Shown here in pieces: positions 1 through 64,000 of a stretch of 64,000 nt of DNA. Within the stretch, counting starts at the first letter, position 1. Every line of letters begins with the position of its first letter. Origin of the DNA: Pseudomonas syringae KCTC 12500 (GTDB taxonomy: Bacteria; Pseudomonadota; Gammaproteobacteria; Pseudomonadales; Pseudomonadaceae); contig NZ_AYTM02000002.1 in assembly GCF_000507185.2 (NCBI RefSeq), positions 5,615,501 to 5,679,500 on the forward strand. The letters are read 5' to 3'. Below the pieces are notes generated by a model that was given only the letters and a program-made list of their open reading frames with translations, was not told the DNA's origin and ran no database searches. The position numbers were made by a program, and so were the translations under genes.

Positions 1-485
1 GGCAATGCCGGCTCGGCTGGTTCAGGCAATGGCGACGAAGCAGGGTCCACTACCGGAAGTGCTGTTTGTGACGCTGCGGCGAGGCTGACGGTGGTTTGCG
101 CGGCACCGGGTCCAGTAGCACTACCCGCGCCGGACAGGGCCAGGCCCTCCATCAGCTTCATCGGATTATCGTCTTCGCCGCTGCCATCTGGGTTGCGCAA
201 ACGAAAATTGAATACCCCGGTTGCCGAATTCTGCAGAAGTGGGTCGACAATATCCGGACCTACCTCATGGCTGATCGAATCGCCTTGGGCGTCTTCCACA
301 AAATGCTGGGCGAACCAGCAGGGCGCATTGGCCCATTGCTGGCTGTGCTGCAGGTAGTAGTCGTCCTGGTTGCGCTGGATAGCAAATTCCAGATTGCCTA
401 CATCATGCTCCCAGCCACGTACCTGGAGAAAGCCACAGCCGGGAACCGGACTTGCCAGCGGTGAGAGTTTGATTGTGATGGACAT
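1..485 (-). CDS. fourth gene of srf operon, partial, function unknown
   Basis: Open frame read on the minus strand from an ATG at 485, beginning MSITIKLSPLASPVPG, and still open at the window edge, so the C-terminus is missing. The start lies 3 bases after the SrfC stop, so it is very probably co-transcribed with srfABC. The first ~110 residues are a mixed, tryptophan-containing region. From ~125 the sequence turns into an Ala/Pro/Ser/Thr-rich linker, which suggests a second domain beyond the edge. I do not recognise the family. Its position suggests an accessory subunit of the SrfABC system (inference). Confidence 0.7.
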   Translation of the reverse strand, partial: MSITIKLSPLASPVPGCGFLQVRGWEHDVGNLEFAIQRNQDDYYLQHSQQWANAPCWFAQHFVEDAQGDSISHEVGPDIVDPLLQNSATGVFNFRLRNPDGSGEDDNPMKLMEGLALSGAGSATGPGAAQTTVSLAAASQTALPVVDPASSPLPEPAEPAL

Positions 486-488
486 GAA

Positions 489-3188
489 TTATCTCGCTTT
501 GAACGCCTGGATAACGCGGCCCATGGCCTCGTTTTGCTCAGGAGTGATTTCTTTGCCTTTGCGGTGACCGACGTTTTTCTGGGTATGAATGGCAATGCCA
601 GAAATCCAGTCATCAGCGAAAATCACGCTCTGGTCGTCGGCTTGCGCTGCGAGGTGCGGGAAGCGACCTGGCATTTCCTTTTGATAAAAGGCAAACAACG
701 GTTGTTTGGCACCCAGCAGGCCCGTTGGCCGCTGACCCGCAGGCTGGGCGGTGTGCCCGAACCAGGCGGCGAAGTCGTTGAGCAGCAGTTGCGCGGTCAG
801 CACCTGGCGCTGCACCAGGTTTTCTCTGCGCACACCGCTCTGGGCACGTTTGAGCAGCGCGTTGCTGAGCTGCAACGGCAAGTCCAGGCGCTCGGCGCAG
901 ACCACCAGTTCCTTGACCAGCAGGGCGATGGCCTCGGCGGGCAGCTCCAAAAGGTCCAGCAGGTGCTGGCGCCGGCTGAGGTTTCGCAGGTGCGTTGCCC
1001 ACAGGTCGAATGCGGCTCTGGCGAAGCGGTGTTCGTGGCTCTGGTATTGCGGCGCTATGGCCGCTGCTGCGGGCGTTTCAACCGTGGCAGTCGATGCGAT
1101 GGCCTCGCCGAATATGTCGTATTCCACTTCAGGCTTGCCGACAGCCTGCACCACTGCAGTGACGTCACTGGCAGGGCTGCCGAAATCACCGTTCAGGTAA
1201 AGGTCGCGCAACTGCTGTTCTGGCAGCGCCATGTAACCGAGCAGTTCGCCAAGTACATGCTTACCGTGCGGCGTCGTCGCGAACGGACGGGCAATCATGT
1301 TGGCGATGACCTTCTTCTTGGCCCGTTCGTCTTCGCCACCGGCTTCGTAGTACTCCTCCAGGCGCGGCAGTAATTGCACCATCAACTCGTCCAGTTGCTC
1401 GGCAATACGCTGTAACTTGAAGTCGATGTTGGCGATCGGACTGAACGCCGAGCTGAAACGGGTCATGCCGCCGTCGTTCAGCGTAAGCATCGCTTGCCAG
1501 GCTTCCTGCGGCTCCGCCACATGGCGTTTGACCAGCTCACTGTTGCTGAACGCGTGTTGCAGAGCCTGTAGCGCAGTGTGCGATGAGTCGCTGTAAGCGC
1601 GTTCTTCACCGTCCGCCGCCAACTCGATGAAGCTGGTCTTGAAGCGCGGCTTGCGCACCAGATAGGTGTTCTTGAAGGGCGTGCTGCCCCATTGCTTCAT
1701 CCAGTCTTCGTTGCCGAATCGCTCGATCATGGTCAGTTTGAGCATGTTGTCGCAGCCTTCGGGAAACTGCACGGTCTCGCCGTTGAGCGCGCCGCCGATA
1801 AAGCCGTCACACATCGTCAACGCCCAGATCAGCCCGCTGGCACGGCCATCGCGCTGCTGGGGACTAGTGCCCTGGGTCTTGTCGATCCAGCTCTTGAGCA
1901 CTGGACCGACGCTCACCACTTCGCTCTGCTTGAAGGTGCTGGTGCACATCACCAGCGCGTTCATTTCCTGCTCGTTGGTGTAGCGTTCGAACAAGTAAGC
2001 GACCTTGCCGCGCAGCAGTAGCCGGGCGACCGGATTGTTGGCGGTGCCATTGCTGTCGACTTCGCTGGCCTCGTTGATGCTCATCAGATTTTGGCGGCTG
2101 CGGTAGCCCGGGAAGTCGAGCAGATCGACGCTGTTGACAATCGCGTTGGCCGGCTCGTTGTCCAGACGAAAAATAAGCTCGTTGGTAAGCGCCGCCAGCT
2201 CGGCCCTGTTCACCGATACGGCGGGGCGCAAGGTGCCATCATGGGCTGGACGCACCTCTATGGGTGAATCCGCACTACCACCAAGACGGCTGAGAATATC
2301 GACGTTGATGATGCTGTTGCTTTGCACCAGTTGCCCGTCACGCTCGGTGACCAGTGCGCTGATAGGCGTAAAGACCGTCTCCGCCAGACCCAGGCGGTGC
2401 AGGGCAGAGGCCAGTTGTTCATAGGTTTCGGTCATTTTGCCTATGCCGCCCCACAGCGGCTCGAACAACTGGGCGCGTTCGCGTACGGACAATCGCGGAG
2501 CCAGTTTTATCACGCAAGGCCAATAGCGCGCGTTCAGCGGGCGCATGGCGTTAGCGTAATGATGCTCCAGGTAATCCCAGAGCAGTACCACATCGTCACT
2601 GCTGACTCCGGGTGTTGGAGCCGCTGCCAATTGTGCTTCGAAGCGCTGCAGAACAGCCTCTATTTGCGCATCGGTGACTTGACTGTCAAGGCGTTGATGA
2701 TCGAAGTCTTCAAACCAGGCGTTGGCCAGGATGATTGCGATCTCGACCTCGCGAAACAGACGCAGCTCAACCGGAAAGTGAGGGTCCAGGCTTGGGGCAG
2801 CAGTGCGGGTGAATCGCGTGACCAGACCGGTAGCCTCCTTGCCGCCGCCCACCGGGTTCACGTGCTTGATGAAGTCCAGTTGCTGAGTACCCAGCCGGGT
2901 TAGCAACTGGCCTTTCTCGTCCGCCGCCAAGGCGGAAATCAGGTAGCTCTTGCCAGCTTGCGACAGGCCAAAGAAACCGATACCCATGGGCGTCGTCGAA
3001 ACCCGCCCCAGGCTGCGGGACAGGTTGCGCGCGCGGTGCAAGTCACGGCTGAGGGCGTCGGCCTTGGTGGCCACTTCTTCGACCTTTTCGGCCACATTGG
3101 CGACCCAGTCCAGGGCCAGGCCAGCACCGGTGTGAACGGATGTCCAGGCATGGGCGAGTTGTATCTGTCTGGTGGTCAGAGTAGTCAT
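489..3188 (-). CDS. srfC: SrfC-like P-loop GTPase (putative virulence factor)
   Basis: 899 aa from the ATG at 3188, which overlaps the SrfB stop as ATGA. A longer frame to 3218 exists, but the overlap makes 3188 more likely. A P-loop GLSQAGKS sits at residues 74-81 and a G3-like LLDFPG at 356-361, so the protein binds nucleotide and looks like a large dynamin-type GTPase with a helical C-terminal half. Sequence and neighbours match the SrfC family, named from a Salmonella SsrB-regulated locus whose biochemical role is not established. It is the third gene of a four-gene operon with an actin-like ATPase upstream, so a force- or assembly-related role at the membrane is possible (inference). Confidence 0.8.
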   Translation of the reverse strand: MTTLTTRQIQLAHAWTSVHTGAGLALDWVANVAEKVEEVATKADALSRDLHRARNLSRSLGRVSTTPMGIGFFGLSQAGKSYLISALAADEKGQLLTRLGTQQLDFIKHVNPVGGGKEATGLVTRFTRTAAPSLDPHFPVELRLFREVEIAIILANAWFEDFDHQRLDSQVTDAQIEAVLQRFEAQLAAAPTPGVSSDDVVLLWDYLEHHYANAMRPLNARYWPCVIKLAPRLSVRERAQLFEPLWGGIGKMTETYEQLASALHRLGLAETVFTPISALVTERDGQLVQSNSIINVDILSRLGGSADSPIEVRPAHDGTLRPAVSVNRAELAALTNELIFRLDNEPANAIVNSVDLLDFPGYRSRQNLMSINEASEVDSNGTANNPVARLLLRGKVAYLFERYTNEQEMNALVMCTSTFKQSEVVSVGPVLKSWIDKTQGTSPQQRDGRASGLIWALTMCDGFIGGALNGETVQFPEGCDNMLKLTMIERFGNEDWMKQWGSTPFKNTYLVRKPRFKTSFIELAADGEERAYSDSSHTALQALQHAFSNSELVKRHVAEPQEAWQAMLTLNDGGMTRFSSAFSPIANIDFKLQRIAEQLDELMVQLLPRLEEYYEAGGEDERAKKKVIANMIARPFATTPHGKHVLGELLGYMALPEQQLRDLYLNGDFGSPASDVTAVVQAVGKPEVEYDIFGEAIASTATVETPAAAAIAPQYQSHEHRFARAAFDLWATHLRNLSRRQHLLDLLELPAEAIALLVKELVVCAERLDLPLQLSNALLKRAQSGVRRENLVQRQVLTAQLLLNDFAAWFGHTAQPAGQRPTGLLGAKQPLFAFYQKEMPGRFPHLAAQADDQSVIFADDWISGIAIHTQKNVGHRKGKEITPEQNEAMGRVIQAFKAR

Positions 3189-6100
3189 TTCGGACTCACG
3201 CTCCCGCTGTCGAGCCAATAGTTGGAGGCACCACCTTCGGCGCTCAACATGGTGTAGAGCTGTAGTTTCACGTCCTTGCGATCAAAGGACTCGCCGGTGT
3301 TACTTTCGATGTTGTCGTCGATCACCAGGGTTTCGGCGATGATCTCTGCATCGCCACGGTCGGCATCTGCGCCATCAACTCGAAAACGCAGCAGCAGGCA
3401 GGCTTCCTTGCCGTCCTTGGTCGGTTTGCCCACCAGTTTTCGCGTGCCGCGCTCGGTGAGTTCGATCAGATACAAGGGCGCCGCGACCCAGCGCTCGGCG
3501 TTGAGCTGTCGATAACCCAGACGGGTTTTGCCCAGCACCCGCAACTGCGGACCGTCGAGTTGCGGCTCGTGCAATTGCAGGAATTCGTTGCCTTGCGCGT
3601 CGCTTTTGATCACATCGCGATAAAGCATGTCGTGATCGATGACCAGATTGTTTTCGTCCAGCTTGCCGATATGGCGCATGGTCGAATACGGCTTGAGCCG
3701 GCCCACACTGAAATAGAAGTTCGACACTTTGCGCTGCTCGCTGAGCAGGCACAGCATCGCGCCGACCGCAGCCGTGCTCTTGGGGTCGTCAATCTGGCCA
3801 TTGCGGTGGAAGGGGTACCACCCGCCGGTACGATAACCGTTCATGGGCACGATGCGCCCCGGTGGCAACGGCACTTTGCGGCGTATGTAAGCCTGCACGC
3901 CTGGCAGGCGCGAAGGACGGCCGGTCAGCAGCAGCGCGTCGCAAGGGTACTGGAAGACCACTTCGCACAATGCATCAAGGATCTTGCTCAGGTTGATCTG
4001 GCCTTTGAGGAAAGCCTGATGAATGGCTGGCAGATCGATACGCAGCACGACCTGACCCAGCTCGAAGCCATCACGGCCACCATCAATGCGTCGTACGCCA
4101 CCGGCCACGTATTCGCGAATACGTTCACTGATCGCATCTTTTTCCAGCAAATCAGCAAAGAGGTAGTCGTGAACCGGGCTTGGCAATTCAGGGTCGTACG
4201 TTTCGTAGTCCTTGAGCAAGCGCAGGCCCAGCGGTACGAACACTTGCAGGTTGAGCTGTTGGCGCAGGATGGCTTCCTGAGCGCTGGTGCTTTCGTCCCC
4301 GCACAGTCGCGACAGGAGCGAGCGCGGTGAAACCACACCAAAATCCCTGAGCGCTTGTTCCAGAGCAGGCAGTACGAACCGCTGGATGATGTCCAGCAAG
4401 ATGTCATCGCCAGCGACCTTGAAGCTGTCACGAAAGCGCTGCTCGGGGATGATCGAAACGTTGCTTCCGCTGGCCTGTTCTGCACCGCGTTCCAGGGAGT
4501 AATCCGTAATGACCAGGTCGGTGGTGCCGCCGCCAATATCGATACTCGCCAGCGTCAGGTGTTCGCGATTGGCCTTGTCCGGGCGTGCCAGCGTGTCGAA
4601 GAACTCTTGTGCATGGCCGGCAAAGTTTTCACGAATCTCGGTGTACAGGTAGACGAGCTGACCGCACGTCGCTTCATCCCACTCCACTTTTATGCGCGGC
4701 AGCGGCACACGAGGCGCGGGTACTGGCGAATTCAGCCCCTTGGCTTTACTTGGGTCGAGGTCACCTTCGTGCCACCCCATGCATTTCCAGACCAGCGCCA
4801 GCGCCTGAAGCAGCCGGTCGTTTAGCAGGCTGCGTTCTACCTGCGGCATTCCCGGCGGTACTGTCAGGATGATGCTGGACAACTGACGAGGGCGTTGGGT
4901 GTGCCCCATGCGCGTACGTTGCGCCGGGCTGTTGATTTGCAACAGCGCTTGCGTCAGCACCTCGGCGAGCATGAAGGTCATCAACGAGCTGCGCGAGTAT
5001 TGCGGGGAGAACGCAGGGAGGCGGTCATCCTCATTCTTGAGTTTGTAGAACGCCTGACCGAGTTTGGTGATCTTGTGCGAGAACGGTGCGGCAGTAGCTT
5101 TGGGCTCGCTGTCGGTCTGCACGTAGGAATTGTTGAATCGCCAACCGTGGGTGTAGGCGTTTTCGTCCCACAGATAGCGTTTGGGACTCGACAGGCCGGT
5201 AGAGCCCTCAGTACCACGCCGACGGCCCGACAACCGCCCGGCTTCGACGCCGACACGAGCAATCGTCGGCCACTGAAACGCATCATGCCGGCCACTCTGG
5301 ACCGAGAAATTCTCCTTGCCGAACGACGCCTGGGCAAACTCCACGCGGCTTTCGAACGGCTGGCTGTAGACCCGCTCAGGGTTGACCAGATCGCGAATCT
5401 GCAGGATGTAGTTGTGCTTCATCCCGTCGCCGGACTGCCCGTGGTTCTCGATCAGAATGCCGCAGGTACGCGAGTTGCCTACGTCCAGCACCAGATCCAC
5501 CTGAATCGGCAGGTCTATGGAGTCTGCGCCATTGGCGGCCAGCTTTATTTCCGGGACGACAACGCGTGCCGGTTCACTGCTGCGCTGCTCAGGAATAGGC
5601 TTGGCCATGAGGTTCAGCAGGTTGAGGTAGTGGCCGATGTGCCGCTGCTCGACCAACTCTTCTTCAACATCTTCGCTGGGGCGATGCCGGTTGCCTTCAC
5701 GGTAGATTTCCGCCAGCCAGTCCTGCACCCATTTCTGGTCCAGAAACCAGCGGCTCTGACGCGCGTGGCACGCCAGGCGGAAGGACGAGCCGGCATTGAT
5801 GTCGTCCCGGGTCGGTGCCAGGTATTGCATACCCGTCGCCGATGCCATCGCGCGCGTGTCGAATGCCAGTGTCAGGCGGTGGGTGTTGCCATCGACATCA
5901 GGCTGTTCAAGCTCGATCAGACGAACACGTGCCCAATTGGTCGGACCTTCGTCGTAACGCTCTGGCGGCAAAAAACGAAACACAGGTGCTGGCAGCCACA
6001 AGCCGTCCAGCAATTTGAAACTGGACTGCATGCCCAGCGTGAGGTCTTCGTCATCGACTTCGCTGACCAGGCGTTCCTGAGCCTGCGATTGCGCCAGCCG

Positions 6101-6319
6101 CTCACCGGACTGGTTGGCGGTGCCCACCGGCCCGAAGTGGAAGTACTGCTTGGTTTCCTGGTTCTGCAGCAGACGCGCGATGAGCGTATTGCCCATTTTC
6201 GCGAAACGTCCGGCAGGCTCGTTACGCAGATCAACTTTGACGGCGAAGTCCAGAAACTGGATTCCGCTGTCATTGATCAGGTGAACGGTGTCTTCAAATT
6301 GCGTCAGTTCTGGCAGCAT
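3185..6319 (-). CDS. srfB: SrfB-like actin/Hsp70-fold ATPase (putative virulence factor)
   Basis: 1044 aa. Two signatures of the actin/Hsp70 ATPase fold are visible: a phosphate-1-like loop LVLDVGNSRTCGIL at about 276-289 and a phosphate-2 loop SIDIGGGTTDLVI at about 592-604. A glycine-containing LLLTGRPSRLPG near 800 is a candidate adenosine-binding motif. The first ~270 residues form a separate N-terminal domain. There is no signal peptide or membrane segment. Length and context fit the SrfB family. It starts 11 bases after the srfA stop and overlaps srfC by 4 bases, so the three products are probably made in fixed ratio and may work as one complex. Function in Pseudomonas is unknown. Confidence 0.85.
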   Translation of the reverse strand: MLPELTQFEDTVHLINDSGIQFLDFAVKVDLRNEPAGRFAKMGNTLIARLLQNQETKQYFHFGPVGTANQSGERLAQSQAQERLVSEVDDEDLTLGMQSSFKLLDGLWLPAPVFRFLPPERYDEGPTNWARVRLIELEQPDVDGNTHRLTLAFDTRAMASATGMQYLAPTRDDINAGSSFRLACHARQSRWFLDQKWVQDWLAEIYREGNRHRPSEDVEEELVEQRHIGHYLNLLNLMAKPIPEQRSSEPARVVVPEIKLAANGADSIDLPIQVDLVLDVGNSRTCGILIENHGQSGDGMKHNYILQIRDLVNPERVYSQPFESRVEFAQASFGKENFSVQSGRHDAFQWPTIARVGVEAGRLSGRRRGTEGSTGLSSPKRYLWDENAYTHGWRFNNSYVQTDSEPKATAAPFSHKITKLGQAFYKLKNEDDRLPAFSPQYSRSSLMTFMLAEVLTQALLQINSPAQRTRMGHTQRPRQLSSIILTVPPGMPQVERSLLNDRLLQALALVWKCMGWHEGDLDPSKAKGLNSPVPAPRVPLPRIKVEWDEATCGQLVYLYTEIRENFAGHAQEFFDTLARPDKANREHLTLASIDIGGGTTDLVITDYSLERGAEQASGSNVSIIPEQRFRDSFKVAGDDILLDIIQRFVLPALEQALRDFGVVSPRSLLSRLCGDESTSAQEAILRQQLNLQVFVPLGLRLLKDYETYDPELPSPVHDYLFADLLEKDAISERIREYVAGGVRRIDGGRDGFELGQVVLRIDLPAIHQAFLKGQINLSKILDALCEVVFQYPCDALLLTGRPSRLPGVQAYIRRKVPLPPGRIVPMNGYRTGGWYPFHRNGQIDDPKSTAAVGAMLCLLSEQRKVSNFYFSVGRLKPYSTMRHIGKLDENNLVIDHDMLYRDVIKSDAQGNEFLQLHEPQLDGPQLRVLGKTRLGYRQLNAERWVAAPLYLIELTERGTRKLVGKPTKDGKEACLLLRFRVDGADADRGDAEIIAETLVIDDNIESNTGESFDRKDVKLQLYTMLSAEGGASNYWLDSGSVSPK

Positions 6320-6330
6320 GGGTACAGCCT

Positions 6331-7686
6331 TTATTCGCGCCGCATGGACATGGGAAATTGGGTGTTGCTATAGTTGCCATTACAATCAGCGATGCTCTGG
6401 GCACCCGGTTTGCAGGACACCTGAGGCATGTCGTAGCCGCTACCGTCAGTGCAACTGGCTTGGGCCTGACTGTTCAATGCCAGATTGCCGCCATTCATGG
6501 CCGCGTTGATCGCGCCGGAGCAAGACACGCCATCCGGGCGTCGGATAGTGACTTTGCCCTGGCCTTTCTCGAACGCGTACTCAAGCCGTAACGGCCTGGA
6601 AGTCTTGGCATCCATGATCCCGGCACCGGCGCGGTAATTCCCGTTCAGAAACTCTGCAGGACCTTCCGCAGCGTCAGGTGGAATACTCAACGGTGCACCG
6701 GGAGTGCTGACCTCGGAAGATTCGGCGCTGGATACTGGCGACTGTGGTGGCTCTTGCTTCTCTGGCTGCTCGGCAGGAACAGGCTCGCTGACTTCCGGCT
6801 TCGGCTCGGGCACTGGCGCTACCGCAGGCGATTGGACGGGCGTTTCAGAAGAAGGCTCGCCAGTGGCCACGTTCGCTGTAGAGGGCATTGGCGTAGCGCT
6901 GACCACGCTGCTTTCTATTGCCGGGTCTTTTAGCTGAATGCTCTCTGTGGTGACCGGCACGGTTGGCAACGTCACGTCCACGACAGGCAAACAGCCTCTC
7001 AGCAGACCAAACAGCAGCAGCGCCAGAATCAGCAGCAACGGCAAAAGCCACCAGAAACGCCGCCACCAGGGCCGAGCCGGCTCTGCAACAAACGGCAGCA
7101 CTGCCGGAGCTTCCGACACAGGCGTTATTGGCAAGGAGGAGGGTGCGGGGGCTGCTACTCGGGGAGTCAGGAAGTAAAGCGGATCACGATGCCTGTCGCC
7201 CTCGTTCTGCACGAAGCCCCAAAACGTCAGAATTGGCTGGGTGTAACGCTCGGCTTCGCCTTGTGCGTTGGTGCGTGTGGCTTCAATCAGGTAAACGTAA
7301 TTGTCAGCAGGTGCATGCGGGACCAGCCCCAGCAGCTTGCCGAAAATAATCTGATCGCTTTGGCCGCCCTTGTTACCGGCCTGCACCAGCGTCGAGCTCA
7401 TCTCAGCGATAGCAGTCTTGAAATGATTCAGCTGGGCTCTTGCGACTTCACGCTCGGCTTCTGTCGCCGAGCTCCAGGGCACAACATCACCTTGAACAGG
7501 GCTGTACCAGTCGATGACGCTGCCTTGCTCGTTGCTTTTCGGCACGGCGAGGAAATTCACCAGAGACGGCGACTTACGGGTGAGGGCGGCAATGAGTTGC
7601 AACGCAGCCTTGTAGACAGGTTGCCCGGTTTCGCCTACAGCAATGAATTCATCGCTTTTGCCAGTACGAAGGAGCGCACCGTGCAT
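6331..7686 (-). CDS. srfA: SrfA-like single-pass membrane protein
   Basis: About 451 aa from the ATG at 7686, chosen because AAGGGA lies at good distance. In-frame ATGs at 7710 and 7695 are alternatives, the latter too close to that Shine-Dalgarno. The N-terminal ~190 residues form a soluble domain with SrfA-like motifs (ETGQPVY, DWYSPVQGDVVPW). One transmembrane segment follows after WWRRFWW at about residues 205-225. Next comes a Pro/Glu/Ser-rich linker of ~100 residues and a small C-terminal domain (about 350-450) with three conserved-looking cysteines, predicted periplasmic. It is the first gene of the srf operon and presumably the membrane anchor for SrfB/SrfC (inference). Confidence 0.75.
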   Translation of the reverse strand: MHGALLRTGKSDEFIAVGETGQPVYKAALQLIAALTRKSPSLVNFLAVPKSNEQGSVIDWYSPVQGDVVPWSSATEAEREVARAQLNHFKTAIAEMSSTLVQAGNKGGQSDQIIFGKLLGLVPHAPADNYVYLIEATRTNAQGEAERYTQPILTFWGFVQNEGDRHRDPLYFLTPRVAAPAPSSLPITPVSEAPAVLPFVAEPARPWWRRFWWLLPLLLILALLLFGLLRGCLPVVDVTLPTVPVTTESIQLKDPAIESSVVSATPMPSTANVATGEPSSETPVQSPAVAPVPEPKPEVSEPVPAEQPEKQEPPQSPVSSAESSEVSTPGAPLSIPPDAAEGPAEFLNGNYRAGAGIMDAKTSRPLRLEYAFEKGQGKVTIRRPDGVSCSGAINAAMNGGNLALNSQAQASCTDGSGYDMPQVSCKPGAQSIADCNGNYSNTQFPMSMRRE

Positions 7687-8282
7687 ACTAAACATTCCCT
7701 TGTAATTCAATCCGTTGGCTGACGGTTATACATCTGCAGGCCGCCACATTAGTGGCAAATTGCCGTTGCTGTCAATTTATATGTGCCCTCTGTCTTGGAG
7801 GGCCTGGGGGCGGTGTGGCCATGAAGAGTCGGGAGCTACTGCAAAGGAAGCTATCTGTACTTGCAGGTTACTGGCTCTAGCGATCACCGCCCGCACACCG
7901 TTATCAACGGATAGCCGTAATCGCAGTGTGCCTTAGTGAAGACAGCCAATGGACGTGATCTAAGCTTTCATTCCTATTTAGAAAATCCTCCCCATGCCGA
8001 TAAGATCATAGATCGCAGAAAGTCAGTGCTAAATGATTAAGATTTCTATCCTTGAAGACCTGTGAAGTTCACGGTCTAGTGTCCGCGTTACAACGACGCT
8101 AGAGCACCTTTCGCCTAGCGAAATCAAGTTTCAACGTTGGCACAATAATTGGATGGCTAGCTTTCATAGAACGATGAGCGATTTATAGCAGTAGCGCGCA
8201 GAACCCTCTTGTTACTGCTTACATGAGCACCGCTGGGCTTCCGGGTAGTGACAGCCGTTTACTTAACGATGATGGATAATCA
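7687..8282. other. intergenic region between srf operon and chemoreceptor
   Basis: About 600 bases between two divergent transcription units. No frame has convincing coding character. It should hold the srf promoter (minus) and the chemoreceptor promoter (plus); only a weak FliA-type candidate is visible (7977-8003). Confidence 0.6.
7977..8003 (+). promoter_or_regulatory. possible FliA (sigma-28) promoter for the chemoreceptor
   Basis: GCCGATAA at 7996-8003 is an exact match to the flagellar sigma -10 element. The -35 position 11 bases upstream (TTTAGAAA) matches TAAAGTTT poorly. The gene it would serve is a methyl-accepting chemotaxis protein, a common FliA target, but the leader would be about 280 bases long. 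Confidence 0.3.
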
Positions 8283-9911
8283 ATGAACCTGATAAATCGC
8301 ACCAGTTTCGCTAAAAAACTCATGGCCGCGTTCACCGTTTGCGCCGTGATCACACTGGCTGTGGGGGGTGTGGGTATGCTCGGTATCAACCGGCTTTCCG
8401 ATGCCCTTGAGCTGACGTTCTCGAATAATCTGGTTTCAGTGGCCAACACCAACGAGACGATGACCGCCCTGACCACGCATAACCGCGGGCTTTACCGTTT
8501 GCTCGATGCCAAGGACACGGCCACGGCGGAGAAAATGCGTCAAAGTATCAACGCCGAGCTTGAGCGTGCGCAAAAAGTCTATGCCATCTACCGCGCGACT
8601 CCATTGGAGGACGATGAACGTGCAGCGGGTGATCAGTACGACGCCTTGATGCCAGCCTATATGTCTGCTTCCCAGAATATCTTTGACCTGCAACAGGCCG
8701 GCAAACTGGAAGATGCGCGCATTCGTTTAAACGCGCTGGCTGACGGGGAGTTCAACAAGGCTCGCGGCTATCTGCAGATCATGATCGACTCCAACAAGCG
8801 CCAAATCAAAGAGGGTGCAGAAGCCGCTGACAGGTTGCAAAGCACCTCGGTATTCATGCTGACCGCGGGTGTTGTCATCGCGTTTGTGGTGGCGATCATG
8901 TTGGGTATTCTGATCACTCGCATGATTAGCGGGCCGCTGAGAAGCGCTATTGAAATTGCACAACGTATTGCATCGGGTGACCTGACCCAGAGCGTTTCCA
9001 GCACCCGAGGCGATGAAGCAGGGCAGTTGCTCAATGCGATCGGCACGATGCAGGGCAATTTGAAGCGGACCATTCAGGAGATTTCCAGCGCGTCCGATCA
9101 GCTTGCTTCGGCTGCCGAAGAGCTTGGCGCGGTCACGGAAGAAAGCACCCGCGGTCTTACTCGGCAAAATGACGAGATTCAACAGGCTGCAACGGCAGTG
9201 AATGAAATGACGGCGGCTGTGGAAGAGGTAGCCCGCAATGCGGTGTCTACGTCGGAGGAGTCGAAATCACTGGCAACCGACGCCGCTAACGGGCGGGGCC
9301 AGGTGGATAATACCGTCAAGGGCATCGGCACGATGGTCAGCGAGATCACCGAGTCAACGGGGTCGGTCACAACGCTCGCCGGCCATGTCCGGGATATCAG
9401 CAAAGTGCTTGAGGTCATCCGCAGCATCGCGGAACAGACCAACCTGCTCGCGCTGAACGCTGCCATCGAGGCTGCACGCGCCGGTGAGCAAGGCAGAGGG
9501 TTTGCTGTAGTAGCCGACGAAGTGCGCGCTCTGGCGCACCGCACCCAGGCTTCAACGGTGGAAATCGAAGGCATGATCGGTACCGTGCAGTCCGGTGCCG
9601 ACGGTGCGGTCGCTGCAATGAGCAAAAGCCTGGCGACGGCCACCAACACCCAGGAACTCGCTCAGCGCGCCGGCAGCGCCCTGGAAAAAATCACCAGCGG
9701 CGTGGGGATGATCAACGAGCGTAACATGGTGATTGCCTCGGCGTCCGAAGAGCAGGCCCAGGTGGCACGCGAAGTAGATCGCAACCTGGTCAACATCCAG
9801 GAACTGAGCGCACAGTCGGCAGCAGGTGCCAATCAAACGAGCGCGTCCAGTCAGGAACTGTCACGCCTGGCGACTTCGTTCAATACCATGGTTGCGCAGT
9901 TCAAGCTGTAA
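8283..9911 (+). CDS. methyl-accepting chemotaxis protein, four-helix-bundle sensor
   Basis: 542 aa chemoreceptor. TM1 is at about 12-32, then a ~150-residue periplasmic helical sensor of the 4HB_MCP type, TM2 at about 190-212, HAMP ([20 protein letters not shown]) and a cytoplasmic signalling domain. The hairpin tip with [20 protein letters not shown] and [15 protein letters not shown] is fully conserved, so coupling to CheA/CheW is expected. There is no C-terminal NWETF-like pentapeptide, so it probably depends on other receptors for CheR/CheB recruitment. The ligand cannot be told from sequence. It is a single-gene unit with a strong terminator downstream. Confidence 0.95.
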
Positions 9912-9925
9912 CGTTGCGTGCGCAG

Positions 9926-9985
9926 GTGTATTTCCGGTCGGGTCGTCTGGGCCGCTTTGACCGGGAATACACACTGCTTTCTCTT
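9926..9985 (+). terminator. rho-independent terminator after the chemoreceptor gene
   Basis: Arms GTGTATTTCCGGTC (9926-9939) and GACCGGGAATACAC (9959-9972) pair over 14 positions with one mismatch, followed by a T-rich run (TTTCTCTTTTTC). Confidence 0.7.
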
Positions 9986-10153
9986 TTTCTTTTCTTGTTG
10001 ACGGTCGACCTCGCCAGTTTGCGGGGGCAAAGGGCTTGAGGCAGTTTGAGTCCGGCTTGGACGCTGAAGACAAACAGCGATCAGATATGAAATATCTTGA
10101 AACATTCGTGTCACATGAAGAGTCAATGGAATAACCCTCTTCAAGGTTTTCCG

Positions 10154-11332
10154 ATGAAAACGCCTCGCCCAAATACACGTCTCAAATCCCTCATCAACCT
10201 GCGCAATCTAAAGATGGCGCGGTCTGCGCACGCGTTCGTGCGAGGCAATACCGCACAGTTCTATGAGTGGCTTCACAGTCAGTCGGGCAGACGTCTGCCC
10301 AGCGGTCCGCCGGTCTGGATCTGTGGCGATTGTCACGCCGGCAACCTGGGGCCCACGGGAGATTCGAGAGGGCGCATCGACATGCATATCCGCGACCTCG
10401 ATCAAGCTGTGATCGGTAATCCTGCCCATGACCTGGTGAGGCTTGGGTTGTCGTTGGCGACAGCTGCTCGAGGCTCGGATCTGCCCGGCGTTACCACGGC
10501 AAGAATGCTGGAAGAGATGATGCAGGGCTACGAAGAAGCTTTTTTGGGCGACGACGATGAAGAGCCCGATCGTCCTGCACAAGTGAAAGCCGGCATGCGT
10601 AGCGCGGTACAACGCACCTGGAAGCATCTGGCCAAGGAGCGTTTCGAAGGTACACAACCGACCATTCCGCTTGGCAAGCATTTCTGGCAACTGTCCCGTG
10701 CGGAACGCGATGCAATCAAGGAGCTTTGCGAAACGCCCGAGATTCATGCGCTGGTGACATCGCTCAAAGGCAGGTCCCAGGATGACCGTGTGCGCTTACT
10801 CGACTCCGCCTATTGGGTAAAAGGATGCAGCTCTCTGGGGCTGCTTCGCTACGCAGTGCTGATGGGGGTTGGCGATGAAGAGGATGAAGAGTTCTGCCTG
10901 CTCGACGTCAAGGAAGCCGTCGCAGCAGCGGCACCACGTACGGCGAGGGCTCGCATGCCCAGAGACAATGGCAAACGGGTAGTGGAGGGCGCCCGGAACC
11001 TGTCACCCGGCCTGGGTAGCCGAATGGTTGCCGTGCGAATGCTGGATCATTCGTTCTTCATACGTGAGCTGCTTCCTCAGGACATGAAGCTGGAACTTGA
11101 TGAGCTCACTGAGCAAGAGGCCATGCAGGCCGCAGCGTATCTCGCAAAAGTGGTTGGTAACGCCCACGCCAGACAGATGGACCTGGCCACACGCGCGGCG
11201 TGGATCAGGGATCTGCAAGCCAATCGGTCCGATACCCTGGACGCTCCCTCCTGGCTATGGTCGAGTGTCGTTCAACTGGTCGGCAGTCACGAGCAAGGCT
11301 ATCTTGAGCACTGTCGGCGCTACGCGCTGTAG
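10154..11332 (+). CDS. DUF2252 family protein, kinase-like fold
   Basis: 392 aa from the ATG at 10154, preceded by AAGG at suitable spacing; an upstream in-frame ATG at 10097 lacks one. The protein matches DUF2252, a family without established function. It carries GDCHAGNLG (58-66) and DLDQAVIGNPAHDL (81-94), which resemble the catalytic HGDxHxxN and the metal-binding D motif of aminoglycoside/choline kinase folds. A small-molecule or protein kinase activity is therefore plausible (inference). It is monocistronic and convergent with tspO. Confidence 0.8.
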   Translation: MKTPRPNTRLKSLINLRNLKMARSAHAFVRGNTAQFYEWLHSQSGRRLPSGPPVWICGDCHAGNLGPTGDSRGRIDMHIRDLDQAVIGNPAHDLVRLGLSLATAARGSDLPGVTTARMLEEMMQGYEEAFLGDDDEEPDRPAQVKAGMRSAVQRTWKHLAKERFEGTQPTIPLGKHFWQLSRAERDAIKELCETPEIHALVTSLKGRSQDDRVRLLDSAYWVKGCSSLGLLRYAVLMGVGDEEDEEFCLLDVKEAVAAAAPRTARARMPRDNGKRVVEGARNLSPGLGSRMVAVRMLDHSFFIRELLPQDMKLELDELTEQEAMQAAAYLAKVVGNAHARQMDLATRAAWIRDLQANRSDTLDAPSWLWSSVVQLVGSHEQGYLEHCRRYAL

Positions 11333-11350
11333 CGCCTTATGAATGCCGAG

Positions 11351-11390
11351 ATGAGCGGAACAGAATTCAGTTAATCGATATTCCGCTCAT
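11351..11390. terminator. stem-loop between convergent genes
   Basis: Perfect 10-bp arms ATGAGCGGAA (11351-11360) and TTCCGCTCAT (11381-11390) with a 20-base loop, between the ends of the DUF2252 gene and tspO. There is no clear T-run, so it may be a 3' structure or weak bidirectional terminator. Confidence 0.4.
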
Positions 11391-11428
11391 ATTCTTGGGG
11401 AACGCATAAGGCAGTCAGCGTCAGGCAC

Positions 11429-11869
11429 TTATCGGTTGTGGCGAAGAATGGAGAAGTTCAGCGCCGCTGCCACCGAGAGCCAGACCAGGTAGGGGAACAA
11501 AATCAGCCCGGTGATGATGTCCAGTTGCGAGGCCATTACGATCATCGCGGCAACCACGATCCACAACAAAACCAGAACAACCATCGCAGCAACGAGGCGG
11601 TTCGCGCCAAAGAATACCGGCGTCCACAACGTATTCAGCGCAATTTGAGCCGCCCACAAGGCCAGCACGATCTCGCTGCCGGGGATCAGCGTCAGGCGAT
11701 AGCCTGCCCAGGCGAGAAGCAGATAAATCGTCGTCCACGCCACCGGAAACGCCCAGTCAGGCGGGGTGAAGCTCGGTTTTTCAAGAGATTCGTACCATGC
11801 TCCCGGCTTGAAGATGATGCCGGTTGCTCCGGCGGCGCAGCAGGCTAGAAGGAAAATGAAGAAGGTCAT
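11429..11869 (-). CDS. tspO: TspO/MBR family tryptophan-rich sensory protein
   Basis: 146 aa with five hydrophobic segments. Family marks are WYESLEKPSFTPPDW in the first loop, ALNTLWTPVFFG near TM3 and FPYLVWLSVAAALNFSI at the C-terminus. TspO proteins bind tetrapyrroles and sterol-like ligands in the membrane and influence porphyrin and stress responses. Here it is a single gene with no photosynthetic or heme genes nearby, so its physiological partner cannot be told. Confidence 0.9.
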   Translation of the reverse strand: MTFFIFLLACCAAGATGIIFKPGAWYESLEKPSFTPPDWAFPVAWTTIYLLLAWAGYRLTLIPGSEIVLALWAAQIALNTLWTPVFFGANRLVAAMVVLVLLWIVVAAMIVMASQLDIITGLILFPYLVWLSVAAALNFSILRHNR

Positions 11870-12024
11870 GGGTTGTCCTGGGTCGAGGGCTTATGAGGCT
11901 GATCGGTGGTAGCGATACCCAGGTTTGACGCCTTTGCGTTGAAAAGGTCCGTTTTTTTGATGTGAGGGGCAGGGCGTAGGGGTGCAATTTCCCAGCATCG
12001 AATGACGAACGATGTTGCACGGCT

Positions 12025-12717
12025 TCACAGCGATTGCCGTCTCTCGAACTGTGCGCGTAACAGCTTGGCGCTCAAATCCTCCCAATGCTCGACGAACGCC
12101 GTGCGGGCTGTTTCGAAGTCACGGCTGCGAAGGCAGGCTATCAAGTGCTCATGGTCTTTGACGATTTGCTTGGGGTCCTCATAACAGGGTTGTTGCAGTA
12201 CCAGCAGCAGCTCAATCTCGCTCTCCAGCATGGCATAGCTGCGCTGCAGGCGCGCGCTGCCACTGGCACGGATAATCGCTCGGTGGAAGTCGCCATCAGC
12301 GGTGACAATGTCGGAGCGTGGGGTGTCGGGTGCGGCATTGCGCAGTCTTTCCACGGCGTCCAGCGCATCAGCCGGGACCGTGCCATTGAGGATAATCATG
12401 CGCACCGCTTCAGTTTCCAGCACGCCACGCAGCCGGGCAATGTCGACGATGTCGTCCGGGCCGAACTGGGGTATGCAGAATCCGCGATGAGGCACTTTCA
12501 GCAGCAAGCCGAATGACACCAGCAACTGTGCCGCACTGCGAAACGTGTTGCGCGCCACTTCATACTCTTCCGCCATCTTGACGTCCCGCAGGAATTCGCC
12601 TGGCTCGAAGTCACCGTTCAGGATCCTGGCCTTGAGCTTCGCAGCCAGTGCTTCGACAGCCGAGAGCCTGGCTGGGGATGTTTCGATGTTTGCGCTGGAA
12701 AGAATCATGGTAACCAC
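12025..12717 (-). CDS. GntR family (FadR subfamily, FCD domain) regulator
   Basis: 230 aa, or 227 from the ATG at 12708. The N-terminal winged helix has KMAEEYEVARNTFRSAAQLLVSFGLL in the HTH position. The C-terminal FCD helical domain (about 90-220) contains the metal/ligand residues expected of this fold (DGDFHRAI, SEIELLL). It is divergent from the kinase-aminotransferase cluster, and a FadR-type operator lies between, so it is most likely the local regulator responding to a pathway intermediate (inference). Confidence 0.9.
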   Translation of the reverse strand: MVTMILSSANIETSPARLSAVEALAAKLKARILNGDFEPGEFLRDVKMAEEYEVARNTFRSAAQLLVSFGLLLKVPHRGFCIPQFGPDDIVDIARLRGVLETEAVRMIILNGTVPADALDAVERLRNAAPDTPRSDIVTADGDFHRAIIRASGSARLQRSYAMLESEIELLLVLQQPCYEDPKQIVKDHEHLIACLRSRDFETARTAFVEHWEDLSAKLLRAQFERRQSL

Positions 12718-12930
12718 GACGGGGGTTGGGGCTCGGTAGAGTGCTCGATTCTAGTACGACTGGGTGTGCGGACACCAGTAAGCCATCAAGCTTCTTTTAA
12801 ATCTGTACAACAATTTAATTTTTTAGAAATTTTTTATATAATTTCAACCATATGATTATTATGACTTTTTAAAAGATATCACCTGAAAACCAGGCCTTTC
12901 AGCTGCAATATTCGCTTCCAATCAAAATAG

Positions 12931-12941
12931 TTGTAGCACAA
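12931..12941. promoter_or_regulatory. predicted FadR/GntR operator
   Basis: TTGTAGCACAA fits the TNGTNNNACNA consensus of FCD-type GntR regulators exactly. It sits 56 bases before the kinase start, in an AT-rich 279-base divergent intergenic region. Confidence 0.5.
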
Positions 12942-12996
12942 TATCTGCGCATCGACGTCGTGCCATGCACGGCTTTGCCGGCCCAGGAGTCCAGCG

Positions 12997-14082
12997 ATGC
13001 AAGTGATTGGGAAAGATCAGTTCAGCGAAAGCCTTATCGCCTTGCAGGGCGATTTGGCGGCGCCTTTCACGCCAGTGTCGCTGGAAGAAGGCCGGCGTAT
13101 CGTGCTGGAGCAATTTGGTATCAGCGCGCAGTTGACGCGATTCGCCACAGAAAAAGACGATACGTTTCGCTGCGATTGTTCAAGCGGTCAGTCCTATGTG
13201 CTCAAGATCGCCAACCCGCAGGAGTCGCCCATTGAGCTGTCGCTGCAAATCGAAGTCATGCAGCATATCGGGCGCAGGGCACCCCAGCTGCCGATTCCCA
13301 GGGTTTACCCCGCGCTGGACGGCGGGTACCTGACCACTGTTGTAACCGCAAGCGACGAGTCAAGGCAGGTAAGGCTTCTGAGCTTTCTGCCAGGTACACC
13401 CTTGGACAAAACCACCCTCAACGCCCAAGGGCGCGAGCAGATCGGCCAATTGCTCGCGCACCTCAGGCTGGCCACTGCCGACTTCGTCCACCCGGCAGAG
13501 TCCCGCAAGGTGTGCTGGGATGTGCAGCACCTGCGGGTGCTTGAGCCTCTGCTCGATGGTGTCGTCGAGCCCGCGCGTCGGCACTCGCTGGAGCGGGCGC
13601 TCGAACGCTTTGGCGAGGTGGAGGGTTTGATCGCCGGATGCCGACAACAAGTACTGCATAACGACTTCAATACTTCGAACATCGTCATCGATGCGCATCG
13701 CCCGCAGTGTGTCGGGGCGATCATCGATTTCGGCGACACCGTCAAGACCGCTATTGCCATCGATGTGTCCACGGCCATGATGAACCAGTTGCTCGCAGTG
13801 CAAACCGGTCAGGACGTCGATATCTTTGCCCCCGCCAAGGACCTGCTCAGAGGTTACCTGCACGTTGCCGACCTCACGCCTGAGGAGCTGGCGCTTATCC
13901 CTCATCTGGCCATGGCGCGCCTGGTTGCCAGAGCGTTGATTACCACCTGGCGCTCGCAGCTTTTTCCGCAGAACAGTGCCTACATCTTGAGGAACGCGGC
14001 GCCGGGATGGGGCCAGCTGGACTGGCTGCTTGACCGGTCACCGTCACAGATGTCAGCGCTTCTGATGCACTTCGCCCACTGA
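12997..14082 (+). CDS. APH-family kinase (hydroxylysine kinase-like)
   Basis: 361 aa with an AGGAG Shine-Dalgarno 7 bases upstream. It has an aminoglycoside/choline kinase fold: candidate ATP-contacting lysine in YVLKIA (K70), catalytic loop LHNDFNTSN (D223 as base) and metal-binding IIDFGD (D244). It lies 26 bases upstream of a class III aminotransferase. The same pairing is known for hydroxylysine kinase with 5-phosphohydroxylysine phospho-lyase, and for ethanolamine phosphate lyases. A substrate such as hydroxylysine or a related amino alcohol is therefore a good guess, but it is not shown by sequence. Antibiotic resistance is unlikely given the operon. Confidence 0.8.
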   Translation: MQVIGKDQFSESLIALQGDLAAPFTPVSLEEGRRIVLEQFGISAQLTRFATEKDDTFRCDCSSGQSYVLKIANPQESPIELSLQIEVMQHIGRRAPQLPIPRVYPALDGGYLTTVVTASDESRQVRLLSFLPGTPLDKTTLNAQGREQIGQLLAHLRLATADFVHPAESRKVCWDVQHLRVLEPLLDGVVEPARRHSLERALERFGEVEGLIAGCRQQVLHNDFNTSNIVIDAHRPQCVGAIIDFGDTVKTAIAIDVSTAMMNQLLAVQTGQDVDIFAPAKDLLRGYLHVADLTPEELALIPHLAMARLVARALITTWRSQLFPQNSAYILRNAAPGWGQLDWLLDRSPSQMSALLMHFAH

Positions 14083-14108
14083 TTCATCCATTGCTTAGGG
14101 GGTTTTAA

Positions 14109-15464
14109 ATGAGTAACTCAAACATCCAGGCTGTCCGTGGAGACATGCCTAACGGCTTCAACCCTGCCAACGTCGATCGCCTCGACCCTGCTGCACGTGA
14201 ACACATTCAGCGTCGGATCGATTTGCTGGGGCCTGCCTATCGGTTGTTCTATAACGAGCCGGTGGGTGTCGTGCGTGGCAAAGGGGCTTATCTGTACGAC
14301 AAGGACGGCAACGAGTACCTGGATGCCTACAACAACGTGGTGTCGGTGGGGCATTGCCATCCGCGCGTTATCGCTGCCATCACTGAGCAGATGAATAAGC
14401 TGTGCAGCCACACTCGTTACATGCAGGACGGCATTCTTGACTACGCCGAACAGCTGCGCGCCACGGCGGACGGAGAGATGGGCGCCGACGGGCACTTGAT
14501 GTTCACGTGCAGCGGTTCGGAAGCCAACGATCTTGCCATCCGCATTGCACGGCATCACACCGGCAATACGGGCGTCATCGTCACCGCCGAGGCCTACCAC
14601 GGCAACTCGGCGACGGTAGCGGCCTTTTCGCCGTCGCTGGGTCTCAATGCCAAGCTCGACCCGTTCGTGCGACGGGTGCCTGCTCCGGATTCCTATCGCA
14701 TTCCACGTGAAGCACTGGGTCGCTACATGGCCGACCAGGTGGCGGCGCAGATCCGCGATATACAACGCCATGGCGGCGGCGTCGCAGCATTCATTGCCGA
14801 CTGCCTGTTCTCGTCCGATGGCGTTTTCTGTGATCCGGTGGATGTATTCGGGCCGATCGCCGAGGTAGTGCGCAAGGCTGGAGGCCTGTTCATCGCCGAT
14901 GAGGTCCAGTCGGGGTTTGGTCGCAGCGGCACGCATTTCTGGGGGCATCAGCGCCACGCGGTGGAGCCGGACATCATCACCATGGGCAAACCCATGGGTA
15001 ACGGCTACCCGGTGGCGGGGTTGATGGTGCGTCCGGAGGTAGTCGCAAGCTTCGGTCGCGACATGCGCTATTTCAATACCTTTGGCGGCAACAGCGTGGC
15101 GATTGCGGCCGCCCAGGCAACGCTGGATGTCATTACCGAAGAGCAGTTGATGGCCAACGCCAACCGTGTGGGCAGCCTGATAATGGCCGGACTCAAGGAC
15201 CTGGCTGCACGGTATGAGCACATTGGCGACGTGCGAGGCACCGGCATGTACTTCGCCGTCGAGCTGGTAAAGGACAGGGCCAGCAAAACGCCCGACATGC
15301 AGACTGCTCTGCGCCTGGTCAACCATCTGCGAGAAAAACGGGTGCTCATTTCCGCCACGGGACCCGATGCGAGCATTCTGAAAATTCGCCCGCCCTTGAT
15401 CTGGACAGCCAGGGAGGCGGGTCGTGTGCTTGACGCTTTGGAAAGCGCTTTTGCCGAGTTGTAA
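14109..15464 (+). CDS. class III PLP aminotransferase / phospho-lyase-like
   Basis: 451 aa. The fold-type I class III pattern is clear: GNEYLDAYNNVVSVGHCHP near the N-terminus, SGSEANDLAIRIAR (PLP phosphate), LFIADEVQSGFGRSG with the PLP-binding Asp, and the Schiff-base lysine in ITMGKPMGNGYP (K294). The NNVVSVGH motif is typical of the AGXT2L (ethanolamine-/hydroxylysine-phosphate lyase) branch. Together with the upstream kinase this favours elimination of phosphate and ammonia from a phosphorylated amino alcohol rather than simple transamination (inference). Confidence 0.85.
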   Translation: MSNSNIQAVRGDMPNGFNPANVDRLDPAAREHIQRRIDLLGPAYRLFYNEPVGVVRGKGAYLYDKDGNEYLDAYNNVVSVGHCHPRVIAAITEQMNKLCSHTRYMQDGILDYAEQLRATADGEMGADGHLMFTCSGSEANDLAIRIARHHTGNTGVIVTAEAYHGNSATVAAFSPSLGLNAKLDPFVRRVPAPDSYRIPREALGRYMADQVAAQIRDIQRHGGGVAAFIADCLFSSDGVFCDPVDVFGPIAEVVRKAGGLFIADEVQSGFGRSGTHFWGHQRHAVEPDIITMGKPMGNGYPVAGLMVRPEVVASFGRDMRYFNTFGGNSVAIAAAQATLDVITEEQLMANANRVGSLIMAGLKDLAARYEHIGDVRGTGMYFAVELVKDRASKTPDMQTALRLVNHLREKRVLISATGPDASILKIRPPLIWTAREAGRVLDALESAFAEL

Positions 15465-15655
15465 AGCCCACCCCGGCGTCTCGACAAAGTCTGCTGAGAC
15501 GTGCCTTTTAAACGGTGTTTTGTACCAAGCAACCCTGCATTTAACCGCTTATTTACGGCCTCATGGTGGTGTAATGACCCCATGATGGCCAGATGCTCGG
15601 CACACCACAGCGGTTTGCGCCGTAATGACCTCATCACTGATCAAGGACCGCATTC

Positions 15656-16324
15656 ATGAGCGATCTTCGCCCTAAGTACATCACCTTCGACTGCTACGGC
15701 ACATTGACCAATTTCAAAACCGCAGCCCTGACGCGCGATCTGTTTGCCGATCGCATACCGGTTGAGCGGATGGAACAATTCATCAAGGACTACGCGGCCT
15801 ATCGCCTGGACCAGGTCATGGGTGACTGGCTGCCTTATGATCAGATTCTAAAGATAGCCCTGGCGCGCACGTGCAAGCGCTGGGGCATCGAATACCGCGA
15901 CGAAGGTCAGGTGTATTACGACGCCGTGCCGACCTGGGGGCCACATCCTGATGTGCCGGCGGGTTTGGAGAAAATCGCTGGCAAGATTCCCCTGGTGATT
16001 TTTTCCAACGCCATGGACGAACAGATCATGTCTAACGTCGACAAGCTCGGCGCACCGTTTTACAAGGTCTTCACCGCTCAGCAGGCCCAGGCCTACAAGC
16101 CACGTCTGGCGGCGTTCGAATTCATGCTCGATAACCTGGGCTGCGGGCCAGAGGATGTGCTGCACGTTTCGTCGAGCTTTCGCTATGACCTGATGTCGGC
16201 CCATGACATGAAGATCAAGCACAAAGCTTTCGTGGCGCGGGGGCATGAACAGCCGGCCAATGCTGCTTTCGGCTACCACCAGATCGCGGATATCGGCGGG
16301 CTGGCCGGGCTGGTCGGGCTCTAG
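15656..16324 (+). CDS. HAD hydrolase, haloacid dehalogenase type II
   Basis: 222 aa. Motif I ITFDCYGTLTNF has the nucleophilic Asp at residue 12. Motif II is in IFSNAM, motif III is the lysine of QAYKPRLAAF, and motif IV is HVSSSFRYDLMSAHDMKI. This arrangement matches L-2-haloacid dehalogenase type II proteins, many of which act as phosphatases. It lies between the aminotransferase (191-base gap) and the FAD enzyme and probably belongs to the same pathway; the substrate is unknown. Confidence 0.85.
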   Translation: MSDLRPKYITFDCYGTLTNFKTAALTRDLFADRIPVERMEQFIKDYAAYRLDQVMGDWLPYDQILKIALARTCKRWGIEYRDEGQVYYDAVPTWGPHPDVPAGLEKIAGKIPLVIFSNAMDEQIMSNVDKLGAPFYKVFTAQQAQAYKPRLAAFEFMLDNLGCGPEDVLHVSSSFRYDLMSAHDMKIKHKAFVARGHEQPANAAFGYHQIADIGGLAGLVGL

Positions 16325-16349
16325 CAACAGGTTTCTCTTTTGAACTCAT

Positions 16350-17690
16350 GTGGATAACCAGAACATGCCAGCACCTTTAACTCCCGTGCATACCTCTGCA
16401 GATCTGCCGGCGGAGGCCGATGTGGTTGTGATCGGCGGCGGTATAATTGGCGCGTTTACCGCCTATTACCTTGCCAGGCGCGGCATGAAGGTCGCACTGG
16501 TCGAAAAGGGCCGCATAGGCGCCGAGCAGTCAAGTCGTAACTGGGGCTGGTGCCGCCAGCAGAATCGCGATGCGCGTGAATTGCCGATGGCCACCAAAAG
16601 CCTGGACCTGTGGGAGCAATTCGCGGCGCAATCCGGTGAACAGACCGGTTTTACGCGGTGCGGCTTACTCTACCTGAGCAACAACGAGCAGGAACTGGAA
16701 GGGTGGGCGCGCTGGGGCGAGTTTGCGCGGACCGTCAACGTGCAGACCCAGATGCTCAATGCCGAGCAGGCCGCCGAACGGGGCAGGGCAACAGGCAAGC
16801 CTTGGAAAGGCGGGGTGTTTGCGCCTACCGATGGCATTGCCGACCCGTCCCGCGCAGCCCCCGCAGTCGCGCGCGCGATCATGGCACTGGGCAGTAGCGT
16901 GCATCAGAATTGCGCCGTGCGGGGCGTCGAGACCGAAGGCGGTCGATTGTCGGCAGTGGTCACCGAAAAAGGCACCATCCGCACTCGGCTCGCAGTGCTT
17001 GCCGCAGGCGCCTGGGCATCTTCGTTCTGCCGCCAGTATGGTATTCGCTTCCCACAAGCGACGATTCGTCAAACCGTGCTTTCAGTCTCCGCCCCGAGCC
17101 AGGAAATTCCCAGCGCGCTGCATACCACCGGCGCGTCCATGACCCGCCGCGTTGATGGCAGTTACACGCTAGCGATCAGTGGCCGGGGGCGAGTCGATAT
17201 CACGCCGCAGTTGCTGAGGTTCTCTACCCAATTCCTGCCAATGTTTCAGCGCCGCTGGCGCAACCTTGCCCCTGGGGGGCTGGAAGGCTGGCAAGCAGGC
17301 CACGAAAGCTTGAAGCGCTGGCGCCTGGACCAGCCCACGCCGATGGAGAGAATGCGCATTCTCGACCCAAGCGCTGACGCCTCCGCAGTTGCGCTGACTT
17401 ACAAGCGCGCGGTGGAACTGGTGCCGGCACTGCAGGGTACGTCGATCAAGGCGTCCTGGGCCGGTTACGTGGACAGTACGCCGGACGGCGTTCCCGGTAT
17501 CGGCGAAATGGCCAGCCTGCCTGGGCTGGTGATCGCGGCCGGGTTCAGCGGGCATGGCTTTGGCATTGGACCGGGCGCGGGTCATCTTATTGCCGATATT
17601 GTCAGCGGTGTGAGCCCCATTGTTGATCCGCGTCCTTATCACCCGGACCGTTTTCAAACGTCTGCCTGGGGCAAGGTGGCGGACTTTTGA
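16350..17690 (+). CDS. FAD-dependent oxidoreductase, DadA/glycine oxidase family
   Basis: 446 aa if the GTG at 16350 is used, or 441 aa from the ATG at 16365; neither has a strong Shine-Dalgarno. The dinucleotide-binding VVVIGGGIIGAFTAYYLARRG lies near the N-terminus. SSRNWGWCRQQNRDARE follows the FAD motif, and SGHGFGIGPGAGHLIADI at the C-terminus completes the DAO fold. It probably oxidises an amine or amino acid produced in the kinase/aminotransferase cluster. The nearest characterised relatives by pattern are D-amino acid dehydrogenases and related opine or amine oxidases. Confidence 0.85.
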   Translation: MDNQNMPAPLTPVHTSADLPAEADVVVIGGGIIGAFTAYYLARRGMKVALVEKGRIGAEQSSRNWGWCRQQNRDARELPMATKSLDLWEQFAAQSGEQTGFTRCGLLYLSNNEQELEGWARWGEFARTVNVQTQMLNAEQAAERGRATGKPWKGGVFAPTDGIADPSRAAPAVARAIMALGSSVHQNCAVRGVETEGGRLSAVVTEKGTIRTRLAVLAAGAWASSFCRQYGIRFPQATIRQTVLSVSAPSQEIPSALHTTGASMTRRVDGSYTLAISGRGRVDITPQLLRFSTQFLPMFQRRWRNLAPGGLEGWQAGHESLKRWRLDQPTPMERMRILDPSADASAVALTYKRAVELVPALQGTSIKASWAGYVDSTPDGVPGIGEMASLPGLVIAAGFSGHGFGIGPGAGHLIADIVSGVSPIVDPRPYHPDRFQTSAWGKVADF

Positions 17691-17716
17691 GCTGAAGCTG
17701 GGGCGAGGGGGTGGAT

Positions 17717-18787
17717 TTATTTCACCTTTTCAGTCTCACGCATGAATTGCCCCAGCTCCTTGCTATAAAACTTCGCCATGCTCGTGGTGCCGTGACCACG
17801 GGTGTCGGCACTGGCACGGATAAGTAATAGCCGTGCGTGCTTGAGTTCTTTCATCGACGCCTCCATCAGACCTGTTTCCGGCGGGATGCGCTCATCGTCC
17901 GCCGAATTGATGGCCAGCACCGGCGCCTGGATTTTCTTCAGACCGGGGGTTGCGTTGAAGTCGGCGGAAGATTGCCATTGGTAGATAAAGTCATTGGCGT
18001 CGGCGGTTTGTGCAGCGCTGAGGCGTTCATCCACCAGCTTATCGGCCTGAGCGCGGGTCGGGGCAGCCGCCTGATACGCCAGGGTGCCGCCACTGGTCGC
18101 CACGCTGAACATCGCGTTTGCCAAGCGCAAGGAGGGTGGTTGCGTGCTGTAGTTACCGTTGTTCCAGGCCGGGTCTTGCTTGATCGACTCCACCAGCAAG
18201 CGGCGCATCATCCAGTTGCGGGATGACATTTCGGTGGGTTGGGACGCCATGGGCACCAGTGCGTCCATCATCTGCGGCCAGTTCTGGCCCCACATCCAGG
18301 TTTGCATGCCGCCCATGGAGTTGCCGATGATCAGCCTCAGGTGCTTGATACCCAGGCCTTCGGTGACCAAGCGATACTGGGCTTGAACCATGTCGTCGTA
18401 GTTGTACGTCGGAAACCGGGTGCGCAAGCCATCTGATGGTTTGCTGGACTGGCCCATGCCGATGCCATCGGTGGAAATGATGTAGTACTTGCTGGCGTCC
18501 AGCGGTTGACCAGGGCCAAACAGTTCCCCGCCAAAATCCTTGCTCAGCATATCGCTGCCTGGCCGATAAGTGCCGTGCAGGAAGAGGATGGCGGGATTCT
18601 TGGGATTGCCAAGGGTGATGTAGTGCAGTTTGAGGTTGGCGAGTTTCTCACCGGTATGGAAGGTGAACTGCGGGGCAACCCAGTCGCCCTCGGTCGCGGC
18701 GGGTAAGGGCGCGGCACTGATGGCGGGGCCGAATAAGGCTAGAGAAAACAACAACCCGATCGAGGGACGTGAAATGAATCTATGCAT
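17717..18787 (-). CDS. exported alpha/beta hydrolase, homoserine acetyltransferase-like
   Basis: 356 aa with a signal peptide (hydrophobic core ~10-22, cleavage near AISAAPLPA), so probably periplasmic. The nucleophile elbow is GNSMGGMQTWMWG. The acid is probably the Asp of NSADDERIP and the base the His of TRGHGTTSM. Order and sequence resemble MetX-like acyltransferases, but the export signal makes methionine biosynthesis unlikely; an esterase or hydrolase role is more probable. AGGA lies 6 bases before the ATG. It is a single gene, convergent with the FAD oxidoreductase. Confidence 0.85.
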   Translation of the reverse strand: MHRFISRPSIGLLFSLALFGPAISAAPLPAATEGDWVAPQFTFHTGEKLANLKLHYITLGNPKNPAILFLHGTYRPGSDMLSKDFGGELFGPGQPLDASKYYIISTDGIGMGQSSKPSDGLRTRFPTYNYDDMVQAQYRLVTEGLGIKHLRLIIGNSMGGMQTWMWGQNWPQMMDALVPMASQPTEMSSRNWMMRRLLVESIKQDPAWNNGNYSTQPPSLRLANAMFSVATSGGTLAYQAAAPTRAQADKLVDERLSAAQTADANDFIYQWQSSADFNATPGLKKIQAPVLAINSADDERIPPETGLMEASMKELKHARLLLIRASADTRGHGTTSMAKFYSKELGQFMRETEKVK

Positions 18788-19164
18788 GGTTGTGTCCTAT
18801 TATTTTTGTTTTAGGAGGTCCTGCGCTTCGATGCCTGCAGGAGTGATCACTTGGCTAATCCTCAGGGCGAGACAATCATGGCGCAACGTGGACGGGTGTC
18901 GATACGGGGATCTTCGTTCCCATCCTGTTTTGTATTTTTGTCAGGGCGTAATGGGGATTGGGGGGATAACCCCCTAACGATCAGATAATGTTAAGTTAAT
19001 TTTTATATACCATTATTTAACATCTTGGCGCGATTGTGTCGCTGTTTGTAATGGAGACAGCGGACCATCAAGTCCGACACCGGCTGCGCGCTTTCGGAAA
19101 ACTTCGCCAAGCTATGCAGAAGGTATTATTCACCGCGGCCACTGGCCTCGGCCCAACCGCATGA
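18788..19164. other. intergenic region without gene
   Basis: 377 bases between the hydrolase start and the end of the TetR gene. It contains an AT-rich stretch near 18980-19020 (TTAATTTTTATATACC) that could include the hydrolase promoter. I see no coding frame or RNA. Confidence 0.5.
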
Positions 19165-19776
19165 TCAAGAGGGGCGTGGGACCAGTCCTGATTCCTCATA
19201 GCTCGCTATCAGGTCATCGAATTGGTGAATGTCCGCGCGCGTTCGTGCAATAAGTTGCGCACCGGCAACAGCCGTATAGATCGCCCGGGACCGTCGCTCG
19301 CGGGATTGCGCATCCCCCCAACCAGCGTCTTCCAACACTTGGATCAACCACGCCACGTTTATGTCTGCAAATGCCCTGACTTCAGCCGCAACCTCTTCAG
19401 GCAGATCTTCGTATTCGGCTGCCATGAAGCTGGAAAGGCAAAGTCGGTTAGCATTCTCCAGTGACGTCCTGAAGATTGAAGGAAACAGCTGCAAGCATTT
19501 CCATGGATCAGAATTAGTCGTCCGGATTTGCGCCAGCGCAGTCGATGTGTCTTGCCAGTAGCGGCGGGCAACCGCAGAGCCCAAGGCCGCTTTGCTAGGG
19601 AAGTGGTAATAGATACTCGCATTCTTGATGCCGACTTCATCAGCGATGCTTCTGAAATTGATCCCACTATAGCCATGCAGCTGCGCAGCGGATTTTGCCG
19701 CTGCCAGGATGGCTTCTCGCGCATTTTCGCTCACCTTACAACCTCTCTCTGGTTTCTCACCTGTGGGCATAGGCAC
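19165..19776 (-). CDS. TetR family repressor
   Basis: 203 aa from the ATG at 19776; a GTG at 19734 giving a start at SENAREAIL is an alternative. The N-terminal HTH reads GINFRSIADEVGIKNASIYYHFPSK, typical of TetR. The C-terminal ligand domain is ~130 residues. It is divergent from a glutathione S-transferase gene with an 8+8 palindrome between them, so it very likely represses that gene and itself, and is induced by an electrophile or similar (inference). Confidence 0.92.
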   Translation of the reverse strand: MPMPTGEKPERGCKVSENAREAILAAAKSAAQLHGYSGINFRSIADEVGIKNASIYYHFPSKAALGSAVARRYWQDTSTALAQIRTTNSDPWKCLQLFPSIFRTSLENANRLCLSSFMAAEYEDLPEEVAAEVRAFADINVAWLIQVLEDAGWGDAQSRERRSRAIYTAVAGAQLIARTRADIHQFDDLIASYEESGLVPRPS

Positions 19777-19795
19777 ATCCTACTCCCGCAGGCTC

Positions 19796-19819
19796 TACCT
19801 GCCAATTGACAGGCAGGTA
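19796..19819. promoter_or_regulatory. TetR operator palindrome
   Basis: Perfect inverted repeat TACCTGCC (19796-19803) and GGCAGGTA (19812-19819) with spacer AATTGACA. It ends 7 bases before the GST start, so it would cover the ribosome-binding or promoter region. Confidence 0.65.
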
Positions 19820-19826
19820 ACTGAAT

Positions 19827-20528
19827 ATGACTATCGCATCTCAACAAACTGACGTTTCATCCATCCCACAGATGAAAATCTACGACTGGTTTGACGGTCC
19901 CTATCCGGCGCGGGTACGCATCGCACTTGCCGAAAAAGGGCTGCTCCCCAAGATTGATTTTGTGTCAGTCAATCTTTGGACAGGCGAACATAAAGAGCCT
20001 GAATTTTTGGCGATCAACTACTCCGGGACTCTTCCTGTACTCGAACTCCAGGACGGGACACTGATTGCAGAGTGCACAGCGATTACGCAGTATCTGGATA
20101 CTCTGGATGGCAATCCTTCGCTCACCGGACAAACGCCGTTGGAGAAGGGTCTTATCCACATGATGACCAAGCGCGCCGAGATCGAGTTTCTTGATGCAGT
20201 GAGCGTTTACTTCCACCACGCCACACCTGGTTTGGGGCCGAAGGTCGAGCTTTATCAAAACGCTGAGTGGGGCGCGAAAATGGGCGAGAAGGCCATACGC
20301 GGTATGCGCTATTTCGACAACCTTCTAAAATCCCGGCCGTTCATAGCTGGCGATACATTTTCCATGGCCGATATTGCGGTCTTGGGTGGGATGATCTTCG
20401 CATCACTGGTGAAGCTTGCGGTGCCAGAGGAATGTGTCGTTCTCAAAGCCTGGCACGCGAAAATGCAGGAGCGCCCAAGCGTCCAGACTTGGCGCGCGCT
20501 AGTGGAGCAGGGGGCACCGAAGAGCTAA
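19827..20528 (+). CDS. glutathione S-transferase
   Basis: 233 aa. The N-terminal thioredoxin-fold domain has the YDWFDGPYPARVRIALAEKG start, the cis-proline GTLPVLE and the glutathione-gamma-Glu contact ECTAITQYLD. The C-terminal all-helical domain has the AGDTFSMADI N-cap motif. It probably conjugates or reduces an electrophile in the cytoplasm. It is controlled by the divergent TetR. An internal start at residue 16 (MKIYDW) is possible; the 15-residue lead is unusual. Confidence 0.92.
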   Translation: MTIASQQTDVSSIPQMKIYDWFDGPYPARVRIALAEKGLLPKIDFVSVNLWTGEHKEPEFLAINYSGTLPVLELQDGTLIAECTAITQYLDTLDGNPSLTGQTPLEKGLIHMMTKRAEIEFLDAVSVYFHHATPGLGPKVELYQNAEWGAKMGEKAIRGMRYFDNLLKSRPFIAGDTFSMADIAVLGGMIFASLVKLAVPEECVVLKAWHAKMQERPSVQTWRALVEQGAPKS

Positions 20529-20635
20529 CGAGTCAGGGATAGTGCATCCACCAGAGCGCTAATAGTGGATGTCACTCATTCTATTGGGGCTTTTGGGCCT
20601 GGAGTCTTGAGTGTCGCTCACTGCAAGGAATACAC

Positions 20636-21100
20636 ATGAACGCGTTGCCTTCAACCTCTCTGCCAAAGCACGTCAGCCTGCTGGGTTATGGCGGCCTTTT
20701 ACCGTTTATTTCTCTGGCGCTGCTGATCCCGTTCTCTGGCAACTATCGGCCGCTGTTTGCGATTGCGCTTGTTAACTATGGAGCCGTCATCCTGAGCTTC
20801 GTCGGCGCCTTGCACTGGGGCTTCGCCATGACCGCGCAAGACATGAAAGCCGAGCAGCGCAGCGGCCGGTTCATCTGGAGTGTCATCCCTGCACTTATTG
20901 CCTGGATTGCCACGTTACTGCCAATGCCATTGGGTTGCTTGCTGATGGTCATCGGCTTTGTTGTCCACCTCTGGCAGGACAGGCAGCTCTCGCAGGTTAT
21001 AAGCTTGCCCGCCTGGTACCTTCCGATGCGATTACGGCTTACCGCCGTGGCTAGCGTCTGCCTGCTGCTTGCCGCGATAGTTGAGGTGCTTCATTTATGA
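20636..21100 (+). CDS. DUF3429 inner-membrane protein
   Basis: 154 aa with about five hydrophobic segments. The HVSLLGYGGLLPFISLA start and FVGALHWGFAM motif match the DUF3429 family, whose function is unknown. It is a single gene and marks the last ordinary chromosomal gene before the island that runs to dif. Confidence 0.85.
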   Translation: MNALPSTSLPKHVSLLGYGGLLPFISLALLIPFSGNYRPLFAIALVNYGAVILSFVGALHWGFAMTAQDMKAEQRSGRFIWSVIPALIAWIATLLPMPLGCLLMVIGFVVHLWQDRQLSQVISLPAWYLPMRLRLTAVASVCLLLAAIVEVLHL

Positions 21101-21221
21101 AGCCTCGTGTGCCCGGTTCTTTGCCTGTGGATGGCAGCCGCTTATCGCGGTTGATGCGTTTTGGCATTTTGGACTCGTCGTCTTAGGCGGCTTTGATATC
21201 TGGATGACTACAATCAGAAGC

Positions 21222-21794
21222 TCATTGTGCTTTTCCAGGCCGAGGAAGGATGAGCCTTGCTCTGAGGGCAAACTGGTAGTCACCTAGGGTGTCGTTCAGC
21301 GCTTTCAGGTTAGTTTTCTGGAAACCCTCTTTGCCCCGGCGATACTGATTTTCGAGAAGGTATCGATCCGGCACCTGGGTGTGTTAGCCGAAGACGGTTC
21401 GCGTGTACTCCCCAGCCGCATATTCGGTATCGATTCGGGAGCTGTCGATCAGCAGATGTTTGACCGGTCGCCTGTAGCGGACATGTGGTGCACCCGAGAA
21501 TGTTGAGAACTGCACTGTGTAATACTCGAAAGGGAAGCTCTCCTTGTTAGTGCGCAACAGCTCAAGAATCGTAGGCCCAAAATCTTCTATCAAGGGCACG
21601 ATAGCCACCCGCAGGCCGTCGCCAGCCGCCTGCGTCAGGTTCTGATATACATACAAGCCTTGATCTTCACCCAGGACACTGCTCCTGCCCGTAGCGTTGT
21701 CCCCGATCAACACGTTAGTGCCTGGATCAAAGTGCAGCGTCAGTGCAGGAAAGCTTTTGAAGTTTTGCAACTCTAACTGCGTGATGGCTGGCAT
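21222..21794 (-). pseudogene. broken AAA/OLD-like ATPase
   Basis: The 5' part (21384-21794) begins MPAITQLELQNFKSFPALTL and has a P-loop-like IGDNATGRSS, where the usual Gly-Lys-Ser has become Gly-Arg-Ser. It then jumps directly into distal sequence (YEYYT-type beta strands), so the ATPase core is missing (internal deletion). A TAA at 21384-21386 interrupts the frame, which continues as HTQVPDRYLLENQYRRGKEG to a stop at 21222. This is the N-terminus and C-terminal end of an SMC-like/OLD-type ATPase, a class common in defence islands. It is downstream of, and co-oriented with, the pPIWI-RE operon. Confidence 0.65.
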
Positions 21795-21864
21795 TCGCGC
21801 TCTTTGTGAAATGCTGGGTGTTATGACTTATACGTGTCTAGTAATGAACGGTTACCAGGCGGCT

Positions 21865-24219
21865 TTAACCGGCTGATCGATTAGCCTCTGTCTTTCGCCG
21901 CGCTTCCATAACTGGATGATCTGCAGCTACTTGCTTGCCAAGGTGCATCGGGCCAGGCAGGCGCAGATGACCATCCCACAGTGGTGGGTTGCGACAGAGC
22001 AACGCCACTTGCTCGGCAACCGCAGCTGCACCGTCAAAGGCTCCAGGCTGGATGATGGCAATTTCCGTGACGCCGAGCTGTTGCCAAGGATCCCGAAGAT
22101 CTCTCTCCCGTACGTCGTAACGGGTGTTGTCACGCTGCGAACGAACGCTGCCAAACTGCTTGGATGGAGACACAAAGTAAAACACTGAGGGACTCTCACA
22201 GGACTGGAACGCGCCGACCTTCGTGCCAATGTAGTGGGCTGCTTGCGGCGACAAGGTGTGGCTACCACTGATCTGTGCTACCTGATGGTCCGCACGGATT
22301 CGCACTACTGCTGCATCGTCCGGTACGGTTGGTAGCCCCTCACCAGGACTGTCTTTTAGGCCTGCATAAAAAGTTCTCAGGTCTGCATCGAGGCAGACGA
22401 TCAACGAGTCAGCTGGATTGATTTTGCAATCAAGAAGGGCTTGGGTGATCAGTGTTTTCAATTGATCAGGCGTCAGCAGCGTGTCCGTGGCATGGATCGC
22501 AGTCAGTCCCGCGCTGTAGCTGAACCATTTGCCTGCAGACTCTGCGCCAGACTCAAACCAGAAGATTTCAGGGGTGTGGCCACCGAGCGTGGTGCGCGTG
22601 ATCACGGGTAGAAATTTCGCCCAGCCTTTGTCCTGGAGTCGATCTAGCAGGACTGAAACTACCGTAGTGTTGGCCGGCATCGACTTGACCTTGGGTGTAG
22701 GGGCAGGGTGCTGGCCGCTCAACCGAATCGCTTCGATGATCGAGTTGATCGCTTTGAAATCACGGTCATCTTCCTTAGGCTTGCGCTTCTTCACCTGTGC
22801 ATCGGGGTCAACGTGCATAATGAATTGGGTAGCGATGCCATGCTTCGCCAGCACCCGGCGGATGACGTGCTTGGGATCGAGTCCAGTTTCGCGTGATGCT
22901 GCTGATGCACTGGTCTCAACAATCATGACCTTGGCGCCGTTTTGAGCGAGCACTCTGCTCGCCGGAACCACGTGATTCAATAACCATTCGTTGAGGCTGT
23001 TCAGGTCATGCTGCCCCTCCAGCATACGCTGCGCATCTGGCACATCCAGACGTGACAGCGTCACACGTGGTGGGGCGACTTTCTTGAAGAACTTGCTGTC
23101 CCTGGCCAAGTTTGAACTCGCCCCGTGAAGCCTTAGCATCACGTCTGCGTGAGCTGCCAAGACCATCACGTTCAAGTCGATCACCTCGCCCGTAGCATTG
23201 GTCTTTTCTTCGCGCAGAACAGCGACAGATTTTCTGACCAGAAGCGGCTTTGTCCTTGGTAGACAAGCAAGCAGATGGAATCCTGCCTGGTCAAGAAACA
23301 GGGGGCCAGTGCCTGACGCGATCAAGGGGTTCGAGGGTGGAATGGCGTAGATAGGGCGCACGTCGCTGTCGACAGGGATATCGCCCTCGATTATTGGAGG
23401 AAACGACGGAACCCCCATAAAGGTCAGCAACTTTTCAATGGGATGTTCGTAAAATGTTTCCCAGCCCCCATGCCCGTCGGGCTTGCTCCGGATTTTTGCT
23501 TTGACAATCAGGTCGCCAGTTTTGACCCAGGCATGCTTCTTTTGACCCTTGAGATTCGGCATCACCTGAGTCAGCTTTACCCGCAGCTGTAGATAGGGCT
23601 TGGATTGGCCGTAGATCAGCACCAATGCAGGCTCGATGGCGTGAAGCGCACTGGCGTAGCGTACGTCGCTTTCCGAAACGACTGGGTCGTCCCAGGCGAG
23701 CACGCACCCGTCGGCAGCCTGATAAAGCTTAAGAGGTTTCGCTGCTTGCATTGGCTTCGCAATCAGCGCTTGACCTACCAACCAAGGAATGACTGTGTAC
23801 GCAAGGGACGATACGTCACCGGACGCGACCAAGCGGGCAGTGTCCATAGGTACCAGGTCGGTGACGACCAGTTTGCCTTCGAATTCGAGCAGTTCTTGTT
23901 TGTAAAACTGCATCACGTCCATAGCCCAAAGGCGGAGCGCTTCGTTGATGGTGTCAACGGGCAGGGGCTTCAGCAAAAGGATCGCCGAGACGCCTCCTTC
24001 TTTTTGCGGAAACAGGTTCACCTTGACCGGCCCTCCAGAGAGGGTGGCGAGCATTTCCTCAAGCCCTATGGTCGGTAGGCCAGGATGGGGTTTCCTTACC
24101 AGTCCCTGAAGAGCTTGCCAGGCATCAAGGTAATGCGGGCCTACCACGACGCGGTAGCTTTGTCCCAAAGCTGCTGGATCGAACTCAAAGAGGCTGGTGC
24201 GTAATTCAAGAACCTTCAT
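21865..24219 (-). CDS. prokaryotic PIWI-RE family protein (pPIWI-RE)
   Basis: 784 aa from the ATG at 24219, which overlaps the helicase stop as ATGA and follows AAGGA at good spacing. A longer frame to 24300 lies inside the helicase gene and is unlikely. The N-terminal ~420 residues fit the family's X module. A MID-like segment (VMIVETSASAASRETG, ~431-446) and an RNase H/PIWI-like domain (~515-765) follow. LIVCLDADLRTFYAGL (607-621) gives D611 and R615, and LGVTEIAII gives E719; these are candidates for the conserved Asp and for the Arg and Glu that name the family. It is the third gene of a nuclease-helicase-PIWI operon, proposed in the literature to act against invading DNA via nucleic-acid hybrids. 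The assignment is by motif and gene order. Confidence 0.8.
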   Translation of the reverse strand: MKVLELRTSLFEFDPAALGQSYRVVVGPHYLDAWQALQGLVRKPHPGLPTIGLEEMLATLSGGPVKVNLFPQKEGGVSAILLLKPLPVDTINEALRLWAMDVMQFYKQELLEFEGKLVVTDLVPMDTARLVASGDVSSLAYTVIPWLVGQALIAKPMQAAKPLKLYQAADGCVLAWDDPVVSESDVRYASALHAIEPALVLIYGQSKPYLQLRVKLTQVMPNLKGQKKHAWVKTGDLIVKAKIRSKPDGHGGWETFYEHPIEKLLTFMGVPSFPPIIEGDIPVDSDVRPIYAIPPSNPLIASGTGPLFLDQAGFHLLACLPRTKPLLVRKSVAVLREEKTNATGEVIDLNVMVLAAHADVMLRLHGASSNLARDSKFFKKVAPPRVTLSRLDVPDAQRMLEGQHDLNSLNEWLLNHVVPASRVLAQNGAKVMIVETSASAASRETGLDPKHVIRRVLAKHGIATQFIMHVDPDAQVKKRKPKEDDRDFKAINSIIEAIRLSGQHPAPTPKVKSMPANTTVVSVLLDRLQDKGWAKFLPVITRTTLGGHTPEIFWFESGAESAGKWFSYSAGLTAIHATDTLLTPDQLKTLITQALLDCKINPADSLIVCLDADLRTFYAGLKDSPGEGLPTVPDDAAVVRIRADHQVAQISGSHTLSPQAAHYIGTKVGAFQSCESPSVFYFVSPSKQFGSVRSQRDNTRYDVRERDLRDPWQQLGVTEIAIIQPGAFDGAAAVAEQVALLCRNPPLWDGHLRLPGPMHLGKQVAADHPVMEARRKTEANRSAG

Positions 24220-27200
24220 CGTGCGTCCTTCACTGATCCATTGATGTATTTCAAAAGTGCCGATGCAACGCCGGCATGATGACGGGCAAACTGGTTCCAA
24301 TCGCCGTCTTGCTTGAGCTGTTCAACGCTCTCGTTAAGCATCAGAGGCCACGGCTTCAAACCTTCGAGAAATGCCGCATCGGCGAAGTAGCAAGTCACAG
24401 GTGTGCCGCCCCGGCGTCCACGACCGATCAGTTGGGTGAGGCTCACAAGGATGTTCATGATCGTGTAGTGGCGGATGTTGGCCGGCTGCTGGCTGAACGC
24501 GGGGCGGGCGGTACGAATCTTTTGCAGCAGCGCATTGGAATGCTTCCGTTCCTGCATCATCAATACGCCCGGACTGCTGGATGGCGCTACAAACTTGCTG
24601 GTTTCGTAACAGATGTGCGCCAGATTGTTGTTGGGGCTATCTGACGATGGAAGAGGGCGTACACAGATCACCACAGCACCAATGGCTGAAAATCCGTCGC
24701 TGTTCACAATGTTGTGTCCACGCGCCATTGGGCCCAAGGCGCTGACCAGCAGAGTTTTGTCCTTGTGTCGGCCGTTGGTGAACTCAGCGAGATCATCGTA
24801 TGCAAGCATCTGCTGTGCATCTAGCGAGGACGGCTTGTAGTCGCTTTGCCGTCCACGAACCCAGCCTACCAGCTGACCAGGACCGCCCTGCATCCTGGCC
24901 AGGGTCATGGCCAGAACTTCAGCGTCTGCATCGCTATTGGTGACCAGCAGCAGGCGGGCACGCGTCTGCGTGACGGGGTCGTTGGCCAAGCTTGCAAGTC
25001 GGCTGCGTAGCCACGGCCAAATCTCTTTGGCGAATTTTGATACCAGGAATTTTCGCTGCGAGAACTGAGCGCCAGAGATAGCGGTTGTCTGAGGCACATT
25101 TTCGAAAGTCACCTGGCCAGCTACATCGGGAACGTCGATGAAATCCTTAGCACGAAGATCGTAAGCGCTAGCGCCGGGGAAGTAGGCAGTCGCCGAGAAG
25201 CCGATAAACAATCGCTTTACACCGGCATAGCCCAAGGCGCTGACATCTGGCAGCGAAAGCAGTGTGCTGTGCGGATCCCCACGCATTGCGACAACGTTCA
25301 GAGTTGAGTCGTTGTCTCCGGTGTCTTTACGTTTGAAGCCAAATACGGCTCGCTGCAAGGGGCCATTCGGAGTCGGGCTCAGCGGCTCCGGCCCTGCGAT
25401 ACTCCGTTTGACCTCGTAGGCATAAGGTATTTCGGCGTTCACGAAGCTGGGTAGCTCGACCTGAAGGTTGCGCAGGTGCGTTTCGATCGCTTCTAACGTG
25501 CCTCGCAAGATGAGTGACGCCTTGAGGCGGATTTGATCGTGCTCCTTGAGACGCGCAGGAAGCAAGTCGCTGTCGGACAACTCTTTGACGAGATGGCCCA
25601 GATTGATTGCCAAGGCCTCAAGCTTGTACTGGCCCCCATTTGATTGCCAGTGAGCAAGGTGGTGACTCAGCTTTTCCAGATAGCCCGGTATGCGGTTCGT
25701 GCTGTTGAACAAGTGCTCAAGCGTCTCACGATCAATACCAAGCTTTTCGGTAATGAACGTGTCGTCTGCGTCCGACCAAGTGGTTTCTTTCTTTGGCCAC
25801 TCGAAATATTCCTCTTGCTGGAGGTTCATTAGCTGGCTGACACTCAGCGTGCAGTAGGTAAGCGCCCAGTTCACGCGGTACATGCTGCTTCGATCAATCT
25901 CAGGAATGCTGGATCGACCGGCCACTGTATTGAATAGACGGAGCAGCGGGCTGTTGTCACCTTGATTGCCCAGCTTCAATTCGATGACGCTGCTGTCGAT
26001 CGCAGACTTCAGTAGACCGTCGATTTCGTCGACAAGAAACACCGGTGCTGTTCTTAGCAGCAGCTCTATGAAGCTGCGTGGGCCTGGACACCGGTCTGAG
26101 TCGGACAATGGAATGCGGGTTGTTCCGGACAACAGGGCGTGATGGTTAATCACCACGACGTCCGCTTCCAGAGCTTGCGACAGCATCGTTGTTCGTCCGC
26201 ACTTGAACAGGAAAGGGCAGTGATTCAGCCGCTTTGATTGTTCTGCACGACCTTCTTCCTGTGTCGATACCCGAACGTTAAAGCACGGTTCTTTTCCAGG
26301 TTCAACTTGCAGCGTATCCGAGGCATAGGCATCGAGTAAGCAGGCATAGTCGTAGGCCGGTGCAGAATGACCCTGCTGAAATTGAAGCTTTCCGCGCTCG
26401 TATACGCGTGTTGCTGAGTGCAGGGGGGCAACCGTGATATCAGGCGCTGTCACCGCAGCGGATTGCTTGAGAATCCGAACCGTGTTCTCAAGCTCAACCA
26501 ACGTTGGCACCGCGATCACCACCCGGTGTCCTCTGCGAGCAGCATCGATCGACATCATGACCATAGCCACACTTTTACCGGTGCCAGTCGGCGCGTTCAC
26601 ACGATAAAAATGACCTGCGTCAGCTGTGCGTAGCGGATCCGAACCCCAAATGTTGGCCAACGAGCTTCGATGATTCGTGTGCAATCCGGTTGCACCATCG
26701 AGTGACTCCGCGAGCTCGTTCAGAGCGTCAAGTTCCCACTTCGTCTCAGGGGCTGCATGGGAGGTTGGGACAGTAACGTACTGGTGGGCGCCACTGAGCA
26801 CCCCTCGCTCGCTCTGTGGGACGACGAACACCCTGACCTGATCACCTGTGATGTGCTTGAGAACGACATCCCCTGAGTCTGGAATCTGTGCATGAACCGA
26901 TGGGGGGCGCCCATATCTCAACGCATCTAGGTGCTCCCTGATGAGCTGATCGACGTTCAGGTGGGGTGAAACGCGATAGCAATCCTGCTCGTGGAGCTCA
27001 CTGCTGAGCTTGCCAGAGTCGACTAACTCAAAGGGGCTACGTTCGCCCTTGATAATTTCCTCTGCGGTCATCACGAAGCGTTTGGGCTGCGCCACGGAGG
27101 ATGGGCGTAGGCGCAAGCCTTCAGCGATAAGTAGCTGGTCAGGCTCGGATAGCACGTACCAAGTGCTCCAGCCTCGTGTGCGACCCGCGCAGAGCGCTGC

Positions 27201-27287
27201 TGCGTCCGCCACCATGGGTTCGTTGCCGACGTAACGCGCGGCTAAGGCGAGGAACAGTATGACGCTGGTATCAGAAAGGGGGAGCAT
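24216..27287 (-). CDS. DinG/XPD-like superfamily 2 helicase of pPIWI-RE system
   Basis: 1023 aa. An N-terminal ~200-residue domain (pPIWI_RE_Z-like position) precedes the helicase core. Walker A APTGTGKS is at 232-239. Four cysteines (C316, C335, C357, C363) in the place of the DinG/XPD Fe-S cluster surround NHCPFLFKCG, then VVVINHHALL, a DEAH-box variant DEID (420-423) and motif VI QLIGRGRR (952-959). It is therefore predicted to be an ATP-dependent 5'-3' DNA helicase with an iron-sulphur cluster, able to unwind DNA or R-loops (family knowledge). Its start lies 17 bases inside the upstream nuclease gene, and its stop overlaps the PIWI gene. Confidence 0.85.
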   Translation of the reverse strand: MLPLSDTSVILFLALAARYVGNEPMVADAAALCAGRTRGWSTWYVLSEPDQLLIAEGLRLRPSSVAQPKRFVMTAEEIIKGERSPFELVDSGKLSSELHEQDCYRVSPHLNVDQLIREHLDALRYGRPPSVHAQIPDSGDVVLKHITGDQVRVFVVPQSERGVLSGAHQYVTVPTSHAAPETKWELDALNELAESLDGATGLHTNHRSSLANIWGSDPLRTADAGHFYRVNAPTGTGKSVAMVMMSIDAARRGHRVVIAVPTLVELENTVRILKQSAAVTAPDITVAPLHSATRVYERGKLQFQQGHSAPAYDYACLLDAYASDTLQVEPGKEPCFNVRVSTQEEGRAEQSKRLNHCPFLFKCGRTTMLSQALEADVVVINHHALLSGTTRIPLSDSDRCPGPRSFIELLLRTAPVFLVDEIDGLLKSAIDSSVIELKLGNQGDNSPLLRLFNTVAGRSSIPEIDRSSMYRVNWALTYCTLSVSQLMNLQQEEYFEWPKKETTWSDADDTFITEKLGIDRETLEHLFNSTNRIPGYLEKLSHHLAHWQSNGGQYKLEALAINLGHLVKELSDSDLLPARLKEHDQIRLKASLILRGTLEAIETHLRNLQVELPSFVNAEIPYAYEVKRSIAGPEPLSPTPNGPLQRAVFGFKRKDTGDNDSTLNVVAMRGDPHSTLLSLPDVSALGYAGVKRLFIGFSATAYFPGASAYDLRAKDFIDVPDVAGQVTFENVPQTTAISGAQFSQRKFLVSKFAKEIWPWLRSRLASLANDPVTQTRARLLLVTNSDADAEVLAMTLARMQGGPGQLVGWVRGRQSDYKPSSLDAQQMLAYDDLAEFTNGRHKDKTLLVSALGPMARGHNIVNSDGFSAIGAVVICVRPLPSSDSPNNNLAHICYETSKFVAPSSSPGVLMMQERKHSNALLQKIRTARPAFSQQPANIRHYTIMNILVSLTQLIGRGRRGGTPVTCYFADAAFLEGLKPWPLMLNESVEQLKQDGDWNQFARHHAGVASALLKYINGSVKDAR

Positions 27288-28308
27288 GTTTCAGGGCCTC
27301 CTTCACACACTGGCTTTGGGTAAATACACTCACCCCAGACTTGCAGCGCTGGCGTAGAAACGGAATGCTCTCCCGCTGATAGTCAGGAATCACGATCCAA
27401 CGTGGTTTGCTGGAGGGGATCGATTCGATGTGTTTGGCCAACTCGTAAGGGGACACCCAAACCTTGGCATCGATGTCCTGCTCAATAAGGCCTAACTGGA
27501 TACGGAGGTCTGTTCGATCCACATCCGGCCAGAGACTCACATCAAACCCTTTTCCCGCCAGCGTACTCGCCAGGGCGATTTCGATAAGTCCTGGCTGCAG
27601 GGTGAATTTCCACAGCGCAGGTTTGAGCATCAGACGGCCATCGACCGGCTGGCCATGCAGCACGCTGTTGTTCACACGGTTGAGAAGGCTTGTACCTTCA
27701 CGAACAAAAAGGCTTTTTTTGTCTTGGCACCAGGCTGAGTCGCAGCTGACTTCGTGCCGCTGGGCATTCATTGGCCACCGGCATTCCGGGCACAAGTAGA
27801 CTAAGCCGTTGTGATACAGATGGAGGGGGATGGGGTCGTAGAACTCGTTCAGGGAGAGGTTGAGCGGGATGAAGACATCTTGGGCTTCAGACGGAAAGAT
27901 CACGCCGTGCTCAATGAGGAAAAGCCTGAAGTTGCGGTAGTGAATTTCTCCCTCTGCCCGCAGCCGACACGCCTGCTTGACCCTATTTACGCTTGCCTGG
28001 ACTTCTTCCCAGAGCTGACTGACGTCGAGCTCAAGCAGCATTTCGTTGCAGGTCTGCGTCGCGATGTTGGAGTAAAGCAGTGGGCCCGAATAATCTAGCC
28101 TCAGTGCATCCGGCAACCACTTTTCCAAGGGTAGGCTAAGCTGATTTTCAAGCTTGATCGCTGACATGGGGGGAGCGCTAGGCTCCAGGCGCCAGAGCAA
28201 TGCGGATGCTCTTTGAAGCACGGTAAACGCTTCGGCCCTGTCGGTGCCACACAGCGAGGCGCCTTGGGCTAGAAGGCGGAGCAGGTGCTCGGGGGCGTGC
28301 TTGTCCAT
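27271..28308 (-). CDS. PD-(D/E)XK-like nuclease with zinc ribbon, pPIWI-RE system
   Basis: 345 aa. A helical N-terminal region (pPIWI_RE_Y-like) is followed by a C4 zinc ribbon (C173, C176, C189, C194 in YLCPECRWP...CDSAWC). The C-terminal domain has a restriction-endonuclease pattern: E243 in LIEIALAS, Asp at 264/267 in DRTDL, and D280-A-K282 in DIDAKVW, the last being the DxK signature. This is the REase component described for three-gene pPIWI-RE modules. It is the first gene of the operon. The nuclease residues look intact, so an active enzyme is expected. Confidence 0.75.
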   Translation of the reverse strand: MDKHAPEHLLRLLAQGASLCGTDRAEAFTVLQRASALLWRLEPSAPPMSAIKLENQLSLPLEKWLPDALRLDYSGPLLYSNIATQTCNEMLLELDVSQLWEEVQASVNRVKQACRLRAEGEIHYRNFRLFLIEHGVIFPSEAQDVFIPLNLSLNEFYDPIPLHLYHNGLVYLCPECRWPMNAQRHEVSCDSAWCQDKKSLFVREGTSLLNRVNNSVLHGQPVDGRLMLKPALWKFTLQPGLIEIALASTLAGKGFDVSLWPDVDRTDLRIQLGLIEQDIDAKVWVSPYELAKHIESIPSSKPRWIVIPDYQRESIPFLRQRCKSGVSVFTQSQCVKEALKHAPPF

Positions 28309-28755
28309 CTGCGGTACCTCATCTTCCCTGAGCGACTGATCAGCGTTGCAGGTTGCTGAAGACCAATGGCGGCCAAGACAACCTACAACGTGTAAATGTT
28401 GGTGGCTAAGCTATCAATTTGCTGCTAAATCGCGCAACGCTTGGTAACGCGATTTGTCTTTCGAATTAATTCAGGACATGAACGCACCGGCCATATCCGC
28501 CTCAGTTGAGCATACCAGGCTTGAGCCAACGTCAAAAAATGCCAAACAGCTCATACATTTCCAAGCCGATAGCGCTTCCGATCGCGTACAAGACGTTCTG
28601 CCAGAGCACTCTATTGAGAGTCGTTCGGGATTGTAGCTTCGCATGTGGTAGCCGAGGTGTTGGGAGTATTGTTCGCTGAGGAAGCTCAAGTTGATAGGGT
28701 TGAAGCTCTGGGTTGTTGATGGCGGCTACAGGCGGACAACATAAGGAAGCACGTA
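28309..28755. other. non-coding stretch between pPIWI-RE operon and dif
   Basis: 447 bases upstream of the nuclease gene, presumably carrying the operon promoter on the minus strand. Short open frames here have no coding character. No operator could be recognised. Confidence 0.5.
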
Positions 28756-28783
28756 ATTTAACATAATATACATTATGCGTACC
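28756..28783 (-). other. dif: chromosomal dif site (XerCD)
   Basis: On the minus strand the XerC arm GGTACGCATAA (28773-28783), centre TGTATA (28767-28772) and XerD arm TTATGTTAAAT (28756-28766) form a complete 28-bp dif. Compared from memory with the E. coli site, only one base of the XerC arm differs. It marks the replication terminus where XerCD resolves chromosome dimers. It is also the left junction of the adjoining prophage, so the XerC arm may be phage-derived. Confidence 0.92.
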
Positions 28784-28834
28784 TCTGGATTCAATGCCGG
28801 CCTCGATGTACAGTCCTTTTAATCACCAAAAAGC

Positions 28835-28868
28835 ATAACTCAACTAAATTACCGTTTAGTCGAGTTAT
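28835..28868. terminator. palindrome at the end of the phage operon
   Basis: Arms of 14 bases at 28835-28848 (ATAACTCAACTAAA) and 28855-28868 with one mismatch and a 6-base loop. On the minus strand the stem is followed by GCTTTTTGG, so it can serve as terminator after the zot region. A perfect version of the same palindrome occurs at 38157-38190. Confidence 0.6.
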
Positions 28869-29008
28869 AACAGCCAGCAGCGGAAACGCCACCAGAAATG
28901 AGGACGGGTTTCCTGCAGGTGCCACTTCCAGTCGATAACATGAGAGTTACAGAGGTCTAGGCGCTCGACGACAGGATTGAATCTGTACATAAGCTCAAGA
29001 GCTTTCAT
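28865..29008 (-). CDS. small aromatic-rich phage protein (47 aa)
   Basis: A 47-codon frame starting at the ATG that overlaps the zot stop (ATGA at 29005-29008) and ending in the terminator stem. The product begins MKALELMYRFNPVVERLD and ends with a Trp/Arg-rich tail (WKWHLQETRPHFWWRFRCWLL). Translational coupling to zot supports a real gene. Function unknown; the amphipathic aromatic tail suggests membrane contact. Confidence 0.6.
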   Translation of the reverse strand: MKALELMYRFNPVVERLDLCNSHVIDWKWHLQETRPHFWWRFRCWLL

Positions 29009-30270
29009 TTGATGGTCCTCTGAGTGCGACTGGTATCAGGAATGATGTTGAACCGTGAAGGCTTTGTAGATTGAGCGCTCTGGTCCACAGCTGCGAGCCC
29101 TCGCTGCTGACCGTCGCGCATATCATTAAGGCGGTTTGAGGAAAGACCGGCCGGTGTGGCATACGCTGGCTGCTGTTTGGTGTCATCAAAATAACCGTTC
29201 TGAACAACTGACATGCAGAAATCAAAAGAAGTAGTCATGCGTGTAGCCTGCTGTGAATAGCACTGGCAGACAGTGTCCTCTCCATTAAATGAACCCGTGC
29301 TCAGACCTCTAGACTTCGCAGTCAGCAACATACGAACATCGGTAGAAGCCATACACGTTGGACGTGGAAAATCCCGAGCCTTGTTGGTTTCGTCATATCT
29401 AGGTGCAGACGACTCAACGTCAGCAATTCTAGGCTTGTACTGCTGTACATATTCCTGAGCTGGCTGAACTGATCGACCTGGAGTGTTGACGGCAGAAGAC
29501 TGTAAAGTCGAATGCTTGGGCTCAGATGGTTTTAATTCAGAATGAGAGACAACAGGAGCCTCACTTTCAGGGGCTTTACTCTTCATGATGTACCAGAAAC
29601 CACCACCAAGCAAAGCGATAGGTATGAGAACAGCAGCGATAAGCAAAGGGATAACCTTGTAATAACTAGGCGTGACCTTTTTATGAGTATGAACGGTTGA
29701 TGACTTATAAAGGCCAAAGTAATGACTATCGAACTCAATTTTCGACTCCTGAGCCATCTTGAAATTAGTGCGATTCTCAGGCCTGTCAATACACATTTCG
29801 TACTCATGACGGAATATGCCTTTAGTCCTGCCATATGGGCGGATAAAGTTAATATGCCTTCCTACAAGCTTCCTGACAGGCGAGCAGATAAGTGATGGAT
29901 GCTGGGTAATTATATGAACATCCCAACCATGGTGACGATGCTTCTCAAAACGGGTGATCTTTTCAACACGACCACGAACGTCAGTACCGAAAGTGCCTTG
30001 AGCCTCATCTATTACGATAACGCAGCCATCTGGCAAGTTGTACCATAGCTCAGGAGTGTCCCATTCAACCCAGTTAGACTTAAGCTTATCTACTTTAAGT
30101 TCAGGAATGCCATGATAATAAATGACACGCGGGGGTAAATTTGGATCGTCAGGATCCTTGTGAAGACGAAGCAAGGGATTATCTGGATCGGCAGCATGCT
30201 CCAAATCAATCTCTTTAATTGTGTTGAGAGTCTTGCCAGCTCCAGGCAAACCAGTACGAAGAATTAACAT
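29005..30270 (-). CDS. zot: Zot-like phage assembly ATPase (pI homologue)
   Basis: 421 aa. Walker A GLPGAGKT is at residues 7-14 and Walker B CVIVIDEAQ at 83-91. A cytoplasmic N-terminal domain is followed by one transmembrane segment (about 206-228) and a periplasmic, low-complexity C-terminal part. This is the layout of inovirus pI/Zot proteins, which power virion extrusion through the inner membrane. No phage secretin gene (pIV) is present, so export would have to use a host secretin. Confidence 0.92.
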   Translation of the reverse strand: MLILRTGLPGAGKTLNTIKEIDLEHAADPDNPLLRLHKDPDDPNLPPRVIYYHGIPELKVDKLKSNWVEWDTPELWYNLPDGCVIVIDEAQGTFGTDVRGRVEKITRFEKHRHHGWDVHIITQHPSLICSPVRKLVGRHINFIRPYGRTKGIFRHEYEMCIDRPENRTNFKMAQESKIEFDSHYFGLYKSSTVHTHKKVTPSYYKVIPLLIAAVLIPIALLGGGFWYIMKSKAPESEAPVVSHSELKPSEPKHSTLQSSAVNTPGRSVQPAQEYVQQYKPRIADVESSAPRYDETNKARDFPRPTCMASTDVRMLLTAKSRGLSTGSFNGEDTVCQCYSQQATRMTTSFDFCMSVVQNGYFDDTKQQPAYATPAGLSSNRLNDMRDGQQRGLAAVDQSAQSTKPSRFNIIPDTSRTQRTIK

Positions 30271-30275
30271 GCGCC

Positions 30276-30587
30276 CTACTCCTTAGGTGTCCATTTCATA
30301 GTTGTTTTGCTGCCAGCCTTATTCATGCCAGCAAGCAAGGCGCGGGCAATATATGCAGAAAATAAGATATTCAAACAAACATCAACCTTGAGCATTCCAA
30401 GGACTGAAATCCAGTCAGCAGGCAAACTGCCAAGCTGGGAGAAAGCATAAACCTTAGCCTTATCGAGAGCAGCTTCAATGCCGATATAACTTATTGCAGC
30501 AAAACCAAGTCCGCGTAAAAGCTTCCAGCCTAGGGGAACAATAGACAAACCAAGCATACGAATAAACAAGCCAATAATTGCAGGCAT
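30276..30587 (-). CDS. DUF2523 minor coat protein (pVI-like)
   Basis: 103 aa with three hydrophobic segments (about 3-20, 27-42 and 62-90). It lies between the attachment protein and Zot, as pVI-type proteins do, 3 bases after the preceding stop. It fits DUF2523, a family found in inoviruses and thought to form part of the virion end that holds the adsorption protein. Confidence 0.8.
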   Translation of the reverse strand: MPAIIGLFIRMLGLSIVPLGWKLLRGLGFAAISYIGIEAALDKAKVYAFSQLGSLPADWISVLGMLKVDVCLNILFSAYIARALLAGMNKAGSKTTMKWTPKE

Positions 30588-30590
30588 TTA

Positions 30591-31961
<1,371 letters not shown>

Positions 31962-31975
31962 GATTTTCTCCAGAC

Positions 31976-32010
31976 AAAAAAAAGCCCGGAGGGAAAGACT
32001 CCCACCGGGC
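31976..32010 (-). terminator. rho-independent terminator after the major coat gene
   Basis: On the minus strand a GC stem GCCCGG-TGGG pairs with CCC-CCGGGC (31984-32010), followed by eight T (31976-31983). Terminators here let inoviruses make much more coat protein than assembly proteins. Confidence 0.9.
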
Positions 32011-32022
32011 AAACAGGGTTGA

Positions 32023-32256
32023 TTAGGTCCCTGCGCGCATTGCTTTCTTGCCAGCACCGATCAGAGCAGTCAGACCGAACATGGCGGCGGTAACAGCGGC
32101 GGCAGCAACAACAGCAGCGGCGACATAGCCCAGGGCTTCGGCAGTGTCGATGGTTTCACCAGCAGCGAAAGAAGGCGAGGCAGTTGCCATCGCGATCGAA
32201 GCGGCTACAAGTTGAGCACGGCCAGATTTGCAGAGGAGGAGCAGTTTGTTTTTCAT
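32023..32256 (-). CDS. major coat protein precursor (pVIII-like)
   Basis: 77 aa. A leader with lysines, an alanine-rich core and SPSFA cleavage site would release a mature protein of about 46 residues (starting AGETIDTAEA). That mature form has an acidic N-terminus, one hydrophobic helix (YVAAAVVAAAAVTAAMFGL) and a basic C-terminus (GKKAMR). This is the standard filamentous phage coat layout. A strong terminator follows. Confidence 0.93.
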   Translation of the reverse strand: MKNKLLLLCKSGRAQLVAASIAMATASPSFAAGETIDTAEALGYVAAAVVAAAAVTAAMFGLTALIGAGKKAMRAGT

Positions 32257-32267
32257 ATATCACCAAA

Positions 32268-32477
32268 TCAAAATGAATTGCGGACGGTTTTGCAGACCCA
32301 GACGAAAACAAAGAGGCCAAAAAGTGCACCAGTTATTTCCATCCGTTGTTCTGCGGTAATAGCAGGACTGAGAGAGTCCCGCATTTCTTGGACTGTGAAA
32401 GTTTGAAGTTGGCCAGTACAAACGGGAGTACCGTCAGACTGAACTTGCCACATTCCGTCACAGCCCAGAAAATTCAT
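32268..32477 (-). CDS. phage minor coat-like protein, 69 aa
   Basis: 69 aa, starting 1 base after the ssDNA-binding protein stop. A small N-terminal part with two cysteines (FLGCDG and TPVCTG) is followed by a polar helix and a C-terminal transmembrane segment (TGALFGLFVFVWVCKTV). It resembles small proteins in the same place in Pf-type phages. A structural role at a virion tip or an assembly role is likely; it has not been recognised beyond that. Confidence 0.7.
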   Translation of the reverse strand: MNFLGCDGMWQVQSDGTPVCTGQLQTFTVQEMRDSLSPAITAEQRMEITGALFGLFVFVWVCKTVRNSF

Positions 32478-32478
32478 G

Positions 32479-32790
32479 TTAGCCAGCCTTCTGAGCGTTC
32501 ATTGCAGCAGAAAGAGGAGGAATATTCTTACGGCGACCCTGACGAGGGTCAATATCACTAAGAACAGGACGACCGTCTTTCATGGTAAATGAGTAGTCAC
32601 ACTCATAAGTGCCAGGCTGAGGGACATTAGAATCACCCTCAGCATAGAAAGAACCTTCTTGAGGATAAGGGTAACCGGGAAGATGAACGAATGCCTTGTA
32701 AAGAGCATATGGCTTGCCGGATTTAGCAGCGTTACCACGACGAGTGATATCGCCGGTAACCTCTACAAGCATAACGAGTGGAGTTGACAT
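32479..32790 (-). CDS. phage single-stranded DNA-binding protein (pV-like)
   Basis: 103 aa. It has a small beta-rich protein pattern: GNAAKSGKPYALYKAFVHL, then QEGSFYAEGD and GTYECDYSF with MKDGRPVLSDID. These correspond in order to the Pf1-type helix-destabilising protein that coats newly made phage DNA before packaging. The last ~20 residues are a basic/proline tail. AAGGGG lies upstream of the ATG. Confidence 0.85.
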   Translation of the reverse strand: MSTPLVMLVEVTGDITRRGNAAKSGKPYALYKAFVHLPGYPYPQEGSFYAEGDSNVPQPGTYECDYSFTMKDGRPVLSDIDPRQGRRKNIPPLSAAMNAQKAG

Positions 32791-32801
32791 GTTGTTGCCC
32801 C

Positions 32802-33056
32802 TTACAGTGTTGGTAGCCGAGAACTTAAGCTCGGATTACGATATGCCCAACTGGGCGGAATAAGATTTGGAACACGGCGAAACGTGAGAAACTGACGCTT
32901 GGCTATTTGCGAGCGTACTTGTTCAGCTGATGAAGCCTGTAAAAACAGACGCATAAGCGAATTGACGAAAGCAGTATCGTCAGCGTTGCCAGAGTTAAAA
33001 TTATCAAGCTCGGACTCCACGGCATAACGAAGTTGTTGATATGAAGACTTTTCCAT
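32802..33056 (-). CDS. hypothetical phage protein, 84 aa
   Basis: 84 aa from the ATG at 33056, 1 base after the stop of the 24-residue peptide gene. It is mostly helical and acidic in its first half (SELDNFNSGNADD), with no membrane segment. It is part of the early phage operon between the initiator and the ssDNA-binding protein. I do not recognise it. Confidence 0.7.
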   Translation of the reverse strand: MEKSSYQQLRYAVESELDNFNSGNADDTAFVNSLMRLFLQASSAEQVRSQIAKRQFLTFRRVPNLIPPSWAYRNPSLSSRLPTL

Positions 33057-33057
33057 G

Positions 33058-33132
33058 TCACTGCTCCGAAATCCAAATAACAACTCCGGCAATGAGGCCG
33101 AAGACAATAAATACAGCAGAAATAATAAGCAT
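33058..33132 (-). CDS. 24-residue single-membrane-span phage peptide
   Basis: Starts at an ATG that shares one base with the preceding stop (TGATG at 33130-33134) and ends 1 base before the next ATG. The product MLIISAVFIVFGLIAGVV... ends IWISEQ, an almost entirely hydrophobic helix. Size and composition resemble inovirus pVII/pIX minor coat proteins, although here it is encoded before the ssDNA-binding protein. Confidence 0.6.
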   Translation of the reverse strand: MLIISAVFIVFGLIAGVVIWISEQ

Positions 33133-33362
33133 CAGTAACCCATCCACTCGGCCATTGACGGTGTACCTTTTTCTTGACGATCAAGAAACCAAATACGCTC
33201 AGGTTTAGCGCCCTGCTCTTTCCGAACTTCAATTACAGCAAGTGTTTCTGCTACTTGCTGGGTCAGAACAGGATTCATAAACTCGCGAACGTGACGCTGA
33301 TGTTCAAGCATGCGACGTTGTCCAGGTGAAAGCTGAATGCCTTGAAGGCTTACAGTCTTCAT
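33132..33362 (-). CDS. hypothetical phage protein, 76 aa
   Basis: 76 aa from the ATG at 33362, overlapping the replication initiator stop as ATGA. Begins MKTVSLQGIQLSPGQRRMLE; helical, basic and soluble. Translational coupling to the initiator suggests a role in phage replication or its control. Family not recognised. Confidence 0.7.
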   Translation of the reverse strand: MKTVSLQGIQLSPGQRRMLEHQRHVREFMNPVLTQQVAETLAVIEVRKEQGAKPERIWFLDRQEKGTPSMAEWMGY

Positions 33363-34486
33363 GCTGCCAACTGCAAATGATTGGCACGACGATACCAAAC
33401 AGGAACAACAAGACTAGACTTACTTACCTCACGGCACTGGCGAACAAATACAGGTGCAAAACGAGAGGTATCACAAGCATTACGGATATTTATGCCAATA
33501 CGATTAAGGCGGGCGGCATGAGTTTGGACTTGCTTCTTATTGAAGTCAAAAACCTGACCATGCATCCACTGGATTGCATACATAGCTGTGGTATTGGCTG
33601 AACGAGTAGAATCAACGACTTTCTCAGCAACCAATTGCTCACTGATGCTAACTATATCCATAGCTGTCACCTTTAACCTTTCGTCTATTTTAAGAAACTC
33701 GCGGTGGAGGTCGCCAAAACGGCTTTCGTTAAACATACCCCAATAACACAGGGCCTCTCGCTGGAGGAATTCACTCTTTAATTCTTGTTCCATACGGACA
33801 ACGCCGTTCTGAAAACAGTAGTTACGAAGATCAGTTACATACTTAAATTGCTCGGAATCCTCACCATAAAGACGCTTAATCTTAGGAAGAAGGTTCTGAT
33901 CCATTTCAAATGCTTTATCGTAACCCTTACGATATTGAAGACGACCGCCCTGCCCATTGCCCTTTGGGGTCCAAGAAACAGTTCGGCCATTTGGATATAG
34001 AAAACCTATTGAGTGGCCAATTCTCTGACTAGATACGCCACGAAGGTAGGCAAGAACATTGCCCTCACCTAATGCGATATTAGTTGTCAGGTCGATTCGT
34101 TCAATCTTGGCCCCATCGGCAACAAGATCACTCGATTTAGAGCCTGATGCGCCTTGGCGGAGAGCAAGGCGTGTGCAACGGGTGAAAGCAGGAAGCCCGT
34201 ATTCACGCAAAAGCGCGTTATAGACAGATATGCACTGTTCGACTGAAGTGTATCCAAAAAGGTTATCAAGACGCCCTACTCTACTGGGATTGCCTTCGAC
34301 ACGAACTTTTCGACCCTGAACATGGATCGTAACGGACGTGGAATGGCTGGCTTCATGTTTAAAACGAGGCTGGCGAGTACTCAAGACCTCGTTGGTATTG
34401 GAATCGATGGTCAACGTGAAAACGTCACAGACCACAGGTAGGTCGTGGTCGTGCTCCTGGGAAACGGTGAGCCAGTCGATCATCAT
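33359..34486 (-). CDS. phage rolling-circle replication initiator (pII/X-like), intact copy
   Basis: 375 aa from the first of two ATGs (34486). It has the N-terminal MIDWLTVSQ start and internal features (TRLALRQGASG, IDLTTNIALG, GGRLQYRKGYDKAFEM) of inovirus and phage/plasmid replication proteins that nick the double-stranded form to start rolling-circle synthesis. I could not fix the catalytic tyrosine by eye. The first ~80% is duplicated in the adjacent repeat unit, where the gene is broken. This is the only complete copy. Confidence 0.85.
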   Translation of the reverse strand: MMIDWLTVSQEHDHDLPVVCDVFTLTIDSNTNEVLSTRQPRFKHEASHSTSVTIHVQGRKVRVEGNPSRVGRLDNLFGYTSVEQCISVYNALLREYGLPAFTRCTRLALRQGASGSKSSDLVADGAKIERIDLTTNIALGEGNVLAYLRGVSSQRIGHSIGFLYPNGRTVSWTPKGNGQGGRLQYRKGYDKAFEMDQNLLPKIKRLYGEDSEQFKYVTDLRNYCFQNGVVRMEQELKSEFLQREALCYWGMFNESRFGDLHREFLKIDERLKVTAMDIVSISEQLVAEKVVDSTRSANTTAMYAIQWMHGQVFDFNKKQVQTHAARLNRIGINIRNACDTSRFAPVFVRQCREVSKSSLVVPVWYRRANHLQLAA

Positions 34487-34495
34487 GCGGAGCGT

Positions 34496-34590
34496 CCTTA
34501 CACATGCACACAAGTAACATGGAAGAGGAATGTACACATGTGGAACTGCACACGTCAATACGTGTCAACGTGCACACATGTATTATTAGA
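34496..34590. promoter_or_regulatory. divergent control region, unit A copy
   Basis: Same sequence as 35796-35882, with ACACGT (34550-34555) and ACGTGT (34560-34565) inverted repeat. In this copy it lies directly upstream of the intact replication initiator. Confidence 0.5.
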
Positions 34591-34599
34591 GGGAATTTG

Positions 34600-34809
34600 A
34601 TGAACGGTGATGGCATGGCCACGAACGTAAGACTGACGACTGCCGAGCAGGAAGCTATTCGGCAAAAAGCTATATAATTCAATAAGATACTGATTAAGCA
34701 AGGAAAGCAGCCATTACGCGACAGCGAGCTGGTGCACAAAATCCTTGAAAAATCAGTGCCTTACGCAAGGCTTTCAGAATCAGGGGATGTGATTATCGAT
34801 TCTGAGTGA
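34600..34809 (+). pseudogene. phage regulator, copy A (nonsense mutation)
   Basis: Identical to the intact copy at 35896-36105 except that codon 26, GAA there, is TAA here (34675-34677). Translation stops after 25 residues, before most of the predicted DNA-binding region. Confidence 0.85.
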
Positions 34810-34847
34810 CCGGCAGGCCGTGGGATACCACGGTAAAGTGGGGGTGT

Positions 34848-35782
34848 AACCTGACCATGCATCCACTGGATTGCATACATAGCTGTGGTATTGGCTGAAC
34901 GAGTAGAATCAACGACTTTCTCAGCAACCAATTGCTCACTGATGCTAACTATATCCATAGCTGTCACCTTTAACCTTTCGTCTATTTTAAGAAACTCGCG
35001 GTGGAGGTCGCCAAAACGGCTTTCGTTAAACATACCCCAATAACACAGGGCCTCTCGCTGGAGGAATTCACTCTTTAATTCTTGTTCCATACGGACAACG
35101 CCGTTCTGAAAACAGTAGTTACGAAGATCAGTTACATACTTAAATTGCTCGGAATCCTCACCATAAAGACGCTTAATCTTAGGAAGAAGGTTCTGATCCA
35201 TTTCAAATGCTTTATCGTAACCCTTACGATATTGAAGACGACCGCCCTGCCCATTGCCCTTTGGGGTCCAAGAAACAGTTCGGCCATTTGGATATAGAAA
35301 CCTATTGAGTGGCCAATTCTCTGACTAGATACGCCACGAAGGTAGGCAAGAACATTGCCCTCACCTAATGCGATATTAGTTGTCAGGTCGATTCGTTCAA
35401 TCTTGGCCCCATCGGCAACAAGATCACTCGATTTAGAGCCTGATGCGCCTTGGCGGAGAGCAAGGCGTGTGCAACGGGTGAAAGCAGGAAGCCCGTATTC
35501 ACGCAAAAGCGCGTTATAGACAGATATGCACTGTTCGACTGAAGTGTATCCAAAAAGGTTATCAAGACGCCCTACTCTACTGGGATTGCCTTCGACACGA
35601 ACTTTTCGACCCTGAACATGGATCGTAACGGACGTGGAATGGCTGGCTTCATGTTTAAAACGAGGCTGGCGAGTACTCAAGACCTCGTTGGTATTGGAAT
35701 CGATGGTCAACGTGAAAACGTCACAGACCACAGGTAGGTCGTGGTCGTGCTCCTGGGAAACGGTGGGCCAGTCGATCATCAT
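34848..35782 (-). pseudogene. replication initiator, copy B (frameshift and 3' truncation)
   Basis: Starts like the intact gene (with Pro instead of Leu at codon 4 from the second ATG). It loses one A in a run at 35298-35300, which shifts the frame after ...QRIGHSIGF. The last ~64 codons are absent because the duplication begins inside the gene. It could give at most an N-terminal fragment, or, from an internal ATG at 35201, a fragment with a foreign tail. Confidence 0.9.
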
Positions 35783-35795
35783 GCGGAGCGTCCTT

Positions 35796-35882
35796 ACACA
35801 TGCACACAAGTAACATGGAAGAGGAATGTACACATGTGGAACTGCACACGTCAATACGTGTCAACGTGCACACATGTATTAT
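35796..35882. promoter_or_regulatory. operator array between initiator and regulator
   Basis: Dense repeats of ACACATG/ACACGT half-sites: CACATGTG at 35831-35838, ACACGT-CAAT-ACGTGT at 35846-35861 and GTGCACACATGT just after. TATTAT at 35877-35882 is a candidate -10 for the regulator. This fits binding by the small regulator encoded next to it. Confidence 0.55.
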
Positions 35883-35895
35883 TAGAGGGAATTTG

Positions 35896-36105
35896 ATGAA
35901 CGGTGATGGCATGGCCACGAACGTAAGACTGACGACTGCCGAGCAGGAAGCTATTCGGCAAAAAGCTATAGAATTCAATAAGATACTGATTAAGCAAGGA
36001 AAGCAGCCATTACGCGACAGCGAGCTGGTGCACAAAATCCTTGAAAAATCAGTGCCTTACGCAAGGCTTTCAGAATCAGGGGATGTGATTATCGATTCTG
36101 AGTGA
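35896..36105 (+). CDS. small phage regulator, intact copy
   Basis: 69 aa from the ATG at 35896 with AGAGGGA upstream; an internal ATG (residue 6) also possible. The sequence VRLTTAEQEAIRQKAIEFNKIL then RDSELVHKILEKSVPYARL has a beta strand followed by two helices, as in ribbon-helix-helix repressors. It is transcribed away from the replication operon across a palindromic operator array, the usual place for an inovirus repressor controlling the initiator. The only intact copy; the other is stopped at codon 26. Confidence 0.75.
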   Translation: MNGDGMATNVRLTTAEQEAIRQKAIEFNKILIKQGKQPLRDSELVHKILEKSVPYARLSESGDVIIDSE

Positions 36106-36113
36106 CCGGCAGG

Positions 36114-36157
36114 CCGTGGGATACCACGGTAAAGTGGGGGTGTAACAGCACCCCCAC
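36114..36157. repeat. two adjacent hairpins after the regulator gene
   Basis: CCGTGG-GATA-CCACGG (36114-36129) and a 9-bp GC-rich stem GTGGGGGTG (36134-36142) with CACCCCCAC (36149-36157), loop TAACAG. There is no T-run. The duplication endpoint (36146) lies in the second loop, and unit A retains only one arm of it. Confidence 0.7.
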
Positions 36158-36185
36158 CCGGATGCTGAAAATCGCAGGAGCGAGC

Positions 36186-36365
36186 ATGATCGAATGGATG
36201 CTGATAATCGCCTTAGGCGCAGGCTACGAGCTACACGGCGCTTACAAGTCGCAGGAGGACTGCCAGAAGGCAGGAGTCGAACTGATGACTGCACGGTATA
36301 GCCTGGGCAAGCCAGGCACTGCCGGGTGCTACAAAAGATTCTCAGTGATGACCAGCAAACCCTAG
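36186..36365 (+). CDS. 59-aa phage accessory protein
   Basis: Starts at an ATG with AGGAG 7 bases upstream. Begins MIEWMLIIALGAGYELHGAY, a weak membrane segment or leader, followed by a polar part with two cysteines (EDCQKAG and TAGCYKR). It lies on the strand of the regulator, outside the structural operon, where inoviruses often carry extra genes such as exclusion factors. Function unknown. Confidence 0.6.
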   Translation: MIEWMLIIALGAGYELHGAYKSQEDCQKAGVELMTARYSLGKPGTAGCYKRFSVMTSKP

Positions 36366-36691
36366 AAGCTCTCCGCCTTCGCTACGAACAGGGGCTAGCC
36401 CCTGAAGCCCCGAGGTGCTGCAAGGAAATTGCCTACGGGACACGACAATCGCCTGTGCTGCACGTTAAGGGTCCGTTGCGGTAAAGCATGGTAATCAGGC
36501 GCGAAGGGAGTTTTGCGGGGGCTGGAAGGGCTTTGCACGCGGTCGACACCGGGTGGCATAGAAAAGAAAGGGGCCGCAGCCGTGCGAACTGGTCAGAACA
36601 AAGTCTGACGGGAACCGCGCACCAAAGCGTTAACCGGCGATATCGGGACAATTACGACCGGTCACCCCAAAACGATGATAGACGAACTGGG
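36366..36691. other. phage non-coding region with hairpins (probable origin/packaging region)
   Basis: No convincing gene. Contains a 16-bp perfect palindrome CAGGGGCTAGCCCCTG (36389-36404) and the hairpin GTCAGA-ACAAAG-TCTGAC (36592-36609). In inoviruses the intergenic region with hairpins carries the replication origins and packaging signal; that role is inferred here from position. Confidence 0.5.
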
Positions 36692-36806
36692 GCCACGCAT
36701 AATAGACGTTATGGATAAATCAGGCACCGGGGGCTGCGCAATGGTCCCGATGCCTGATTCTGGCCGTTGGCCGCAAGTACCATAACGTCCACACATTATG
36801 CGTAAC
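36692..36806. other. inverted pair of dif-like sites (CTX-type att region)
   Basis: Plus-strand site: GCCACGCATAA (36692-36702), TAGACG, TTATGGATAAA (36709-36719). Minus-strand site: GTTACGCATAA (36796-36806), a 10-base centre, then TTATGG (36780-36785). Between them ATCAGGCA (from 36719) and TGCCTGAT form an inner stem. Folded as single-stranded DNA, the two sites pair into one dif-like duplex, as known for the CTX phage attP. The minus-strand site is probably the right prophage junction, with its XerC arm from the chromosome. Confidence 0.75.
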
Positions 36807-36870
36807 AAAGTATTTCACAATCCAGGCCAGTGCCCACCGCATTTCACCAGGAAAAGGCTCCTGTCGAAAC

Positions 36871-37172
36871 ATGCCAATCAGCCTCGAATCTAACCTGAGC
36901 GAAACCGCCACTAACAAAAACTTGATCGCGGCGATTGAAGCTGCGCTTCCGGCCTTCCGAACGATGTCAGTGGCGACCGAGAAAAACAGAAGCTCAAACT
37001 CACTGCATTACCAGCACCAGCGGAGTTTCTACGCACGTTGATCTATCAACAGTACGCTCGCCGAGCGAGCCCTGCGCTGTATCCACCTGGACGCAAGACC
37101 TGGCTCTTCGCCGGGAATTTTGTGCGGCGGCAAGCGCGCATCCATGTGGACACTATCCTGCTATGTATTTAG
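36871..37172 (+). pseudogene. gene remnant beside the prophage
   Basis: A 56-codon frame begins MPISLESNLSETATNKNL (36871) and stops at 37041. In another frame, from about 36975 to the stop at 37170-37172, protein-like sequence continues (LTALPAPAEFLRTLIYQQYA, then RKTWLFAGNFVRRQARIHVD). This looks like the frameshifted and truncated N-terminus of a larger gene. The family is not recognised. Confidence 0.35.
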
Positions 37173-37209
37173 GGTTACCATTCCACGCAAACCAACCTAC
37201 GAGAGCTTC

Positions 37210-38046
37210 ATGCCCAATACACTGAGTTTTCACCAGGTTGATGTATTCGCTAACAAGCCCTTGGAAGGCAATGCCCTCGCAGTCGTAAGCGACGCCGATG
37301 ATCTGACCACCGAACAAATGGCCGCGTTCGCACGTTGGACAAACCTTAGCGAGACTACATTTCTCATGCGTCCTACCCATCCTGATGCGGATTATCGCGT
37401 ACGTATCTTTACGCCAATGCGTGAACTTCCCTTTGCTGGCCACCCTACCTTAGGCAGCTGTTACGTGTGGCTGGGGGATAATGGTTTTTCGCAAAGTAAA
37501 GAAGTCGTTCAGGAGTGTGGTGCAGGCTTAGTTAACATCCGCCGCGACGGCACTCGCCTGGCTTTCACGGCACCACCATTGCTGCGTGGAGGTGCGGTTG
37601 AAGACGATGTTTTGCACCGCATCATCGATGGATTGGGTGTTGCACCTGACCGTATTATTGCGAGCCAATGGGCAGACAACGGTCCGGGTTGGGTTGTGGT
37701 AATGCTGCGCTCACGTGAAGAGTTGTTGGCAATACATCCAGACTATGCAGCACTGAACGGGTTAAACGTAGGTGCCTTTGCGCCTTGGATCGGGCGAGAT
37801 GCAGGAGCTGATATTGAAGTTCGAGCCTTCATTAGTGACAGGTCTGCCGAAGACCCTGTTACTGGTAGCCTTAATGCAGGCCTTGCCCAATGGCTAATAC
37901 CAGCTGGGCTAATGCCGAAACGATATACTGTCAGCCAAGGTACGGCTTTAGGGCGTCACGGACGAATTCAGGTAGAACAAATTGGCGAGCGCATCTGGGT
38001 TGGTGGTGAGGTTCAAAAATGCATTACCGGCCGAGTCTCTTTTTAG
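37210..38046 (+). CDS. PhzF family isomerase/epimerase-like protein
   Basis: 278 aa from the ATG at 37210, although the frame is open upstream. Characteristic are HQVDVFANKPLEGNALAVV, NLSETTFLM with the catalytic Glu, FTPMRELPFAGHPTLGSCYVW, and DPVTGSLNAGLAQWL in the second half. The family has two diaminopimelate-epimerase-like halves. Phenazine genes are absent here, so this is one of the many PhzF-like proteins of unknown substrate. It is a single gene. Confidence 0.9.
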   Translation: MPNTLSFHQVDVFANKPLEGNALAVVSDADDLTTEQMAAFARWTNLSETTFLMRPTHPDADYRVRIFTPMRELPFAGHPTLGSCYVWLGDNGFSQSKEVVQECGAGLVNIRRDGTRLAFTAPPLLRGGAVEDDVLHRIIDGLGVAPDRIIASQWADNGPGWVVVMLRSREELLAIHPDYAALNGLNVGAFAPWIGRDAGADIEVRAFISDRSAEDPVTGSLNAGLAQWLIPAGLMPKRYTVSQGTALGRHGRIQVEQIGERIWVGGEVQKCITGRVSF

Positions 38047-38156
38047 TAGATGATTGAAAATCCGGTTGAGTCAGTGAGCTTTTCAGAACGCTTTTCCAAG
38101 AAAACTTGAGAAACCAGAACAACCGCCCTCACCCAACCTTAAAATCACTGAGATTA

Positions 38157-38190
38157 ATAACTCAACTAAACAGTCATTTAGTTGAGTTAT
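38157..38190. repeat. perfect 34-base palindrome between convergent genes
   Basis: ATAACTCAACTAAA (38157-38170), loop CAGTCA, and its exact complement (38177-38190). It lies between the ends of phzF-like and lysR genes, so it may terminate both, but no T-run follows. Same arms as at 28835-28868 with a different loop. Confidence 0.6.
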
Positions 38191-38255
38191 CCATCAACAC
38201 CAACAAGCGCCCCTCCTGCACTTTACCCAAACATAAAACACTCAACGGTTGACGA

Positions 38256-39197
38256 TCAACGGCGCGGCATAACAGTCTCATTATGAGCAACAGCTTCAGT
38301 ACGGCTGTGATGGCCGAGCGTGCGCAGATCCTCCAGCAACCGAACAAATTCGACGACGGCGGGAGCCATTGTTTGCTCCGTACGGGTAATAAGCCCAATC
38401 TGCCGAACAACACCCGGATGATCGATTGGCACTTTACTCAGGTCTCCCCGCCCATCGTCCGCCGACTCCGGAAGAAGCGTAATGCCCTGCCCCTGTCTGA
38501 CCAACGCCAGTACCGTAGACATGTAATTGGCTTCCAGACCCGCAGATAAAGGCAGTTGCTCGTCAGCAAACACTCGCTCGACAAGATCGCGAACACTGCT
38601 TTCCCTGCCGGTAAGAACGATCGGGAAACCAGCTATCTCGTTCAGTTTCACTGCGCGGCGATTCGCCAAGGGATGGTCTTTTGGAGCGAACAGGCACAAC
38701 CGGTCTTCCAGGATGGCGTTGAACTCCAGCCCATGGGTGGGCCGAGCCTGCACGCCTAATCCGAAATCCACTTCGCGCTCCATGACAAGCGCATCGATTC
38801 GTTGCGCGACGACATCTCGCAGCCTGACCTCGACACCGGGAAACCGTTCGCGAAACGTCTTCAACACTGCAGGCAGTACGCCTGAACACAGCGACGGCAA
38901 CGCGGCGATGGTGATCAACCCGCGTCGTGAGGCTGCAATGTCCCGCGCGGCACTAACGATGTTGTCCAGATCCAGCAGCAGTTTCTCCATAGGCAAAAGC
39001 GCATTTTGGCCAGCCCCGGTCAAGCAGACATGACGTGGGCTTCGTTCCAGCAAGGCAACGCCGAGCCAATCCTCCAGTTGCTGGATTTGCACGGTCAGTG
39101 CAGACGGCGACAAGTTGAGAGCGGTTGCAGCCTTGGAAAAACTGCCGGTCTGAGCCACTGACAGGAAGGCGCGAATGTGCTGGATCGAATTCTTCAT
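38256..39197 (-). CDS. LysR family regulator
   Basis: 313 aa. The N-terminal HTH is clear: SIQHIRAFLSVAQTGSFSKAATALNLSPSALTVQIQQLEDWLG. It is followed by a ~200-residue periplasmic-binding-type effector domain. It is divergent from the CitMHS-AtuA operon with 130 bases between, the classical LysR arrangement, so that operon is the likely target and its substrate the likely effector (inference). The last ~15 residues are an unconserved-looking tail. Confidence 0.93.
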   Translation of the reverse strand: MKNSIQHIRAFLSVAQTGSFSKAATALNLSPSALTVQIQQLEDWLGVALLERSPRHVCLTGAGQNALLPMEKLLLDLDNIVSAARDIAASRRGLITIAALPSLCSGVLPAVLKTFRERFPGVEVRLRDVVAQRIDALVMEREVDFGLGVQARPTHGLEFNAILEDRLCLFAPKDHPLANRRAVKLNEIAGFPIVLTGRESSVRDLVERVFADEQLPLSAGLEANYMSTVLALVRQGQGITLLPESADDGRGDLSKVPIDHPGVVRQIGLITRTEQTMAPAVVEFVRLLEDLRTLGHHSRTEAVAHNETVMPRR

Positions 39198-39327
39198 TTT
39201 TTTTTCCGAACATGACCCACTGAATATTTCAATTCACAGAGCATAGCGTCGTTGCTATTACTCTTGCAAAACAACAATAGGGCGTCTCGTCGCTGCCGCG
39301 CACAGGGATGCCAAAGAGGACCAGCCT

Positions 39328-40620
39328 ATGCTCGCTACACTCGGTGTGATAACCATTCTTGCCATGCTCGTCAGCATTATGAGCAAACGCATATCTCCCC
39401 TGGTTGCCTTGATCGCCCTGCCGATCATCGCCGCCCTCCTCGCTGGCTTTGGTCTGCAAACCAGTGGCTTCATCATCACAGGCATCAAGAACGTTGCGCC
39501 CGTAGTCGGGATGTTTGTGTTCGCCATCCTCTTCTTCGGCATCATGACGGATGCCGGCATGCTCGATCCGATCATCGACCGCATCCTCAAACGGGTCGGT
39601 ACACGGCCAACCCGCATCGTCATGGGTACCGCACTGCTGGCGCTGTTGGTGCATCTGGACGGCTCCGGCGCGGTTACCTTTCTCGTGACCATTCCCGCCA
39701 TGCTGCCGTTGTACACGCGCCTTGGCATGGATAAACGCATACTGGCCTGCGTGACGGCGATGGCTGCGGGGGTCAACTTCCTGCCCTGGACGGGCCCGGT
39801 GCTGCGCTCCTCCGCCGCCCTTCATGTGCCGGTTTCGGATCTGTTTCAGCCGCTCATTCCGGTGCAGATCGTCGGACTGATCTTTGTCTTCACCTGCGCG
39901 TTTTTCCTGGGACGGCGCGAAGAGCGACGCCTCGGCCTGGGCCCCGACAATCTTGATGTAAAACCCCACCAACGCGTGCTCAGCGATGCCGAGCGTGAAC
40001 TGCGCAAGCCTCGGTTGTTCTGGGTCAACCTGCTGCTGACGCTGTTGGTAATGGGCGTGATGATCGCGGGTGTTGTCGATCCGGTGGTGATGTTCATGCT
40101 CGGCACCGTGATTGCCTTGTGCATCAACTACCCTGCCGTGGACGCACAACGGGCACGCATCGACGCACACGCCAAAACAGCCCTGACCATGGCCAGTATT
40201 CTGCTCGCTGCCGGGGTGTTCACAGGAATCATGCAAGGCACCGGGATGCTGAAGGCCATGGCAGAAGTGGCCGTGGGCCAGATCCCGGCCGGGCACGGCA
40301 AGCTGATCCCGGTCGTCGTAGGCTTTCTATCCATGCCCTTGAGCCTGCTTTTCGATCCGGACTCCTTCTACTTCGGCATCATGCCGGTGGTCGCCGAGGT
40401 CGGCAAAGCGCTCGGCGTTGACCCGATGCAGGTCGCGCAAGCGTCGCTGCTCGGCGTGCATACCACAGGGTTCCCGGTCAGCCCGTTGACGCCAGCAACC
40501 TTTCTGCTGGTCGGCCTGTGCAAGATCGAACTGGCCGACCATCAGCGCTTCACTATCCCTTTCCTGTTTGCGGCCTCGGTCATCATGACCCTGACCGCTA
40601 TGGTCATAGGAGTTTTCTGA
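39328..40620 (+). CDS. CitMHS family carboxylate transporter
   Basis: 430 aa with about 11-12 hydrophobic segments. [20 protein letters not shown] at the N-terminus, [21 protein letters not shown] and [15 protein letters not shown] match the citrate-metal:H+ symporter family. AGAGGA lies 8 bases before the ATG. It is the first gene of a three-gene operon with the AtuA-like pair (next ATG directly after the stop), so its substrate is probably the acid metabolised by them rather than citrate itself. Confidence 0.88.
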
Positions 40621-41985
40621 ATGAAAACCATACGGATTGGTTCAGGGGCCGGTTATTCCGGCGACCGCATCGAGCCAGCGATCGAGCTGGCCGAGCATGG
40701 GCAACTGGATTACCTGGTATTTGAATGCCTCGCGGAACGTACCATTGCGCTCGCACAACAGTCGCGTCTGGCAGACCCATCAGCAGGCTACGATCCATTG
40801 CTGAGCGAGCGCATGCGCCGGGTCTTGCCTTTTGTGGGCAAAGGCGTTGACGGTACGCGCCGTCGCTTGCGAATCATCACCAACATGGGGGCTGCAAATC
40901 CGCTTGGCGCCGCAAGTGAAATACGCCGGATAGCGGCAGATCTTGGCCTGACGGGCTTGAAAGTCGCAGCGCTGACAGGCGATGACGTGCTCGCAGCCCT
41001 ACTGCAACAGCCCGATCGATCCCTCGACAACGGCAGGTCTCTGCGATCCCTCGGCGACAGACTCATTTCGGCCAATGCCTACCTTGGCGCAGAAGGAATC
41101 ATCCAGGCCTTGCGCGCCGATGCTGACGTGATCGTTACCGGAAGGGTCGCTGATCCGTCACTGTTTCTCGCACCGCAAATGTTCGAGTTCGGCTGGGCCG
41201 AGGACGACTGGGCATTGCTGGGCCGTGGAACCTTGGTCGGGCACTTGCTCGAATGCGCCGGCCAGGTCAGCGGCGGCTATTTCGCGGATCCCGGTTTTAA
41301 AGACGTTCCCGACCTCGACCGCCTGGGCTTCCCGCTGGCCGAGATAGACGCGGCAGGCAATGCCGTTATCAGCAAAGTGGCGGGCTCAGGCGGCCGCATT
41401 GATACCGCCACCTGCACCGAGCAAATGTTGTACGAAGTGCATGACCCTGCCGCCTACCTGACGCCCGATGTCAGCGCGGACTTCACCCATGCTGGCTTCG
41501 AATCCATCGCGAGCGACGAAGTACGCGTTCAGGGGGCGGGCGGACACGCACGTCCCGAGACGTTGAAGGTGTCCGTAGGTTTTCTCGATGGCTGGATCGG
41601 CGAAGGACAAATGTCCTATGGCGGCCCCGGCGCGCTGGCCCGCGGGCTGTTGGCGAAGGACATCGTGCTCAAACGACTGGCTCTGACAGGCGTGGCATGT
41701 GAGGACATTCAGGCCGAACTGATCGGCGTTAGCGCCTTGCATGGAAGTCACCTGGGGGCGCGCGCCGAGGGCGAGCCCTGGGAGGTACGCCTTCGGGTCG
41801 CCGCGCGTTGCGTGGACAAAAGCGATGCGGTACGCGTCGGCAATGAAGTAGAAACCCTCTACACCAACGGCCCATACGGAGGCGGCGGTGCGAGCAAATC
41901 AGTCCGCCAGGTGGTCGCGGTGGCGTCACTGTTTGTGCCGAGAGACCACGTCAACCTGCACGTACACCTGGAGCTCCTGGCATGA
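40621..41985 (+). CDS. AtuA family protein (DUF1446)
   Basis: 454 aa. Starts MKTIRIGSGAGYSGDRIEPA, with ECLAERTIALAQ, ITNMGAANPLGAA and DVIVTGRVADPSLFLAP, all typical of the AtuA/DUF1446 family. AtuA is named from acyclic terpene utilisation in Pseudomonas, but no carboxylase genes accompany it here, so terpene breakdown is not supported. The family's reaction is not known to me. Paired with the small AtuA-like protein (4-base overlap), as two halves of one functional unit. Confidence 0.85.
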   Translation: MKTIRIGSGAGYSGDRIEPAIELAEHGQLDYLVFECLAERTIALAQQSRLADPSAGYDPLLSERMRRVLPFVGKGVDGTRRRLRIITNMGAANPLGAASEIRRIAADLGLTGLKVAALTGDDVLAALLQQPDRSLDNGRSLRSLGDRLISANAYLGAEGIIQALRADADVIVTGRVADPSLFLAPQMFEFGWAEDDWALLGRGTLVGHLLECAGQVSGGYFADPGFKDVPDLDRLGFPLAEIDAAGNAVISKVAGSGGRIDTATCTEQMLYEVHDPAAYLTPDVSADFTHAGFESIASDEVRVQGAGGHARPETLKVSVGFLDGWIGEGQMSYGGPGALARGLLAKDIVLKRLALTGVACEDIQAELIGVSALHGSHLGARAEGEPWEVRLRVAARCVDKSDAVRVGNEVETLYTNGPYGGGGASKSVRQVVAVASLFVPRDHVNLHVHLELLA

Positions 41986-42344
41986 ACACCACCAAACTGC
42001 GGGACATCGCTCACGCACGTACCGGTGACAAGGGTGACGTCTCCAATATCTCCATCGTTGCCTTTCACATCGACGATTATGCACGTCTGGCTGAGCTGCT
42101 CACGGTTGAGCGGGTCACTGCACACTTCGCCGAACTGCTGGACCTGAATGGGCCACCCGTAAGGCGCTACGAACTGCCTTGTGTAGGTGCGCTCAACTTC
42201 GTCCTGCCCGGCATCCTGCGTGGCGGAGTCACACGGTCACTGGCGCTCGACGCCCACGGCAAGGCTCTGGGGGCCGCCCTGCTCGATCTGGCTCTGGAAT
42301 GGCAAGCCGCGCCACCCGATGCATCACTTCGGTCGACCAGCTAA
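41982..42344 (+). CDS. small AtuA-associated protein
   Basis: 120 aa, ATGA overlap with the AtuA-like gene. Contains LRDIAHARTGDKGDVSNISIVAF, typical of the domain found C-terminal to longer AtuA proteins and here encoded separately. GVTRSLALDAHGKALGAALLDLAL closes the domain. Presumably forms a complex with its neighbour. Confidence 0.85.
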   Translation: MNTTKLRDIAHARTGDKGDVSNISIVAFHIDDYARLAELLTVERVTAHFAELLDLNGPPVRRYELPCVGALNFVLPGILRGGVTRSLALDAHGKALGAALLDLALEWQAAPPDASLRSTS

Positions 42345-42399
42345 CGGCGCACTTTGGCGCACCCTGCACGCATTGATGCAACAAATCCGTACCCGTTGA

Positions 42400-42540
42400 A
42401 AAATTGGTTCACCCACCGGCGGACCAATCCTCTCAGCATGCCGCGGACCAGTCGGGCGGACCTTTGAACATAGGCCCGCCAGGCTTGATCGTCGCCAGTC
42501 GCTGGTCATCTTGTAGCTCAAAATTAGCCGAACCAATTTT
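42400..42540. promoter_or_regulatory. inverted ATTGGTTC/GAACCAAT sites upstream of GntR operon
   Basis: AAAATTGGTTC (42400-42410) and its exact complement GAACCAATTTT (42530-42540) bracket the region. ATTGGT also pairs with ACCAAT 14 bases further on. Candidate operators for the GntR regulator starting at 42634. The rest of this 289-base gap shows no gene. Confidence 0.4.
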
Positions 42541-42633
42541 CATTGGCATCGCTCTTGCACCAGCCCTTCTTCCTGGAACCTCTGCCTAGGGGCAGTTCAG
42601 GGCATCTTTTTTTGGTCTGGCGCGAGTACCACG

Positions 42634-43371
42634 ATGCAAAGGTTCGACCCTGACATCCCTATCGACAACTCTTCGAAACTGGCGCTGGATGCGTTGCGCC
42701 AGATCGTTGCCCAGCATGCAGCATTCCCCCAACGGGCATTGCCTACCGAGCGGGACCTGGCGGCCGATTTCGGGGTTAGCCGACGGGCAGTTCGTCGCGC
42801 CCTGTCGGTACTGGAAGCCGAAGGCCAGGTCTGGCGCCGACAAGGCAAAGGGACCTTTGTCGGACCTACGCCACCCAGTGCTGCCATGAGCTTCGCGCGG
42901 CTTTCCGGCCGGACCAATTTCACCGAGGTCATGGAAGCGCGTCTGCACCTGGAGCCGGCACTTGCCTCACTGGCAGCGGTACGGGCCAACGGTGAACAGA
43001 TGGCGATTCTGCGCCGTCTTGCCGAGCGCACCACTCGCCAGCAGGTCGCCGAGCAGACCGACGCCGAAGGCATTGAGCTGTGGGACAGCGCACTGCACCG
43101 CGCCATTGCCGAAGCGGCGGGTAATCGGCTGATGCTCGACATCTTCGAAATGCTCGATGCGATCCGTCTGGACCCGGCCTGGCGCGACTTGCGTCACCGG
43201 GCACGCAATGCCGACCGCCTCGACACTTACAGCCACGATCACGACGACATCGTCAGCGCCATTGAAAGCCGCGATCCGATCAAGGCCGCCACCGCCATGC
43301 GCGGCCATTTACGTGCGCTGCAACAGGCCCTGAACACCGTCATCAACCAAGACCTGGAGGCCAGCCTATGA
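42634..43371 (+). CDS. GntR family (FadR subfamily) regulator of the peptide-uptake operon
   Basis: 245 aa. The winged-helix part has LPTERDLAADFGVSRRAVRRALSVLEAEGQVWRRQGKGTFVG. The C-terminal FCD-type helical domain includes the HRAIAEAAGN metal/ligand motif. It is the first gene of the operon, overlapping the first ABC ATPase by 4 bases, so it regulates its own operon. The ligand is probably a transported peptide or amino acid (inference). Confidence 0.92.
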   Translation: MQRFDPDIPIDNSSKLALDALRQIVAQHAAFPQRALPTERDLAADFGVSRRAVRRALSVLEAEGQVWRRQGKGTFVGPTPPSAAMSFARLSGRTNFTEVMEARLHLEPALASLAAVRANGEQMAILRRLAERTTRQQVAEQTDAEGIELWDSALHRAIAEAAGNRLMLDIFEMLDAIRLDPAWRDLRHRARNADRLDTYSHDHDDIVSAIESRDPIKAATAMRGHLRALQQALNTVINQDLEASL

Positions 43372-44384
43372 GCGCCACTGCCCACCTCACAGAAAACGGC
43401 GACGGCACGGTGCTCAGCATCAGCGACCTGACCGTACGCTTTGCCGGTGCGCCCGCCAATGTTGTCGACGGCGTATCGTTTTCCGTCAAGCGCGGCAAGA
43501 CCCTGGCCATCGTCGGCGAGTCCGGCTGCGGCAAGAGCGTGACCTCAATGGGCCTGATGGGTCTGTTGCCGTCAACTGCCAGGGTTGGCGCGAGCGACTC
43601 GCTGCTGATCGATGAAGCCTTGCTGGGCATGTCCGAAGAGCGCCTGCTGGACGTGCGCGGTAATCGCATGGCGATGATCTTTCAGGAGCCGATGACCTCC
43701 CTCAATCCAGTCTTCACCATCGGCGAACAGATCGCTGAAAGCGTGATGCGTCATCAGGGCCTCTCAGACAAGGCTGCCCGCCAGAGGGCTCTGGACATGC
43801 TGGAAAAAGTCCGCGTGCCGGACGCTCGCCAGCGGCTGGACGCCTACCCGCATGAACTCTCGGGAGGCATGCGGCAACGGGCCATGATTGCCATGGCGCT
43901 GGCCAATGACCCGGCGCTGATCATAGCGGACGAACCGACGACTGCGCTGGACGTCACCATTCAGGCGCAAATTCTCTCGCTGATCGCCAACCTGCAGACC
44001 GAGACCGGCACAGCGATGATTCTGATCACCCACGATTTGGGCGTGGTTGCCGAAGTCGCCGATGAGGTCATGGTCATGTACGCCGGACGCGTCGTGGAAA
44101 GCGGCCCGGTGAAAACCCTGTTCGACGATCCGCAGCATCCGTACACCATCGGCCTGATGGGCTCGATGCCCTCGATCGGTCCTCGTGAAGGCCGCCTGGC
44201 AACGATCAACGGCCGAGTGCCGACGCCGGCAGAAATGCCCGGCGGTTGCCGTTTCGCCGGACGCTGCCCGTTTGTGATCCAGCAATGCAGAGACGAACGC
44301 CCGCCGCAGCTTGAGTTGTCCCCCGGACACTTCGCCGCGTGCATCCGTGCGCCTTTGGAACAGCATGTGGGAGTCAGTGCGTGA
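43368..44384 (+). CDS. peptide ABC transporter ATPase, DppD/OppD type
   Basis: 338 aa. Walker A GESGCGKS, signature LSGGMRQR, Walker B LIIADEPTTALD, switch His in ILITHDLGVVAE. The C-terminal oligopeptide-type extension has two cysteines (GCRFAGRCPFVIQQC). It works with the following ATPase as a heterodimer powering the two permeases. GTGA overlap with the next gene. Confidence 0.93.
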   Translation: MSATAHLTENGDGTVLSISDLTVRFAGAPANVVDGVSFSVKRGKTLAIVGESGCGKSVTSMGLMGLLPSTARVGASDSLLIDEALLGMSEERLLDVRGNRMAMIFQEPMTSLNPVFTIGEQIAESVMRHQGLSDKAARQRALDMLEKVRVPDARQRLDAYPHELSGGMRQRAMIAMALANDPALIIADEPTTALDVTIQAQILSLIANLQTETGTAMILITHDLGVVAEVADEVMVMYAGRVVESGPVKTLFDDPQHPYTIGLMGSMPSIGPREGRLATINGRVPTPAEMPGGCRFAGRCPFVIQQCRDERPPQLELSPGHFAACIRAPLEQHVGVSA

Positions 44385-45514
44385 ACCTTTCCAAACCAGA
44401 CATCACCGGGCGCGTCAGCCCCGACAGCAACGCGCAGAAACCCATTCTGGAAGGCATCGGCCTGAGCAAGCATTTCGCCGTGGAAAGCGGTTTTTTGCAG
44501 CCGAAGAAGCCACCGGTACAGGCCGTCAATGAGGTCAACCTGTCGGTCCGCAAAGGCGAGACGCTGGCACTGGTAGGCGAGTCCGGCTCGGGCAAATCCA
44601 CGCTTGGCCGCTTGCTGCTCAACCTGCTGCAACCGACTGCGGGTGACGTGATTTACGAGGGCCGCAACCTCGCCAACCTGACACCGGAAAAGCTGCGTCA
44701 GGTACGCCGAGACTTGCAGATCATCTTTCAGGACCCGTTCGCCTCGCTGAATCCACGCATGACCGTTGAATCCATCGTTGGCGAACCGATCTGGCTGCAC
44801 AGCCAGGCCAGCCGCAGCGACCGCCAGGCAAAGGTCGCCGAGTTGCTGCGCACGGTAGGTCTGGCTCCTGAACACGGTGGTCGGCATCCCCATGAATTCT
44901 CTGGTGGTCAGCGCCAGCGCATCGGCATCGCCCGCGCACTGGCTTCCGAGCCACGCTTGATCCTCGGTGACGAGCCGGTCTCGGCACTGGACGTTTCGGT
45001 GCAGGCGCAAGTGGTCAACTTGCTCGAAGACCTCAAGCATCAATTCGGCCTGACCCTGGTGATTGTTGCCCATGGCCTGGCCGTGATTCGCCACATGAGC
45101 GACCGCGTGGCGGTGATGTACCTGGGTGAAATCGTCGAACTGGCGCCGGTCGACGCGCTGTTCGAAAACCCGTTGCACCCTTATACCCAGGCGTTGATGG
45201 CCGCCGTGCCGGTCAGCCACCCTGACCTGCGCCAGCCGCGTCCGCTCCTCGGCGGCGACATGCCCAGCCCCAGCCGCCCGCCTTCGGGCTGCCGCTTTCA
45301 TACCCGTTGCCCGCACGCCCGTGCGCTGTGCAAGGAGGCTGCGCCGGTCATGGAAACCGTCGAGGCCGAACGCCAGGTCGCCTGCCACTTCTGGCGTGAA
45401 ATCGCCAACGCAGGCAGCGCCACGCTGATCCTTCCGACACCCAGCGCTGCCTACACCCAGCGCCTGAATCTGTTCAAGCACCATCAATCCCTTGCAGTGG
45501 AGAGCCAGCCATGA
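44381..45514 (+). CDS. peptide ABC transporter ATPase, DppF/OppF type
   Basis: 377 aa with a GTG start at 44381, overlapping the previous stop; an ATG at 44339 lies inside the upstream gene and is unlikely. Walker A GESGSGKS, signature FSGGQRQR, Walker B LILGDEPVSALD, C-terminal GCRFHTRCPHARALC. It is partner of the DppD-like ATPase. The C-terminal ~50 residues extend beyond the usual oligopeptide domain. Confidence 0.92.
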   Translation: MNLSKPDITGRVSPDSNAQKPILEGIGLSKHFAVESGFLQPKKPPVQAVNEVNLSVRKGETLALVGESGSGKSTLGRLLLNLLQPTAGDVIYEGRNLANLTPEKLRQVRRDLQIIFQDPFASLNPRMTVESIVGEPIWLHSQASRSDRQAKVAELLRTVGLAPEHGGRHPHEFSGGQRQRIGIARALASEPRLILGDEPVSALDVSVQAQVVNLLEDLKHQFGLTLVIVAHGLAVIRHMSDRVAVMYLGEIVELAPVDALFENPLHPYTQALMAAVPVSHPDLRQPRPLLGGDMPSPSRPPSGCRFHTRCPHARALCKEAAPVMETVEAERQVACHFWREIANAGSATLILPTPSAAYTQRLNLFKHHQSLAVESQP

Positions 45515-47013
45515 AAATCGCACGCGTCGTGACAGGAACATTGTTATTGCTGGCCGCCAATGCTGCCTTCGCCGAATCGACGTTGCGCATCGGCATTCAG
45601 GACGATCCCGATGTGCTGGATCCGCATCGTTCGCGCACCTACTCCGGTCGTCTGGTGTACACCGCGCTGTGCGACAAACTGGTGGACGTCAACCCGGATC
45701 TGACCTACTCGCCGCAACTGGCCACAGCGTGGAACTGGAGCGAAGACGGTAAAACCCTGACCATGACGTTGCGCGAAGGCGTGACGTACCACGATGGCGA
45801 ACCTTTTGATGCCGCCTCGGTAAAGTTCAACCTCGACCGCGCCCGCACCCTCCCCGACTCCCTGCGTAAAAGCGAGCTGGCCTCGGTGGACAGCGTCGAG
45901 GTGATAGACGCAAAAACCATCGCCATCAAGCTCAAGCAAGCCGATGCCACGCTGGTTTCTCAGCTGTCGGACCGTGCCGGGATGATGCTCGCGCCGAAAG
46001 CCGCGCAAGGCGAGTTCGCCTCCAACCCGGTCTGCTCCGGTCCTTACAAATTTGTCCAGCGCGTGCAGCAGGATCGAATCGTGCTGGAACGTTTTGAAAA
46101 CTACTGGAATAAACAGGCGTATCACTTCGACAAAGTGGTGTTCCTGCCGATTCCGGACACCTCGGTGCGTCTGGCCAACCTGCGCTCCGGCGATCTGGAC
46201 ATCATCGAGCGTGTTGCGCCAACCGATGTGAAAACCGTCAAGGCCGACAGCAAGCTGGCGATCTACAACACACCGGGCCTGGGCTACATGCAGCTGATGT
46301 TCAACATCGGTAATGGTGAAAAAGCCAACTCGCCGATGGGCAAGGACAAGCGCGTACGCAAAGCCTTTGAGCTGTCCATCGACCGCGACGCCATCAATCA
46401 GGTGGTGTTCGAGGGTCTGTACGCACCAAGCGCTCAGCCGTTCCCGAAAAACAGCCCGTATTACGACAAGGAACTGCCGATCCCGGCTCGCGATGTCGAG
46501 AAAAGCAAGGCGCTGCTGGCGCAGGCCGGCGTGAAACTACCGTTGGCGGTGGACCTGAAAGTGGCCAACAACCCCATCGCGCAACAGGTCGGGCAGATCA
46601 TTCAGGCCATGGCTGAGGAAGCGGGCTTCAAGGTCAACCTGATTGCCACTGAATACGCGACGATGCTCAGCGAACAGGCGAGCGGCAACTTCCAGATCGG
46701 CATGAGCGCCTGGTCGGGCCGTCCTGACCCGGATGGTGATATCCATCAGTTCGTGACCTGCAAAGGCGGCCAGAACGACGGCAAGTATTGCAACGCCAGG
46801 CTCGACGAACTGCTCAACAAGGCGCGCACTGTGAACGACGTTGCACAACGCCAGGCACTGTACAACGACGCACTGCGCTTGCTGGCCGATGAAGTACCGA
46901 CCGCCTACCTGTATTTCGACCCGCGAATCATTGCCATGCGTAACAACGTGACCGGTTTCGTCCCTAACCCGGACGGTCTGATTCGTCTGAACAATGTCGC
47001 GTTCAAGCCATGA
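45511..47013 (+). CDS. peptide-binding periplasmic protein of ABC importer
   Basis: 500 aa, signal peptide MKIARVVTGTLLLLAANAAFA. SBP family 5 pattern: PQLATAWNWSEDGKTLTMTLREGVTYHDGEPFDAASVKFNLDR near the N-terminus. It is translationally coupled to the upstream ATPase gene (ATGA). It sets specificity; the gamma-glutamyltransferase at the end of the operon suggests glutathione or gamma-glutamyl peptides (inference). Confidence 0.92.
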   Translation: MKIARVVTGTLLLLAANAAFAESTLRIGIQDDPDVLDPHRSRTYSGRLVYTALCDKLVDVNPDLTYSPQLATAWNWSEDGKTLTMTLREGVTYHDGEPFDAASVKFNLDRARTLPDSLRKSELASVDSVEVIDAKTIAIKLKQADATLVSQLSDRAGMMLAPKAAQGEFASNPVCSGPYKFVQRVQQDRIVLERFENYWNKQAYHFDKVVFLPIPDTSVRLANLRSGDLDIIERVAPTDVKTVKADSKLAIYNTPGLGYMQLMFNIGNGEKANSPMGKDKRVRKAFELSIDRDAINQVVFEGLYAPSAQPFPKNSPYYDKELPIPARDVEKSKALLAQAGVKLPLAVDLKVANNPIAQQVGQIIQAMAEEAGFKVNLIATEYATMLSEQASGNFQIGMSAWSGRPDPDGDIHQFVTCKGGQNDGKYCNARLDELLNKARTVNDVAQRQALYNDALRLLADEVPTAYLYFDPRIIAMRNNVTGFVPNPDGLIRLNNVAFKP

Positions 47014-47041
47014 CTGACGGGCGCACCTGCGAGGTTCCGGT

Positions 47042-47986
47042 ATGCTGATGTTCATCCTGCGACGCCTGCTCAGCTCGATCCCGACGCTGATTCTGGTTTC
47101 GCTGTTCGTCTTCACCCTGCAGAAGCTGCTGCCGGGTGACCCGGTGCTGGCCATGGCCGGGGAAGAGCGCGATCCGGCGGTCATGGAATACCTGCGCGAC
47201 AAGTACCGGCTCGATGACCCGATCCCGTTGCAGTACCTGAACTGGGTCAGCAACGTGCTGACCGGCGACCTGGGCACATCGCTGCGCACCGAGCAACCGG
47301 TAACCACGCTGCTGGCGTCGAAACTGCCGGTGACCCTCGAACTGGCGGTGCTGGCCCTGCTGATTGCGCTGCTGATCGGTATTCCCACCGGGATCATTTC
47401 GGCAGTGCGCAAAGGCACCGCCGTGGATTACGGGGCCAACGTGGTGGCGCTGTCGGGGATTTCCATTCCGCACTTCTGGCTGGGCATTCTGCTGATCATG
47501 GTCTTTGCGGTGAAACTGCAGTGGCTGCCCGCCTCCGGCTTTGTGCCGATGGGCGAGGACTTCGGGCAAAACCTGAAGACCCTGATCCTGCCTGCCTTCG
47601 TATTGGGTGCCGGGCTTTCGGGGATTCTCATGCGCCATACCCGCAGCGCCATGCTGGAAGTACTGCGCGCTGACTATGTCCGCACCGCCCGGGCCAAGGG
47701 ATTGTTCACGCGCACAGTGATTCTCAAGCATGCGCTGCGCAACGCGTTGATGCCGATCATCACCCTCACGACATTGCTGTTCGGCGAGTTGCTCGGCGGT
47801 GCGGTGTTGACCGAGCAAGTGTTCAGCATTCCGGGGTTCGGCAAGATGATCGTCGACGCCGTGTTCAACCGTGACTACGCCGTGGTGCAAGGCGTGGTGC
47901 TGTGTGTCGCGATTGGCTTCCTGATGCTGAACCTGCTGGCCGACGTGCTTTATCGCCTGATCAACCCACGTCTGAGGACTGCCTGA
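47042..47986 (+). CDS. peptide ABC transporter permease, DppB type
   Basis: 314 aa, six membrane segments. Starts with the FILRRLLSSIPTLILVSLFVF signature of this family. The EAA coupling loop appears as EVLRADYVRTARAKGL. Its stop overlaps the next start (TGATG). Confidence 0.92.
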   Translation: MLMFILRRLLSSIPTLILVSLFVFTLQKLLPGDPVLAMAGEERDPAVMEYLRDKYRLDDPIPLQYLNWVSNVLTGDLGTSLRTEQPVTTLLASKLPVTLELAVLALLIALLIGIPTGIISAVRKGTAVDYGANVVALSGISIPHFWLGILLIMVFAVKLQWLPASGFVPMGEDFGQNLKTLILPAFVLGAGLSGILMRHTRSAMLEVLRADYVRTARAKGLFTRTVILKHALRNALMPIITLTTLLFGELLGGAVLTEQVFSIPGFGKMIVDAVFNRDYAVVQGVVLCVAIGFLMLNLLADVLYRLINPRLRTA

Positions 47987-48858
47987 TGACCGCTATTGCC
48001 AGCCTCTCGCACAGCGCGATACTGCCCCGCAGTCGCTCGCCTTTTCTGAAGAAATTCCTGGCCAACAAAGGCGCGGTGCTTGGCGCGGCGGTGTTGTTGC
48101 TGTTTGTCCTGGCGGCCGTTCTGGCGCCCTGGATTGCGCCCCATGATCCGCTCAAAGCCAACTTCCTCGCGGTACGCAAGGCCCCCTCGTTGATCTACTG
48201 GATGGGCACCGACGAACTGGGGCGCGATCTGTTCTCGCGCTTGCTGTATGGCGCCCGCAGCTCGCTGCTGGCCGGGGGTGTTTCGGTAGCCATCGCCATG
48301 TTCATCGGCGTGCCGCTGGGCCTGCTGGCCGGGTACTTCGGTGGCAAGCTGGACATGATCATTTCGCAGGTGATGGAAGCGCTGCTGTCCTGCCCGTTTC
48401 TGGTGCTGGCCATCGCTTTGGGCGCTTTTCTCGGCCCCAGCCTGACCAACGCGATGATCGCCATCGGCCTGTCCGCGATGCCGATCTTTGCCCGACTGAC
48501 CCGCGGCCAGGTGCTGTCGATCAAGCACGAGGATTACCTCGAAGGTGCCCGCGCCATCGGTCTGCCGGATCGCTGGATCATCCTGCGTTACGTGCTGCCC
48601 AACGTGATGTCGCCGCTGGTCGTGCAGGCAACGCTGACCATCGCCTCGGCGATTCTGGCCGAAGCCAGCCTGTCGTTCCTCGGCCTGGGCCAGCAACCGC
48701 CGTCGCCGTCCTGGGGCTCGATGCTCAATACTGCGAAGAATTTCATGGAGCAGGCTCCGTGGATGTCGATTGCGCCTGGCGTGGCGATCTACATCACGGT
48801 CCTGTGTTTCAACCTGCTGGGTGACGGCCTGCGCGATGCGCTGGACCCCAAGGGCTAA
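47986..48858 (+). CDS. peptide ABC transporter permease, DppC type
   Basis: 290 aa from the ATG at 47986; longer frames run into the preceding gene. Family features: FLANKGAVLGAAVLLLFVLAAVLAPWIAPHDP, then HWMGTDELGRDLFSRLLYG in near-consensus form, and the coupling loop KHEDYLEGARAIGLPD. Second permease of the importer. Confidence 0.92.
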   Translation: MTAIASLSHSAILPRSRSPFLKKFLANKGAVLGAAVLLLFVLAAVLAPWIAPHDPLKANFLAVRKAPSLIYWMGTDELGRDLFSRLLYGARSSLLAGGVSVAIAMFIGVPLGLLAGYFGGKLDMIISQVMEALLSCPFLVLAIALGAFLGPSLTNAMIAIGLSAMPIFARLTRGQVLSIKHEDYLEGARAIGLPDRWIILRYVLPNVMSPLVVQATLTIASAILAEASLSFLGLGQQPPSPSWGSMLNTAKNFMEQAPWMSIAPGVAIYITVLCFNLLGDGLRDALDPKG

Positions 48859-48889
48859 ACCTTTCGTCTTCTGCCAAAGAGAAACGCTT

Positions 48890-50485
48890 ATGTTCGATGA
48901 TCTGGATTACAACCAACCGTACGCGTCGGCCCGCTCGCCGGTGATGGGCAACAACATGGTCGCCTGCTCTCAGCCATTGGCCGCTCAGGCCGGGCTGGAC
49001 ATGCTGCGCCGTGGCGGTAATGCGGTCGACGCCGCCATCGCCGCGGCCATGGTGCTGACCGTGGTCGAGCCCACCGGCTGCGGAATCGGCAGCGATGCCT
49101 TTGCCATCGTCTGGGACGGCAGCAAGCTGCAAGGCTTGAACGCTTCCGGTCGCGCGCCACAAGCCTGGACACCCGAATACTTCGAAGGCCAGAGCCAGAT
49201 GCCGCAACGCGGCTGGCCTGCGGTCAGCGTGCCGGGTGCGGTATCGGCCTGGGTGGAGCTGTCAGCGCGCTACGGCAAACTGCCCTTCGCGACCCTGGCC
49301 GAACCGGCGATTGGCTACGCCCGCGACGGCTATCAGGTCACGCCGATAATCGCCGAGTTGTGGAAACGCGGCGCACATCTGCTCAAGGACCAACCGGGCT
49401 TTGCCGAGTGTTTCATGCCGGATGGCAAGGCCCCCATGGCCGGAGAAAAAATCCGGCTCAAGGACCACGCCCGTACGCTGGAGCTGATCGCGCAGACCAA
49501 AGGCGAAGCGTTCTATCGCGGCGAACTGGCGCACACAATCATCGCCCATGCCAACGCCAATGGCAGCGTGATGAGTCTCGACGACCTGGCGACGCACACC
49601 GTGGACTGGATCGACACCCTGTCGGTGCCATACGCAGGCGCTGTCGTGCATGAACTCCCGCCAAATGGCCAGGGCATTGCCACCCTGGCCGGCCTGACCA
49701 TGCTCGAAGCACTGGGCGTGGGCGAACACCCGGTGGATAGCCTCGAGACGGTTCACCCGGTGCTGGAAGCAATGAAACTGGCCCTGGCCGACCTCGACGA
49801 ACATGTCGCCGACAGCGAGCACATGCGCGTGCCCTCAGCCGACTTGCTGGGCAAGGCTTACCTGACGGAGCGCGCAGGGCTGATCACCGATCAGGCCGCC
49901 AATCCCGGGCACGGCTCGCCAAAACCGGGTGGCACGGTGTACCTGTCGGCAGCGGATGAAAGCGGCATGATGATCTCGTTCATCCAGTCCAACTACATGG
50001 GCTTTGGTTCGGGTGTGGTTGTACCCGGTACGGGCATCAGCATGCAGAACCGCGGCGCGGGCTTCTCGCTGGACCCGCAGCACGTCAATTACGTCGCGCC
50101 GCGCAAACGCCCGTTCCACACCATCATCCCCGGTTTTGTCATGAATGCCGACGGCACGCCGCTGATGTCCTTCGGTTTGATGGGCGGCCCGATGCAGGCG
50201 CAGGGTCATTTGCAGATGATGATGCGCATCCTGCGTTACAAACAGAACCCGCAAGCCGCTGCCGACGCACCGCGCTGGAGAATCGAAGCCGGCCTGAAAG
50301 TCGCCGTGGAACGTGCGTTTGACCCCGAAGTGGTGAAAGCACTACGCGCCAAAGGGCACGATATCGATGTCGAAGAGCCAAGTGGCGTGTTTGCCTTCGG
50401 CGGTGCGCAGATTATTCAGCGCACCGCACATGGATACGTGGGCGGGACCGATCCGAGGAAAGACGGAACGGTCGCAGCGTATTGA
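48890..50485 (+). CDS. gamma-glutamyltransferase family protein
   Basis: 531 aa from the ATG at 48890. GGNAVDAAIAAAMVLTVVEPTGCGIGSDAFAIVWDG is the large-subunit hallmark. The nucleophile of the small subunit is probably the Thr in GGTVYLSAADESG, after which FIQSNYMGFGSG follows. No signal peptide is visible, so it appears cytoplasmic, unlike secreted GGTs. Last gene of the ABC operon; it probably hydrolyses imported gamma-glutamyl compounds. Confidence 0.9.
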   Translation: MFDDLDYNQPYASARSPVMGNNMVACSQPLAAQAGLDMLRRGGNAVDAAIAAAMVLTVVEPTGCGIGSDAFAIVWDGSKLQGLNASGRAPQAWTPEYFEGQSQMPQRGWPAVSVPGAVSAWVELSARYGKLPFATLAEPAIGYARDGYQVTPIIAELWKRGAHLLKDQPGFAECFMPDGKAPMAGEKIRLKDHARTLELIAQTKGEAFYRGELAHTIIAHANANGSVMSLDDLATHTVDWIDTLSVPYAGAVVHELPPNGQGIATLAGLTMLEALGVGEHPVDSLETVHPVLEAMKLALADLDEHVADSEHMRVPSADLLGKAYLTERAGLITDQAANPGHGSPKPGGTVYLSAADESGMMISFIQSNYMGFGSGVVVPGTGISMQNRGAGFSLDPQHVNYVAPRKRPFHTIIPGFVMNADGTPLMSFGLMGGPMQAQGHLQMMMRILRYKQNPQAAADAPRWRIEAGLKVAVERAFDPEVVKALRAKGHDIDVEEPSGVFAFGGAQIIQRTAHGYVGGTDPRKDGTVAAY

Positions 50486-50580
50486 GCGACCGCGATATCC
50501 GCTACTGAAAAGCCATCGAGCAGACGGCCCTGGTCGGGAATCAGTTGCTCGATGCGCTTGGTAATCCGCGCAACTAAGGA

Positions 50581-51975
50581 TTACACCTTGCCCTCGACCA
50601 AGGGTCTTGCGGCTCGCCGGTATCCCAGTAGCGCGTCCAGGATGATAAAGCCCAGCAGACTCACGCCCAGTACCGGCAGCGCAAAGCCAGTCAACACTGC
50701 AACCAGGATCAACGCGCATTGCGCGCCCGGATTCAACGAGCGCCAGAGACTCAAGAGCGTTGCCTGCTGATTGCGCGGCTGAGAAAGCGTTGGACGACGT
50801 CGCCACCACATCACATAACCCATGACAACCATGGCCGCCAGGCCACTGGCGAACACCACCAGCACCAATTGATTGGCCAGACCGAACAACACACCCATGT
50901 GCGCATCAATGCCCCAGCGGGTGAGCTTGGCGGGCAGCGAATAGTCTGCAAACCTGACGCGATCGACTACGTCCAGTGTTTGCGGGTCGATCGATACGGC
51001 ATCTACTTGCGTCGGCCAACTGCGATCTATCTCGCTGACTACCCAGGCCTTGTCATTGCTTGCGGATGGCCTGATTTCAACCTTGGCAGCATCGATATGT
51101 TCGGCGCGCGCTTTGGCCAGAACACTGTCGAACAAGGCAGGGTCCAACTCGGCCGCCTGTGTCGTCGGCGCCATGTGCATATGATGCTCGGCGTGCTCGT
51201 CCATGGGCATAGACATGGGCATCGCCGCCGACTTGCCCAGTGAGGTGGCCACACTGGGCGTTGACCAGCCGTAGTAGGCACGCAGTACGCCAATGTTATC
51301 GCCAGCGTACTGTGACCATGTCAAACCGGTGGCCGAGAAGAACAGCAGGCCCAGCAGCAGCCATACGCCGGTGGTTGCATGCCAGCGGCGCACGTTGCCG
51401 CGTTCACGACTCTGCCGACGACGGCGAACCGCCCACAGCACCAGACCTCCGAGCGCAGCCACCCACAGCCATGAAGCTGCCAGCTCGCTGTAGATCCTGC
51501 CGACATCGCCCAGCAGAAGGCCTCGATGAAACTGATCGATCCAGGTACGTAGCGGTAATATGCCACTGGTACCGTAGACCTTCATGTCGCCGCGAATTTC
51601 GCCACTCACCGGGTCCAAGAACAGCGCCCGATGCTCTGACGGGCCAAAGCCCGGATCGCTGAACATGACCCGAGTGGTATCCCCTTCCCGGGGTGCCGGG
51701 CGCACTGCGGCAACGCTCAGGCCTGGACCTGCCGATGCCTGCGCGCGCTGGATCTGAGCCTGCAAGCTCATCGCAGGACCACGGCTGTCTGTGTGCAGCG
51801 CATGCGCATAGAGCGAATCTTCGATCTGCGGGGTCAGTGCATAGACGACGCCACTCAAGGCCGCGACCAGCATGAACGGACCGACGAATACGCCGATGTA
51901 AAAATGGAGCCTTTTCAGAAAGGCGACAAATGCTCCGGAAGGCCGTGGCTCCGGGCTTGAAAATGATGCAGACAT
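50581..51975 (-). CDS. PepSY-domain inner-membrane protein, Met/His-rich
   Basis: 464 aa, four membrane segments (about 22-47, 168-187, 205-225, 365-390) plus a hydrophobic C-terminal pair, with PepSY-type periplasmic domains between. This is the PepSY-associated TM family, often linked to iron or copper uptake and reduction. The loop at ~252-272 is rich in Met and His (MPMSMPMDEHAEHHMHM), suggesting copper or silver binding. Upstream of it on the same strand is a Met/His-rich DUF2946 gene. Confidence 0.85.
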   Translation of the reverse strand: MSASFSSPEPRPSGAFVAFLKRLHFYIGVFVGPFMLVAALSGVVYALTPQIEDSLYAHALHTDSRGPAMSLQAQIQRAQASAGPGLSVAAVRPAPREGDTTRVMFSDPGFGPSEHRALFLDPVSGEIRGDMKVYGTSGILPLRTWIDQFHRGLLLGDVGRIYSELAASWLWVAALGGLVLWAVRRRRQSRERGNVRRWHATTGVWLLLGLLFFSATGLTWSQYAGDNIGVLRAYYGWSTPSVATSLGKSAAMPMSMPMDEHAEHHMHMAPTTQAAELDPALFDSVLAKARAEHIDAAKVEIRPSASNDKAWVVSEIDRSWPTQVDAVSIDPQTLDVVDRVRFADYSLPAKLTRWGIDAHMGVLFGLANQLVLVVFASGLAAMVVMGYVMWWRRRPTLSQPRNQQATLLSLWRSLNPGAQCALILVAVLTGFALPVLGVSLLGFIILDALLGYRRAARPLVEGKV

Positions 51976-52086
51976 AGGGACTCACCAACGTATGAACGCG
52001 CCCCGCCGGAATGACCTTCCGGCAGGCTGTAAAGACACTATCGGTTGTTCGTGCGAGTAGTACTCACACGTCCACGATGGGCACTA

Positions 52087-52241
52087 GGCTCTATACGAAA
52101 AGTCGGCGAGCGAAGGTCAGGCGAGGCAAAAACAGGCGAGGAACGGCCGGGGTCGCGTTCGACTCTACGTGTTGTAAATGAGCATTCCGAGCCTGTTTTT
52201 AACGAAGCATCACCGAGCGCAGCCACTTTTCGTACAGAGCC
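52087..52241. mobile_element. MITE-like element, 155 bp
   Basis: Terminal inverted repeats of 17 bases with one mismatch: GGCTCTATACGAAAAGT (52087-52103) and ACTTTTCGTACAGAGCC (52225-52241). Further inside, AAAAACAGGC appears in both ends. No coding capacity. Flanks CTAG and CTAA resemble a 4-base target duplication. Its right end supplies the stop of the DUF2946 gene. Confidence 0.7.
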
Positions 52242-52651
52242 TAAGGGGCCTGTGGATTGAGTCCCGGGAGGGTGTACCTTGGCAGGTTGCCGAGCCAGAA
52301 GTCGGGCAACACAAAACGAGTACGACGGACACGGATCAGCCAGCCCAGCGCCACGAAGAAAATCATCGCCAGCGTCAGTGTGCCGGCAAACGAACACTCT
52401 CCCGACTGCGCCTTCATGCTGCCTGACATGTCCATCTTCTTGGAAGAATCGTGCATGGCCATGTGCATCGTGTGATGCCCGGCATGCATATCTGACATCC
52501 CATGATCTGCATGGGAAACCGAAGCCACTGCAGTGCCCGCAAAGGCGGCCATCATCTGGCCATGACCGATGCTGCACGCAAGACCATTGAACAGGACAAC
52601 TGCGTACAGTATCCAGGCAATGGGCGAGCAATGGGTTCGGAAGAAGTTCAT
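52241..52651 (-). CDS. DUF2946 protein, Met/His-rich, C-terminus altered by MITE
   Basis: 136 aa from the ATG at 52651. A leader or first membrane segment (WILYAVVLFNGLACSIGHG), then a His/Met-rich loop (SHADHGMSDMHAGHHTMHM), then a second hydrophobic segment (SFAGTLTLAMIFFVALGW). DUF2946 proteins occur next to copper-uptake genes. The TAG stop (52241-52243) is made by the junction with the repeat element, so the natural C-terminus may be lost. Probably forms a unit with the PepSY gene downstream. Confidence 0.75.
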   Translation of the reverse strand: MNFFRTHCSPIAWILYAVVLFNGLACSIGHGQMMAAFAGTAVASVSHADHGMSDMHAGHHTMHMAMHDSSKKMDMSGSMKAQSGECSFAGTLTLAMIFFVALGWLIRVRRTRFVLPDFWLGNLPRYTLPGLNPQAP

Positions 52652-53605
52652 GGCGGCTAATTTAACATCTCTGGCCGGAACTAGACAGAACGGGGTGTGC
52701 GGGTTGTCAGCCTGCGCAGGGTCGATAACCGGGCGGCAGGGGTTATCCGAGACCGCCACGTGTTCGCACGAAGCAAGGCACGCCGCGTGCCCCTTTACTT
52801 TGCTGCATCGAATAAACCCGGCAATGGCAGTCAAGCGGACCGTCGTTCTACACACATCGTTAACTACTTCGTCGGTACCCTCTCCTTACAGGATCGTGTC
52901 GAATATAAAGGCACATGAATTAAGCCTTGAACACTTCGCAACCATCAGCACGCCTGCATGAAACTGCCTTGACCTTATAACTCACCCAAACATTTCTCGA
53001 TGATTACCTATACCAACCTGTTCCTTATCAGCAAACTTTCTCTCTGCCGCACTGCCCGACCCTACCGCCTGGTTATATATATCACTTGATAGCGGTCATG
53101 TTTCTACACCCGGCAAGCTTCCTTCTGACCGGGGTTTACGCAAACGCACCGTCTGCGTCTAAAAAAAACCGAGAAAAAGCTGACCCCCAATGAAACCTGG
53201 TCAATAGCAACCTTTTCGAGTCGGGCTCGACCCTGCCCAACAACGCAAAACCCATTCCCCGGTCATGAAAGCTTCATTAAAAAAACCTGCAACTGCAACA
53301 CACTTCATCCGCTTTAACTTTCCATGATTATCATGAGCAAGCTGAACTAAAGCTGTCTGTTCATGACGCGTTCGATGAAATCTGAACGGCAGATTAATAA
53401 TTCTACATGGACGCATAACGGCGTTGTCGTTCGTTTGGCTTTCACCCTACTCTATGATTCGAAAGCCTGCCAGGCGATACAAAAAAGCAACGGCGTCTGG
53501 ACATTATTTTCATATTTGAACGCCTAAGTTCACCGCACTCACGCGCACTCCTGGTGTGACTTTTTTATGTTCGGCCTTGCTGCGTCAATCGGAGAGTCTC
53601 TGTAG
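52652..53605. other. long intergenic region upstream of arnB
   Basis: 954 bases without a convincing gene; a 71-codon frame (53201-53416, minus) lacks coding character. AT-rich parts at 52960-53120 and 53460-53525 may hold promoters. I found no clear PmrA or PhoP box. Confidence 0.5.
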
Positions 53606-54754
53606 ATGAGTCAAACTTTTCTTGCCTTTTCACGGCCGTCCATTGGCGATGAAGAAATTGCTGCGGTAACGCGCGTGCTGCGCTCCGGATGGATCACCAC
53701 TGGCCCGGAATGTCAGAAGCTGGAGGAAGAGTTCGCCGCGCGGGTCGGCGCGCAGCATGCAGTGGCACTGTCTTCGGCCACCGGGGCAATGCACGTTGCG
53801 CTGCTTGCGCTGGGCGTAGGGCCTGGCGATGAAGTGATTACGCCGTCGCAAACCTGGGTGTCGACAGCCAACATGATCTGCCTGCTGGGGGCCATTCCGG
53901 TGTTCGTCGATGTCGACCGTGACACCCTGATGACCAGCGCCGCGCTGATAGAGCAAGCCATCACCCCGCGGACCAAGGCGATCGTGCCGGTGCATTACGC
54001 AGGCGCTGCATTCGATCTCGACCCGCTGTATGCGCTGGCCGACCGGCACGGCATCACCGTGATCGAAGACGCTGCGCATGCCGCCGGCACCGGTTACCAG
54101 GGACGTCCGGTCGGCCAGCAGGGCACTGCGATCTTTTCGTTTCACGCGATCAAGAACATGACCTGTGCCGAAGGCGCGATGCTGGTCACCGACAATGCGC
54201 GACTGGCTGATCGGGTGCGTCAGCTCAAATTTCATGGCCTGGGTGTCGATGCTTACGACCGCCTGACCCTGGGTCGCAAGCCCCAGGCCGAGGTTATGGA
54301 GCCTGGTTTCAAATACAACCTGGCCGACATCAATGCGAGCATTGCGCGGGTGCAGTTGCAACGCCTCGATGCCATCAATGCGCAGCGTCAGGCACTCGCC
54401 AGCCATTACCTCGAACGACTGGCCAGCAGCCCCGTTCTGCCTCTCGCCCTGCCCCGACATGCCCAGCAACACGCCTGGCACCTGTTCATTCTGCGCATCG
54501 ATCCCGAGCGCTGCGGGCTGGATCGCGACGCCTTCATGAAGGCCTTACAAGCGCGAAACATCGGCACCGGCATCCACTTCATCGCCACTCACCTGCACAG
54601 CTATTACCGCAAACGTTTCCCCGACGTCCGCCTGCCCGACACGGAATGGAATTCATCAAGGCTGTGCTCCATACCCCTGTTTCCCGACATGACCCTCGAT
54701 GATGTCGAGCGGGTTGTCGGTGCCATTGAATCGACCGTGGAATCCAGCCATTGA
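53606..54754 (+). CDS. arnB: UDP-4-amino-4-deoxy-L-arabinose aminotransferase
   Basis: 382 aa PLP enzyme of the DegT/DnrJ/EryC1 type. Catalytic lysine K183 in [40 protein letters not shown] at the N-terminus is typical of ArnB. Converts the UDP-4-keto-pentose made by ArnA into UDP-Ara4N with glutamate as donor. First gene of the operon, GGAG upstream. Confidence 0.95.
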
Positions 54755-55764
54755 AACCGTATCCGATAAAGTTCGTGTCGATCGTCATCCCTGTCTACAA
54801 CGAACGACAAAGCCTGCCAGAGTTGCTGCGCCGCACTGAAGCGGCCTGCGGACAGCTCGACCACCGCTTCGAAATCGTCCTGGTCGACGATGGCAGCCGC
54901 GACGACTCGGCAGACATCCTCCAGCGGGCTGCCGAGCGCGCCGACAGCCCCTTCGTCGCAGTGATCCTGAATCGAAACTACGGTCAGCACGCCGCCATCA
55001 TGGCTGGATTCGAGCAGTGCCAGGGCGACGTGGTCATCACCCTAGATGCTGACCTGCAGAATCCACCTGAAGAAATCCCTCGTCTGGTAAAGCTCGCTGA
55101 ACAGGGATACGACGTGGTCGGTACGGTGCGCAGCAACCGTCAGGACTCCGCCTGGAGACGCTGGCCATCGAAACTCATCAACCTGGCGGTGCAGCGCTCC
55201 ACCGGCGTGGCCATGAACGATTACGGCTGCATGCTGCGCGCATACCGGCGCACGATTGTCGACGCCATGCTCGCCTGCCGGGAGCGCAGCACATTCATTC
55301 CGATTCTGGCGAACAGTTTTGCGCGACACACCACCGAGGTGCTGGTCGATCACGCCGAACGCGAGCACGGCGACTCCAAATATAGCCCGATGCGTCTGAT
55401 CAACCTCATGTTCGACCTGATCACCTGCATGACCACCACGCCGCTGCGCCTGCTCAGCATCATCGGCTTCAGCATGGCATTGCTCGGTGTCTCGTTCGCG
55501 GCGCTGCTGATCGTTCTGCGCCTGATCTTCGGCGCGTCATGGGCCGGGGACGGCATGTTCGTACTGTTTGCCGTGCTGTTCGTATTCACCGGAGGGCAGT
55601 TCATCGGCATGGGACTGCTGGGTGAATACCTGGGCCGGATGTACAGCGATGTGCGTGCGCGTCCGCGGTTCTTTATCGAAAAGGTCGTGCGCAGCTCGTC
55701 ACCGGTTGCCACCGACAGCATTGATTCCTCTGTAACTCCCTATATGAACAAGGTCGCGCTATGA
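54751..55764 (+). CDS. arnC: undecaprenyl-phosphate Ara4N-formyl transferase
   Basis: 337 aa, family 2 glycosyltransferase. [17 protein letters not shown] and [14 protein letters not shown] give the DxD metal site, and two C-terminal membrane helices (about 235-300) anchor it. Moves L-Ara4-formyl-N onto undecaprenyl phosphate on the cytoplasmic face. The start codon is TTG at 54751 within TTGA overlapping the arnB stop, an uncommon start that makes it dependent on arnB translation. Confidence 0.95.
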
Positions 55765-57755
55765 GCACTAAAGCTGTCGTTTTCGCTTATCACGATATTG
55801 GCTGTGTCGGCCTGCAAGCGTTGCTGGATGCAGGCTATGAGATTGCGGCGGTGTTCACCCATGCCGACGACCCCAAAGAAAAAACCTTTTTCGGCTCTGT
55901 GGCGCAGATGTGCGCCCGGCACGGCATTGCAGTGCATGCCCCCGAGGACCCGAATCACCCGCTATGGGTAGAGCGCATCGGCAAACTGGCGCCGGACTTC
56001 ATTTTCTCCTTCTACTATCGCCAGCTGCTCGGCGATTCGCTGCTGGCCTGCGCGAAAAAAGCTGCGCTGAACCTGCATGGCTCGCTGCTCCCGCGTTATC
56101 GCGGACGCGCGCCGGCCAACTGGGTGCTGGTCAACGGCGAAAGTGAAACCGGCGTTACCCTGCATCAGATGGTCAAACGCGCCGATGCCGGGCCGATAGT
56201 CGCTCAGCAGCGGGTATCGATCAGTGCCACCGATACTGCCTTGACGCTGCATGGCAAATTGCGTGACGCCGCCGCTGACCTGCTCTGCGAGACACTGCCC
56301 TTGCTCGCCGCACAAGGGCAACTGCCAGCTACGCCCCAGGATGAATCCCGTGCGACGTATTTCGGTCGGCGCACCCCGGCCGACGGTTTGATCGACTGGT
56401 CGCTGCCGGCTACCCAGCTCTACAACCTGATCCGTGCGGTAACACAGCCCTACCCTGGCGCGTTTTGCACGGTCGGCGACAACAAGCTGATCATCTGGGC
56501 TGCCAGCGTGGACACGAGCAGCAATGGCGAGGCGCCCGGCACGGTCATCAGTCACGAGCCATTGCGTATCGCCTGTGGCGAGGGTTCGCTGGTCATCACC
56601 GCAGGGCAACGCGGTGACAACGGCTTGTACCTCAGTGGTGCGCAACTGGCGCGCGAATTCGGGTTGGTAGCAGGCTCACAACTGCTCGACAAGGCAAAGC
56701 GCCGGTCGGTTCGTCGTACCCGAGTGTTGATCCTCGGCGTCAACGGTTTCATCGGCAACCACCTGTCCGAGCGTCTGCTGCAGGATGACCGTTACGAAAT
56801 CTACGGCATGGATATCGGCTCGGACGCCATCGAGCGCCTGCGTGCCAAGCCGAACTTTCATTTCATCGAAGGTGACATCAGCATCCATACCGAATGGATC
56901 GAATACCACATCAAGAAATGCGATGTCGTGCTGCCGCTGGTGGCCATCGCCACGCCGATTGAATACACGCGCAATCCACTGCGGGTTTTCGAGCTGGATT
57001 TCGAAGAGAACCTGAAGATCGTTCGCTACTGCGTGAAGTACAACAAGCGCGTGATTTTCCCGTCCACGTCCGAAGTCTATGGCATGTGCCAGGACGCAAA
57101 CTTCAACGAAGACACCTCCAACCTGATCGTTGGCCCGATCAACAAGCAGCGCTGGATCTACTCGGTGTCCAAGCAGCTGCTGGACCGGGTGATCTGGGCC
57201 TATGGCCAGAAAGGCCTGCAATTCACCCTGTTTCGCCCATTCAACTGGATGGGACCGCGTCTGGACCGCCTGGACTCGGCGCGCATTGGCAGTTCGCGGG
57301 CCATCACCCAACTGATCCTGCACCTGGTGGAAGGCACGCCCATTCGCCTGGTGGATGGCGGCGCCCAGAAGCGCTGTTTCACCGATGTCGTCGACGGCAT
57401 CGAGGCGCTGGCGCGGATCATCGAAAACCGTGATGGGCGCTGTAACGGACAAATCATCAACATCGGCAACCCCGACAACGAAGCCAGCATCCGTCAATTA
57501 GGTGAAGAGCTGCTTCGCCAGTTCGAAGCCCATCCGTTGCGCGGCCATTTCCCGCCCTTTGCGGGCTTTCGTGAAGTTGAAAGCCAGTCCTTCTACGGCA
57601 AGGGCTATCAGGATGTCAGTCACCGCACGCCGAGCATCGACAACGCCAAAAAGCTGATTGGCTGGACGCCGGGTATTGAGCTGAGCGAGACCATCGGCAA
57701 AACCCTGGATTTCTTCCTGCGCGAAGCCATGGCTGAAAAAGCGGATCAGTGCTGA
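55761..57755 (+). CDS. arnA: bifunctional UDP-glucuronate decarboxylase / Ara4N formyltransferase
   Basis: 664 aa with both domains. N-terminal formyltransferase (~1-300) with [16 protein letters not shown] (Asn/His of the active site) and KRADAGPIV (Asp). C-terminal SDR decarboxylase (~315-660) with [28 protein letters not shown] (Ser/Glu) and [11 protein letters not shown] (YxxxK). All catalytic residues I can place are present. Confidence 0.96.
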
Positions 57756-58636
57756 TGCAGGCAGGCTTGAGAATCGATGTCGACACTTACCGGGGCACGC
57801 GTGAGGGCGTGCCCAGGCTACTGGACATACTCGACGAAGCGCAGGTCAAGGCGACCTTCTTTTTCAGTGTCGGACCCGACAACATGGGGCGCCATCTATG
57901 GCGCCTGGTAAGGCCTACGTTCTTTTGGAAGATGCTTCGCTCCAGGGCGGCGAGCCTGTATGGCTGGGATATTCTGCTGGCCGGTACTGCATGGCCGGGC
58001 AAACCGATCGGCCGTGACCTTGGCCCACTGATGCGCCGCGCGCTGGATGCAGGTCACGAAATCGGCCTGCATGCCTGGGATCATCATGGCTGGCAAGCGA
58101 ATGCCGGACACTGGAGCGACAGACAGTTGACTGCCCAGATACACCGTGGGGTCGACTGCCTGAGCGACATCCTCGGCCATCCGGTAGTGTGCTCCGCAGC
58201 GGCAGGCTGGCGCGCCGACCAGCGCATTGTGCAGGCCAAAGAGGCGTTTGGCTTTCGCTACAACAGTGACTGCCGTGGCGCCAGTCTGTTTCGCCCGTTG
58301 CTGGCCGACGGTAGTCTCGGTACCGCTCAGGTTCCGGTGGATTTGCCGACCTTCGATGAAGTAATCGGCCCGCACCTGCAGCCGAATGCGTTCAACGACT
58401 ACATTCTCGGCCGCTTCGCCGCACGACGGCTCAATGTCTACACCCTTCACGCCGAAGTGGAAGGGATCATCATGGCCGACGGTTTCAGGCAACTGTTAAA
58501 GCGGGCCAATACCCAAGGCATCCACTTCGCGCCTTTGGGCCATCTGCTACCCGATGCCATCGAACGGTTGCCTTCCGGGCATATCGTTCGCGGCCACCTG
58601 CCCGGCCGCGAAGGCTGGCTGGGGGTGCAGCAGTGA
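57755..58636 (+). CDS. arnD: undecaprenyl-phospho-Ara4N deformylase
   Basis: 293 aa polysaccharide-deacetylase-like enzyme, starting at ATG 57755 (TGATG overlap with arnA; a GTG at 57749 is an alternative). RIDVDTYRG gives the metal-binding Asp and [12 protein letters not shown] the His residues; [12 protein letters not shown] is the family motif. Removes the formyl group before flipping. Confidence 0.95.
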
Positions 58637-60285
58637 TGCACGTCAGGCATCGTCATCTTGCGCTGCTATTACTGGCGTTCGTGCTGGCTTATCTGCTGCC
58701 GCTGGGCTTTCACGGCTTGTGGATTCCCGATGAAACCCGCTATGCCCAGATCAGCCAGGAAATGCTCCACAGCGGCAACTGGATTGCACCGCACTTCATG
58801 GGGCTGCGTTACTTTGAAAAACCGGCGGCCGGTTACTGGCTGATTGCACTGGGGCAGCAGGTCTTTGGCGAGAACCTGTTCGGCGTGCGCATTGTGTCGG
58901 CGCTGGCCAGCGGCTTGAGCGTGCTGCTGGCCTATCTACTGGCCGGCAAGATCTGGAACGACCCGCGCAAGCAGTTCGCCAGCGCCTTGTTGCTCATGAG
59001 CTTCGGCTTTGTCGCCGGCCAGGCCGGTTACGCCAATCTTGATCCGCAATTCACCCTCTGGACCAACGTGACACTGCTGGCATTCTGGTACGCCGTGCAC
59101 AGCGTCGGTCGAGCGCGTCTGGCGGCATGGGCGTTAGTCGGCGTGGCCTGCGGGATGGGGTTCATGACCAAGGGCTTTCTCGCCTGGGCACTGCCCGTCA
59201 TCATCGCCCTGCCCTATATGCTGTGCCAGCGACGCCTGGCCGAGCTGCTCAGATTTGGCCCGCTCGCGGTACTGATTGCCGTCGCCGTCTGCCTGCCGTG
59301 GGCGCTGGCGATCCACCAGCAAGAGCCCGACTACTGGCGTTACTTCTTCTGGCATGAGCATATTCGCCGCTTTGCCGGGGACAATGCGCAGCATGCTCAG
59401 CCCTGGTGGTTCTATATGCCGTTGCTGGTGGCGGCCTGTGTGCCGTGGGCACTGCTGCTGCCGGTAACACTGAAACAGGCATGGCAAGAAAAAAGCCACC
59501 CTGACATTGCCTTTTTGCTGCTGTGGCTGCTGCTGCCACTGGCGTTTCTGAGCCTGAGCAAAGGTAAATTGCCGACCTACATACTGCCGTGTCTGCTGCC
59601 GTTGGCGCTGCTGATGGCCAACACTCTGGTCGAGCGCCTCGATCGAGGCCACAGCACAGCGTTGCGCGCGAACGGAATATTCAACGCGACCGTCACTTTT
59701 CTTGGGCTCGTGGCGTTGATCTACCTGCAACTCAAGCAGCCCGTCTACGAAAACGAACCGATGCATCTGTCACTGGCGGTCATCGTGCTTCTCGGATGGA
59801 CACTCGCCAACGCCCTGCAAGGCTTGCGCCCCCTGACCTTTTGGGCCACGCCGGCGTTGGGCGGTTGGCTGCTGATCGCATTGCTGCCCGTTGCGCTGCC
59901 AAACGATGTGATCAACAACAAGACTCCCGACCCGTTCGTCGTCAGGCACCAGGCCGAACTGGCGGACTGCACGCATCTGCTGAGCAACGACCTGGGCGCT
60001 GCCTCGGCATTGGCGTGGCGCCTGAAACGGCCTGATGTTGCACTGTTCAACACCTGGGGCGAGCTGGAATACGGCCTGGGCTATCCCGATGTGCAGGGTC
60101 GAGAAGTCCGCCTGCAGGACATTGATGCCTGGATGAAGAACGCCCGCAGCCAAGGCCGGGTCGGCGTCATCATGCGCGGCAAGAGCGATGAGGAACTGAA
60201 AGAGCTCGAAAGTCTTCCCAAGGATGGTCAGCGCTATGACGAAGGCAACCTGGCCATCCTCATTTACGAGAAGTCGGCATCGTGA
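58636..60285 (+). CDS. arnT: lipid A 4-amino-4-deoxy-L-arabinose transferase
   Basis: 549 aa from ATG 58636 (TGATG with arnD; a GTG at 58633 also fits). About 12 membrane helices and a soluble periplasmic C-terminal domain. The first periplasmic loop has [17 protein letters not shown] with the catalytic Asp/Glu, followed by [13 protein letters not shown]83 integral-membrane transferase that puts Ara4N on lipid A phosphates, giving resistance to polymyxin and cationic peptides. Confidence 0.95.
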
Positions 60286-60626
60286 CCTGGCTGATGCTGG
60301 CAAGCGCATGCCTGCTGACCTGCCTGGGCCAGATCGCGCAGAAGTGCGCGGTACAAGACTGGCGCGGGGCATTTCCCGGCGCGTTTGCAGCGCTGCGCTC
60401 AATGTGGCTGTGGCTGGCGCTGGCCTGCCTTGGGTCGGGCCTGCTGGTATGGCTGCTGGTGTTGCAACGCCTGGACGTCGGCATCGCCTATCCGATGCTG
60501 GGTGTTAACTTCGTGCTGATCACGCTGGCGGGGCGCTATGTGTTCGACGAGCCGGTTGACGCACAGCACTGGCTGGGTATTGCGCTGATTCTTGTCGGGG
60601 TATTTCAGTTGGGGCGTCAGGCGTGA
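60282..60626 (+). CDS. arnE: undecaprenyl-phosphate-Ara4N flippase subunit ArnE
   Basis: 114 aa, GTG start in a GTGA overlap with arnT. SMR/EmrE-like with about four membrane helices ([11 protein letters not shown] in the first loop, [16 protein letters not shown] in the last part). Forms the flippase with ArnF. Confidence 0.93.
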
Positions 60627-61039
60627 CCCGCTGCCGGGCAACCCTGTGCGCCATGGCCAGTGTGGCGCTGGTCAGCGCAGCGCAATTGGGTATGCGCTGG
60701 AGCATGAGCCGCCTGCCCTCGCCCGCTCAATGGCTCGAACTGCACAATTCGACGCAGCTCGATCTCAGTGCCCTGATGGTCGTCTGCGCCTCGATCACTG
60801 CTTATGCGCTCTCCATGCTTTTCTGGTTGCTGGCCCTTCGGGTCTTGCCCCTGAGCCGTGCTTATTCGCTGCTCAGCATCAGCTACGCGCTGGTTTATAC
60901 GCTCGCCGCAGCACTGCCGTTTTTCCACGAGACATTCACGGTATCGAAAACTGTGGGTGTCACCCTGATCGTGGCAGGTGTCTTGATCATCAACCTTCGG
61001 CGCGTCCCCCGGGCCATCACCTCAGGATCTTCCCCATGA
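60623..61039 (+). CDS. arnF: undecaprenyl-phosphate-Ara4N flippase subunit ArnF
   Basis: 138 aa, GTG start in a GTGA overlap with arnE. Four predicted helices; [15 protein letters not shown] and [19 protein letters not shown] are typical of ArnF. Heterodimer partner of ArnE. Confidence 0.93.
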
Positions 61040-62430
61040 AAATCAGTGTTTTCGGTAGCGGATATGTCGGCCTGGTACAAGCGACCGTGCTTGCCGAAGT
61101 CGGCCACGATGTGGTCTGCATGGACATTGATCAGGCCAAGATCGACCAGTTGCGTCAGGGCCAGGTGCATATCTACGAGCCAGGACTGGCCAATCTGGTG
61201 CGTGAAAACCTGGACCAGCAGCGTCTGTGTTTCACCACTGACGAGCAACTGGCAGTGGAACATGCCGAGGTCCTGTTCATCGCGGTCGGCACGCCCTCTC
61301 GTGCCGATGGTTCGGCCGACCTGAGCGGCTTTTTTGCGGTGGGCGAAGCCATCGCCCGGCATCGGCGCGAACCGCTGATCATCGTCGAGAAATCCACCGT
61401 GCCGGTCGGTAGTGGCGACGCTTTGCGCAACCACGTCGATCAGGCGCTGCGTCAGGCGGGCCGGCTGCTGCAGTTCGATATCGTCTCCAACCCGGAATTT
61501 CTGAAGGAGGGCTCGGCGGTCAACGATTGCCGGCGCCCGGACCGTATCGTCATCGGCTGTGACAATGAAGCCGTGCGCAACGTCATGCGCGAACTGTATG
61601 CGCCATTCAACCGCAATCATGAGCGGATCATGTTCATGGACCTGCGTAGCGCCGAACTGACCAAGTATGCCGCCAACTGCATGCTGGCAACCAAGATCAG
61701 CTTCATCAACCAGATCGCTGAACTGGCCGAGCATCTGGGCGCGGACGTCGAGTCGGTGCGGCTGGGCATCGGTGCCGACTCACGGATCGGTTACGACTTC
61801 ATCTATCCCGGCTGCGGTTACGGCGGTTCATGCTTCGGCAAGGACATCCGCGCGTTGATTCACAGCGCCCGGGAGGCTCATTGCTCCAACGATCTGCTGT
61901 CGGTGGTCGAGGCCATCAACGAACGGCAGAAGAACAAACTCTTCGAGCGGGTCAACGCGTTCTATCAGGGCGATCTGCGCGGCAAGACCTTTGCCCTGTG
62001 GGGCCTGGCGTTCAAACCCAACACCGACGATATGCGTGATGCCCCGAGCCGCGTACTCATGGAAGCGTTATGGGAGGCTGGCGCCAGCGTGCGGGCGTTC
62101 GACCCCGAGGCCATGCAGGAAACCCAGCGCATCTATGGCCATCGCGAGGACCTGATGCTCATGGGCACGCCGGAGTCCGCGCTCAACGAGGCCGATGCAT
62201 TGATCGTCTGCACTGAATGGCAACAGTTCAAAGCCCCGGATTTCGAGTTGATCCAGCAACGCCTGAACGCGCCGATCATCTTCGATGGACGCAATCTGTA
62301 CGACACTGAACGACTGGCAAAACGCGGCTTCCACTACTTCCCCATCGGCCGTGGCGAATCGTGCGACCTGCCAATCCCACAAAAGCAGTGGACGGCCTGT
62401 AACTCGTTTGTCAGCAGTCAGGTCGTGTAA
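61036..62430 (+). CDS. ugd: UDP-glucose 6-dehydrogenase
   Basis: 464 aa from ATG 61036, ATGA overlap with arnF; the frame is open further upstream, but the Rossmann start [16 protein letters not shown] fixes it. Catalytic Cys in YGGSCFGKD (~residue 275). [15 protein letters not shown] is a substrate motif. Supplies UDP-glucuronate, the substrate of ArnA, so the operon is self-contained from UDP-glucose onward. Confidence 0.95.
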
Positions 62431-62449
62431 CGGGCTGCTCCGGCGGCCG

Positions 62450-63931
62450 TCAGTTGCCGACAGTCACCGGAGCCTGGCTGACGGAATAGTAGATACGCTC
62501 GCCGACCTTGACGCTGTCGACCACTCGCAAGGGTGGTTCGGGAGGCTGCAGGCTTTCCATGATCGCCACATTGCCGTCGGCACGGGTCAGAAAGCTGCTA
62601 AGGTCAGCGCTGGATATGAATGTATCCAGCAAGCTCTGGCTGTAGAACACGCTGGCACCTGCCAGCCGTTCACTGGGCTGAAACAAGGCGACGTGCCGTC
62701 CCTGGACTTGCAGGGAATGGACCTTGTCAGTCAGCGGCAGGAACGACAACTGCCGGTCCGCTCGCGGTTCCAGCCATATGGCTGCGCCGAGATACCCCGC
62801 CACGATCAAAACGGCACCGGCAACCGTCATCGCCCTTGCGTTTCGTACAACCAACGCCGCATACGGAGAGCGCTGCGAGCGCGCCTTGAGTCGCTCGCCC
62901 AACACAAAGGTATATTCCGCCGCAATGACCGCAGCCGCAGGGGCCAGTGACATCAGATAAACCATGCGTTTACTCGAGGCCAGCGACAACAGCAGGAACT
63001 GCGCGATCAGCCACAGGCTGAAAAACAGCAGGTAACGGTTGGCCCGCAGCTGTTTGCGGAAATGCCACAGCCCCAGATAGACGAACACATTCCACGGCAA
63101 AAACGCTTCAGGCAGTTTGGTCAGATAGTAATGCACGGGCTCGTAATGCCCCGCCTCTTCGAACGAACCACTGAAGCGTCCGGCACTGTTGGTCCAGAGC
63201 ACGTCCTTCAACGACTGCGTACCGCCCTGCCCGTATAGAAAGCACAGCCATACCAGCAAAGGCACCAAAGCCAGGACGGTGAACATCGACGGGCGTAGCC
63301 AGTGGGCGAGAACAATGCGTTTGCTCTGCACCGACTCGCACACCAGCCAGGCGAAAATGACCACACCCGGCATCGCGAGGCCCAGCACGCCCTTGCTCAG
63401 GGTTGCCAGCGCGATCCCCACTACGAAGAGCAGCCAGGCGCCTGCGGGAAATCCGTCGCTGCGCAAACGCTGACTGGCGTGAAAGAACCCCAGCAACGCC
63501 ATGCTCACACCCAGCGCCAGCAACGCGTCCTCGCCCACCTGTCGCGAATTGCTCCAGAAACTGGCCTGGGTCGCCAGCATGAATGCAGCCACCCACGCTA
63601 CGGAGGCAGGCCGCCCGAAGCGACGCAGCATGCTGTAAAGCAGCAACACGCTGAACAGCCCCGCACAGGCGGACGCAAGCCTGACCGCCCAGGGAGTCGC
63701 ACCGAACGCCCCGATAGACGCAGCGTCGAGCCAGACACTCATCGGCGGCTTTTCCAGGAACGGTTGATCGTTCAATTTCGGGGTAACCCAGTTGCCGCTC
63801 AGGTGCATTTCCATGGCGATGCCGGCCACGCGGGGTTCTGTCGAGTTTTGTAATTGGTGATTGCCCAACGCGAGGAAAAACAGCATTGCACCCAGCAACA
63901 ACAGCAACGGTGAAAGCACACGAGAAGTCAT
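62450..63931 (-). CDS. ArnT-like membrane glycosyltransferase (GT39/83 family)
   Basis: 493 aa from the ATG at 63931; a TTG at 63961 would add ten residues. N-terminal helix LSPLLLLLGAMLFFLAL, then NSTEPRVAGIAMEMHLSGNWVTP and PFLEKPPMSVWLDAA, the first-loop pattern of ArnT/PMT-type enzymes with an acidic residue in the ETR position (TEPR). About ten helices and a small C-terminal periplasmic domain. It is convergent with the arn operon and may modify lipid A or another polymer; it cannot be called ArnT because the real one is upstream. Confidence 0.85.
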   Translation of the reverse strand: MTSRVLSPLLLLLGAMLFFLALGNHQLQNSTEPRVAGIAMEMHLSGNWVTPKLNDQPFLEKPPMSVWLDAASIGAFGATPWAVRLASACAGLFSVLLLYSMLRRFGRPASVAWVAAFMLATQASFWSNSRQVGEDALLALGVSMALLGFFHASQRLRSDGFPAGAWLLFVVGIALATLSKGVLGLAMPGVVIFAWLVCESVQSKRIVLAHWLRPSMFTVLALVPLLVWLCFLYGQGGTQSLKDVLWTNSAGRFSGSFEEAGHYEPVHYYLTKLPEAFLPWNVFVYLGLWHFRKQLRANRYLLFFSLWLIAQFLLLSLASSKRMVYLMSLAPAAAVIAAEYTFVLGERLKARSQRSPYAALVVRNARAMTVAGAVLIVAGYLGAAIWLEPRADRQLSFLPLTDKVHSLQVQGRHVALFQPSERLAGASVFYSQSLLDTFISSADLSSFLTRADGNVAIMESLQPPEPPLRVVDSVKVGERIYYSVSQAPVTVGN

Positions 63932-64000
63932 CAAGGTAGGTACCGGGTTGACGGGGGGCAAGCAAACAAGCGAATCGGTCTGGCGAAGTATAAGTCGCCA

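Follow-up and report, generated by a model that had tools for sequence, protein, structure and literature searches.

A three-gene pPIWI-RE module beside the dif site of Pseudomonas syringae KCTC 12500

Introduction

The pPIWI-RE proteins constitute a little-studied branch of the prokaryotic Argonautes, and the three-gene module to which they belong was predicted to restrict invading DNA under guidance (Burroughs, Iyer, and Aravind 2013, PMC3702460). A preliminary description of the locus reported here assigned it to this module type, which stands, but held that little experimental work existed, which does not, as the biochemistry of PsPIWI-RE from P. stutzeri DSM4166 has been described: the protein cuts ssDNA under RNA guidance and RNA under DNA guidance, and the strain from which it was deleted is sensitive to ciprofloxacin (PMC10991935). 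In the available sections of that study, the PIWI protein was assayed alone, and there is no plasmid, phage, or other defense assay. DdmDE of V. cholerae and L. casei and ApsAB of E. coli share with the pPIWI-RE module an Argonaute-like protein, an SF2 helicase, and a PD-(D/E)XK nuclease. The module is laid out like ApsAB/DdmDE, except that its helicase and its nuclease are encoded separately, giving three genes rather than two, and its helicase differs in being of the Fe-S DinG type. We found no link between PIWI-RE and DdmDE in the portion of the open-license literature available to us, and the available part of PMC7641849 contains no pPIWI-RE.

Results and Discussion

The window, which is the whole 64,000-nucleotide stretch of DNA analyzed here, contains a three-gene pPIWI-RE module on the minus strand (21865 to 28308) in the order REase, DinG-type helicase, and PIWI. 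The coordinates of the reading frames agree with the gene overlaps of 17 and 4 bases described previously, and this operon layout suggests that the three genes are transcribed as one unit. The gene order, the overlapping genes, the zinc ribbon and REase fold, the Fe-S type cysteines, and the R and E residues are common to the window and the module as presented in the available part of PMC3702460, whereas the decayed gajA behind the module and the site beside dif set the window apart. PADLOC profile matches were far above chance (PprDinG, E 1.7e-252; PprPIWI, 8.3e-130; PprRE, 4.8e-25). In Pfam, RNaseH_pPIWI_RE, MID_pPIWI_RE, and pPIWI_RE_REase all exceeded their cut-offs, and pPIWI_RE_X (PF13111; E 1.4e-06, 28.2 bits, the cut-off being 30.5) and pPIWI_RE_Y (19.4 bits against 26.7) fell under threshold. 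These matches support the earlier assignment, and, judged by sequence, the locus is a new member of the known pPIWI-RE kind. The claim that all parts are intact was borne out as well, with open frames, conserved motifs, and strong purifying selection (dN/dS between the window and P. cichorii of 0.072 for the REase, 0.062 for DinG, and 0.066 for PIWI).

The first gene of the operon encodes PprRE (345 aa; 27271 to 28308, minus strand), which comprises a helical Y region, a C4 zinc ribbon, and a PD-(D/E)XK nuclease and matches PF18154 at 3.6e-18, passing the cut-off. The C4 ribbon (C173, C176, C189, and C194) and nuclease residues (E243, D267, and D280-A-K282) reported earlier were all found and do not vary among the 13 rows aligned, of which the window is one. 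Its predicted model has a pLDDT of 89.5, and the first six Foldseek rows were DdmD, with middling scores; in a second search, DdmD accounted for 13 of the 50 rows shown. The DdmD rows align 172–193 residues (from 97–102 to 333–345 of the REase model) as against 81–139 for the other rows, and at these middling scores the likeness of the model to DdmD spans roughly 911 to 1190 of the latter. No sequence-level match between the module and DdmD was found. ApsA carries the motifs GFGKS, DELH, SAT, QAVGRVER, and D1420/D1433-V-K1435, which are paralleled in the module by GTGKS, DEID, SAT, QLIGRGRR, and D267/D280-A-K282 (PMC11096173). The likeness of the REase to the DdmD nuclease region looks new and hints that the module may be a split-gene counterpart of DdmDE/ApsAB. 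It would also predict anti-plasmid activity, for which we found no published test in the open-license literature. Filing the locus as DdmDE itself was rejected, as the helicase and nuclease are on separate genes in 13 of 13 loci aligned for both, with no fusion. The catalytic residues are retained in the window PIWI protein, whereas DdmE is described as inactive; that none of the 50 Foldseek rows shown for the PIWI model is titled DdmE is uninformative either way.

The second gene encodes PprDinG, a DinG-type SF2 helicase (1023 aa; 24216 to 27287, minus strand). DinG helicases have 5'-3' polarity. The Walker A motif, four Fe-S-type cysteines, and QLIGRGRR seen previously were all confirmed: GTGKS at 235–239 (Walker A K238), DEID at 420–423, SAT at 698–700, and QLIGRGRR at 952–959. 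In all 15 aligned rows, K238, C316, C335, C357, C363, D420/E421/D423, SAT 698–700, and Q952/G955/R956/R959 are invariant. The third gene encodes the pPIWI-RE protein (784 aa; 21865 to 24219, minus strand) from an ATG at 24219 that lies in the 4-base overlap with the helicase stop, within an open frame extending from 21865 to 24300. The PprPIWI profile spans residues 2–773, and both the RNase H domain (PF13032, E 1.1e-19) and the MID domain (PF18157, 40.6 bits against 26.6), which carries K450, H451, R454, and Q465, passed their cut-offs. The RNase H-like fold anticipated for this protein is supported by the predicted model, which has the overall fold of, and matches, full-length Argonautes. 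The catalytic residues had been given as D611, R615, and E719. D611 and E719 are present, but R615, although it exists, is an arginine in 10 of 14 rows, and the family arginine is R640, which, like E719, is kept in every one of the 14 rows and is the counterpart of R639 in PsPIWI-RE; comparison places the other catalytic aspartate at D526. Both catalytic aspartates are thus kept in PsPIWI-RE and the window protein, a comparison made not with the DSM4166 sequence itself but through the matching numbering of a Stutzerimonas orthologue (L050; 783 aa, 79% identical to the window PIWI), which carries D525, D610, R639, and E718, the positions mutated in PsPIWI-RE (PMC10991935). D611 is lost in 3 of 14 rows (L058, L054, and L062). 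As the REase and helicase motifs remain invariant in these loci, the helicase-nuclease would seem to be the fixed effector, and slicing by PIWI an optional addition.

The module lies beside the replication terminus, in agreement with the preliminary description. A dif site for XerCD with no mismatch to the consensus (28756 to 28783, minus strand; 0 in 100 shuffles) is located 447 bp upstream of the operon; it is the sole one in the genome at ≤3 mismatches, and the peak of the cumulative GC skew is ~2 kb or less away. In the 447-bp intergenic stretch between the operon start and dif (28309 to 28755), homology to P. cichorii stops at 28475, no Rfam family was found, and promoter-like matches are no commoner than in shuffles. 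A filamentous (inovirus) prophage identified with Pfam and PHROGs is present at dif (28784 to 36810, minus strand, with an approximate right boundary), including a Zot-like pI (29005 to 30270), a minor coat protein (30276 to 30587), a further gene (30591 to 32057), a ssDNA-binding protein (32479 to 32790), a replication protein (33359 to 34558), and a dif-like right end (36692 to 36808), where 16 of 22 arm bases match at 36692 and an XerC-side arm lies at 36794. By blastn, homology to the nearest relative searched (G458, 93% identical nearby) covers 16291 to 19023 and resumes at 28710, stopping exactly at a 9-bp copy of the XerD-side dif arm, ATTTAACAT (19015 to 19023, plus strand). The accessory segment between them (19024 to 28709) encodes a TetR regulator, a GST, a DUF3429 protein, the gajA remnant, and the module; G458 has other DNA there instead and is absent from the 13 PF13032-positive genus genomes. 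It is possible that the arm copy marks the left end of a Xer-exchanged segment, which looks new. No such copy was seen beside the P. cichorii modules L056 and L133. With a folding energy of −6.4 kcal/mol (z −1.04), the sequence is no more strongly folded than shuffles, so that a terminator or hairpin as the cause of the copy is conceivable but unsupported. A search of the open-license literature for dif, filamentous phage, and defense in Pseudomonas together gave a single paper.

Behind PIWI lies a decayed gajA remnant with a 136-aa frame (21384 to 21794, minus strand; blastn against P. cichorii L056). Positions 21256 to 21671 and 21672 to 28475 align to L056 by blastn, with 156 bp of L056 between them; this piece is missing inside the remnant, homology then ends, and the remainder of gajA is gone, as is the whole of gajB (the L056 proteins are 528 aa for GajA and 343 aa for GajB). 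An intact Gabija in the window was rejected, as the 136-aa frame stands alone without gajB beside it. An intact pair is found in the loci of six relatives, at 55–67 bp behind PIWI in those measured (L053, L055, L056/L133, and L057/L140), and the pair also occurs in L141 and L147. Gabija is present in 4 of 13 genomes with the module versus 16 of 385 without (Fisher p 0.0025, or 0.016 minus the window). However, a tree of 19 GajA sequences requires no fewer than three switches between linkage and non-linkage, which rules out a single fixed system with pPIWI-RE, and Gabija beside the module is thus a repeated neighborhood. We found nothing on PIWI-RE and Gabija together in the open-license literature. 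Within 5 kb downstream of the module in relatives, matches to Gabija, Wadjet JetCD, SngC, PDC-S37, and PDC-S06 were detected among proteins picked by eye from the part of the neighbors scanned.

The distribution of the module is patchy: of the 398 genomes of the genus, 13 have a PF13032 match (above the cut-off in 12 of them), and at the family level the module is present in 10 of 298 genomes. A class-wide search returned only the window (1 of 369) within the reach of the profile used. PIWI had no match in PLSDB (plasmids) or INPHARED (phages), and helicase relatives at <60% identity were matched in plasmid records, of which there were 18, 13 from Streptomyces. In IMG/VR, 28 candidate stretches included two relatives, namely a sequence identical to the window and a sister contig with a clean 5.45-kb deletion within the module; viral carriage was rejected, as these represent chromosome called as virus. 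P. sp. PD9R and A. vinelandii CA have partial PIWI matches only, and the G525 copy has stops. What the analysis itself establishes is gene content, residues, predicted folds, and purifying selection, together with nearby defense genes in relatives, patchy spread, and a natural deletion; guided nuclease activity has been demonstrated for an orthologue (PMC10991935).

We consider it most likely, with reasonable confidence, that the intact module, laid out as one operon, acts against plasmids or phages by guided DNA interference. PIWI, with both catalytic aspartates, would bind its guide, a short RNA or DNA, in the MID pocket, and the guide would pair with invading DNA that is single stranded or opened by transcription or replication. 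PIWI would then recruit the DinG-type helicase, which would unwind and move along the DNA, and the REase, as the constant effector, would cut it. We infer the formation of this complex, the order of the steps, the plasmid or phage target, and the origin of the guide. The reported absence of a CRISPR nearby fits the lack of any Cas1 match in the genome, and no guide RNA gene was matched by Rfam in the window at gathering thresholds. Among 10 aligned loci, likeness in the 220 bases preceding the operon is confined to the window and L056, with L059 sharing it in part.

The site beside dif bears on another reading, in which the module cuts RNA-DNA or ssDNA intermediates at its own terminus, aiding the finishing of replication or chromosome separation, and in which its nearness to dif and head-on direction would belong to what it does. 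The PsPIWI-RE authors speculated on such a chromosome-completion role, and ciprofloxacin survival was about 15 times higher in the wild type than in the deletion strain, which forms long filaments (PMC10991935). The short distance from dif to the operon, which is 447 bp in the window and some 750 bp in P. cichorii, is consistent with this. In eight complete genomes sharing ancestry, with the entry for one (G056) being only a fragment, the distances as fractions of the half chromosome were small (0.002, 0.006, 0.057, 0.083, 0.20, 0.22, 0.56, and 0.93; KS p 0.012), smaller than those of 101 integrases (p 0.018) and nine N6_Mtase hits (p 0.046). This weak lean toward dif looks new. The Argonaute of T. 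thermophilus reportedly has a role in finishing replication, and we found nothing in the open-license literature on an Argonaute at the terminus with gyrase, ciprofloxacin, or decatenation. However, the presence of the module in so few genus (13/398) and family (10/298) genomes, the defense genes nearby, the clean loss in the sister contig, and the distances of 194 kb and 1.3 Mb that separate two Stutzerimonas copies from dif make a completion factor unlikely.

The operon is head-on to replication in 21 of 21 loci tested (12 called by dif position and strand, and 9 drafts by GC skew and KOPS), and all 19 genomes tested have a negative strand-balanced GC3 skew on the strand that carries the module. 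By comparison, 54 of 101 integrases are head-on (six second-contig hits left out of 107). This orientation rule looks new and, if true, would provide a direct experimental handle on keeping such systems quiet. It could also reflect a sensor of replication stress, the head-on operon being low while forks pass and rising at forks stalled by phage takeover or gyrase poisons, so that nuclease would be produced only under such stress, but we regard this as quite improbable: strictly separate sites number nine (p 0.004 versus one half), the small Gabija control, head-on in 5 of 8, is not distinct from 9/9 (p 0.08; p 0.03 versus 15/15), and with only 13 kb of near flank the skew was negative in 18 of 20 rather than in all. 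That the module is a decaying relic, inactive here and carried by turnover beside dif, would fit the decayed gajA, the 5.45-kb deletion, the partial PIWI of P. sp. PD9R and A. vinelandii CA, and the stops in G525; the three genes being open throughout with every motif present, and dN/dS being 0.06–0.07, we consider it very improbable.

Guided interference remains the reading that we prefer. A more specific and rather doubtful extension of it is that pPIWI-RE modules are relatives of the plasmid-elimination systems DdmDE/ApsAB that have three genes and are catalytically armed. On this view they would be wired to replication, being encoded against the fork and, here, lying on a segment exchanged at dif, and they would be switched on when forks arrest or when RNA-DNA hybrids crowd the terminus. 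If true, a single mechanism would join the 2013 defense prediction to the 2022 ciprofloxacin phenotype. The window locus is intact and close kin to a biochemically tested enzyme, and natural states are available for comparison, with the module intact or deleted and with or without Gabija.

Results and Discussion

The host genome (6.15 Mb, two contigs) carries, on the minus strand of the window from 28308 down to 21865, an operon of three overlapping genes, whose products are a zinc-ribbon PD-(D/E)XK nuclease, a helicase of the DinG type, and a PIWI protein. The preliminary description had identified this operon from sequence as a pPIWI-RE module, and correctly so, as PADLOC names all three genes (PprRE, E-value 4.8e-25; PprDinG, 1.7e-252; PprPIWI, 8.3e-130) and three Pfam domains in the encoded proteins pass the cut-off. 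These three are RNaseH_pPIWI_RE, MID_pPIWI_RE, and pPIWI_RE_REase; the X and Y domains fall below the cut-off. Gene order and overlaps match the published description (PMC3702460), and the system is of an already known kind. Between the window and Pseudomonas cichorii, dN/dS is 0.072 for the nuclease, 0.062 for the helicase, and 0.066 for PIWI.

In an alignment of 14 PIWI proteins, the window's included and L064 excluded because its selected range contains a stop, R640 and E719 are invariant, as are the MID residues K450, H451, R454, and Q465. D526 is D in 12 rows and E in two. Of the residue trio originally singled out, E719 is thus in every row, D611 is D in 11, and R615 is R in 10, the family arginine being R640. 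A Stutzerimonas orthologue (L050; PIWI of 783 aa, 79% identical to the window protein) carries D525, D610, R639, and E718, the positions mutated in the Pseudomonas stutzeri DSM4166 enzyme PsPIWI-RE. In that study, cleavage was abolished by D525A and D610A and not by R639A or E718A, and the enzyme was directed to DNA by RNA guides and to RNA by DNA guides (PMC10991935). From the L050 numbering we infer that the window PIWI is an orthologue of PsPIWI-RE. D611 is replaced in three loci (N in L058 and L054, S in L062), while the nuclease and helicase motifs are intact in every row, and for this reason PIWI slicing, unlike the helicase-nuclease pair, looks optional. Such an arrangement would follow the same logic as the plasmid-elimination systems DdmDE and ApsAB, whose Argonaute-like protein reportedly directs a helicase-nuclease to a plasmid (PMC12409362, PMC11096173). 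The resemblance to DdmD merits follow-up, as do two features described below, the head-on orientation and the segment bounded by dif; each is testable.

In all 12 genomes with dif on the same contig, the operon runs away from dif and hence against the replication fork. For nine draft genomes, one to four stretches of 15 or 20 kb outside the module were examined in each, and the strand-balanced third-position GC skew on the module strand was negative in every one, as it was in 10 of 10 genomes with known dif under the same test. The KOPS motif lies mainly on the strand opposite the module in these drafts, except in G140 (9 to 10). The total is therefore 21 of 21 head-on (12 by dif position, nine by skew and KOPS), a count that leaves aside G525, with stops in PIWI, and further named contigs; with near flanks alone, skew was negative in 18 of 20. 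Merging loci by a common upstream flank leaves 15 sites and by either flank nine, and all nine being head-on gives p = 0.004 against one half under this grouping of our own. Integrases were head-on in 54 of 101 cases and N6_Mtase in four of nine. Among Gabija loci without PIWI, seven examined by skew comprised five head-on, one not, and one with conflicting signs (G628), and an eighth, with a GajA just 31% identical (G302), was not head-on by dif position. As these 5 of 8 do not differ from the module's 9 of 9 (p = 0.08), the head-on rule, striking as it is, may in part reflect a trait of defence genes in general.

Each of 22 pPIWI-RE genomes has one dif, and module and dif share a contig in 12, at distances of approximately 6, 6, 20, 40, 105, 116, 169, 194, 499, 511, 1319, and 2499 kb. 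In the eight complete genomes, the module leans towards dif (Kolmogorov-Smirnov p = 0.012 against uniform; p = 0.018 against 101 integrases), a lean that we grade as weak because these genomes share ancestry and one of them (G056) is a fragment.

In the window, 447 bp separate the operon start from dif. G458, the nearest relative searched, in which the module was not found at the corresponding place, is 93% identical over window 38256-42344 and likewise carries filamentous prophage DNA beyond dif. On the module side, homology extends up to 19023 and resumes at 28710; the 6.5 kb that G458 has in between are different and include a transposase-like frame. The last bases of the common backbone are exactly ATTTAACAT, the XerD-side dif arm (window 19015-19023; G458 26172-26180). 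Apart from complete dif sites, this 9-mer is present three times in 3.08 Mb of retrieved loci (the G458 site itself, L153, and L258) and once more in the window, at 52660. Since homology breaks exactly at the arm copy, the segment from there to dif, module included, may have been exchanged by XerCD. However, in P. cichorii the 13 kb on the module side of dif lack such an arm (L056; likewise L133). Moreover, 18 bp shortly past the arm and the final 46 bp before dif are again common to the window and G458. We rate a Xer origin of the segment as slightly less likely than not. The P. cichorii module likewise adjoins dif and lies on that side of it, and blastn finds its flanks otherwise unrelated to those of the window. 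In Pseudomonas sp. PD9R (L153), the arm 9-mer is found at 3519, 6.5 kb from a PIWI fragment (10001-10456), possibly by chance.

A filamentous prophage occupies the far side of dif from the module. Its right end (36692-36808) contains dif-like sequences, one at 36692 that keeps 16 of the 22 arm bases and the XerC-side arm CATTATGCG, located at 36794. Xer-dependent integration would be expected to leave such sequences; besides its dif, G458 has three arms of this sort. The replication-protein region is duplicated in near-identical tandem (33551-36110, offset 1296-1297 bp), with the reading frame split in the second copy, and a prophage protein (30591-32057) that is repetitive at a short period, in steps of 12 and 18 bases, has weak MSCRAMM matches.

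Loss of the module is seen in one draft contig of a sister strain (L178, IMGVR_UViG_2617270755). The contig is 98.9% identical to window 28800-27547 and resumes at 22094 with 100% identity. The clean deletion between these points, 5.45 kb long and with GGG common at the joint (near 6000 of the contig), takes out the helicase along with the greater part of both PIWI and the REase nuclease domain. At the same dif, this strain carries a filamentous prophage that differs from the window's (79-83% identical).

Downstream of PIWI, homology to P. cichorii L056 (window 21256-28475, ~86% identity) reveals a gajA remnant ORF at 21384-21794 that the preliminary description had missed; the window lacks 156 bp inside gajA. 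Gabija is intact in L056 (GajA 528 aa, PADLOC E-value 2e-104; GajB 343 aa, 3.4e-47), and the pair also follows PIWI in L053, L055, L057, L141, and L147. Within the genus, 23 of 398 genomes have a GajA match (E-value no higher than 1e-60). The 19 with an identity of 60% or more and the window remnant, once three under 50% are set aside, make 20, four of which belong to the 13 pPIWI-RE genomes, and PIWI-linked and unlinked copies are intermixed in the GajA tree (n = 19). One GajA that closely resembles the PIWI-linked copies (L164) comes from a genome without a pPIWI-RE match (G585), which suggests that Gabija moves independently of pPIWI-RE.

By a selected sample, the module keeps defence-island company: all five further neighbour proteins, hand-chosen from four loci, match PADLOC defence models, namely JetD and JetC downstream of PIWI and facing the module (L047), a PDC-S37/Hhe protein (L045), PDC-S06 ~2.8 kb away (L059), and part of SngC (L051). 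Downstream DNA is common to L046, L047, and L048, the L047 copy encoding the Wadjet proteins JetD and JetC, and in L048 (Azotobacter vinelandii) the PIWI match is limited to the C-terminal part.
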